Shown here one piece after another: positions 1 through 36,616 of a stretch of DNA of 36,616 bases (positions are counted from its first letter, which is position 1; every line of letters begins with the position of its first letter). The position numbers were made by a program, and so were the translations under genes. Location: contig JANXTB010000371.1 of assembly GCA_025356415.1 (NCBI GenBank), forward strand, positions 1 to 36,616, given 5' to 3'. Below the pieces are notes generated by a model. The model was not told where the DNA came from. It saw only the letters and a program-made list of their open reading frames with translations, and ran no database searches. Source of the stretch: Hyphomicrobiales bacterium (lineage in GTDB: Bacteria; Pseudomonadota; Alphaproteobacteria; Rhizobiales; Beijerinckiaceae).

Positions 1-11
1 CGCGCGGCTTC

Positions 12-40
12 TGGATTGCTTCGCTCCGCTCGCAATGACG
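12..40 (+). repeat. Short interspersed palindromic (REP-like) repeat copy 1
   Basis: A short copy of the tggattgc...caatgacg element that recurs in this window. It lacks the internal gtcgcttcg block seen in the longer copies. It lies 3' of the MFS gene, in a gap where no gene is visible. Confidence 0.75.
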
Positions 41-90
41 TGGCGGTGGGAGCTCATTTGCCTGCTGCAATTTCGCTCGCAGGCGCCGCT

Positions 91-129
91 AGATGGATTG
101 CCGCGTCGCTTCGCTCCTCGCAATGACGA
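91..129 (+). repeat. REP-like repeat copy 2 (full length)
   Basis: A full 39-base copy running from agatggattg to caatgacga, with the internal cgtcgcttcgctcctcg block. It ends two bases before the MFS stop codon and has the same orientation as copy 1. Bases 1-131 hold these two repeats and no recognisable gene. Confidence 0.8.
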
Positions 130-131
130 GG

Positions 132-1331
132 CTAATGTTTGATCGGTCGTGCAGGCGACATGAGATACGGCACAAGCGCCGCCGCGAGCAGCAGCGCAAC
201 ACCGCCGTGCAGCGAGGCGTAAGTTGACGCTGGCGCCCATCCCGCCGCGCTCGTCGCCTGCACGAGATGGCCGGAGCCCCATTGCATGAGGCCGGTGCCG
301 CCGATGAACAGAAAGTTCATCGCCGTCACGCCGCGCCCGAGCAGATGCGCGGGGAAGAACATGCGCGCATGCGCCATGACAATGGCGTAGGTCACCCCCG
401 TCAGGCCGAAGAGGCCGTAAGCCGCGAGGGCCGCGCCCGATGATTGCGCGCCGAAGAGGGCCAGCGCCACGAGCGACGCGATCGCCGCCAGCGTGCCGGC
501 GACCACGGTCGGCTTCGGCCCGCCGAGGCGCTTCTCCAGTGGGCCGTAAGCGAGCGCGCCGAGCGACATGGCGGCCGCCATCAACAGCGCCGCATGTCCG
601 CGCTCGCTGACATCGAAGCCATGCACCTGTCCGAAAAACGGCGCGACCCAGAGGCTGCGCAGGCCCGCGACCGCCCCGTAGCTGACGAGGACGAGCGCCG
701 CGATATAGCGGATCGGCCGCAGGCTGAAGATCGCGACGAAGCCCGAAAAGAACCCCTGCCCGTCCGTAGTCTTCTCACCGACGCGCGCCGGGTCGCGGAT
801 GAACAGCAGAATTCCCAGTGCTGAAACCGCCGTCGCCGCGGCGATGATCAACATGCTTGCGCGCCAGCCGATCGCCGAAGCCGACCACGCGAGCGGCGCC
901 GCGCCGAGCAGATTGCCGAACGATCCAAGGCCCACGAGCATCGACGCGAGCAGCGCGAAACGTTCCGGCGGCGCGGTGCGTCCAAAATAATAATAGCTGC
1001 CCATGAGGATCGGCGAACAGCCTATGCCTATGAGCGCCATGGCGATCGACGCGGAAGCGAAACTATCAGCAAGTGCGAACCAGGACGCGCCGGCGACGGC
1101 CAAAAGATAAAAGCCCGCCATGGTCCAGCGTGGCCCCAGGCGATCGAGCGCCAGGCCGACAGGGAATTGCGCGAGGGCGAAAGCGGCGAACCAGATGGCC
1201 GAGAGATTGCCGAGGCCCGACGCATCGAGCGAAAGATCGCGCGCGAGATCGACCGCTATGACGGCCAGAAACGCCCGGTAGAACTGACTGAGGATGTAGG
1301 CGAAGAGCAGAGATCCAAAGGCGGTCGACAT
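132..1331 (-). CDS. MFS transporter
   Basis: The 399-residue product is hydrophobic throughout and fits a 12-helix major facilitator superfamily permease in the inner membrane. The loop between helices 2 and 3 carries the family signature in the form GLALDRLGPRW (about residues 59-69), and a second basic loop (LEKRLGGPK) lies at the same place in the second half. The length is normal for the family. The substrate cannot be read from the sequence. It is the last gene of the minus-strand set that starts at the EutA-like gene, but two repeats separate it from the bicupin upstream, so co-transcription is uncertain. The Shine-Dalgarno sequence is weak (agagag, 9 bases before the ATG). Confidence 0.85.
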   Translation of the reverse strand: MSTAFGSLLFAYILSQFYRAFLAVIAVDLARDLSLDASGLGNLSAIWFAAFALAQFPVGLALDRLGPRWTMAGFYLLAVAGASWFALADSFASASIAMALIGIGCSPILMGSYYYFGRTAPPERFALLASMLVGLGSFGNLLGAAPLAWSASAIGWRASMLIIAAATAVSALGILLFIRDPARVGEKTTDGQGFFSGFVAIFSLRPIRYIAALVLVSYGAVAGLRSLWVAPFFGQVHGFDVSERGHAALLMAAAMSLGALAYGPLEKRLGGPKPTVVAGTLAAIASLVALALFGAQSSGAALAAYGLFGLTGVTYAIVMAHARMFFPAHLLGRGVTAMNFLFIGGTGLMQWGSGHLVQATSAAGWAPASTYASLHGGVALLLAAALVPYLMSPARPIKH

Positions 1332-1373
1332 TCTCGAAAACTCTCTTCGCAGATGATGCGAAGAAAGTTAGCA

Positions 1374-1402
1374 CGTCATTGCGAACTCCGCTCGCAATGA
1401 CG
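1374..1402. repeat. Minimal palindromic form of the REP-like repeat
   Basis: A perfect inverted repeat: cgtcattgcga, a 7-base centre, then tcgcaatgacg. It consists of two outer arms of the repeat family joined head to head, just upstream of the MFS start. Confidence 0.75.
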
Positions 1403-1411
1403 GCAAACATT

Positions 1412-1449
1412 CGTCATTGCGAGGAGCGAAGCGACGCGGCAATCCATCT
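1412..1449 (-). repeat. REP-like repeat, full length, reverse orientation
   Basis: A cgtcattgcgagg...gcaatccatc copy, the reverse complement of the copy at 91-129. It sits between the bicupin stop (1479) and the MFS start (1331). Together with 1374-1402 it fills most of that gap. Confidence 0.8.
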
Positions 1450-1478
1450 TTGGCGCCGCGCCACCCAAGCGCATTGCC

Positions 1479-2588
1479 TCACTGCTTCGGCGGCAGCGTC
1501 TCGAGCTCGCGCTCGTAAGCCTCGTCCATGCGCGGCTCAAGTCCGTGCCGCGCAAGCGCTTGCGTGAACATGTCGCGCACTTGGCTCGTCTCGTCCGCGT
1601 AATCGATCTGGTAGCCGCCGACGCGGCGCGAGATCCACGACATCGGCACGCCCTGCGTGTTGCGCGGCGACCAATTCTTGAAGGCGAGATAACGCGCCGG
1701 CGTCGCGCCCGCATTGAAGTGCTGGTGGAACCAGGCGTTCGGCGGCACGATCAACGTGCCGGGCTTCCACTCGTAGCGCTGCGGCTCTTCGCCGTCCGGC
1801 CACATCAGCGAATAACCCTCGCCCGACAGCACGATCACATGCGCGCCGGGGCCGTGGTGATGCGCCTTCTTGTAGGTGCCGACGGGGAATTGCGAAATGT
1901 GGCTCGCCATCATGCCGCCCGCCATGTTGAAGCGGATGTGTCCGCCTCCGGCGCCACGCTCTTTCGCCGTGATCAGCGGAAGGCTGACGGCGTCCGGCAC
2001 GAAATTGGTGCGCAGCAGGAAACCATCGGCTTCGGTTTTCGCGGCGAAGAAATCCGGCTCGCCCGAAAAGCGCTGCAGGAAATCATGCTTGTGGTTGAAG
2101 ACGAAATTCGGATCGCCGTAGAGGTTGAGCACGGACGGGCAATAGGCGACGCCGACGTAGCGCGCGGGCTTCTGGCCCGAACCGTTGAAATGCTGGTGCC
2201 AGCAATTGAGCGGGATCGCGAAGATCGCGCCGGCTTTCCATTCGAAGGTGAGGCTCTGGCCCGCGTCGTTCCACACTTTCGTGGAGCCGCGGCCATCGAG
2301 GATCAGCACCATTTCATCGAAGAGCTGGCGGCGCGGCGCGAGCTTGCCGCCCGGATTGATCTCGCAGACGTAGCAATCGTTTGAGGTGCGCGAGGCTTCG
2401 TGATTGATGAACACGCCCTTGCCGCCGCGCTCGCCCCATGGCTTCAGATCGACGAGCTTCAGGTCCGGCACGTAATGCGCGCTGATGATGTCGAGGCCCT
2501 GTTCGCGCACCCATTTCAGATAGGGCGTGTCTTTTTCGGTCGCGAACTTCTTCGCCATTTCGGTGGAAACAACGGCGTCTTTCGACAT
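1479..2588 (-). CDS. Bicupin protein, paralogue 1
   Basis: The 369-residue protein has two cupin beta-barrels. The C-terminal one has an intact metal site: H243, H245 and H250 in AHHHGPGAH, and H288 in WFHQH. The N-terminal one keeps the second motif (NCWHQHFNG, 128-136), but the HxH of motif 1 is replaced (KLAPRRQLFDEM, 82-93), so it probably binds metal poorly or not at all. The overall plan resembles gentisate-dioxygenase-like bicupins, but no reaction can be assigned. The start is the ATG at 2588, preceded by gggaggccct; the open frame continues upstream only through a repeat. It aligns without gaps to the neighbouring bicupin over about 300 residues, at about 70% identity by eye in the first 60. 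Confidence 0.85.
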   Translation of the reverse strand: MSKDAVVSTEMAKKFATEKDTPYLKWVREQGLDIISAHYVPDLKLVDLKPWGERGGKGVFINHEASRTSNDCYVCEINPGGKLAPRRQLFDEMVLILDGRGSTKVWNDAGQSLTFEWKAGAIFAIPLNCWHQHFNGSGQKPARYVGVAYCPSVLNLYGDPNFVFNHKHDFLQRFSGEPDFFAAKTEADGFLLRTNFVPDAVSLPLITAKERGAGGGHIRFNMAGGMMASHISQFPVGTYKKAHHHGPGAHVIVLSGEGYSLMWPDGEEPQRYEWKPGTLIVPPNAWFHQHFNAGATPARYLAFKNWSPRNTQGVPMSWISRRVGGYQIDYADETSQVRDMFTQALARHGLEPRMDEAYERELETLPPKQ

Positions 2589-2615
2589 AGGGCCTCCCAA
2601 TTTTATTTTTTTGAT

Positions 2616-2708
2616 CGTCATTGCGAGGAGCGAAGCGACGCGGCAATCCATCTTCGGGTGGCTGCCGCTAGATGGATTGCTTCGTCGCTTCGCTCCTCGC
2701 AATGACGA
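2616..2708. repeat. Inverted pair of REP-like repeats forming a long hairpin
   Basis: Copy 2616-2653 (cgtcattg...caatccatc) and copy 2670-2708 (agatggattg...caatgacga) face each other across a 16-base centre. They can fold into a nearly perfect stem of about 38 pairs. The pair lies between the two bicupin genes, directly after the terminator of the upstream one. It may protect or attenuate the mRNA end. Confidence 0.8.
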
Positions 2709-2712
2709 AGGA

Positions 2713-2739
2713 AAAGGGCGGAGTGAAACTCCGCCCTTT
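2713..2739 (-). terminator. Intrinsic terminator after bicupin 2
   Basis: A 12-pair stem (aaagggcggagt / actccgcccttt) with a 3-base loop lies just downstream of the stop of the bicupin ending at 2750. On the minus strand it is followed by a short T run (ttttcc). This suggests that bicupin 1 is only partly expressed by read-through, or has its own promoter. Confidence 0.75.
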
Positions 2740-2749
2740 GTTATTGATA

Positions 2750-3871
2750 TTACGCGCCGGGCTTGGGCGGCAGCGTCTCAAGTTCTGTCTTGTAGGCCTC
2801 GTCCATCTTCGGCTCGAGGCCGTGCTTGGAGAGCTCATTCGAGAACATGTCGCGGACGAGCGTGCTCTCATCGGCGTAATCGATCTGGTCGCCGCCGATG
2901 CGACGCGAGATCCAGGCCTTCGGCACGCCCTGCGCGTTACGCACCGAGACGACCTCGTGCTTGAACGCGAGATAGCGGGCGGGCGTCTTGCCGGTGTTGA
3001 AGTGCTGGTGGAACCACATGTTCGGGGGCACGATCATGGTGCCGACTTCCCAATCATAGCGCTTGGGCTCATCGCCTTCCGGCCACATCAGCGAATAGCC
3101 TTCACCCGACAGGATGATGACGTGCGCGCCCGGACCATGGCAATGGCCCTTCTTGTACGTGCCGATCGGGAACTGCGAAATGTGGCTGTTCATCGAGCCC
3201 TTCGCCATGTTGAAGCGAATGTGGCCGCCGCCGGCTCCGCGTTCCTTCGCGGTGATGAGCGGCAGGTTGACCGCGTCCGGCACAAGGTTGGTTTCCAGCA
3301 GAAGACCCTTCTGCTCGCCCTTGTTGGAGAAGTAATCGGGCTCCCCCGCGAAGCGCGACTTGAAGTCGTGCGCCGTGTTGAAGACGAAGTCGATGTCTTC
3401 ATACAGGTTGATGACCGGGGGAGCGTTCGTCACGGAGACGAAGCGCGCGGGCGTCGTGCCCGAGCCGTTGAAGTGCTGGTGCCAGGTGTTCAGCGGAATC
3501 GCGAACAAGGCGCCCGCGCCCCACTCGAAGGTGATGCGCTTGCCTTCGTCGTTCCAAACCGTCGTCGAGCCACGGCCTTCGAGCACGAGGATCATTTCCT
3601 CGAACAGCTGGCGCTGCGGCTCGAGCTTCTTGCCCGGCGCGATTTCGCACACGTAGCAATCGTTCGAGGTGCGCGAGGCTTCATGGTTGATGTAGACGCC
3701 CTTGCCGCCGCGGCGCGCCCAATCCTTCAGCTCGACGGTGCGCAAGTTCTGCACGTAATGCGCGCCGATGATGTCGAGACCTTCCGCGCGCACCCAGCGC
3801 AGATAGGGAGTGTCTTTCTCGGTGGCGAATTTCTTCGCCATTTCGTCCGAGACGATTGCGTCCTTTGCCAT
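2750..3871 (-). CDS. Bicupin protein, paralogue 2
   Basis: The 373-residue product has the same two-cupin plan as the downstream paralogue. The C-terminal barrel has a complete metal-binding set (H243, H245 and H250 in GHCHGPGAH; H288 in WFHQHFN). The N-terminal barrel keeps NTWHQHFNG (128-136) but has lost the HxH of motif 1 (KLEPQRQLFEEM). It ends in PPKPGA and is highly charged, with no signal peptide, so it is probably cytosolic. The ATG is preceded by aggag at 6 bases. The gene starts 26 bases after the ABC ATPase stop, so it is likely co-transcribed with the transporter, and its substrate may be what the transporter imports (inference). A strong terminator follows. Confidence 0.87.
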   Translation of the reverse strand: MAKDAIVSDEMAKKFATEKDTPYLRWVRAEGLDIIGAHYVQNLRTVELKDWARRGGKGVYINHEASRTSNDCYVCEIAPGKKLEPQRQLFEEMILVLEGRGSTTVWNDEGKRITFEWGAGALFAIPLNTWHQHFNGSGTTPARFVSVTNAPPVINLYEDIDFVFNTAHDFKSRFAGEPDYFSNKGEQKGLLLETNLVPDAVNLPLITAKERGAGGGHIRFNMAKGSMNSHISQFPIGTYKKGHCHGPGAHVIILSGEGYSLMWPEGDEPKRYDWEVGTMIVPPNMWFHQHFNTGKTPARYLAFKHEVVSVRNAQGVPKAWISRRIGGDQIDYADESTLVRDMFSNELSKHGLEPKMDEAYKTELETLPPKPGA

Positions 3872-3897
3872 CTGTTTCTCCTATGGCTTTCGAGTGA

Positions 3898-5028
3898 TCA
3901 CGCAGCGGCGCGGGCGGAGGAATCCTCCGGGATCGCGACGCATTTGTCTGGGTTCATGCGGACATGAATGGTTTCGCCGATGGGCGTGCGCAACGAGGGA
4001 TGCGCGCGCGACAGAAGCATGAAGTCGCCGATCTGGACCTGGAAGTCCACGAAGTCGCCGAGGAACACCTTCTGGTCGACGAGGCCCGACGTCACGTTTT
4101 CCGTGCTGCCGGATGTCGTCGCATCGTCGGAAAGCTCGACGTCCTCGGGGCGGATCGACACGGTTACGCGCATGTTCGGCGTCAGCGCGGAATCGGTGCT
4201 CACCAGCAGGTCGCCGGCGGGCGTGCGCACTTTCCAGCGGCCAGCAGGCTCATCGAAGCCGAGCACCACGCCGTCGATAAAGTTCGTCGTGCCGATGAAC
4301 TCGGCGACGAACTTCGTGCGCGGATGCTCATAGATCGTGCGCGGGGGGCCGACCTGCACGATGCGGCCCTCATTCATAACTGCGATTTCATGGCTGAGCG
4401 CCAGCGCCTCGCCCTGATCGTGGGTGACGTAGATGGTGGTGATGCCGAGTTCGCGCTGGATGCGCTTCAGCTCGAAACGCATGCGGTCGCGCAGTTTCGC
4501 GTCGAGGTTGGACAGCGGCTCGTCGAGCAGGAGCAGTTCCGGCTCCATGACGAGCGCGCGCGCCAGCGCAAGGCGCTGCTGCTGGCCGCCCGAAAGCTTG
4601 GTCGCCTCGCGATCGGCATATTGCTCGAGCGCCACGGCGGAGAGCACGCGCATGACCTTCTCGCGGATCTCGCTCTTCGACATCTTGTTCTTGCGCACTT
4701 CCAGCGGGAAGGCGGCATTGGCGAAGACCGTCATGTGCGGCCAGATCGCGTAGGACTGGAACACCATGCCGAAATTGCGCTGGTTCGGCGGGATGAAGAT
4801 CTTGCGTTCGGATGAGAAGACCACGCGTCCGTTGACGACGATCTCGCCGCTCACCGGGCGTTCAAGCCCCGCGATCGAGCGCAGCGTCGTCGTCTTGCCG
4901 CAGCCGGACGGGCCGAGCAGCGTGAAGAATTTTCCCGCCGGGACCTCGAAGGTGACGTCCTGCGCGGCCTTGACCGCCGGACCCTTCTGGCTCGGATATT
5001 CTGTGTTCAGACCTCGGACTGTGAGCAC
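3898..5028 (-). CDS. ABC transporter ATP-binding protein, PotA/FbpC type
   Basis: This 376-residue ATPase energises import together with the permease encoded just upstream. It has Walker A GPSGCGKTT (39-47), Q-loop near FQSYAIWP (90-97), signature LSGGQ (145-149), Walker B LLLLDEP (165-171) and an H-loop in YVTHDQGEAL. The C-terminal third (from about 240) is a TOBE-type domain, as in the iron(III), polyamine and thiamine importers. The start codon is GTG, preceded by gggaggggtaac. It lies 21 bases after the permease stop. The closest family is the iron(III)/spermidine/putrescine group, and the true substrate is unknown. No periplasmic binding protein is encoded anywhere in the window. Confidence 0.93.
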   Translation of the reverse strand: MLTVRGLNTEYPSQKGPAVKAAQDVTFEVPAGKFFTLLGPSGCGKTTTLRSIAGLERPVSGEIVVNGRVVFSSERKIFIPPNQRNFGMVFQSYAIWPHMTVFANAAFPLEVRKNKMSKSEIREKVMRVLSAVALEQYADREATKLSGGQQQRLALARALVMEPELLLLDEPLSNLDAKLRDRMRFELKRIQRELGITTIYVTHDQGEALALSHEIAVMNEGRIVQVGPPRTIYEHPRTKFVAEFIGTTNFIDGVVLGFDEPAGRWKVRTPAGDLLVSTDSALTPNMRVTVSIRPEDVELSDDATTSGSTENVTSGLVDQKVFLGDFVDFQVQIGDFMLLSRAHPSLRTPIGETIHVRMNPDKCVAIPEDSSARAAA

Positions 5029-5049
5029 GTTACCCCTCCCGCCTTTTTT

Positions 5050-6798
5050 CTAGGCTTCTTTCACGCCGAACCGTTTGCCGATCCATTGCGCCATCATAAC
5101 AAAGATGAAGAGCGTGGCGATCAGCATGACGCCGAAAGCCGAAAGCTCCACATATTGCCCATTCTGCCACATTTCCCAGATGACGATCGAGACCACCTCG
5201 GTGCCGGGACTATACAACAGGATCGAGCTCGAAAGCTCGCGGACAGACACGATCACGATATAAATCCAGCCCGCCAGCAGGCCGGGCTTGAGCAGCGGCA
5301 GCACGACGCGGCGGAACGAGGTGAACCAGCTCGCGCCCGACATGGCGGCCGATTCCTCGAGCTCCTTGTGAAGCTGGATCATCGACGTCGTGTTGTAGCG
5401 CATGCCGTAGGGCATGAAGCGCGTCACATAGGCGATGAACATGATCCAGATCGTGCCGTAAACGCCACCGCCGATGGTCAGGTAGCAGACCATGATCGCG
5501 AGGCCCATGACGAGGCCGGGCAGCACGAGCGGCACCGAGGCGACATTGTCGAGGATCCAGCGGCCCGGAATTTTCGTGCGCAGCACGATCCAGCAGACGA
5601 TTGCCGTGAGGAACATCACCGTGGTGGCGCTGCCGATCGACAGCAGGAAGGAATTCCACACCGCCGTGCCGACGCTCGGATAGTTGATGACCGTCGAATA
5701 GGCGTTGAGCGAGACGTTCTTCAACGCCTCCATCGAGGGCACGCTGTAGAATTTCTGCAGCGACGACCACAGCAAAACCAGAAATGGCAGGACGACGACG
5801 AACAACGCGTAGACGATGAAAATGCCGAGCGTCAGATATTTCCAGCGGCCAAGATCGATGGTGCGCGGGCGGAAGCCCTTGCCGGTCACGGTCGAATATT
5901 TGCCGCCCTGCCCCGTGAGGCGCGACTGCATGTAAATGCCGCCCATGGTGATGATGAGCAGCGTGATCGCGTAAGCCGCGGCGAGCCCGATGTTGCTTGG
6001 ATAGGAATGGATCGCATCATAGATCGACGAGGTGAAGACCTGGATGCCGACGGGAAGCCCCAGCAGCGCAGGCACTTCAAAGCTCTCGATCGAGCGCACG
6101 AAGAGAATGAGGAACGACGCCGCCACCGCGGGCCATGCCAGCTTCAGCGTGATGTTCCAGAAGATCTTGAACATCGAGGCGCCGCTCATCATCGCGCTTT
6201 CTTCCAGCGACGGGTCCATGGCGCGGAACGCCGCGGTCATCAGCAGGAAGGCGATGGGCGCATAATGCAAGCCGTCGACCCAGATCATGCCGGCCATCGA
6301 ATAGATGTCGACATAGACCGTGTCGGTGCCGAACAATCCCTGCAGCACAAGGTTGATGATGCCGATCTTCGGGCTCGCGAGCATGATCCATGAGACGACG
6401 AAGAGAATGCCCGGGATGATCAGCGGAATGATCGAAAGCGCATAGAACAGCGGCTTCAGCGGCGTGTTGGTGCGCTCCGTCATCCATGCGAGCGCGGTGC
6501 CGATGACGAGCGCGAGGACCGCCGTGCCGGCCGCGAACTGCACCGAGTTCATGAACAGCACCAGCGTCTCGGAGCTGGAATAGGCTTCCCAATAGTTCTG
6601 CAGCGTCCAGACCGCTGGCTTGCGCGCGGTGTCGGGCGTGCGGAACGACTGCCAGACCAGGAATCCCAGAGGAACAAGCGCGAGCCAGCCGACGATCGAG
6701 ACGACGCCCCCCATGATGAACCATTGCGGGTCGGTTTTCACCGCCGGCTGATGGTCCTTCAAATCGGGCGCCTCAGAGGCCTGTCCCACTACCTGCAC
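5050..6798 (-). CDS. ABC transporter permease with two fused membrane domains (FbpB/ThiP type)
   Basis: At 582 residues this is twice the usual length, with two repeated permease halves of about six helices each. Each half has an EAA loop that contacts the ATPase: EESAMMSGAS at 199-208 and EESAAMSGAS at 481-490. This fused form is typical of iron(III) and thiamine importers (FbpB, AfuB, ThiP). The start is GTG at 6798 behind cggagg. The gene lies 50 bases downstream of an EutA-like gene and 21 bases upstream of the ATPase, giving an operon of reactivase-like protein, permease, ATPase and bicupin. The missing substrate-binding protein must be supplied from elsewhere. Confidence 0.92.
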   Translation of the reverse strand: MQVVGQASEAPDLKDHQPAVKTDPQWFIMGGVVSIVGWLALVPLGFLVWQSFRTPDTARKPAVWTLQNYWEAYSSSETLVLFMNSVQFAAGTAVLALVIGTALAWMTERTNTPLKPLFYALSIIPLIIPGILFVVSWIMLASPKIGIINLVLQGLFGTDTVYVDIYSMAGMIWVDGLHYAPIAFLLMTAAFRAMDPSLEESAMMSGASMFKIFWNITLKLAWPAVAASFLILFVRSIESFEVPALLGLPVGIQVFTSSIYDAIHSYPSNIGLAAAYAITLLIITMGGIYMQSRLTGQGGKYSTVTGKGFRPRTIDLGRWKYLTLGIFIVYALFVVVLPFLVLLWSSLQKFYSVPSMEALKNVSLNAYSTVINYPSVGTAVWNSFLLSIGSATTVMFLTAIVCWIVLRTKIPGRWILDNVASVPLVLPGLVMGLAIMVCYLTIGGGVYGTIWIMFIAYVTRFMPYGMRYNTTSMIQLHKELEESAAMSGASWFTSFRRVVLPLLKPGLLAGWIYIVIVSVRELSSSILLYSPGTEVVSIVIWEMWQNGQYVELSAFGVMLIATLFIFVMMAQWIGKRFGVKEA

Positions 6799-6848
6799 AC
6801 ATTCCTCCGCTTCGTTTCCTCAATCGCGCCGGGCTTTTTTTGAGCCGC

Positions 6849-8564
6849 TTAATGTTCGTGCGCGTGTCCATGGGTGTGGGCGTGCCCGTGCGAATGGCTG
6901 TGGCCATGCGCACGCGCTTCCTCTTCTTCGGGATGATGATGAATGATTTCCTTGGCGCGCGGCCCGCGCGGGTCTTCGCTGAAGACCAGCGACTTGATGG
7001 TCACCGGCACCGTGTAGGACGGGATGCGCACCTTGCCGAGATCGATGTAATCGAAATCCATCAGCATGACGCCGTCGATCACCAGCACTTCGGAGGCGAC
7101 ATGCATCTCCTCGCGCAGCAGGGCGCCGAGAGTCTGCGCAATGTCGCCATCGAGCATGATGTAGAGCGGCTTTTTCGCCGCGATGTGATCCTCAAGGCCC
7201 GCGATAATGCCCTTGGCGAGATTGGCGATGCGCTCGTAAGCCGGCACGCCGGTCCAGCGCACGGCGAGCGCAATGTCGACATCGGCGCGTTCGACTTCGA
7301 ACGCCTTGCGATGGCCGCGGATGGCTTTCGTCACCTGCTCGACATCGATCTCGTCGCCGGTTTCAATCGGCGGCTGGATGACCTGCAGATTGCGGCGCGG
7401 CAGCAATTCGCCAGGGTTCGAGATGTAGCAAGTGTTGCCCGACAGCTGCACCGAATATTCGGATGCGCCGAGCGCAGTCGCGCGGATGCATTCGCCGGCA
7501 GGCAGCAGCGGCCAGCCGAACTTGCCCGCATCGATCTTGCGGCGGAGCGCGGACCCGAGCCTCTTGCCCATGTCGCCGAAGTCGCGCTCCTCGCGCGCAT
7601 AAACGTATTCGCCGACGCCGCCGGAGAACATCATGCCGCCGAGATCGCCAAAATCGAGGATCGGATCGGTGAGGTAGAGATGCGCGACGTCATGCGGCAT
7701 CGGCCGAACGGTCAGCGCTGCGAGCAGCGTGTCCGCCATGACGTCGGCGACCTTGTCGAGCTGTTCTGACGTGACCGTATCGCCGAGGCTCCAGTCGAAA
7801 CCGGCGCGCTTGGCGTGGGTCTTGCCCGCGGGATCGAGGCGAACGATCTTGAAGTTCTCGTCGACGACCTGCAGGCGTCCGCCCACATGAAACGCCGCGG
7901 TGGTCAGCACCTTGCCGCCCTGAAGCACCGCGAGCTTGGTGGTGCCGCCGCCGATATCGACGTTGAGCACGCGCTTGCCGGTCTCGAGCGACACATTGGC
8001 CGCGCCCGAGCCGTAGCCAGCAAGCATGGATTCCATGTGATGGCCGGCGGTGGCGCAGACGAATTCGCCGCCCGCTTCCGACAGCAGGTTCGAAATGCCC
8101 TGCGCGTTTTCGCGGCGCAGAGCTTCGCCGGTGAGGATGACGGCGCCGGTGTCGACGTCGGAAGCCTGCAGGCCTGCGCCCGCATAGGCGTCCTTGATGA
8201 TTTCGGCGAGCTTCACATCGTCGATGCGCGTCTCGCTCGAATAAGGCGTCAACGACACGGGGGAGAGATAAAGCGTCTCGCGGGAGACGACGTAATAGCG
8301 GCTGGTCAGGTCTTCAGCGAGGCGGCGCAGATGAATGCGCGAGAAGATGACCTGCGTGCCGGATGAGCCGATGTCGATGCCGACGCTGGTGAGATGGACA
8401 TTGTCGGCAAGCCAGAGCGGATTTTCCTCGATCGGGCCGTCCATGTCGAAATCGTCATGGTCGTGATCGGCGTAGCCATCGTGCTCGTGCGCCCAGCCCG
8501 GGCCCATGCCGTGATGTTCGGCCATTGTGTGTCCGGTCTTCTTGTCGTCATCACCCGCGGCCAT
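6849..8564 (-). CDS. EutA-like ATPase (reactivase family) with histidine-rich ends
   Basis: The family model is EutA, the actin/Hsp70-fold ATPase that removes damaged cobalamin from ethanolamine ammonia-lyase. The nucleotide-binding motifs are visible: VGIDIGSSGT (61-70), NVDIGGGTTK (201-210) and FSGGVGEYVY (313-322). The 571 residues exceed the roughly 470 of E. coli EutA, partly because of added ends. The first 40 residues are rich in His and Asp, and the last 30 hold 13 histidines in an HGHSHSHGHAH pattern, which suggests metal binding. The start chosen is ATG 8564, because gaggga lies 9 bases before it; a longer reading to 8717 runs through the structured leader. No eutB or eutC is nearby. 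It heads the ABC transporter/bicupin operon, so a role linked to that system, or to another cobalamin enzyme, is possible. Confidence 0.85.
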   Translation of the reverse strand: MAAGDDDKKTGHTMAEHHGMGPGWAHEHDGYADHDHDDFDMDGPIEENPLWLADNVHLTSVGIDIGSSGTQVIFSRIHLRRLAEDLTSRYYVVSRETLYLSPVSLTPYSSETRIDDVKLAEIIKDAYAGAGLQASDVDTGAVILTGEALRRENAQGISNLLSEAGGEFVCATAGHHMESMLAGYGSGAANVSLETGKRVLNVDIGGGTTKLAVLQGGKVLTTAAFHVGGRLQVVDENFKIVRLDPAGKTHAKRAGFDWSLGDTVTSEQLDKVADVMADTLLAALTVRPMPHDVAHLYLTDPILDFGDLGGMMFSGGVGEYVYAREERDFGDMGKRLGSALRRKIDAGKFGWPLLPAGECIRATALGASEYSVQLSGNTCYISNPGELLPRRNLQVIQPPIETGDEIDVEQVTKAIRGHRKAFEVERADVDIALAVRWTGVPAYERIANLAKGIIAGLEDHIAAKKPLYIMLDGDIAQTLGALLREEMHVASEVLVIDGVMLMDFDYIDLGKVRIPSYTVPVTIKSLVFSEDPRGPRAKEIIHHHPEEEEARAHGHSHSHGHAHTHGHAHEH

Positions 8565-8893
8565 GCGTCTTCGTCCCTCGTAGCTTACGGACACGCCAGC
8601 CCGGGCCAGCCCTTTGAGGCCGGTCTTTCGCCAGATTGGCGTGAGAAATGCCAGGTCCTCGAAGGACCGGCGCGCTCGCGTCCCCGCCAGGCGGGGCTTC
8701 TTTTTATTGTACCCCAATTCGACTAAGGTCTACACGGGTCAAAGGCAAGCGTAAACAGCGGCGTGGCGTCGAGGGTGCGAGAACAAGCTGCATCTTGAGG
8801 GTGGAAGCCGTGGTTGACAGCTTGCGTCGTTTGGCTGATTGCAGGCCGGAAAGCCCTCCGCAAGCAGGGCGATACGAAAATGGAGCACGAGGG
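8565..8893. other. Divergent intergenic region between the two EutA-like genes
   Basis: This 329-base gap contains no convincing gene. The half nearer the minus-strand gene is dense in hairpins (8630-8642, 8654-8668, 8682-8696). A possible minus-strand -10 (TACAAT, 8706-8711) would give a leader of about 135 bases. On the plus side a perfect -35 hexamer, TTGACA, lies at 8814-8819, but no good -10 follows at the right distance. Confidence 0.6.
8682..8710 (+). terminator. Plus-strand intrinsic terminator in the divergent gap
   Basis: A 6-pair GC stem (ccccgc / gcgggg, loop cag) is followed by cttcttttt on the plus strand. No plus-strand gene precedes it. It could end a short plus-strand RNA antisense to the eutA-like leader, or it could simply be the first hairpin of the minus-strand leader. 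Confidence 0.5.
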
Positions 8894-10414
8894 ATGAGTG
8901 ACGAGGCCGTCGGGGGACGCGTATTTTTCAGCAACGTGCGGCGCAGCCTCGAAGAGGAAGACGAGATCCGTCTCGTCAGCGTGGGCGTCGATATCGGCTC
9001 ATCCACCTCGCATCTCGTCTTCTCCCGCCTCGTGCTGGAGCGTGTCGACAACCGCTACATCGTCACCGAGCGCGAGGTCTTCCACGAATCCGACGTGCTG
9101 CTGACGCCCTACACCGCCGACCTCTCGGAGATCGACGCGGCGAAGCTCGGCCAGTTCATCGACAAGCAATATGAGCTCGCGGGCATCGACCCGATGTCCA
9201 TCGACACCGGCGCGCTGATCCTCACCGGCGTCGCGGTTCGCCGCAACAACGCCCGCGCCATCGGTGATCTTTTCGCCGCGCAAACCGGCAAGTTCGTATC
9301 CGTCTCGGCGGGCGATGGCCTCGAGACCACGCTGGCCGCGTTCGGCTCCGGCGCGGCCGCGCGCTCGGCGCGCGAGAGATGCCGCGTCATGAACATCGAC
9401 GTCGGCGGCGGCACGTCCAAGATCGCGGTCTGCGAGAACGGCGAAGTCGCCGAGATGACCGCCATCGACGTCGGCGCGCGCACCCTGTCGTTCGATACGG
9501 CTGGCAAGATCGTCCGTATCGAGGAAGCGGCCCGCCGCTTCGCCGCGGAAGTCGGCCTGAAGCTTGAAATGGGAACCGTGCCGGACGCGGCCAAGCTCGA
9601 CGCCATGATCGAGCGCATGGCCGAGCGTCTGATGGAGGCGATCAGCGAGGCGAAGCTCAGCCCCGAAACCGCCGCGCTGCTGCGCGTCGATGCGCTCGCC
9701 AACGCAGTGAAGCCCGATGTCGTGACCTTCTCGGGCGGCGTTTCGGAATATGTCTACAACCGCCAGAAGGCGGGCTTCGGCGATCTTGGCCCGAAGCTGG
9801 CGCAGGCGATCCTCAAGCGCGTCACCGCCTGGGGTCCGCGGCTTGAAAAGCCGGACGAAGGCATTCGCGCGACCGTCGTCGGCGCCTCGCAATATACGAT
9901 CCAGGTCTCGGGCTCGACCATCTTCGTCAACCCGCTCGACGTGCTGCCCGTGCGCAACGTGCCGGTGATCACGCCCGACGTGCCGCTCGAAGACGAAGAG
10001 CTCGACGTGGAAGCCATCGCCGCAGCCGTCCGCGCGGCTCTGCGCCGTCTCGACCTGCACGAGGGCGAGCAGGCTGTGGCCATGTGCTACCGCTGGAACG
10101 GATCGGCCACGTTCCGCCGGCTCGACGACTTCGTCACCGGCGTGCGCAAGGGCCTCTCGGCGCAGCTCGACAGGGGCTTCCCGCTGATCCTCGTCGGTGA
10201 CGGCGACATTGGCGGGCTTGTGGGCATTCATTGCCTCGAAGAGCAGAAGATGACGACGCCGATCGTCTCGATCGACGGCATCAACCTGAAGGAATTCGAC
10301 TTCATCGACATTGGCGCGATGCTGGAAACCTCGGGCGCCGTGCCGGTTGTCATCAAGTCGCTCGTCTTCCCGACCTCGGCCGCCGTTGGCCGCGTGGAGA
10401 GCGCGAAAGTCTGA
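8894..10414 (+). CDS. Second EutA-like ATPase
   Basis: A 506-residue paralogue of the divergent EutA-like protein, without the histidine-rich ends. ATPase motifs are VGVDIGSSTS (30-39), NIDVGGGTSK (167-176) and FSGGVSEYVY (279-288). The last 40 residues (SIDGINLKEFDFIDIG, then PVVIKSLVFP) match the corresponding part of the first protein. The start is ATG 8894, with ggag 8 bases upstream; the 82 residues readable before it have low-complexity, non-conserved character. It is followed after one base by a proline iminopeptidase gene, so the two are translated from one mRNA. Family knowledge suggests a chaperone-like reactivase. Two dissimilar copies facing each other could form a pair or act on different targets (inference). 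Confidence 0.85.
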   Translation: MSDEAVGGRVFFSNVRRSLEEEDEIRLVSVGVDIGSSTSHLVFSRLVLERVDNRYIVTEREVFHESDVLLTPYTADLSEIDAAKLGQFIDKQYELAGIDPMSIDTGALILTGVAVRRNNARAIGDLFAAQTGKFVSVSAGDGLETTLAAFGSGAAARSARERCRVMNIDVGGGTSKIAVCENGEVAEMTAIDVGARTLSFDTAGKIVRIEEAARRFAAEVGLKLEMGTVPDAAKLDAMIERMAERLMEAISEAKLSPETAALLRVDALANAVKPDVVTFSGGVSEYVYNRQKAGFGDLGPKLAQAILKRVTAWGPRLEKPDEGIRATVVGASQYTIQVSGSTIFVNPLDVLPVRNVPVITPDVPLEDEELDVEAIAAAVRAALRRLDLHEGEQAVAMCYRWNGSATFRRLDDFVTGVRKGLSAQLDRGFPLILVGDGDIGGLVGIHCLEEQKMTTPIVSIDGINLKEFDFIDIGAMLETSGAVPVVIKSLVFPTSAAVGRVESAKV

Positions 10415-10415
10415 C

Positions 10416-11366
10416 ATGCCAGCCGGTTTCTATCCGCCGCTAGACCCCTATGCCACTGGCGTGCTGGAAACCGGCGACGGTCATGCGCTCTATTGGGAGA
10501 CGTGCGGCAATCCTGATGGAAAGCCCGCGCTCTTCCTGCATGGTGGACCCGGCGGTGGTTGCTCGACCGACAATCGCCGCCTGTTCGATCCCGATAAATA
10601 CCGCGTCGTCCTGTTCGACCAGCGCGGCGCCGGTCGCTCGCGTCCGCTCGGCTCGCTCGAGAACAACACGACGCAGCATCTTGTGGCCGACATCGAGCGC
10701 TTGCGTGCGCATTTGAGTATCGAGCGCTGGCATGTCGTGCTCGGAGGATCGTGGGGCGCGACGCTGGCGCTGGCTTATGCGCAGGCGCATCCACAATCGT
10801 TAAAAGCCCTTGTGCTGCGCGGTGTTTTCACCGCCCGCCAGCGCGAGATCGACTGGCTGTATGGCGACGGCGCGCGGCACTTGTATCCCGAAGCCCACGC
10901 GGCTTTCATGAACCATCTCGCGCCGGACGAGCGCTCCGATGTGATCGGCGCCTATTACCGCCGGCTCACTTGCGGCGACGAGGCGGTGGAGCTGTCAGCG
11001 GCTGCGGCATGGTGCGGATATGAATCGCAATTGCTGACTTTGCTTCCGCGTGGCATGCCGTTTTCCGGCGGCGCCGCGAGCCAGAACACACGCGCTTTGG
11101 CGCGCATCGAGGCACATTATTTTGCGCATCGCACCTTCATGGAAGAAGGCCAGATCCTCGCCCGCGCGCATCGGCTGCACGATATCCCCGGCGCGATCGT
11201 GCAAGGCCGTTACGACGTGGTGACGCCGCCGGTCACGGCTTACGAGTTGCATAAGGCATGGCCGATGGCGCATCTCGAAATCGTGCCGGATGCCGGCCAT
11301 GCGACAGCAGAGCCAGGAATTCAGCGGGCGCTGGTGCAAGCGACTGATCGTTTCGCGGGGACGTGA
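10416..11366 (+). CDS. pip: Proline iminopeptidase (alpha/beta hydrolase, S33)
   Basis: The 316-residue cytosolic enzyme removes N-terminal proline from peptides. Visible features are the oxyanion region FLHGGPGGG (40-48), FDQRGAGRS (67-75), the nucleophile elbow GGSWG with S112, the acid D267 in GRYDVVTPP, and H295 in DAGHA. This matches the family order and normal length (about 315). The ATG lies one base after the stop of the EutA-like gene. The readable frame upstream overlaps that gene and is not conserved, so it is not used. A link to the EutA-like function is not evident, and the family also contains other aminopeptidases. Confidence 0.92.
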   Translation: MPAGFYPPLDPYATGVLETGDGHALYWETCGNPDGKPALFLHGGPGGGCSTDNRRLFDPDKYRVVLFDQRGAGRSRPLGSLENNTTQHLVADIERLRAHLSIERWHVVLGGSWGATLALAYAQAHPQSLKALVLRGVFTARQREIDWLYGDGARHLYPEAHAAFMNHLAPDERSDVIGAYYRRLTCGDEAVELSAAAAWCGYESQLLTLLPRGMPFSGGAASQNTRALARIEAHYFAHRTFMEEGQILARAHRLHDIPGAIVQGRYDVVTPPVTAYELHKAWPMAHLEIVPDAGHATAEPGIQRALVQATDRFAGT

Positions 11367-11376
11367 AAATGTACTT

Positions 11377-11460
11377 CGTCATTGCGAGCGAAGCGAAGCA
11401 ATCCATCTAACGGCGGCCGCTAGATGGATTGCTTCGTCGCTGCGCTCCTCGTAATGACGA
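11377..11460. repeat. Inverted pair of REP-like repeats between convergent genes
   Basis: Copy 11377-11408 (shortened) and copy 11422-11460 face each other and form a long imperfect hairpin. They sit between the iminopeptidase stop (11366) and the ABC permease stop (11466), and could act as a bidirectional transcription end. Confidence 0.8.
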
Positions 11461-11465
11461 GGGAA

Positions 11466-12287
11466 CTACCGCCCGTGCTTCCACGGCACGATGTAGCGTT
11501 CCAGCTCCGTGATCGCCTGCGAAAACGCGATGCCCAGGATGGCGATCACCAGCAGGCCGACGTACATCGTCTCGACGGACAGAATTTCCCAAGCGTTCCA
11601 CATCATGAAGCCAAGGCCGCTTTTCGCGCCGACGATTTCCGCGAGCGAAATCAGCACGAGACCCAAGCCGATGCCGAGCCGCACGCCGGTGAGGATCAGC
11701 GGCATGGCGCCGGGCAGCGCGACCGTCCTGAACACCTGCCAGCGGCTCGCGCCGAAGTTTCGGCTGACGTCGAAATGGATCTTGTTGATCTCCAGCACGC
11801 CGGCCATCGAGTTGATGACGATCGGATAGAAAATGCCGATGCCGACCATGAAGATTTTCGAGGACTCACCGAGCCCGAAAATCAACAAGACCAGCGGCAG
11901 GATAGCGCTTTTGGGAACCGGATAGGTCGCCGAGATCACCGGTTCGACGAGCATGCGCAGCGTGCGCGACAGGCCCATGCTGACGCCGAGGATCAGCGCC
12001 GGAATGCCGCCAAACAGGAAGCCCCAGAACAGCCGCTGCATCGACGCGGCGAAATGAATCCAGAGCTGACCGCTCTTGGCGAGGATCATCAGCTGGTCGA
12101 AAATCTTCGACGGCGCCGGGAAGAAACGCACGTCGATCCAGCCGAGCCGCGCGCAGATTTCCCAGATCAGCAGCAGGATGACCGGCGAGGCGAAATTGAG
12201 CATGCGCTCGATCGCGTCCTGGCTGAACCGGAAGCTCGAGACGGGACGGCGTGACTTGCCGGCGGATGTAGAGATCTGCTGGCTCAT
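11466..12287 (-). CDS. ABC transporter permease, nitrate/sulfonate/taurine type
   Basis: A 273-residue inner-membrane protein with about six helices and the BPD-permease loop FDVSRNFGASRWQVF (172-186). It fits the SsuC/TauC/NrtB family, which imports sulfonates, taurine, nitrate, thiamine precursors and similar compounds. The ATG overlaps the stop of the ATPase gene by four bases (ATGA), which shows translational coupling. No substrate-binding protein follows; a repeat pair and a convergent gene come next. The substrate is therefore open. Confidence 0.92.
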   Translation of the reverse strand: MSQQISTSAGKSRRPVSSFRFSQDAIERMLNFASPVILLLIWEICARLGWIDVRFFPAPSKIFDQLMILAKSGQLWIHFAASMQRLFWGFLFGGIPALILGVSMGLSRTLRMLVEPVISATYPVPKSAILPLVLLIFGLGESSKIFMVGIGIFYPIVINSMAGVLEINKIHFDVSRNFGASRWQVFRTVALPGAMPLILTGVRLGIGLGLVLISLAEIVGAKSGLGFMMWNAWEILSVETMYVGLLVIAILGIAFSQAITELERYIVPWKHGR

Positions 12288-13162
12288 TTTGCTTGTCCTT
12301 CGTCTTGCGCGCGCGCCCGCTGCACTTCGTCGCGCAAATGACCCCAGATCGAATAGACAAGCTCGCCATATTCAGGCCGCGCGCGAAGCTCGAGCACCTT
12401 GCGCGGACGCTCGAACGGCACGTCGACGATAAGCTTGGAGCGGCCCGGATGCGCGGTCATGATCATGATGCGATCGCCCAGCGTCACCGCCTCATCCACT
12501 GAATGGGTGATGAACATCACGGTCTTGCGTGTCTCTTCCCAGATGCGCAGCAGCTCCTCTTGCAGAAGAATCTTGTTCTGCTCGTCAAGGGCCGAGAACG
12601 GCTCGTCCATCAGCAGGATGTCGGGATCGTTGGCGAAGGCGCGCGCGATGGACACGCGCTGGCGCATGCCGCCCGACAATTGATGCGGATAGGAATTGTG
12701 AAACCGCGACAGGCCCGTGCGCTGCAGATAGTGCCCGACCGTGTCCTTGATCTCGCCGGCAGGCCGGTTGCGCATCCGCAGGCCATAGGCGGCGTTCTCG
12801 AACACCGTCATCCACGGGAATAGGGAGTCGCCCTGAAAAACCATCGAATTCGACGGACAATCCTTGGGCGGCGCGGCGATCTCGAGTGTGCCGTCCGTCT
12901 GCTTTTCGAGGCCGGCGAGAATGCGCAGCAGCGTTGTCTTTCCGCAACCCGACGGGCCGACGATCATGAAGAAGCAGCCGGTCGGGATGTCGAGGTTCAT
13001 CGGCTCAAGCGCCGTGAAGGCGCCGGACTTGGTGTAGAAAGTCTTGGAAAGACCGCGCAGCCGGATCTTGGTGTCCGCCGCGGCGAGAGTCATCGTGTCA
13101 GACATCGAAAGGCCCGCCTCCTCGTTCAGAGCCAAAGGGGCGGCTGCGGGCGCTTGCGCCAT
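12284..13162 (-). CDS. ABC transporter ATP-binding protein, nitrate/sulfonate/taurine type
   Basis: A 292-residue ATPase partner of the downstream permease. Walker A GPSGCGKTT is at 69-77, signature LSGGM at 162-166, Walker B DILLMDEP at 181-188 and the H-loop histidine at 220. The FQGDSLFPWMTV segment (109-120) is characteristic of the SsuB/TauB/NrtD group. The start is ATG 13162, preceded by gggaggg at 8 bases; codons further upstream lie in the gap after hslO. It is about 115 bases downstream of hslO, so it may have its own promoter. That gap also contains a 7-pair hairpin at 13197-13215. Confidence 0.92.
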   Translation of the reverse strand: MAQAPAAAPLALNEEAGLSMSDTMTLAAADTKIRLRGLSKTFYTKSGAFTALEPMNLDIPTGCFFMIVGPSGCGKTTLLRILAGLEKQTDGTLEIAAPPKDCPSNSMVFQGDSLFPWMTVFENAAYGLRMRNRPAGEIKDTVGHYLQRTGLSRFHNSYPHQLSGGMRQRVSIARAFANDPDILLMDEPFSALDEQNKILLQEELLRIWEETRKTVMFITHSVDEAVTLGDRIMIMTAHPGRSKLIVDVPFERPRKVLELRARPEYGELVYSIWGHLRDEVQRARAQDEGQAK

Positions 13163-13277
13163 CGCATCAACCCTCCCCGATGCTGAAAATTTTGCGCCGG
13201 GCGTGAGCCGCCCGGTCCTGTTTCTTGGATACTGAGATCGGGGCTGTTTAGCAACCACGGCCGTCATGGCGAGCGGG

Positions 13278-14258
13278 TCACACCGGGTCGAAGTCAGCCG
13301 GATCATACTCGCGGTGGGTCGAGCAGAATTCGCAGGTGATGCCGATGCGGCCGTTGTCGCCGACCATGTCGCGGCGCTCCACGGGCGTGAAGCGGCGCAG
13401 CATTTCCTCGATGCGGGCGTCCGAGCAGCGGCAGGCGTCGATCACGGCCTGGCCTTCAAACACTTTGACGCCGCGCTCGTGGAACAAGCGATAGAGCAGC
13501 CGCTCACTCGACAGCGTCGGATCGACGAGTTCGTGATCCTCGACGGTCGCGGCCAGACTCTTGGCCTCGGTCCAGACATCGTCCTCGGAATGGTCGGGCA
13601 GCAGCGTGCCTTCGGGCGCGTCTCCGGGGTGGAGATCGGCCTGGCGCTGGCGATCGGTGGAATGGGGCAGGAACTGCACCATGAGCCCGCCGGCGCGCCA
13701 CTGGCGGCCCTCCCCGGTCACGCTTTCGGCTACTGCCAGGCGCACCAGCGTCGGGATCTGCTCGGACTGCCGGAAATATTGATGCGCCGCCTCTTCGAGC
13801 CCCTGCCCCTCAAGCGGCACGACGCCCTGGTAGCGCGACATGTCGGCGCCTTGGTCGATGGTCAGCGCGAGATGGCCCGAGCCGAGCAATTGGGCGGGCG
13901 CGGCCGCGCCCATCGCGATGGCTTGCGCCAAGTTCTCGGCGTCGAAACGCGCGAAGGCGCGCACGCGGTCTGGCGCATCGAAATCGACGACAATCATATC
14001 GACGACGCCATCGGTGCGCGTCTGCACCTGGAAGCGGCCTTCGAATTTGAGCGCCGAGCCCAGCAGCACGGTCAGCGCCGTCGCCTCGCCCACAAGTCGG
14101 GCCACGGGTGCGGGGTAGGCATGCTTGGCGAGGATGCGGTCGATCGCGGGACCAAGGCGCACAACGCGGCCACGGCTTTCCAGCGGCTCGACCACGAAAG
14201 GCAAGACCATATCGTCAAGGCCGAGGTCGGACACGGCGCGCGTAATAGATTCATTCAC
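13278..14258 (-). CDS. hslO: Hsp33 redox-regulated chaperone
   Basis: Hsp33 is a cytosolic holdase switched on by oxidation of a zinc-bound cysteine centre. The four cysteines are present as CxC (C276, C278) and CxxC (C309, C312), with the family's usual spacing. The N-terminal domain has [13 protein letters not shown] (72-84) and [13 protein letters not shown]. The start is taken as GTG 14258, which overlaps the argF stop as GTGA with gggag upstream. This gives 326 residues, longer than the 292 of E. coli. Co-transcription with argF and argD is likely from the overlap. A thiol-stress chaperone in an arginine operon is a matter of gene order and need not imply shared function. Confidence 0.93.
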
Positions 14259-15205
14259 GGAGTAAGGGCTCCCATGCACCAGGCAAGCACGCCCTTTTGC
14301 GCATGAAGGCGGTTTTCCGCCTCGTCGAAGACGACCGACTGCGGCCCGTCGATGACCGCGTCCGTCACTTCCTCGCCGCGGTGCGCGGGCAGGCAATGCA
14401 TGAATATGGCCTGCGGGCCGGCCACCGCCATCAAGTGATCATTCACCTGATAACGTGCCAGAAGATTGTGGCGCCGGCGTGCCTCGTCCTCGTCGCCCAT
14501 CGAAACCCAGCAGTCCGAAATGACGCAGTCGACGCCCTTCACGGCTTCCAACGGGTCGGTCATGACGTTGAGCTTGGCGCCGTTGCGCTTGGCCCAACCG
14601 ACCAGCGCGGCGCCGGGCGCGAGCTCCGGCGGCGTCGCGACATTGATGGTGAAATCGAAACGCTGCGCGGCCTCGACCCAGCTTGCGAGCACATTGTTGG
14701 CGTCGCCGGTCCACGCGACCGTGCGGCCCTTGATGGGGCCCTTGTGTTCTTCGAACGTCATCACGTCGGCCATCACTTGGCACGGGTGCGAGCGCTTGGT
14801 CAGCGCATTGATCACCGGCACAGTGGCGTAGCGCGCCAGCTCCAGCATGTCGTCGTGATCGAGAATGCGGATCATGATCGCATCGACGAAACGCGACAGG
14901 ACGCGGGCCGTGTCGGCGATCGTCTCGCCGCGGCCGAGCTGCATTTCGGCGCCGGTGAGCATGATCGTCTCGCCGCCGAGTTCGCGCATGCCGACATCGA
15001 AAGACACGCGCGTGCGCGTCGACGGCTTGTCGAAGATCATCGCCAGGACCTTGCCCTCAAGCGGACGGTCCTTCGACTTCGCACCCTTGACGCGCTTTGA
15101 TTTGATGGTCGCTGACGCATCGAGAATGCCGCGCAAGGTCTGCGCATCGACGTCGGCCAAATCCGTGAAGTGGCGGGGCTCGCCTGACATTGTCGCGGTG
15201 CTCAC
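14255..15205 (-). CDS. argF: Ornithine carbamoyltransferase
   Basis: ArgF makes citrulline from ornithine and carbamoyl phosphate in arginine synthesis. Motifs, numbered from GTG 15205: STRTR (62-66) for carbamoyl phosphate, HPCQ (140-143), the SMG loop for ornithine (235-237) and [10 protein letters not shown] (270-279) with the catalytic cysteine. The start GTG overlaps the argD stop by four bases (GTGA) and has ggag 7 bases upstream. An ATG 15 bases further in (15190) has no clear ribosome site but would give a typical 311 residues. It is the second gene of the argD-argF-hslO run. Confidence 0.95.
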
Positions 15206-16398
15206 GCCTTTGCTCCGTCTTGCATGGTGGCTTCCATTCGGGCGCAGGCGGCGTCGAGCCGCTTCACCGCTTCCAAGGCCTCGTCTTCGGTGATGACGAG
15301 CGGCGGCAGCAGACGCACGACATTGTCGCCCGCCGGGATGACCAGCAGGTGCTCCGCGCGCGCGGCGGCGGCGAAGTCGCCGTTGTTGACGCGCAGCTTG
15401 ACGCCGAGCATCAGGCCTTCGCCGCGCACGAGCTCGACGATTTTCGGGTGCTTGTCCTGCAGCTCCGCGAGACGCTGCTTCAGCAGCAGGCCGGTCTGGC
15501 GAACGTGATCGAGGAAGCCCGGCGCCAGCACGACATCGAGCACCGCATTGCCGACCGCCATGGCGAGCGGATTGCCGCCATAGGTCGTGCCATGCGTGCC
15601 GGTCGTCATGCCCTTCGCGGCTTCTTCGGTGGCCATGCATGCGCCGAGCGGAAAGCCGCCGCCGATGCCCTTGGCCACCGCCATGATGTCTGGCGTGACA
15701 CCAGACAATTCGCCGGCGAAGAGTTTTCCGGTACGGCCGACGCCGGTCTGCACTTCGTCGAAGATCAGCAGCAGGCCGTGCTCATCGCACAATTCGCGCA
15801 AGCCCCGCAGGCATTGCGACGGCACGGGGCGGATGCCGCCCTCGCCCTGGATCGGCTCGATCAGGATCGCGCCGGTCTCGGGCCCGATCGCCGCCTTCAG
15901 CGCTTCATGATCGCCGAACGGGACCTGGTCGAAACCTTCGACCTTGGGGCCGAAGCCATCGATGTATTTCTGGTTGCCGCCCGCGGCGATCGTCGCCAGC
16001 GTGCGTCCGTGGAAAGCGCCCTCGAAGGTGATGATCCGGTACTTCTCCGGATGGCCGTTCGCCGACTGATACTTGCGCGCCATCTTGATCGCGCATTCCA
16101 TCGCCTCGGCGCCGGAATTGGTGAAGAACACCGTGTCGGCAAAACTTGCGTCGATCAGGCGTTGCGCCAGCCGCTCGCCTTCCGGAATGCGGAAGAGATT
16201 GGATGTGTGCCAGATCTTCTTGCCCTGTTCGGTCAGCGCCTCGATGAGATGAGGATGCGCATAACCGAGCGAGGCAACCGCGATGCCGCCGCCGAAATCG
16301 AGATATCGCTGGCCATCGGCAGCCGTCAGCCAAGCGCCTTCGCCCTTTTCAAAGGCGATGTCGATGCGGGCATAGGTCGGCAGAAGCGGCGAAATCAA
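15202..16398 (-). CDS. argD: Acetylornithine aminotransferase
   Basis: ArgD is a PLP enzyme that converts N-acetylglutamate semialdehyde to acetylornithine, and in some bacteria also acts in lysine synthesis. The PLP lysine is K243 in [11 protein letters not shown]. Other class III motifs are [15 protein letters not shown] (94-108), FEGAFHGRT (125-133) and [14 protein letters not shown] (211-224). The start is most likely TTG 16398, since ggag lies 8 bases upstream and the product begins [10 protein letters not shown], as in relatives. The ATG at 16518 would add 40 residues that overlap the promoter and leader hairpin. The resulting 398 residues is normal for the family. Confidence 0.94.
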
Positions 16399-16440
16399 AG
16401 CGTCTACTCCGGTGCGGCGGCGGATCGCGACAAGATGCCG

Positions 16441-16487
16441 GATCCAGAAAAGAAAGTGCCGCCCCGGGAAGGGCGGCATCTGGATGT
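16441..16487 (-). promoter_or_regulatory. Structured leader hairpin upstream of argD
   Basis: Near the predicted 5' end of the argD mRNA, gccgccc/gggcggc arms (16471-16477 and 16458-16464) form a strong stem. On the minus strand it is followed by actttctttt, which looks like an intrinsic terminator. An outer atccaga/tctggat pair can close the whole segment. It could be an attenuator or a 5' stabiliser. No leader peptide rich in arginine codons was identified. Confidence 0.5.
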
Positions 16488-16489
16488 CA

Positions 16490-16518
16490 AGTGTAGTTTC
16501 TCCGGCGTCCCCGGTCAA
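16490..16518 (-). promoter_or_regulatory. Sigma70-type promoter for argD-argF-hslO
   Basis: On the minus strand, TTGACC (16518-16513) and TACACT (16495-16490) are separated by exactly 17 bases. Each matches the housekeeping consensus well. Transcription would start near 16483, just before the leader hairpin and about 85 bases before the TTG start of argD. Confidence 0.65.
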
Positions 16519-16813
16519 TTGATGTCCAACCTGCAGAAAGGCCCGTCACTATTGTGCGAATGACACGAAATGGGGCCTAAACGTGCGAATCCTCGGCTGA
16601 AAGTGAGTCGAAAATGCAACTCGCTGGGGAAAACAAATCGTTAAGCCCGCTGAGTATTGCGCGTGATTCAACCACTAGTGTAGCGTTCCATCCGTCGAAT
16701 ACGACATCTCGTGCGGCGGACCTTCCGAGAGTGCATTTGCGTTTAACGACGCCGGTTTTGCCGGTGCTGCGTGCACTCCCGGATTCTTTTTGCGGACCTT
16801 GGAGGACGACATC
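16519..16813 (+). promoter_or_regulatory. gcrA upstream region with four GANTC sites
   Basis: This gap holds no gene. Four GANTC sequences, the target of the CcrM methyltransferase, lie at 16587-16591, 16605-16609, 16665-16669 and 16782-16786. Less than one would be expected by chance in 200 bases. In Caulobacter, GcrA acts at methylated GANTC sites, so methylation-dependent control of gcrA is plausible here. No full CtrA box (TTAA-N7-TTAA) was seen. Confidence 0.5.
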
Positions 16814-17338
16814 ATGTCCTGGACCGATGAACGTGTGGATCTTCTCCGCAAACTCTGGCTCGACGGCCTAAGCGCCAGCCAGATTGCGGCGGAACTCTCC
16901 CACGGCATCACGCGCAATGCCGTCATTGGCAAAGTGCACAGACTCGGCCTTTCCGGTCGAGTGAAAGCTCCGGCGGCGGCCACGCCCCGGCAGCGCACGC
17001 GGGCTCCTGCCCCGCGCCCGGCGAGCCCGCGTTCTGCGGCTCCCATGTCTCGCGGCAATCTGGCGGTCGCATTCCGCCCGATGGAAGCCCCCGAACCGCT
17101 TCCCGTGGAAGACGTGGTCATCCCCATGTCCGAAATGGTGGAGATCATGGACCTGCGTGAGAACATGTGCCGCTGGCCGGTCGGCGATCCGACCACGCCG
17201 GAATTCCGCTTCTGCGGATCCCGGACGCCCGCGGCCGGCCCTTACTGCATGCATCATTCCCGCATCGCCTACCAGCCGGCGCAGGAGCGCCGCCGGGAAC
17301 GCGACAGGGAACGCCGCGCGCAGATGTCCATCGGCTGA
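16814..17338 (+). CDS. gcrA: Cell-cycle regulator GcrA
   Basis: GcrA is an alphaproteobacterial cofactor of sigma70 RNA polymerase that activates genes with CcrM-methylated GANTC sites. The 174-residue product starts MSWTDERVDLL with a helix-turn-helix (about 5-45, SASQIAAEL then TRNAVIGKVHRLGL). A Pro/Ala/Arg-rich linker follows (50-100), and then the conserved C-terminal part with C119 in MCRWP, C134 in FRFCG and C145-H147-H148 in PYCMHH. The start ATG has ggagg at 8 bases; the in-frame codon 24 bases upstream is not needed. The length matches Caulobacter GcrA. It is monocistronic, ending at a strong terminator. Confidence 0.96.
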   Translation: MSWTDERVDLLRKLWLDGLSASQIAAELSHGITRNAVIGKVHRLGLSGRVKAPAAATPRQRTRAPAPRPASPRSAAPMSRGNLAVAFRPMEAPEPLPVEDVVIPMSEMVEIMDLRENMCRWPVGDPTTPEFRFCGSRTPAAGPYCMHHSRIAYQPAQERRRERDRERRAQMSIG

Positions 17339-17371
17339 CAATAGCGACGTGCGACTTGCAAAATGAACGAC

Positions 17372-17398
17372 AAAAGGCCGGGGCGACCCGGCCTTTTT
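17372..17398. terminator. Bidirectional intrinsic terminator between gcrA and the kinase gene
   Basis: A perfect 7-pair stem ggccggg/cccggcc with a GCGA loop is flanked by aaaa on the left and ttttt on the right. It can serve gcrA on the plus strand and the convergent histidine kinase gene on the minus strand. Confidence 0.9.
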
Positions 17399-17417
17399 CA
17401 TTTTTGAAGGCCCGAGT

Positions 17418-18443
17418 TCAGGCGCGCAGCGGCAGTTCGACGGTGAATTCCGCGCCCTCGCCGGGACGGCTCGCCACGCGCAGCACGCCACGATGGCGCG
17501 CGACGATGTGCTTGACGAGCGCGAGCCCCAGACCCGTGCCGCCCTTTGCCCGGCTCTTGCCGGCGTCCACGCGATAGAAGCGCTCGGTCAGGCGCGGCAA
17601 ATGTTCGGGCGAAATGCCAGCGCCATGGTCGCGTACCGAAAGCCGCACGCGGCCCTGCGCCACGCCCAGCTTCACCTCCACGGCGCTCTCCGCGCCATCT
17701 TCCCGCGCGCCATATTTGATGGCGTTTTCAATGAGGTTCTCGGCCACGCGGATGAGTTCGTCGCGATCGCCGGCAATGACCAGAGCGTCGGGAGCCTCGA
17801 TCGAAACCGTGACTGCGTTTTCTTTTGCGACCGGTGTCAGCGCATCGACGCAATGACGCACGATCTCCACGAGATCGACGGGAGATTGCGGGCGCAAATG
17901 CTGTTGCTGCTCGATTTGCGACAGCGACAGCAGATCATCAATCAAACGCGCCATGCGCCGGCCCTGATCGCGCATGATCGCCAGAAAGCGCTCGCGGGCA
18001 GCGGGATCGTCCTTCGCGGCGCCCTGCAGCGTTTCGATGAACCCGAGCAGCGAGGCCAGCGGCGTGCGCAATTCGTGGCTGGCGTTGGCGATGAAATCGA
18101 CACGCATCTTTTCCACGCGTCGCGCATCGGTGAGATCGCGCAAGGTGAGAACCGCGAAGGCGCCGGTTTCGTCGAGATAAGGCGCCGCATGGACCTTGAA
18201 CACGCGCTCGACCGGCACGCGCTCGTGCAACATGGTCGACATGGCAGCATCGCCAGCGAGCACGCGCGACGCAGCGTCGAGCACGTCGGGCGAGCGAATG
18301 ACGAGCGGCAGGGCCATTTGCATGCGCAGCGCGGGAAACAGGTCGCGCGCGGCCTTGTTGCTCGAAACGACACGTTGGCCCGGGCCGATGACCAGCACGG
18401 GATCGGGCAGCGCCTCCACAAAAAGCTCAAGACCAGCTGCCAT
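17418..18443 (-). CDS. PhoR-like sensor histidine kinase without membrane segments
   Basis: A 341-residue kinase with an N-terminal PAS domain (about 5-105), a HisKA dimerisation helix with H123 in NASHELRTPLASLLGF, and a HATPase domain with N240 (ENLIENAIKYG), DHGAGI (272-277) and GGTGLGLAL (301-309). The arrangement is that of PhoR, the phosphate-starvation kinase, but the N-terminal membrane anchor is absent; the start ATG has agga 6 bases upstream and no longer frame is available. No response regulator or pst genes are adjacent. The divergent neighbour is a polyphosphate kinase, which fits a phosphate theme. It may be a cytosolic sensor of another signal. Confidence 0.85.
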   Translation of the reverse strand: MAAGLELFVEALPDPVLVIGPGQRVVSSNKAARDLFPALRMQMALPLVIRSPDVLDAASRVLAGDAAMSTMLHERVPVERVFKVHAAPYLDETGAFAVLTLRDLTDARRVEKMRVDFIANASHELRTPLASLLGFIETLQGAAKDDPAARERFLAIMRDQGRRMARLIDDLLSLSQIEQQQHLRPQSPVDLVEIVRHCVDALTPVAKENAVTVSIEAPDALVIAGDRDELIRVAENLIENAIKYGAREDGAESAVEVKLGVAQGRVRLSVRDHGAGISPEHLPRLTERFYRVDAGKSRAKGGTGLGLALVKHIVARHRGVLRVASRPGEGAEFTVELPLRA

Positions 18444-18555
18444 GGTTCATCCTGCTTGCGTCATGTGAAGCCTTTATGACGCCGGAGGGCTGTCAGGATC
18501 AAGCTTGCAGGTTGGCCGCAGCGGGAGCACGCTTCCTGCTGACAGGAGACCACGC

Positions 18556-19455
18556 ATGGCCGACGACAAGCAGAGCAAGAACAACAAGGCCGGCGCCAAG
18601 GGCCGGCGCGCCTTCGACTTGACGACGGACGACCTGCCCGACGGCGTCGAAAAGCGGGCGCTGCAATCGGGGCGTTTCCCCTATTCGGAAAAGCTGAAGG
18701 GCAAGGCTTACGATAAAGAGCTGCGGCAATTGCAGGTCGAACTCGTGCGCATGCTCGCCAGCGTGAAGAAAAACGGCCAGCGCGTCGTTATCGTGCTCGA
18801 AGGCCGCGACGCCGCCGGCAAGGGCGGCGCCATCAATCGGCTTATCGCCCATCTCAATCCTCGCTCCGCGCATGTGATCGCGCTTTCCAAGCCGACCGAG
18901 ACGGAAGCGGGGCAGTGGTATTTCCAGCGCTATGTCTCCAACATGCCGACAGCCGGGCAAATCGCGATCTTCGATCGCTCCTGGTACAACCGCGCGGGCG
19001 TCGAGCCGGTGTTCGGTTTCTGCACGCCGCAGCAGACAAAGCGCTTTCTTGAAGAAGCGCCGCATGTCGAAGCCATGCTGGCGCGCGACGGCATCCGCCT
19101 CATCAAGATCTTCCTGACAATCGGCCGCGAAATGCAGATGAAGCGGTTGCATGCGCGGTGGCGCGATCCGCTCGCGCGGTGGAAATTGTCCGACATCGAT
19201 TTCAAGGCGATTGAAAAGTGGGACGACTATTCACACGCCTATGACGCCATGCTGGAGGCGACCGACCGCGCCGAGGCGCCATGGACCATCATCCGCGCCA
19301 ATGACAAGCGCCGCACGCGGCTCGAAGTCATACGCCACGTGCTGCTGAGTCTCGATTACGAAGGCAAGGACAAAAAGGCGATTGGCGAGGCCGACGATCG
19401 CATCGTCATCGATGCGCAGGAATATCTGCGCGATGGCGGCGAACCGGACCGTTAG
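18556..19455 (+). CDS. ppk2: Polyphosphate kinase 2 family protein
   Basis: PPK2 enzymes move phosphate between polyphosphate and nucleotides, mostly making NTP or NDP from polyphosphate. Walker A GRDAAGKGG is at 83-91, Walker B with D140-R141 is in IAIFDRSWYNRAGVE, and the lid segment WRDPLARWKLSDID follows. The 299 residues fit a single-domain class I enzyme. The start ATG has aggag at 7 bases; a longer frame to 18505 is not supported. The first 20 residues are lysine-rich and flexible. It is divergent from the PhoR-like kinase, and its stop overlaps the stop of the convergent membrane protein gene by two bases. Confidence 0.93.
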   Translation: MADDKQSKNNKAGAKGRRAFDLTTDDLPDGVEKRALQSGRFPYSEKLKGKAYDKELRQLQVELVRMLASVKKNGQRVVIVLEGRDAAGKGGAINRLIAHLNPRSAHVIALSKPTETEAGQWYFQRYVSNMPTAGQIAIFDRSWYNRAGVEPVFGFCTPQQTKRFLEEAPHVEAMLARDGIRLIKIFLTIGREMQMKRLHARWRDPLARWKLSDIDFKAIEKWDDYSHAYDAMLEATDRAEAPWTIIRANDKRRTRLEVIRHVLLSLDYEGKDKKAIGEADDRIVIDAQEYLRDGGEPDR

Positions 19456-20522
19456 GACTGGTCCTCGTCAGGCCGGCTCATCGCGGCCCGCAGGCTGTTC
19501 CAGCGGCGAATGCTCTCGTTGGCGCCCAGCAGCGCCAGCGCGAGCACGAAAGGCGCGACATAATAAATCATGCGGAACAGCAACAGCGACGCGAACAAGG
19601 CTTCGGGCGATGGCGCGGGCACGGCGTTGAGCATGGTCGCCTCGAAGGCGCCGATGCCGCCGGGCATGTGGCTCGCGATGCCGAGCAGGCACGCGAGAAC
19701 ATAGGTCGCGCAAAAGCTGATGAAATCGAGCCCGTGGCCTGCGGGCAGGATGACGTAGAGCGCGCCCGCCGCACAGCCGAGATCGATGACGCCGAGCGTC
19801 AATTGGCTGAGCGTCAGCGTCAGTCCCGGAAGTTCGAGCCGCAATCCCTGCAGGCTGACGCGGCGATGACCGCGCGACACCCATGCCAGATAGAACATGA
19901 TTGCGAAGAGCACGCCGAGCCCGATCAGCAGATTGACCCAGCCCTTGAGGCGGTTCACCTCCGCGATGGCGTCCGGCTGGATGGTCAACGCGATGCCGAT
20001 GACCAGCGCCATGCCGAGCCAGAAGGTGAGCCCGGCGATCACCGTGAGGCTCGCGACCTTGCCGGCGCTGACGCCGACGCGCGAATAGATCCAGTAGCGC
20101 ACGGTGCCGGCCGTCACCAGCGGGAAGCCGAGCGTGAAGGAGATGGCGTAACTTGTGAACGAGGCGAGCGACGTTGTGCGGTAGGGCACGCGAATGCGCA
20201 ATTGCCGCAAGGCGAGCGCGTCGTAGCCGGTGAGCGCAACATATGAAAGCGCTGTCAGCAGCGCGGCGCCGACGATCTGCTCGAGGCTTGTCGCCGCCAT
20301 CGCGGCGCGCAACTCGCCCCAATGCAGACCCGCGATGGTGCGCCCGAGCACGAAGACCGAGAGCACGAGAATGCAGATGCTGAACCCGGCGCCGATGCGG
20401 CTCCACATGCGGCGGCGGCGCGCCAGATGCGGGTCATCGGGCAGGACGGCAGGAAGCTGCGGCGCATGATCCGCGCCAGCCGGCTTCGCTCCGTCGATTT
20501 CCTCCCGCATGGACCTGGTCAT
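19452..20522 (-). CDS. UPF0104 / MprF-type membrane protein
   Basis: The 356-residue protein has a basic cytosolic N-terminus (LARRRRMWSR) followed by about eight hydrophobic helices. It resembles the flippase part of lysyl-phosphatidylglycerol synthase MprF and the YbhN family. Supporting motifs are SFTLGFPLVTAGTVRYW, SHMPGGIGAFE and FRMIYYVAPF. The C-terminal aminoacyl-transferase domain of MprF is absent, so it probably flips or stabilises a lipid without making it. The start at 20522 has gagg close by; the Met at residue 5 is an alternative. It is separated by about 180 bases from the YfhO-like gene. Confidence 0.85.
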   Translation of the reverse strand: MTRSMREEIDGAKPAGADHAPQLPAVLPDDPHLARRRRMWSRIGAGFSICILVLSVFVLGRTIAGLHWGELRAAMAATSLEQIVGAALLTALSYVALTGYDALALRQLRIRVPYRTTSLASFTSYAISFTLGFPLVTAGTVRYWIYSRVGVSAGKVASLTVIAGLTFWLGMALVIGIALTIQPDAIAEVNRLKGWVNLLIGLGVLFAIMFYLAWVSRGHRRVSLQGLRLELPGLTLTLSQLTLGVIDLGCAAGALYVILPAGHGLDFISFCATYVLACLLGIASHMPGGIGAFEATMLNAVPAPSPEALFASLLLFRMIYYVAPFVLALALLGANESIRRWNSLRAAMSRPDEDQS

Positions 20523-20704
20523 GACGCCTCATTGAAACCGGCGCGCCCAAGCTGAATAAGAGCCGCGCGCGCAACAGGGTTATGGGGGCGCGGGCTTGCG
20601 AGAGCAACCCCTCGAGACTTGCTACGCTCGCGCCAGCGCGTTCACAAAGACCGCCAATTCAGCACCGGCATGCGCGATGGCGCCGCAACGGCGCCAAAGG
20701 CGTG

Positions 20705-23014
20705 TCATTTTCCGGTCCGCGGCCACATATGCGCGGCTGCTTCCGTCACGCTGGCGCGCAGACCGCTGACGGGGTCAAAGAAGAAGCGCACCTGCCGCGC
20801 GCCGGCCGGAATCTCGACTGCGCGGAAGATGACATTGGCGCGCAGCAGAGGCGCGGGCACGCCATCGATTTCGACGCGCCACCACGGATGCCAGACATCG
20901 TTCAACACGAGCCAGCCGCCATCGGGAGCATCGACGCCGACGCGCACCTGCGTGTTTTCATAATTAAGGATACGCGCCGATCCGGGACGGCGCGCGCGGC
21001 CGGCATTCGCATCGGCGCCCTCAAGCAACACCGTCTCGCGCGGATCGAAACTCGGCCATTGGCCTGTCTTCATCAGCTCCGAAAAATTCGCAGGCCGCGC
21101 CTTGGTGGCGAACAGCACGCGCGGCAGCGCGCGCGGGTTCTCGTAGACATAGGCGTCCTTGGTGCGCGCGACTTCGATCAAGTCGCCGCGCCGCAGCTTC
21201 TTGTCGAACTCGTTGAGCGGCACGCCCGAGGCGATGAAGCGCAGGCCGAGCATGTCGGCGAGCAGCGACCTGTATGACGGAAACAGCGGCGAGAAATGCC
21301 TCTGGTCGACAACCGCGACATGATCCTGCGCGCCAGTCGCTTCCGCATACCAGGCGAGGCGCACGGGGTTGTAACCAAGATCATGCTGGAAGCCGTGGAT
21401 CATGCCCAAGTTCGGCCAGTCAAAACCGACTGCCGGTAGCTCGACGCGATCGATGCGGTCGGGCCCTGCGGTTTCGGCTAGGCGATGGCGCAGCAGCGAG
21501 ATCGTCTCGTTCGACGTGTCGGCGCGCATGATGTCGTAATGGGCGGGCGGCAGCGCTGTGGATTCATTCGGGCCGTTGCTGACCGCCAGATCGGCGACCA
21601 TGCAGAGGCCTATGACAACCAGCACGCTCGTGCCGTAGTCGGGCGCGAACCGGCGCGCCAGCATGAGAACGGTGATGGAAACCAGCAGGCTCGCGCCGCC
21701 AATGGCGAGCGGAAGTGTCGCCTGCTCGATGCGGCCCTTCGACCACGCCACCGCGACAGCGCCGCCGAACGCCAGGAGGACCGCCAGCACCGGCAGCACG
21801 ATCTGCGGCCACGAAAGGCTGCGCAATTGCGTGATGTAGAGATGCACGGCGTAGCCAGCGAGGATCGACGCAATGGCGCAGAGCGGAAAGGTCGCATCCG
21901 ACGGGCGGCGGAAAAGATCTGCGCCGGGCAGGTGGAAGGCGAGTTTGAAGAAGGGCGTGTAATCGCCGAGCGCATACAGCAGCATGACGACGAGCGCGAC
22001 AAGCAACGCCGCCATTTCGCGCCGGAATAGCGCGGCGGCAGCGAGTCCGAAGCCCAGAAACCCAACCAGCGGCAGCGCGCCAAAATAGATCGTCGCCATG
22101 TTGCGCGCGAGATTGTAATCGCCGCCCCAAATGGCCTGGTATGGCGGGCCCCAGAAGTTGTTGAGCGGGCCGTCGACGCCATAGAGATTCGCCACCACGG
22201 CCGTCAGCAATGCAGCGGGATGCAACGAGCCGCGCGCCGCGCCCTGAAAGTCGATCAGCACGCGGTTCGATTCTCCCGCGAGCACGATCGTCAAGGCGAT
22301 CGGCACGGCGATGACGGCGACGCCCGCGAGCGTGGCGAGCGCCAGCGCCTTGAATGTTGCGCGCGTCGGCGCCTCGAAGATTCCGCCGATGGCGTAGATC
22401 GCCAGCACGATCGCGCAGAGATAGGCGATCTGGTCTCGTCCGATCAGCATCAGCCCCGCGAACACGCCCGCGAGAAGTCCGTTGAGCAAGCCGCCGCGCT
22501 GAAACACGCGCGCCAGAAAGTAGAACGTGATGGCGAAAAACGAGAGGCTCAGCACTTCGCCGACATGCTGCAGGCGCCACGCTGCGGAACCGCCGAACGC
22601 GAAGCTCAATCCGGCGACGAGCGCGCCCGCGGGATGCCAGTTGCGATCGCGAAAATGCAGCATGATGGCTGCGCCGCCGAGCGCCAGCATTGCAAACACG
22701 GTGGCGTCCGCGGCGATGAATCCGGGATCGCGGACGAATTTCGCCACGAACAGAAATGGCAGCGTGAAGATCAGCGATTGCGGATCGGCGAGATGGAACG
22801 AACCCGCGAAGACATCCGGATTCCAGAACGGTGAATCGCCATTCTGGAGCGACTTCGCCAGAAACACGAGCTGCGGATAAAAATGCGCCTTGGCGTCCCA
22901 TGGAATGGTGTAACGGCCCGAAAGCCAAGGCGAGGCAAGCGTAAGCGTCGCGACAGCGAAGATGAAAAACGCAGCCGGGTAAAGGCTGCGCGCGCCTGGC
23001 GTCCGCTCATGCAT
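20705..23014 (-). CDS. Large YfhO-like membrane protein (GT-C type)
   Basis: The 769 residues comprise about 12 helices in the first 480 and a C-terminal periplasmic part of about 280. The first loop has the GT-C type pattern YTIPWDAKAHFYPQ (35-48), with an Asp just after helix 1, and later WNPDVFAGS. This matches the YfhO family, membrane glycosyltransferases that modify lipid-linked or wall polymers. The start has aagga at 8 bases, and the stop of ribA lies only 4 bases upstream, so the two genes are one operon. A link between a membrane sugar transferase and ribA is unexpected; it may be only positional. Confidence 0.8.
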   Translation of the reverse strand: MHERTPGARSLYPAAFFIFAVATLTLASPWLSGRYTIPWDAKAHFYPQLVFLAKSLQNGDSPFWNPDVFAGSFHLADPQSLIFTLPFLFVAKFVRDPGFIAADATVFAMLALGGAAIMLHFRDRNWHPAGALVAGLSFAFGGSAAWRLQHVGEVLSLSFFAITFYFLARVFQRGGLLNGLLAGVFAGLMLIGRDQIAYLCAIVLAIYAIGGIFEAPTRATFKALALATLAGVAVIAVPIALTIVLAGESNRVLIDFQGAARGSLHPAALLTAVVANLYGVDGPLNNFWGPPYQAIWGGDYNLARNMATIYFGALPLVGFLGFGLAAAALFRREMAALLVALVVMLLYALGDYTPFFKLAFHLPGADLFRRPSDATFPLCAIASILAGYAVHLYITQLRSLSWPQIVLPVLAVLLAFGGAVAVAWSKGRIEQATLPLAIGGASLLVSITVLMLARRFAPDYGTSVLVVIGLCMVADLAVSNGPNESTALPPAHYDIMRADTSNETISLLRHRLAETAGPDRIDRVELPAVGFDWPNLGMIHGFQHDLGYNPVRLAWYAEATGAQDHVAVVDQRHFSPLFPSYRSLLADMLGLRFIASGVPLNEFDKKLRRGDLIEVARTKDAYVYENPRALPRVLFATKARPANFSELMKTGQWPSFDPRETVLLEGADANAGRARRPGSARILNYENTQVRVGVDAPDGGWLVLNDVWHPWWRVEIDGVPAPLLRANVIFRAVEIPAGARQVRFFFDPVSGLRASVTEAAAHMWPRTGK

Positions 23015-23018
23015 TTAA

Positions 23019-24149
23019 TCAGTCCTTGGCCCCACCGTGGGCAGGCGGCGCCGTTTCAAACATATCGATGAAATGTCCCGCGCGATCCCGCTTCGACGCG
23101 AGATAACGCACATTTTGATCCGTGAGCCGCCCGACGATGCGCTGGTCCTCTGCAACAATGAGGCCCGCATCTTCAAGCGCCGCGATCTTGACCGGATTGT
23201 TGGTCATGACGCGCACAGTGGTGACGCCCAATTGCTTCAGCATCAGCCCCGCGAAGGCGAAACCACGCTGGTCGTGATCAAAGCCCAGCACCTCGTCGGC
23301 GTCATAGGTGTCAAAGCCCTGCGCCTGCAAACGATAGGCGCGGATCTTGTTCGAGATGCCGTTGCCGCGGCCTTCCTGATCGAGATAGAGCAGCACGCCG
23401 CCGCCGTTCTCGGCCATGAATTTCGCGGTGTGGCGCAATTGGTCGCCGCAATCGCATTTGAGCGAGCCGAACAGATCGCCAGTCAGGCAGGCCGAATGCA
23501 GCCGCACCGTCACCGGGCCTGAGAAATCCGGCTTGCCGACGATCACGGCCACCTGGTCGCGCAAGCCTTCGCCGCCGCGGAAGATCACAAATTCGCTATC
23601 GGTCGCGCCCTCTAGCGGCACCGGCGCGCGCGAAATGAGCTTCAACTCATGCTGTTCTTCAGCCCGGTATTGCACAATCGCCGCGCTCGAGACGCGCACG
23701 AGGCCGGCCACTTGCGGCGCCTCCGCGTCGATCGGCACGGTGACGACGGCGGGCAGGACGAGCGCCAGCCGGGCCAGTTCCAGCGCCGCCTCGTCGGCGG
23801 GCGTAAGGCAGGCGACAGGCGCGTCGATGCGGCCTTCCAGCTCGACGGAGAGCGCAGAAACGCGGGCGAGTTCGATGGTGGGGAGCGCGATGAACCCGGC
23901 GGCTTGGCGCTCGATGCCAAGGCGGCGCAGGCGCGGCGCGGCCAGCACGAGACGGGCGCGGCCTTGCGCCAGGAGCGCGAGCTCCGCGACAAGCGCGTCG
24001 TCCAGCGCCTCGAAGCTCGCGGCGATCATCGCGCCCTGCGGCGCGGTCACGAGCACGGGACGGCCGGACCTGACTTCTGCTATAGCGCGTTCGACCTGGA
24101 TATGGCCGAAGGCTGCGCCTCCGATTAGACTAGGCTTCCGATCCTTCAC
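23019..24149 (-). CDS. ribA: GTP cyclohydrolase II with an N-terminal extension
   Basis: RibA opens GTP to 2,5-diamino-6-ribosylamino-pyrimidinone phosphate, the first step to riboflavin. The catalytic half starts near residue 180. Zinc cysteines are C221, C232 and C234 in HSACLTGDLFGSLKCDCG, and QEGRGNG is at 258-264. The first 170 residues (numbered from GTG 24149) are weakly like the RibB half of RibBA proteins, but without its active-site motifs, as in other alphaproteobacterial RibA. The GTG at 24149 has gaggg close upstream; a TTG at 24173 is the alternative. It is divergent from a stand-alone RibD-type reductase, 106 bases apart, and I saw no FMN riboswitch between them. Confidence 0.9.
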   Translation of the reverse strand: MKDRKPSLIGGAAFGHIQVERAIAEVRSGRPVLVTAPQGAMIAASFEALDDALVAELALLAQGRARLVLAAPRLRRLGIERQAAGFIALPTIELARVSALSVELEGRIDAPVACLTPADEAALELARLALVLPAVVTVPIDAEAPQVAGLVRVSSAAIVQYRAEEQHELKLISRAPVPLEGATDSEFVIFRGGEGLRDQVAVIVGKPDFSGPVTVRLHSACLTGDLFGSLKCDCGDQLRHTAKFMAENGGGVLLYLDQEGRGNGISNKIRAYRLQAQGFDTYDADEVLGFDHDQRGFAFAGLMLKQLGVTTVRVMTNNPVKIAALEDAGLIVAEDQRIVGRLTDQNVRYLASKRDRAGHFIDMFETAPPAHGGAKD

Positions 24150-24255
24150 GCGACCCTCACAAGTCGGGAACAACGATCCGAGCAGGACCTCGCCTTCCCA
24201 ATCCCTCCCCTGCCCCGCTCATAACCTATATCTGGGGCGGAAACTAGGAGCGTCC

Positions 24256-24978
24256 ATGAGACCTGCCGCAGAACGCAGCATAGAGCCGTCGATGCCGGAC
24301 CCGTTCGCACCCTTCCGGTGCGCCGATCCTGCGCGGCCGTTCGTGGTGGCGCAACTCGGCCAGTCGCTGGACGGGCGCATCGCCACCATTACGGGCATGA
24401 GCAAATACATCAACGGCGCGCCCGCGCTCGATCACCTGCACCGCATTCGCGCGGAAGTGGATGCTGTCGTAGTCGGCGCCGGCACGGTCGTCGCCGACGA
24501 TCCGCAATTAACCGTACGGCGCGTACCCGGCCGCAGCCCCGCGCGCGTTGTCATCGATCCGACCGGGCGGCTGAAGAGCCCCGCGAAATGGCACGAACAC
24601 AATGGCGTGAGCTGTTTCGTCATCACAGCCTGTTCGGTCGAGTCGCTGCCGCCGGGCCTGCAACACATCCGGCTGCAAGCCCACCACGGCGCCATCGCGC
24701 CGCGCGCGATCGTCGATGCGCTGTTCGCGCGCGGCATGAAAAAAATCCTGATCGAGGGCGGCGCGCGCACCATCTCGTCCTTCATCGACGCGGGCTGCAT
24801 CGACCGCCTGCATCTGCTCTTCGCGCCGATCATCATCGGCTCGGGCCGCAACGGCCTCGACCTCGCGCCGATCTCGGACCTGTCGGGCGCGCTGCGCCCC
24901 AAGACCGTGCTCTATCCGCTCGGCGAACGTGAATTTTTGATCGATTGTGATTTGCGACAGACGGAAGGCGGGGGCTGA
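24256..24978 (+). CDS. RibD C-terminal-type pyrimidine reductase (no deaminase domain)
   Basis: The 240-residue protein matches only the reductase half of RibD. Motifs are SLDGRIA (37-43), GAGTVVADDPQLTVR (75-89), KILIEGGARTISSF (163-176) and FAPIIIGSG (189-197). Such stand-alone enzymes (archaeal and fungal type) reduce the ribosylaminopyrimidine product of GTP cyclohydrolase with NADPH. In bacteria they also occur as general RibD-family reductases. The ATG has aggag at 5 bases; the long open frame upstream crosses ribA and is not coding. The cytochrome b561 gene follows after one base. The position opposite ribA supports a shared pyrimidine or pterin pathway. Confidence 0.88.
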   Translation: MRPAAERSIEPSMPDPFAPFRCADPARPFVVAQLGQSLDGRIATITGMSKYINGAPALDHLHRIRAEVDAVVVGAGTVVADDPQLTVRRVPGRSPARVVIDPTGRLKSPAKWHEHNGVSCFVITACSVESLPPGLQHIRLQAHHGAIAPRAIVDALFARGMKKILIEGGARTISSFIDAGCIDRLHLLFAPIIIGSGRNGLDLAPISDLSGALRPKTVLYPLGEREFLIDCDLRQTEGGG

Positions 24979-24979
24979 C

Positions 24980-25540
24980 ATGAGCGCATTGGCGGAGGGC
25001 AAGGGCCGGCTGGAATATTCAGCCGTTTCGAAATGGCTGCATTGGACGACGGCCATCATCATCTTCGGGTTGATCCCGGCGGGTCTCGTTCTCGACGACT
25101 TGCCCGAAGGCCCGGTGCAGAATCTCGGCTACGACCTGCATCGCTCATTCGGTTTCATCGTGCTCTGCCTCGCGCTGATGCGGCTTGCGGTGCGCGGGGT
25201 TTTCGGCGCACCCGCCGTCTATGCGGGGCTGACGCCTTTTGAACAGCGCGCGTCAGGCTTCGTGCATCATGCGCTTTATGTGCTGATTGTCGTGACGCCG
25301 CTGCTGGGCTGGGCGGCGACATCGGCCTATCCGGTGGCCATCAATGTGTTCTGGCTGTTCACACTGCCGCCGCTGGCGCCGGAAAGCGAATGGCTTTCGA
25401 AGCTGTTGTTCAAAGCGCATGAACTGTCTGCGTTTCTCATCATTGCGCTGCTCGTCGCGCATATCGGCGGGGCGCTGATGCATCGCGTGGTGAAGCGCGA
25501 TGGCGTGATGGACCGAATGCTGCCGCGCCGGAAAAGCTGA
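24980..25540 (+). CDS. Cytochrome b561 family membrane protein
   Basis: The 186-residue inner-membrane di-heme protein has four helices. Candidate heme histidines are H21 (KWLHW), H54 (YDLHRSFGF), H147 (KAHELSAF) and H161 (VAHIGGALMH). Related proteins move electrons from quinol to periplasmic or membrane acceptors. The ATG lies one base after the stop of the reductase gene, so the two are coupled. Its stop abuts that of the convergent methyltransferase gene. Whether it supplies electrons to the neighbouring pathway is unknown. Confidence 0.9.
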   Translation: MSALAEGKGRLEYSAVSKWLHWTTAIIIFGLIPAGLVLDDLPEGPVQNLGYDLHRSFGFIVLCLALMRLAVRGVFGAPAVYAGLTPFEQRASGFVHHALYVLIVVTPLLGWAATSAYPVAINVFWLFTLPPLAPESEWLSKLLFKAHELSAFLIIALLVAHIGGALMHRVVKRDGVMDRMLPRRKS

Positions 25541-26380
25541 TCAGGCAGGCCGCGCGAACAGATCGACATGGCCGATGACGCAAGCCTCCGCGCTCTCCCG
25601 CGCGGCGCGCCATGAGGCGATGACGGACTCCCCGACAAGGCCGGTTTCCGCCACGGCTTGCGCGGCGCCGCGCGCCAGTTCGACCATCAGCTCGCGTTGT
25701 TGCGGACCCAGCCGCCAGGGGCTCGGCGCGCTGGTGACGCGGTAGCCCTGCTCTTCAAGCGCGCGCGCCAGATGCGCGGCGGCGAAGGGGCCGGCCGCGG
25801 GACCAAAGCCCTTGTCGCGCTGCTGGTGCGCGTGAAAGGCCGCGAGCATGGGCGCATCGCTCGCATGCGACGGCGACCATTGTTCGTGTCCGTCGTAAGT
25901 AAGGATCGCGTAGAGCGGCAGCCGCCTGCGCGCAAGCGCGGCGCAGAAATCATCGATCCAGTGCGCCGACACGAGATCGAAAAACGCCGTGGCGGTGACG
26001 AGATCCGCATGTCGATCCAGCACGCCTTCGAAATCGCGCGCAAGATCGGCCTGTTCGAGGCGCAGCGTGATGTCATGCGCGCCCTTTTTCAGGCGCATGT
26101 CGGCGTCTTCCGTTTCGGCGCGATCGGCCCAGGAGACGAGGCGCCCGCGTGCGGCGTCGAGAAGATGACGATCCCAATCGACCAACCGCCAGATCTGGCG
26201 CGGCGGCAGATGAGCGGCCATGGCGCGCAGGTTCGAGCCTGTGCCGCAGCCAAGATCCGCCAGCGTAATGGCGGCGTGGCCTGCGAAATGCGCGAAGACG
26301 TCGCGCGCGACCTCCTCGGCGCGGGCCGCATGATCGGCGGGTTCGCGCAGCGCGAGCCAGTCGGGAGAAAAGCCGGTCAT
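25541..26380 (-). CDS. Class I SAM-dependent methyltransferase
   Basis: The 279 residues show the SAM-binding motif LADLGCGTGSN (40-50) and the acidic end of the next strand in RLVDWDRHLL. A later segment, LVTATAFFDLVSAHW, is typical of small-molecule methyltransferases. The substrate is not evident. The start overlaps the stop of the glycosyltransferase gene as ATGA, so this is the last gene of a four-gene operon (dehydrogenase, pterin-synthase-like, glycosyltransferase, methyltransferase). A role in tailoring the product of that operon is inferred. Confidence 0.88.
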   Translation of the reverse strand: MTGFSPDWLALREPADHAARAEEVARDVFAHFAGHAAITLADLGCGTGSNLRAMAAHLPPRQIWRLVDWDRHLLDAARGRLVSWADRAETEDADMRLKKGAHDITLRLEQADLARDFEGVLDRHADLVTATAFFDLVSAHWIDDFCAALARRRLPLYAILTYDGHEQWSPSHASDAPMLAAFHAHQQRDKGFGPAAGPFAAAHLARALEEQGYRVTSAPSPWRLGPQQRELMVELARGAAQAVAETGLVGESVIASWRAARESAEACVIGHVDLFARPA

Positions 26381-27414
26381 GCGCTTGTTCCTTCAATGCT
26401 GGCGAAAACTCCCGCCACACTGCGCGCCGTATCATCCCATGACGGCAGCGCCTGTCCAGCCTCCCACGCGGCGTTGGCCAGCTGCGTCCGCAAGCGCTCG
26501 TCGCCGATGAGGCGCGACAGCGAGTCCCGCAAAGCGACGGCATCGCCCGGCGCTACTTTCAACGCTGCGCCGGTGGGCAGCGTTTCCGCAGCCGCGCCGC
26601 CGGTCGTTGCGACGATGGGCAAGCCGCGAACCATGGCCTCGGCCAGCGCCATGCCGTAGCCCTCGTAGAGCGAGGGCATGACAAAAATATCTGCGGATAC
26701 ATAAAGCGCCTGCAGCGCAGCGTCATCGACTTCGCCCGCAAGCGTGATGCGGTCGCCCAAACCCGCAGCCTCGACCTTGGCCGCAAGTGCGCGCGCGTGA
26801 TCGGGCGCCCATGCGAGCGAGCCCGCGATGGTGAGGCGCCAATCGAGGTTGGCGATCCCCGCCAACGCATCGACCAGCACGTCATGCCCCTTGCGCGGCG
26901 TCACGGAGCCCACGGCGAGCAAGTGCGGCGTCCCTTGCGAACCACGCGCACGAGGCGCGCGTGCGACGCCGGGAATGGCGACCGTGATCTGCGAGGTCGC
27001 GACATCATAGTCCGCGGCAAGCGTCTGCTTCGTGCTCGCGCTCGTGACGATGACATGCGCGGCGTGCGAAAGCGCAAGCTGCTCGCTCGCCGCAAGCCGC
27101 TGCGCATCGGCGGCGGACAGACCCGTCTCCAAAGCCAGCGGATGATGCACGAGCGCGACGATCTTGCGCGGCAGCGCGCGCAGGAGTTCAGGCGTGAAGT
27201 CGCCGAACGCCAGCCCGTCGATCAGCAAAACCGCGTCAGGGTCCACACCGCGCAGCAGGCGCTCCGTCTCGCGCAGATCGTCCGGCGATGGGGCCGGAAA
27301 CCCTTGCGGCAGAGGGAGATGCGCCATGTCGATGCGCGCCATGACCTCGCGATCATAGGCGTAGCCGCCGGTGAGCGAGGAAAGATCGCCGGGGATGGCG
27401 AAGACGGCGCGCAT
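26377..27414 (-). CDS. GT4 family glycosyltransferase
   Basis: The 345-residue GT-B fold enzyme has the second-domain motifs VGSVTPRKGHDVL (168-180, with the nucleotide-contacting R173 and K175) and the E-x7-E pair E251/E259 in SLYEGYGMALAEAM. There are no membrane helices, and the N-terminus (MRAVFAIPGDLSS) starts the first Rossmann strand. It lies 5 bases after the pterin-synthase-like gene and overlaps the methyltransferase gene by four bases. In the company of pterin-type genes it may glycosylate a small metabolite, though GT4 enzymes also act on lipids and polysaccharides. Confidence 0.9.
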   Translation of the reverse strand: MRAVFAIPGDLSSLTGGYAYDREVMARIDMAHLPLPQGFPAPSPDDLRETERLLRGVDPDAVLLIDGLAFGDFTPELLRALPRKIVALVHHPLALETGLSAADAQRLAASEQLALSHAAHVIVTSASTKQTLAADYDVATSQITVAIPGVARAPRARGSQGTPHLLAVGSVTPRKGHDVLVDALAGIANLDWRLTIAGSLAWAPDHARALAAKVEAAGLGDRITLAGEVDDAALQALYVSADIFVMPSLYEGYGMALAEAMVRGLPIVATTGGAAAETLPTGAALKVAPGDAVALRDSLSRLIGDERLRTQLANAAWEAGQALPSWDDTARSVAGVFASIEGTSA

Positions 27415-27419
27415 GTGCG

Positions 27420-27821
27420 TCAGGCGACCGGGCCTTCAAACCACGCGCGGGCGACATGCGATTCATGCAGCGTGACGCGGATCTTCGAGATGCCCTCGCC
27501 GCCGGGGCCGAGCTCGCCCTTCCGCGCCGCAGCCGCCATGGCGTCGAAGATGTATTTCGACAGGAATTCCGTCGTCGTCTGGCGTCCTGCAAATTGCGGG
27601 AGCGCGTCGAGATTCTGGTAATTGATCGGCCCGAGCGTCGCCTTCAGGGCGTCACTTGCGCGACCGATATCAACCACCACTTCATGCTCGTTCAGCGTCT
27701 CGCGAAAGAAAGCGACATCGACCACGAAAGTCGCGCCATGCATGTTCTGCGCGGGACCAAAGAATTCGCCCTTGAAAGAATGGGCGATCATGATGTGCTC
27801 TCGCACCTCGAGTGCATACAT
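27420..27821 (-). CDS. 6-pyruvoyltetrahydropterin synthase-like (QueD family) protein with altered active site
   Basis: At 133 residues the length and fold pattern match QueD/PTPS. H14 (MIAHSF) and H28 (NMHGATF) align with two of the three zinc histidines, but the third (HGH) is A30. The catalytic Cys four residues before the HGH is A24, and the Asp-His of the LDH motif reads N67-Y68 in GPINYQNLD. The Glu that anchors the pterin (E120 in TLHESHVARAWF) and D51 are kept. So it may bind a pterin without doing the usual lyase chemistry. Alignment is by eye. It lies between the BchC-like dehydrogenase (15 bases) and a glycosyltransferase (5 bases), inside one operon. Confidence 0.82.
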   Translation of the reverse strand: MYALEVREHIMIAHSFKGEFFGPAQNMHGATFVVDVAFFRETLNEHEVVVDIGRASDALKATLGPINYQNLDALPQFAGRQTTTEFLSKYIFDAMAAAARKGELGPGGEGISKIRVTLHESHVARAWFEGPVA

Positions 27822-27836
27822 GGAATGAAACCTCTC

Positions 27837-28841
27837 TCAGTAACGCACGACAGTCGCCAGCGCGGGCGCTGCAGGATTAAATATGTCAAACAGCGCAGCC
27901 GGCAATGCGTCGAACGTGACTTCACTGGTGATCAGCTTGTCGAGCACGTCATCCTGCAAAAGATCGAGCGCCTTGCGCAGGCGGCGCGCATAGGTCCAGC
28001 GGGGCCGGCGCGAAGGCGCCACCTGCCCGACTTGCGATGAAATCAGCTTCAGCCGCTTGCTGTGGAAGGCGCCGCCGAGCGGCACCGACACCCACTTGTC
28101 GCCATACCAGCTCAATTCGACGATCGTCGCCTCGGAGCCCGCGGCGCCAAGCGCTGTGACGAGCCCGGCCTCCTGCGCGCTGGCGTGGAACACCACGTCT
28201 GCATCCCCCGCCAGCGCGCCCGGCGTGCGGAATTCCGCGCCCAGCGCCGTCACCAGCTGCGAGCGCGCCGTCTCGACATCGACGACAACGACTTCCGTCC
28301 CCGGCAGACGCACTGCGAGGAAAGCAACCAGCAGGCCGATGAGCCCCGCGCCGACAATCACAATCCTGTCACCCGGCCCCGCGCCGGAATCCCAAAGCGC
28401 GTTGAGCGCCGTCTCCATGTTCGCCGCGAGCGCGGCGCGGCGCAGCGGCAGGTTCTCGGGGATCGCGACCAGCCGGTCCACCGGCGCCACGAAGCGCGTC
28501 TGGTGCGGATGCAGCGCGAAAACCGGGACGCCGAGCCAGTCCTTGGGTCCCTGCTCGACAATGCCGACCGCGCAATAGCCGTATTTCACGGGATAAGGGA
28601 ACTCGCCTTCCTGAAACGGCGCCTTCATGCGGTCGAATTCGGAAAGCGGCACGCGGCCTTCATAGACGAGGCGTTCGGTGCCGCGCGAAATGCCGGACCA
28701 CAGGGTAAGAACCAGCGCCTCGCCGGGGCCGGGCTCGGGCACGTCGACAGGGCGCAGCTCGGCGCGCGCCTTGGCTGTGTACCAGAGCGCCTGGTTGCCG
28801 GGGCGCGTTTGTGAGTGAGTCTTTTTCGTCTCGACCGTCAT
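27837..28841 (-). CDS. Medium-chain dehydrogenase, BchC-like
   Basis: The 334-residue MDR-fold protein has a Rossmann motif VIVGAGLIGLL (161-171) with D188 at the end of the next strand, which suggests NAD rather than NADP. The N-terminal segment SGISRGTERLVYEG (49-62) and FALHPHQTRFV (108-118) resemble bacteriochlorophyllide dehydrogenase BchC. The cysteine usually bound to catalytic zinc is a Ser here, and the four-cysteine structural zinc loop is absent. The start ATG has gaggg at 7 bases. The open frame extends far upstream antisense to opgH and is not used. It is the first gene of the pterin-type operon. No photosynthesis genes are nearby, so a chlorophyll role is unlikely. Confidence 0.86.
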   Translation of the reverse strand: MTVETKKTHSQTRPGNQALWYTAKARAELRPVDVPEPGPGEALVLTLWSGISRGTERLVYEGRVPLSEFDRMKAPFQEGEFPYPVKYGYCAVGIVEQGPKDWLGVPVFALHPHQTRFVAPVDRLVAIPENLPLRRAALAANMETALNALWDSGAGPGDRIVIVGAGLIGLLVAFLAVRLPGTEVVVVDVETARSQLVTALGAEFRTPGALAGDADVVFHASAQEAGLVTALGAAGSEATIVELSWYGDKWVSVPLGGAFHSKRLKLISSQVGQVAPSRRPRWTYARRLRKALDLLQDDVLDKLITSEVTFDALPAALFDIFNPAAPALATVVRY

Positions 28842-28925
28842 GCGCACACCCTCTAATGTCCCGCCCGGCTTAGCAACAGATTTTGGCGGCTGATTTTGGC
28901 GATTTCGCCCGCAGGAGAAAGCTTG

Positions 28926-30740
28926 ATGTCGTCGGCGCCTATGCGTGAAAACCTGACGCCAGCCGGCCTGCAACCCGCCGCCATGCTGCATCGCCGACGC
29001 CGCGTTGCGCTTGCGGTGAATTTCGCGATTTACGCCGCGCTGCTGTGGTGGCTCGCCTCGATCCTCGGCGATCAGGGCTGGAGCGCAATCGACGTCGCCA
29101 TGTTCATCTGCTTCGCCATCGCCGCGCCGTGGAGCGTGATTGGCGTCTGGAACGCTTTGCTCGGCCTGTGGCTGCTGCACGGCGGCGATGCCGCACGCCA
29201 GCATGTCATGCCGTTTGCGTCGGCGGGCGACAGCCAGGAGCCGATCACGCAGCGCACCGCCATCGTCATGACCGTGCGCAATGAAGATCCGGCGCGCGCC
29301 ATCGCGCGGCTCGAGACGATGATGCTGTCGATGGCGCAGGCGGGCGACGACTCGGCCTTCGCTTATTTCGTCCTGAGCGACACGAACGACGAGAGCACAG
29401 CACACGAGGAAGAGCGCGCCGTGGCGGCGTTGAAAGCGCGCCATCCTCAAGTCGCCGCGCGGCTGCATTATCGCCGCCGCCTGTCTAACGAGGGTTTCAA
29501 GGCCGGCAATGTGCGCGACTTCTGCCTGCGTTGGGGCCACGACTTTGAATTCATGTTGCCGCTCGACGCCGACAGCCTGATGTCTGGTGAGACGATCTTC
29601 CGCATGGTGCGCATGGGCCAAGCCTGGCCGAAGCTCGGCATCCTGCAGAGCCTCGTTGTTGGCGCGCCCGCGACATCGGGCTTCGCGCGTGTGTTCCAGT
29701 TCGGCATGCGCCACGGCATGCGGCCTTACACGATGGGCGGCGCCTGGTGGGCTGGCGATTGCGGGCCGTTCTGGGGCCACAATGCGCTGGTGCGCGTCGC
29801 GCCGTTTCGCGATCATTGCGACCTGCCGCTGCTTCCCGGAAAGCCGCCGCTCGGCGGACAGATCCTGTCGCACGATCAGGTCGAGGCGGTGCTGATGCGC
29901 CGCGCCGGATTCGAGTGCCGCGTGCTGCCCGAAGAAAGCGGCTCGTACGAGGATAATCCGCCGACCCTGCTGGAATTCACGCGCCGAGATCTGCGCTGGT
30001 GCCAGGGCAACATGCAATATTGGGCTCTGCTAGGTTTGAAGAACATCCAGCCGATGAGCCGCTTCCAGCTGCTCTGGGCGATCATGATGTTCATCGGCGT
30101 GCCGGCCTTCACTCTGCTGATTGCGCTCGCTGCGCTGAAGCCGCTGGATGGTGAGGACATGGCGCGTTTTCCGGCGCACTCCGCACTCGGCCTCTATGGC
30201 GTCTGGCTTTTCATGTATCTCGCGCCGAAGCTCGCGGGCTTCGCCGACATCGCGCTCACGCGCGGCGGGCTTGCGCGTTACGGCGGCGGCGCGCGCTTTG
30301 CATCGGGCGCGCTGTTCGAACTCGCCTTCTCGTTCCTGCTCGGCGCCGCAACGACATTGCGCACGGGCCTGTTCATGATCGGCTTGCTGTTCGGGCGTTC
30401 CGTCATCTGGAGCGGACAGTCGCGCGATGCGCATGAGCTGTCCTATGCAACAGCATTCGTGGGGCTTTGGCCGCAGCTCGTCTTCGGACTTTATCTCTAC
30501 GCGATGGCCGCGTGGCTGGCGCCGTCGCTCATCTTGTGGTCGGCGCCTTTGACTCTTGGTTATCTCTTCGCGATTCCGTTCGCGGTCGAGACGTCCAGCC
30601 CGCGCTTCACGGCTTTCCTGCAGCGCACCGGCCTTTGCGCTATCCCCGAGGACCTTGCGCGGCCACCGCTTCTGGCGATGCTGGAACAAGTCTCCGCTTC
30701 CGCTCCTTCTTCTCCACCGCAGACATTGGAACACGCATGA
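28926..30740 (+). CDS. opgH: Glucans biosynthesis glucosyltransferase H (short form)
   Basis: OpgH is the inner-membrane GT2 enzyme that builds the beta-glucan backbone of osmoregulated periplasmic glucans. The 604-residue protein has two N-terminal helices, a cytosolic GT2 domain with D152 (VLSDTND), the DAD motif (214-216), D317 (SHDQVE) and the RxxRW box RDLRWCQGN (354-362), then about six helices. It is shorter than the 847 residues of E. coli OpgH, as is usual in alphaproteobacteria. The ATG has aggag 7 bases before it. The next gene overlaps by four bases. opgG, its common partner, is not in the window. Confidence 0.92.
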   Translation: MSSAPMRENLTPAGLQPAAMLHRRRRVALAVNFAIYAALLWWLASILGDQGWSAIDVAMFICFAIAAPWSVIGVWNALLGLWLLHGGDAARQHVMPFASAGDSQEPITQRTAIVMTVRNEDPARAIARLETMMLSMAQAGDDSAFAYFVLSDTNDESTAHEEERAVAALKARHPQVAARLHYRRRLSNEGFKAGNVRDFCLRWGHDFEFMLPLDADSLMSGETIFRMVRMGQAWPKLGILQSLVVGAPATSGFARVFQFGMRHGMRPYTMGGAWWAGDCGPFWGHNALVRVAPFRDHCDLPLLPGKPPLGGQILSHDQVEAVLMRRAGFECRVLPEESGSYEDNPPTLLEFTRRDLRWCQGNMQYWALLGLKNIQPMSRFQLLWAIMMFIGVPAFTLLIALAALKPLDGEDMARFPAHSALGLYGVWLFMYLAPKLAGFADIALTRGGLARYGGGARFASGALFELAFSFLLGAATTLRTGLFMIGLLFGRSVIWSGQSRDAHELSYATAFVGLWPQLVFGLYLYAMAAWLAPSLILWSAPLTLGYLFAIPFAVETSSPRFTAFLQRTGLCAIPEDLARPPLLAMLEQVSASAPSSPPQTLEHA

Positions 30741-31741
30741 GATCCCTTCTCCTCGCACTTTCCTGCACGCTCGCGCTCGGCGTGGCGCCGGCCCTCGCGC
30801 AGCCGCGCACGCCGACGCCCGCGCCGGCGCCCTTCACGCCGCCGACCAAGGGCATCGATCCGAACGAGCTCGCGGTGAATGTCGCCAACAAGTCGACGCC
30901 GGTGCTGTGCGCCGAGAAGGACAATATCGAGCTGACATTCTCGTCGCCGCTCGTGCGTCAGTTCCGCATTCAAGCCGTGCATCCGGCCTATATCGGCACG
31001 ATCAACATCGATCGTTATGCGCCCGACTTCACCTCCTGCGACATGTCGCAGGATCCGGTGTTCAAGTCCGACGCGCGCCGCATCACCTTCTGGGAGACGC
31101 CGGAATTCTGGCTGACGGGCTACACCTATCCGTCCTTCTGGCGACCGGCGAACACCGTGATGCGCGTCGGCAATCGCGAAGAAAAGGGGCTGCACATGGT
31201 GCAGCTCTGGATGAAGTATCGCGAGCGCGCTGAAGAGGTGCTGGTGTTTTATCCGCCGGATGGCTACTGGCGCGCGCGCCCGCTGCCCTTCGCGGACATG
31301 CGCTGGACCGCTTACGGTTCATCGTTCCTCGTCGGTCCGGTGGAGACGCAGCAGCGGCCCATCGTCGATCTGAAATCCATCGACTTCGATCCTGACAAGA
31401 TGACGTTCACGCTCGGCTTCGCGCGCGGCGGCTCGGCGACCATCAAGCTCGATACGATCGATCAGGAACGCATGATCCTCGATGTCGCAATCTCGGCCGA
31501 TGCCCCGAAAAACTATCCCTTCGCCAGCATGCGCTCGATGTATGCGACCGAATTCAATTCGGATGTGGCGCGCGTCGCCTGGCGCGAGAAAGGCGTCGAC
31601 GCCTGGGGCGAGTCGCCCGTGCTGGGTTACAAAGGCGGCCCGCTGACGGAGATCTGGGCGGGGCGCGTCATTCCCTCGCTGCACAACAAGAGCGCGCCCG
31701 ACATGGTCTTCGGCCATTTCAGCGACAAGCCCGCCCCGTAG
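30737..31741 (+). CDS. Secreted protein of unknown function linked to opgH
   Basis: The 334 residues start with a clear signal peptide (MRSLLLALSC..., cleavage likely after ALA at 19-21) and a Pro/Thr-rich linker (22-35). The mature part is rich in aromatic residues and predicted beta structure, with two cysteines (VLCAEK and FTSCDM) that could form a disulfide. It is shorter than OpgG (about 500) and lacks recognisable OpgG/OpgD motifs. The ATG overlaps the opgH stop as ATGA, so the two are co-translated and a periplasmic role in glucan export or modification is plausible. I do not recognise the family. Confidence 0.8.
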   Translation: MRSLLLALSCTLALGVAPALAQPRTPTPAPAPFTPPTKGIDPNELAVNVANKSTPVLCAEKDNIELTFSSPLVRQFRIQAVHPAYIGTINIDRYAPDFTSCDMSQDPVFKSDARRITFWETPEFWLTGYTYPSFWRPANTVMRVGNREEKGLHMVQLWMKYRERAEEVLVFYPPDGYWRARPLPFADMRWTAYGSSFLVGPVETQQRPIVDLKSIDFDPDKMTFTLGFARGGSATIKLDTIDQERMILDVAISADAPKNYPFASMRSMYATEFNSDVARVAWREKGVDAWGESPVLGYKGGPLTEIWAGRVIPSLHNKSAPDMVFGHFSDKPAP

Positions 31742-31748
31742 CTGATCC

Positions 31749-32726
31749 ATGATGCAAGACGAAACCACGCCCACGAAAACCCCGCGCTGGCCCGCCATCG
31801 ATGCGGCGCGCGGGGTCGCGTTGCTGGCGATGTTTGTCTTTCACATCTGCTGGGACCTGACATTCTTCGGCCTCGCGCCGCAAACGCTTGAAACTGATCC
31901 GCGCTTCCACGCTTTCGGCCATTCCATCGCAGCGGCCTTCATCGGACTAGCGGGCGTTGGCCTCGCGCTGGCGGCGCGAAATGGCCTCGACTGGAACCAG
32001 GCGCTGCGGCGCTTGGCGAAGATCGGCGCCGCCGCGCTCGGCATCACGATCGCGACTTACTTCATCTTCCCTGACTCCTATATTTTCTTCGGCATCCTGC
32101 ATCTGATCGCCGTCGCGGGTCTACTGTCGCTGCCGTTCATCGCCGCGCCTTCATGGCTCGTTGCGCTGGTCGCGGTGATCGCGCTTGCCTTGCCGTTGTA
32201 TGTGGGCGGCCCCGCGTTCAATGGCGATGCGCTGCTGTGGCTCGGTCTCGGCACGAAGATCCCGCTCACAAACGACTGGCGCCCGCTGCTGCCGTGGTTT
32301 GGCGTGATGCTCATCGGCCTGCTGCTCGGCCGCATGATCCTCGCGCGCGGCCTGCCCGCGTGGCTCGCGAATTGGCGCCCAAGCATGGCGCCGGCAAAAG
32401 CGCTCGTCTGGGGCGGGCGCCATTCGCTGCTGCTCTATCTCGTGCACCAACCAATCTTCATCGGCATCGTTTTCGTCATCTCGATTCTTCTAGGTCCTCG
32501 CTATACGGCGAGCATCGAGACGTTCCGCGCGACCTGCCAGCAACAATGCCTGACCTCTGGCGGACAGGCCGCGCTGTGTACGCGCGCCTGCGGCTGCATC
32601 GCCGACGGGTCGGAGGCGCAAGGCATCGGCGGCGCGGTTGCACAGAACCGGTTGTCGAGCGAGCAGCGGCAGAAATTCGACGAGATCACCAAGGTCTGCA
32701 TCCGCCGCGAGCCGCTGGCGCCCTAA
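31749..32726 (+). CDS. DUF1624 acyltransferase-like membrane protein with Cys-rich tail
   Basis: The 325-residue protein has about eight helices. DUF1624 proteins are related to heparan-alpha-glucosaminide N-acetyltransferase. Family-like parts are [21 protein letters not shown] (about 16-36), [16 protein letters not shown] (175-190) and [13 protein letters not shown] (223-235). After the last helix an extra soluble tail of about 70 residues contains six cysteines (C263, C267, C277, C281, C283, C317). The spacing suggests disulfides or a metal site in the periplasm. The gene follows the secreted protein by 7 bases. Its stop overlaps the fumC stop. Acylation of periplasmic glucans is an inference from gene order. 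Confidence 0.85.
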
Positions 32727-34129
32727 GCGTCCGGCGCCAGCATGGCCTCGGGCCGCACCACGGCGTCAAAGTCTTCAGCCGTGACATAACCCAGCGCCAC
32801 AGCCTCTTCTCGCAAGGTCGTGCCCTTCTCGTGCGCGCTTTTGGCGACTTTCGCCGCCTTGTCGTAACCAATCCTCGGCGCAAGCGCGGTGACCAGCATC
32901 AGCGAGCGCGAGAGCAGATCGGAAATGCGCTCGCGGTTCGCCGTAATGCCTTCCACGCAATTCACGCGGAAGGATTGGCAGGCGTCCGCCAGCAGCGAGA
33001 TGCTTTCAAGCAGCGCAAAGGCGAGCACCGGCTTGAAGACATTGAGCTCGAGATGCCCCTGCGAGCCCGCGAACGTCATGGTCGTCTGATTGCCGAACAC
33101 GCGCGCGCACACCATGGTCATGGCTTCCGCCTGCGTGGGGTTCACCTTGCCGGGCATGATCGATGAGCCGGGCTCGTTTTCCGGCAGCGCAATTTCGCCA
33201 AGACCCGAGCGCGGCCCGCTGCCGAGAAGACGAAGATCGTTGGCGATCTTGAACAGCCCGGTCGCCGCAGCGCTCAATGCGCCATGCACATTGACCAGAG
33301 CATCATGAGAGGCGAGCGCCTCGAACTTGTTGAGCGCGGTCGTGAACGGCAGGCCGGTCGCCTCCGCCATGCGCGTGGCGAAGGCTTCCGCGAACCCCTG
33401 CTTGGCGTTGAGCCCGGTGCCCACCGCCGTGCCGCCCTGCGCCAGCGGATAGAGATCGGGCAACACGTTGCGGATGCGCGCGGCTGCGAAAGCGCATTGC
33501 GCCGCATAGGCCGAAAATTCCTGTCCCAGAGTGACCGGCGTCGCGTCCTGCAAATGCGTGCGGCCGATCTTGATGATGTCGGCGAAGTCCTGCGCCTTGC
33601 TGGCAAGCGCAACGCCGAGGCCGTCGAGCGCCGGCAGCAGATGCGCGGCGATTTCGCGCGCGGCGGCGATGTGGATCACCGTCGGGAATGTGTCGTTGGA
33701 GGATTGCCCATAGTTGACGTGATCGTTGGGATGCACCGGCGATTTGGTCCCGCGCGCCGCGCCCAGCAATTCATTGGCGCGATTGGCGATGACTTCATTG
33801 GCGTTCATGTTGGTCTGTGTGCCGGACCCCGTCTGCCAGATAACCAGCGGAAACTCGCTGTCATGCACGCCGTCCGCCACTTCCTGCGCGGCCGCGATGA
33901 TCGCATCCGCCAGGCGTGGATCGAGCACGCCGAGATCGCGGTTCACTTCGGCTGCGACGCGTTTCTGAAGCCCAAGCGAGCGGACGAGCGGCGCCGGCAT
34001 GCGCTGGCCGCCGATGCGGAAATTCTGCAGGGAGCGTTGCGTCTGCGCGCCCCAATAGCGGGACGCGGGCACGTTGATGGGACCGAAACTATCGGTCTCA
34101 ACGCGGATATTTTCGGATTCGTCAGCCAT
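32723..34129 (-). CDS. fumC: Class II fumarate hydratase
   Basis: FumC interconverts fumarate and malate in the TCA cycle and is the iron-free, oxidant-resistant form. The 468 residues carry [13 protein letters not shown] (101-113), the catalytic H192 in [10 protein letters not shown], and the superfamily signature [13 protein letters not shown] from 321 with the catalytic serine. Length is normal. The start has ggag 9 bases upstream. It is convergent with the DUF1624 gene, overlapping by four bases at the stops, and is followed on its upstream side by ecfG. Confidence 0.97.
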
Positions 34130-34188
34130 GCCTCGTCACTCCACCAGATTACATACTAGCAATCCAGTGGAGGTGACGCGAGTTGCGC

Positions 34189-34788
34189 TTAATCGCTGCC
34201 CGTGCGCGAAAAGCGATGGCCCATGATGAGCGTATCGAGGCCGGTCTGCCAATTGGCGTCGGACGAGAAGTCCGAGCTGGAGCCGATCGACAAAAGCTCG
34301 ATGAGCCGGTTCCGCGCGCGGTTCACGCGGCTCTTCATCGTGCCGACGGCGCAATTACAGATGCCCGCGGCCTCCTCGTAGGACATGCCGGAGGCGCCGA
34401 TCAGCACCAGCGCTTCACGCTGGTCAGCCGGCAACTTCTGCAAGGCCTCGCGGAAATCGAGGAAATCCATATGGCCGTTCTGCGCCGGTGCGGTGGCGAG
34501 ACGCGCCGCGATGGTGCCTTCGCTGTCGGAGACTTCACGACGGCGCTTGCGATATTCGGAATAATAGATGTTGCGCAGGATCGTGAACAGCCACGCGGGC
34601 ATGTTCGTGCCCTCGACGAAAGAGCCGAGATTGCTCCACGCCTTCACCAGGGTCTCCTGAACGAGGTCGTCCGCACGGTCGGGATTCCCGCAAAGCGAGA
34701 CGGCGAACGCGCGCAGGTTCGGAATGGCGCCGAGCAAATCCGCCTTCAGCTGGGGGCTCGCCTGCATGATTCCGGTTGCTTCTGTCAC
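34189..34788 (-). CDS. ecfG: EcfG general stress response sigma factor
   Basis: EcfG is the ECF sigma factor that drives the alphaproteobacterial general stress response, released when NepR is captured by phosphorylated PhyR. The 199-residue protein has region 2 (about 20-85, RADDLVQETLVKAW and AWLFTILRN) and region 4 (110-165, SYEEAAGICNCAVGTMKSRV). The start is GTG 34788, which overlaps the nepR stop as GTGA with gagg 7 bases before it; an internal ATG at 34767 is less likely. Its promoter is the EcfG-type site upstream of nepR, so it is autoregulated. Confidence 0.95.
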   Translation of the reverse strand: MTEATGIMQASPQLKADLLGAIPNLRAFAVSLCGNPDRADDLVQETLVKAWSNLGSFVEGTNMPAWLFTILRNIYYSEYRKRRREVSDSEGTIAARLATAPAQNGHMDFLDFREALQKLPADQREALVLIGASGMSYEEAAGICNCAVGTMKSRVNRARNRLIELLSIGSSSDFSSDANWQTGLDTLIMGHRFSRTGSD

Positions 34789-35144
34789 TCGTTATCCTCG
34801 CTTTTGCCGCTGGACGCGCCAACGTTCTTCGCACTTGCGGCGGCAGGGCCGTCGAGCGCGTTGAGAAGATCGAGAAAGCGATCGGGGATGGGCTGGTTGA
34901 GCACGTCGTCATAGACCGACTTCAACTGCCGTTCGATATAGGTCTTCACATTTGGCCCGGTTTTGACGCCGCCGCCCTCAATGACCTGCATGTTTTCGGC
35001 TCGCGACTGTGTTTCGCCCAAGGATTGGCCCTGTGCACGAGGCGCCGCGGCGGAAGCAGGCGCGACGCGACCACCCACCGGCCGAACCGCGGGCCGGGCG
35101 GATATCGCGCTCGGCTTCTTCCTCGTCCCGGTTTTATCGTCCAT
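34785..35144 (-). CDS. nepR: Anti-sigma factor NepR
   Basis: NepR binds EcfG in unstressed cells. The conserved core is YIERQLKSVYDDVLNQPIPD (69-88) followed by RFLDLLNAL. The protein has 119 residues, about twice the roughly 60 of typical NepR. The extra part is a long disordered N-terminus rich in Ala, Pro and Arg plus a 20-residue tail. The ATG has ggagggg at 6 bases. It overlaps ecfG by four bases, which keeps the anti-sigma and sigma levels linked. Confidence 0.93.
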   Translation of the reverse strand: MDDKTGTRKKPSAISARPAVRPVGGRVAPASAAAPRAQGQSLGETQSRAENMQVIEGGGVKTGPNVKTYIERQLKSVYDDVLNQPIPDRFLDLLNALDGPAAASAKNVGASSGKSEDNE

Positions 35145-35225
35145 ACATTACCCCTCCAGCGCCGGATGGCCGTCCGGCCTGTACCAATCGCCGCGCCCCA
35201 TCTACTCTGCGGCGATCCTGGCGAC

Positions 35226-35251
35226 AACGCCCCTTGCATCGCTTTGGTTCC
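35226..35251 (-). promoter_or_regulatory. EcfG-type promoter for nepR-ecfG
   Basis: On the minus strand GGAAC (35251-35247) and CGTT (35229-35226) are 17 bases apart, a perfect match to the EcfG consensus. Transcription would begin about 80 bases before the nepR start, which gives positive feedback of the stress response. Confidence 0.85.
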
Positions 35252-35261
35252 GATAGGGACT

Positions 35262-35286
35262 GGAACCAAACGGCGTTTTCAGGGTT
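35262..35286 (+). promoter_or_regulatory. EcfG-type promoter for phyR
   Basis: GGAAC (35262-35266) is followed after 16 bases by GGTT (35283-35286), one base off the consensus CGTT. It lies 44 bases before the phyR start. The -35 elements of the two divergent promoters are only 10 bases apart. Confidence 0.7.
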
Positions 35287-35329
35287 AAATGGACCTAAGC
35301 TCTGCGGTTTTTTTTTAGGGGCGTCAAGC

Positions 35330-36151
35330 ATGTCGGTTTCCCAAGCGATCTCCTCGCACATCCCTTACCTGCGCCGGTTCGCCCGCGCCCTTTCGGGGAG
35401 CCAGGCTGGAGGCGACGCCTATGTTCTTGCTACCCTTGAGGCAATCGTAACAGACCCCTCCGCGTTCCAGCCCAATGCAGATGTTCGCACGGCGTTGTAT
35501 CGCGTTTTTCTGAAGGTCTGGGGCTCGATGCCCGTCAATGCGCATACCGACAATGGCGCGGGCCTTCCCGATGAGGAAGGCGCCCGGCGCAACCTCGATG
35601 CGATTTCGTTGCGCCCGCGAATCGCCTTCCTGCTTTCCTCGCTCGAAGGTTTCGAGACCGCCGAAGTTGCGCGCGCGCTCGATTGCTCGCCCGGTGAGGC
35701 CGCCACGCTGATCGACGCAGCCGGCAAGGAAATCGCCGACCAGATTCGCACGGATGTTCTGATCATCGAAGACGAGCCTTTCATTGCGCTCGACCTGCAG
35801 ACGCTGGTGGAAGAACTCGGCCACCATGTTGTCGGCATTGCGCGCACGCACAAGGAAGCGGTGAAGACCATCGAGGGCAAGCGCCCCGGCCTCATCCTCG
35901 CCGACATTCAGCTGGCCGACGGCTCGTCGGGCCTTGAAGCCGTGAACCAGATTCTTGGCGCCATGGAAGTGCCGGTTATTTTCATCACCGCTTATCCGGA
36001 GCGTTTCCTCACCGGCCAGCCTCCGGAGCCGGCGTTCCTGATCACCAAGCCGTTCGGCGTCGACTCGCTGAAGGCCGTCATCAGCCAGGCGTTGTTCTTC
36101 GATCGCCGCTCGCGCCGCGCCGCGACGGGACGCAGCGAAGCGGTTTCGTAA
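35330..36151 (+). CDS. phyR: Stress response regulator PhyR
   Basis: PhyR is the sigma-mimic response regulator that, when phosphorylated, sequesters NepR. Residues 1-138 are the ECF-sigma-like domain. Residues 142-258 are the receiver with E147-D148, phospho-acceptor D192 in LILADIQLADG, T220 and K240 in LITKPFG. The 273 residues are close to the family norm. The start ATG has agggg at 8 bases, and the longer open frame upstream crosses nepR and both promoters. No cognate histidine kinase is in the window. Confidence 0.96.
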   Translation: MSVSQAISSHIPYLRRFARALSGSQAGGDAYVLATLEAIVTDPSAFQPNADVRTALYRVFLKVWGSMPVNAHTDNGAGLPDEEGARRNLDAISLRPRIAFLLSSLEGFETAEVARALDCSPGEAATLIDAAGKEIADQIRTDVLIIEDEPFIALDLQTLVEELGHHVVGIARTHKEAVKTIEGKRPGLILADIQLADGSSGLEAVNQILGAMEVPVIFITAYPERFLTGQPPEPAFLITKPFGVDSLKAVISQALFFDRRSRRAATGRSEAVS

Positions 36152-36177
36152 CGCGCTTCTCTTTTTTCAGCAGACAT

Positions 36178-36206
36178 AAAAAAAGCCCCGGCACGCCGGG
36201 GCTTTT
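36178..36206. terminator. Bidirectional intrinsic terminator after phyR
   Basis: A GC stem gccccggc/gccggggc is flanked by an A run on the left and tttt on the right. It separates phyR from the convergent small membrane protein gene and can stop both. Confidence 0.9.
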
Positions 36207-36227
36207 CTCGTTGGGGCCGGAGCCTGC

Positions 36228-36386
36228 TTACAGACGTCCCGTCACCAACAAGATGATGATGATGATCACCACGACGCCGAGAATGCCGGACGGTCCATAG
36301 CCCCATCCGCGGCTGTGAGGCCAGCTCGGAATCGCGCCGAGCAGCAGAAGAATCAGGATAATGAGCAGAATGGTGCCGAGAGTCAT
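36228..36386 (-). CDS. Small DUF3309-type membrane peptide
   Basis: The product has 52 residues: a hydrophobic helix (MTLGTILLIILILLLLGAIP, 1-20), a polar hinge PSWPHSRGWGYGPSG, and a second hydrophobic run (ILGVVVIIIIILLVTG) ending RL. This fits the DUF3309 family of tiny two-helix proteins. The ATG has aaggag 6 bases before it; the frame further upstream is not needed. A perfect EcfG promoter lies about 80 bases upstream, so it is probably induced by general stress. The biochemical role is unknown. Confidence 0.9.
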   Translation of the reverse strand: MTLGTILLIILILLLLGAIPSWPHSRGWGYGPSGILGVVVIIIIILLVTGRL

Positions 36387-36463
36387 TTGTATCTCCTTGG
36401 GCCTTTCGCCCGTTTGGGCGATTTGCAAGCGAGGACCAGCTTGGCCATTCGCCTCGAACCATC

Positions 36464-36489
36464 AACGCATTGTGAAGAAATAATGTTCC
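36464..36489 (-). promoter_or_regulatory. EcfG-type promoter for the DUF3309 gene
   Basis: On the minus strand GGAAC (36489-36485), 17 bases, then CGTT (36467-36464) is an exact consensus match. It places the small membrane peptide in the general stress regulon encoded next door. Confidence 0.8.
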
Positions 36490-36500
36490 ACAGCGAAGTT

Positions 36501-36530
36501 CGTCATTGCGAACACGGCGACGCAATCCAG
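36501..36530 (-). repeat. REP-like repeat, short degenerate copy
   Basis: The cgtcattgcg...gcaatcca ends are kept, but the centre is shortened and changed (aacacggcgac). It lies just upstream of the EcfG promoter of the small membrane protein. Confidence 0.65.
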
Positions 36531-36540
36531 GAAAACGCGC

Positions 36541-36578
36541 AAAGAAAAACCCGCAACGGCAGGGGCGGCCATTGCGGG
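36541..36578 (-). terminator. Minus-strand terminator of a gene beyond the right edge
   Basis: The arms cccgcaa (36550-36556) and ttgcggg (36572-36578) pair across a GC-rich centre and are followed on the minus strand by tttttcttt. It would end a minus-strand gene that enters from the right. Confidence 0.6.
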
Positions 36579-36588
36579 CTTGGTGCGC

Positions 36589-36615
36589 TCAAGCAGGTTC
36601 GGGAGGGGGTCGAAC
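36589..36615 (-). CDS. Possible 3' end of a gene cut by the window edge
   Basis: A minus-strand frame reads VRPPPEPA and then stops, directly before the terminator at 36541-36578. Eight residues are too few to identify a family, and the frame is chosen only from its position relative to the terminator. Confidence 0.25.
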   Translation of the reverse strand, partial: VRPPPEPA

Positions 36616-36616
36616 A

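Follow-up and report, generated by a model that had tools for sequence, protein, structure and literature searches.

The window (the whole stretch of 36,616 nucleotides from a Hyphomicrobiales bacterium analysed here) holds at 23019-28841 seven genes that a first-pass annotation had described as ribA, a reductase with cytochrome b561, and a facing four-gene operon with spacings or overlaps of 4-15 bases, and open reading frames together with Pfam and NCBIfam searches confirm all seven, their positions and spacings, and the facing, that is convergent, arrangement. With their neighbours they are:

19452..20522, minus strand: LPG_synthase_TM (PF03706) membrane protein
20705..23014, minus strand: YfhO-like membrane protein, downstream of RibA and conserved in the neighbourhood within the genus
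23019..24173, minus strand: RibA, GTP cyclohydrolase II of the long PRK08815 type (NCBIfam NF006456)
24292..24978, plus strand: RED, stand-alone RibD_C-type reductase (Pfam RibD_C, E 2.9e-38; start ATG at 24292)
24980..25540, plus strand: cytochrome b561 (PF01292, E 2.7e-28)
25541..26380, minus strand: MT, class I SAM methyltransferase of its own subfamily (PF13649, 27.2 bits, cut-off 27)
26377..27414, minus strand: GT, GT4 glycosyltransferase (PF13692, E 2.2e-29)
27420..27821, minus strand: PTPS-like T-fold protein of the FGPAQ subfamily (PF01242, E 2.5e-20)
27837..28841, minus strand: ADH, BchC-like medium-chain dehydrogenase (TIGR01202, E 2.2e-13)
28926..30740, plus strand: MdoH/OpgH-like membrane glucosyltransferase, divergent from ADH across a gap of 84 bases
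30725..31741, plus strand: conserved protein that has no Pfam family, looks secreted and follows MdoH
31749..32726, plus strand: HGSNAT_cat (PF07786) membrane protein, after the 30725..31741 gene

The minus-strand operon runs in the order ADH, PTPS-like, GT4 and MT, with gaps of 15 bases (PTPS-ADH) and 5 bases (GT-PTPS) and a 4-base overlap (MT/GT), and converges on the RED-b561 pair. MdoH lay outside the first-pass finding, yet it is part of the conserved neighbourhood among the window's relatives. In Rhizobiaceae and actinobacteria, too, the cluster has proteins of the LPG_synthase_TM Pfam family, matched at that family level, in its vicinity.

The ADH-PTPS-GT4-MT operon is found in alphaproteobacteria, gammaproteobacteria and actinobacteria, from Beijerinckiaceae-like bacteria to a Streptomyces. 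PTPS, GT and MT stand in the same order in 19/20 of the loci first compared, with ADH as well in 18 (L030 stops short of the ADH position, and L026, the twentieth, was fetched for a marginal match), and also in 6/8 plasmid records inspected from the 20 records with a match; on two Streptomyces plasmids an FGPAQ PTPS is present without the operon, and the plasmid records annotate cluster genes as queuosine or riboflavin enzymes. In Methylosinus trichosporium OB3b, plasmid pOB3b1 carries the operon together with a RibD-family gene. In 398 Pseudomonadota genomes drawn evenly across the phylum, the PTPS-like gene occurs in 27 and RED in 24, with RED present in 24/27 of the PTPS-like-positive genomes versus 0/371 of the others (11 families; Fisher p 1.5e-35, relatedness not corrected for). 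The gene association is more than chance, and the proposal that these genes belong together holds on both gene order and co-occurrence. Consistent with this, the operon does not occur without the reductase in most PTPS-like-positive genomes, but some genomes do keep it without RED or long RibA. When RED and the operon are apart, RED remains next to RibA in 8/11 cases and next to cytochrome b561 in 10/11; of the 27 genomes having the operon without adjacent RED, 16 have no RED genome-wide (some are incomplete, and in G145 the contig ends nearby), and 7 of those 16 are also without a match to the window RibA at E 1e-30. Among loci with full context, RibA occurs without RED in 6 and b561 without RED in 12.

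The specificity position of RED points to its likely substrate. According to passages of one study (PMC3631187), a Lys at the RibG Lys151 position selects the deaminated substrate, archaea and fungi have Asn and Thr there, respectively, and the T35K change in yeast RIB7 shifts substrate preference. RED has Gln at this coordinate in 69/71 translations (His in 1, unmatched in 1; some genomes are counted under two locus ids), and since Gln replaces the Lys of bacterial RibD, RED is predicted from sequence to reduce the undeaminated pyrimidine intermediate. It lies closest to the stand-alone reductases 6P8C and 2AZN. RED thus shares both sequence family and a non-Lys specificity residue with archaeal and fungal RIB7 (2,5-diamino-6-ribosylamino-4(3H)-pyrimidinone 5'-phosphate reductase), but its Gln is neither the archaeal Asn nor the fungal Thr, and in this genome it probably does not serve riboflavin. 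As the first-pass annotation had it, RibA and RED point to a GTP-derived pyrimidine.

The PTPS-like protein has lost the residues of an active synthase while keeping those for binding a pterin. Its F21-Q25 FGPAQ signature is invariant in the alignment of its relatives; all 118/118 PTPS-like loci have AQxxHGA (99 by pattern, 19 by eye), with no catalytic Cys before HGH (CxxxHGH or CxxxxxHGH), and 118/118 retain TTE or TSTE. Aligned with human PTPS, the window protein has Ala, Asn and Tyr in place of the Cys, Asp and His that we take to be catalytic, and Ala in place of the second zinc His; the pterin-binding residues remain. The Asp-His pair of the triad, Asn-Tyr here, is NY in 93 of the 118 loci, AY in 4, TY in 2, NF in 1, TF in 1 and unmatched in 17, and at least two relatives (L158, L179) retain the Asp without the His. 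QueD (6-carboxytetrahydropterin synthase) belongs to the same superfamily, and the genome's separate PTPS-family protein (C218) keeps HGH and LDH of the QueD-type triplet with Ser where the QueD Cys is expected, but the window protein keeps none of Cys, HGH and LDH. The closest solved structure is 3D7J (SCO6650 of Streptomyces coelicolor; E 1.4e-53), of the same subfamily. SCO6650 is reportedly a hexameric T-fold without zinc and triad, in which PTPS activity is absent and the pterin pocket retained; to our knowledge its structure was reported with no pathway. Because the catalytic residues are replaced, PTPS chemistry cannot be assumed for the window protein. The loss of the zinc site and catalytic Cys, together with the finding of no FolE among the window genes scanned, would fit a rather unlikely alternative in which RibA and RED act on a ribityl-pyrimidine, the PTPS-like protein only binds, and the product is not a pterin (deazaflavin-like, lumazine-like or a simple glycosylated pyrimidine), but against it, the ring that RED is predicted to leave undeaminated is the 2-amino ring of the pterin type.

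The remaining operon proteins are assigned at the level of family. Zinc alcohol dehydrogenases are marked by a catalytic Cys and GHE; by eye, 15 ADH sequences share an invariant SRGTE and have GY without GHE, the usual zinc ligands being missing. BchC is the best NCBIfam model for ADH, but its 50 bits fall short of the cut-off, 291. Structure searches with GT4 and ADH gave family-level matches only, the nearest solved relatives of GT4 being Tll1590, D-inositol-3-phosphate glycosyltransferase and phosphatidylinositol mannosyltransferases. For MT we gave up deriving a substrate from structure, as the model is good (pLDDT 96) but its matches are generic methyltransferases only.

Turning to RibA, the window enzyme scores 484 bits against NF006456 (cut-off 464) and keeps the zinc cysteines (CLTGDLFGSLKCDC) and the Tyr of IRAY. 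A Pfam scan of 20 window proteins (from genes at 19452-34129, a subset of the ORFs) found no ribD deaminase, ribB, ribH or ribE, in keeping with the earlier view that this is not an ordinary riboflavin operon. As to a second complete rib set and folE, the genome carries elsewhere FolE, a RibBA, a bifunctional RibD of which the start is present and which a contig end truncates, and the second PTPS-family protein with its HGH motif; RibBA and RibD are encoded on contigs other than that of the window. The RibBA is without the GTP cyclohydrolase zinc cysteines, so the window RibA may be the genome's only true one, a PRK07198-type homologue also present aside. For this reason we at first favoured a housekeeping role for RibA, with RED redundant and the neighbourhood a riboflavin island making no product of its own. 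That account was weakened by the genome comparison, where long RibA (matches above 400 bits) was found in 9/17 operon genomes (G000 and 16 picked for lacking RED) versus 0/20 related genomes without the operon, and is therefore not an order-wide housekeeping enzyme; with the bifunctional RibD elsewhere in the genome and a RED distribution that follows the PTPS-like gene, we now regard it as very unlikely. A creatininase-family gene accompanies 8/83 full-context loci; its best-scoring model, MftE, stays below the cut-off, and a further, weak match is to the archaeal deformylase ArfB. The RibA of the Streptomyces creatininase locus has Met for the IRAY Tyr, presumably making it of the formyl-retaining SCO6655 type. 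We rejected the notion that creatininase-adjacent RibA generally lacks this Tyr: among 24 RibA checked, in which the pattern did not parse L105 and L119 (no match) or L155 (wrong place), Met occurs only in the Streptomyces case and the parsed proteobacterial ones keep Tyr, and the deformylase idea is therefore unsupported there.

Envelope-type genes are frequent around the operon. The 83 full-context loci include MdoH in 54, a CDP-alcohol phosphotransferase in 16, the flippase-like LPG_TM protein in 14 and a sulfatase-like protein in 8; both MdoH and the CDP-alcohol enzyme are present in 4 (L177, L183-L185, all non-alphaproteobacterial Pseudomonadota), only MdoH of the two in 50, only the CDP-alcohol enzyme in 12 and neither in 17. 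Moreover, some Methylobacterium (L103, L111) and others keep the core and MdoH without RED. These counts would suit an envelope glycan or glycolipid locus, in which GT4, MT, ADH, MdoH and the neighbouring membrane proteins would assemble or modify a lipid or periplasmic glucan, with the PTPS-like protein as a T-fold put to new use and RibA-RED supplying a ribityl-containing substituent or meeting a separate need. We consider this unlikely, because RED never occurs without the PTPS-like gene (0/371 genomes), the retention of the pterin-binding residues favours a ring substrate, and the loci of Streptomyces fungicidicus, Microbacterium and Thiodictyon have no annotated MdoH close by. A CDP-alcohol phosphotransferase orthologue was not found in this genome, and the enzyme was rejected as a universal step, since 20 genomes of the window's family gave two weak matches of 42-45 bits versus 197-314 for orthologues. 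MdoG was not found among the 20 scanned window proteins, where MdoH is present; cluster c15 genes, putatively OpgG from their appearance rather than from a family search, occur in 6/83 full-context loci.

Taken together, we tentatively favour, with a probability of roughly 0.4, two co-selected modules that contribute to one GTP-derived metabolite, the RibA-RED module branching off riboflavin synthesis toward a glycosylated, methylated ribityl-pterin-like product. From the observed gene content, gene order, co-occurrence and residue losses and retentions we infer the reactions, their order and the product as follows. RibA would open GTP to 2,5-diamino-6-ribosylamino-4(3H)-pyrimidinone 5'-phosphate, which RED, like archaeal and fungal RIB7, would reduce ahead of deamination to a 2-amino ribityl compound; since bacterial RibD deaminates first, this step would divert material from riboflavin. 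The metal-free PTPS-like T-fold may then bind the 2-amino-4-oxo ring through its retained Thr-Thr-Glu and Glu and assist ring formation or handling, giving a ribityl-pterin-like compound, after which the BchC-like dehydrogenase would oxidise an alcohol, GT4 glycosylate and MT methylate. The presence of cytochrome b561 and of lineage-specific membrane partners, either MdoH or a CDP-alcohol phosphotransferase accompanied by a flippase-like protein, suggests that the end product is membrane- or envelope-associated. A bolder version, which we think unlikely as a whole, is a widespread and unnamed GTP branch in which bacterial RIB7-type reduction leads to an N8-ribityl-pterin; after glycosylation and methylation this would reach the cell envelope and act there as a membrane-associated redox cofactor, with cytochrome b561 servicing it. 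The first-pass proposal of a modified pterin-like cofactor or pigment other than riboflavin is thus partly supported: the linked set, the non-riboflavin operon and the GTP-derived pyrimidine stand, PTPS chemistry cannot be taken for granted, and a pterin, cofactor or pigment is a candidate product.

The central protein family was known before. Passages of the AGeNNT study (2017; PMC5445326) class FGPAQ-type PTPS homologues as PTPS-IV (cluster 62, 561 sequences) with a PF00925 and PF01872 neighbourhood, the same signature and neighbours as in the window locus; they label PF00925 as FolE2, name no product, and differ from the present description in being without the operon partners, the RED specificity residue and the MdoH/CDP-alcohol variants. 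The PTPS-IV label is unsettled, because another paper (PMC5041015) applies it, citing unpublished work, to archaeal F420 and calls PTPS-V unclear. A literature search of main texts by gene names found no relevant paper on the cluster and no report of its product, and with the neighbourhood of FGPAQ-PTPS, PF00925 and RibD_C described in those 2017 passages without a product, the cluster belongs to a known, unsolved kind. Kept across alphaproteobacteria, gammaproteobacteria and actinobacteria, it very likely makes something useful, and if its two modules do share a pathway, RED would act on an undeaminated pyrimidine and both modules would be needed for the same compound.

The seven genes that the first-pass annotation had assigned to 23019-28841 are present where it placed them: a minus-strand operon of four genes for a BchC-like dehydrogenase (ADH), a PTPS-like protein, a GT4 glycosyltransferase and a methyltransferase, convergent with plus-strand genes for a stand-alone RibD_C-type reductase (RED) and cytochrome b561, with RibA and RED transcribed divergently. 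Two other genes of the window are:

28926-30740, divergent from ADH with an 84-base gap, MdoH-type glucosyltransferase
35009-36151, + strand, PhyR-type general stress response regulator (PF22029, PF22233)

In the genus, MdoH heads a run of genes (28926-32726) that continues with one for a conserved protein that looks secreted and one of HGSNAT type, a possible glucan operon. The window PTPS-like protein belongs to the FGPAQ subfamily, whose members, as PTPS-IV, neighbour PF00925 (RibA) and PF01872 (RibD_C) in the AGeNNT study (PMC5445326), which names no product in the portion available. As our literature search, with most subscription papers outside its reach, likewise found no product, the window cluster is another example of a neighbourhood already reported. 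Elsewhere (PMC5041015, available sections) unpublished work is the basis for placing PTPS-IV with archaeal F420, and PTPS-V is called unclear.

In an even sample of 398 Pseudomonadota genomes the PTPS-like profile matched 27, and RED orthologues (≥268 bits) occurred in 24, from 11 families, all within those 27 (Fisher's exact p 1.5e-35, uncorrected for relatedness); three genomes, G439, G449 and G145, carry the PTPS-like gene but no RED, and none of the 371 genomes lacking the PTPS-like gene has RED at this threshold. RED-like proteins at 156-158 bits in two such genomes (G317:C31 and G080:C1) were left uncounted. When 27 operon genomes without a nearby RED were picked, RED lay elsewhere in 11 and was missing from 16, some of them incomplete, and it was found in 0/20 genomes without the operon. 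Because the remote RED adjoins RibA in 8 and b561 in 10 of these 11 loci, RibA, RED and b561 mostly form one unit that accompanies the operon and is separable from it. Of 118 fetched loci, 83 extend 4 kb or more ahead of the PTPS-like gene and 6 kb or more past it; in these 83, an uneven sample with many close relatives, we counted ADH in 75, RED in 50, b561 in 42 and RibA in 39, RED being absent near RibA in 6 and near b561 in 12.

Window-RibA matches above 400 bits occur in 9/17 operon genomes (G000 and the 16 without RED) vs 0/20 others, and a PF00925 domain of at least 150 bits in 13/16 operon vs 3/16 non-operon genomes (p 0.0005, uncorrected for relatedness); these figures tie RibA to the operon. 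RibA may additionally serve riboflavin in the window genome, where the GTP cyclohydrolase domain of RibBA lacks the zinc cysteines; the same holds for 28 of 29 RibBA parsed from 30 loci, operon present or not. Thirteen of the 16 related non-operon genomes (G064, G088, G118, G201, G245, G095, G110, G130, G058, G165, G169, G048, G051) have no GTP cyclohydrolase II domain at ≥150 bits, and the zinc cysteines are absent from RibBA parsed from them.

The nearest solved relatives of RED are 6P8C and 2AZN, the latter M. jannaschii RIB7 (PMC3631187), an archaeal/fungal-type reductase acting on undeaminated pyrimidine. At the RibG Lys151 position, according to the part of that paper available, Lys favours the deaminated substrate, Asn occurs in archaea and Thr in fungi, and T35K shifts the preference of the yeast enzyme. 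Since RED has Gln and no Lys here, we infer from sequence that it acts on an undeaminated 2-amino pyrimidine.

The structure closest to the window PTPS-like protein is SCO6650 (3D7J). Aligned with human PTPS at what we take to be the catalytic, zinc-binding and pterin-anchoring positions, the window protein has Ala for the catalytic Cys, Asn for the Asp, Tyr for the His and Ala for one zinc His; where pterin is anchored, it keeps Thr-Thr-Glu and a Glu (E120). Judging by these residues, it is unlikely to carry out PTPS or QueD chemistry. AQxxHGA plus TTE or TSTE occurs in all 118 loci and the Glu motif in 113, the other five being unmatched by the pattern, and the triad Asp is retained in at least L158 and L179. 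A second PTPS-family protein of the genome (contig C218) has HGH, but carries Ser where the Cys of QueD is expected.

ADH lacks the zinc-ADH ligands and, although BchC-like, scores far under the BchC model's cut-off. The glycosyltransferase is nearest to Tll1590 and to inositol-phosphate and phosphatidylinositol glycosyltransferases, and the methyltransferase is a distinct class I enzyme with generic structural matches. In the pathway we propose, RibA would convert GTP to an opened pyrimidine, RED would convert this to a ribityl compound, the T-fold PTPS-like protein would form or handle the ring, and oxidation, glycosylation and methylation would follow.

The PTPS-like protein occurs in 34/36 same-genus genomes, including a 43-residue fragment in G016, and in 5/24 taken from the order's other families (about E 1.9e-50 or better), with a marginal sixth match outside the family in G056 (E 9.5e-4). 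A named-genome scan confirmed at least 585 relatives, 80 of them listed; among the matches listed are Methylocystis, Methylosinus, Alsobacter, Chelatococcus, Microvirga, Methylobacterium and Salinarimonas. Twenty plasmid records also match, and of the eight inspected, plasmids of Methylosinus, Agrobacterium, Rhizobium, Thiodictyon, Streptomyces fungicidicus and Microbacterium carry the operon, and two Streptomyces plasmids (L157:9001-9426, L160:9001-9399) have an FGPAQ PTPS-like gene without the operon alongside.

In the 83 loci MdoH was found in 54, FkbM methyltransferase in 26, CDP-alcohol phosphotransferase in 16, the flippase-like membrane protein LPG_TM (PF03706) in 14, and creatininase and a sulfatase-like gene in 8 each. 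At four loci (L105, L154, L155 and L170) a CDP-alcohol phosphotransferase and a sulfatase-like gene lie on the side divergent from ADH, which MdoH holds in most other alphaproteobacterial loci, an apparent module swap; RibA or FkbM intervenes before the phosphotransferase in three of them. That the membrane partners vary by lineage, being MdoH or the CDP-alcohol enzyme, often with LPG_TM, hints at an end use of the pathway at the envelope.
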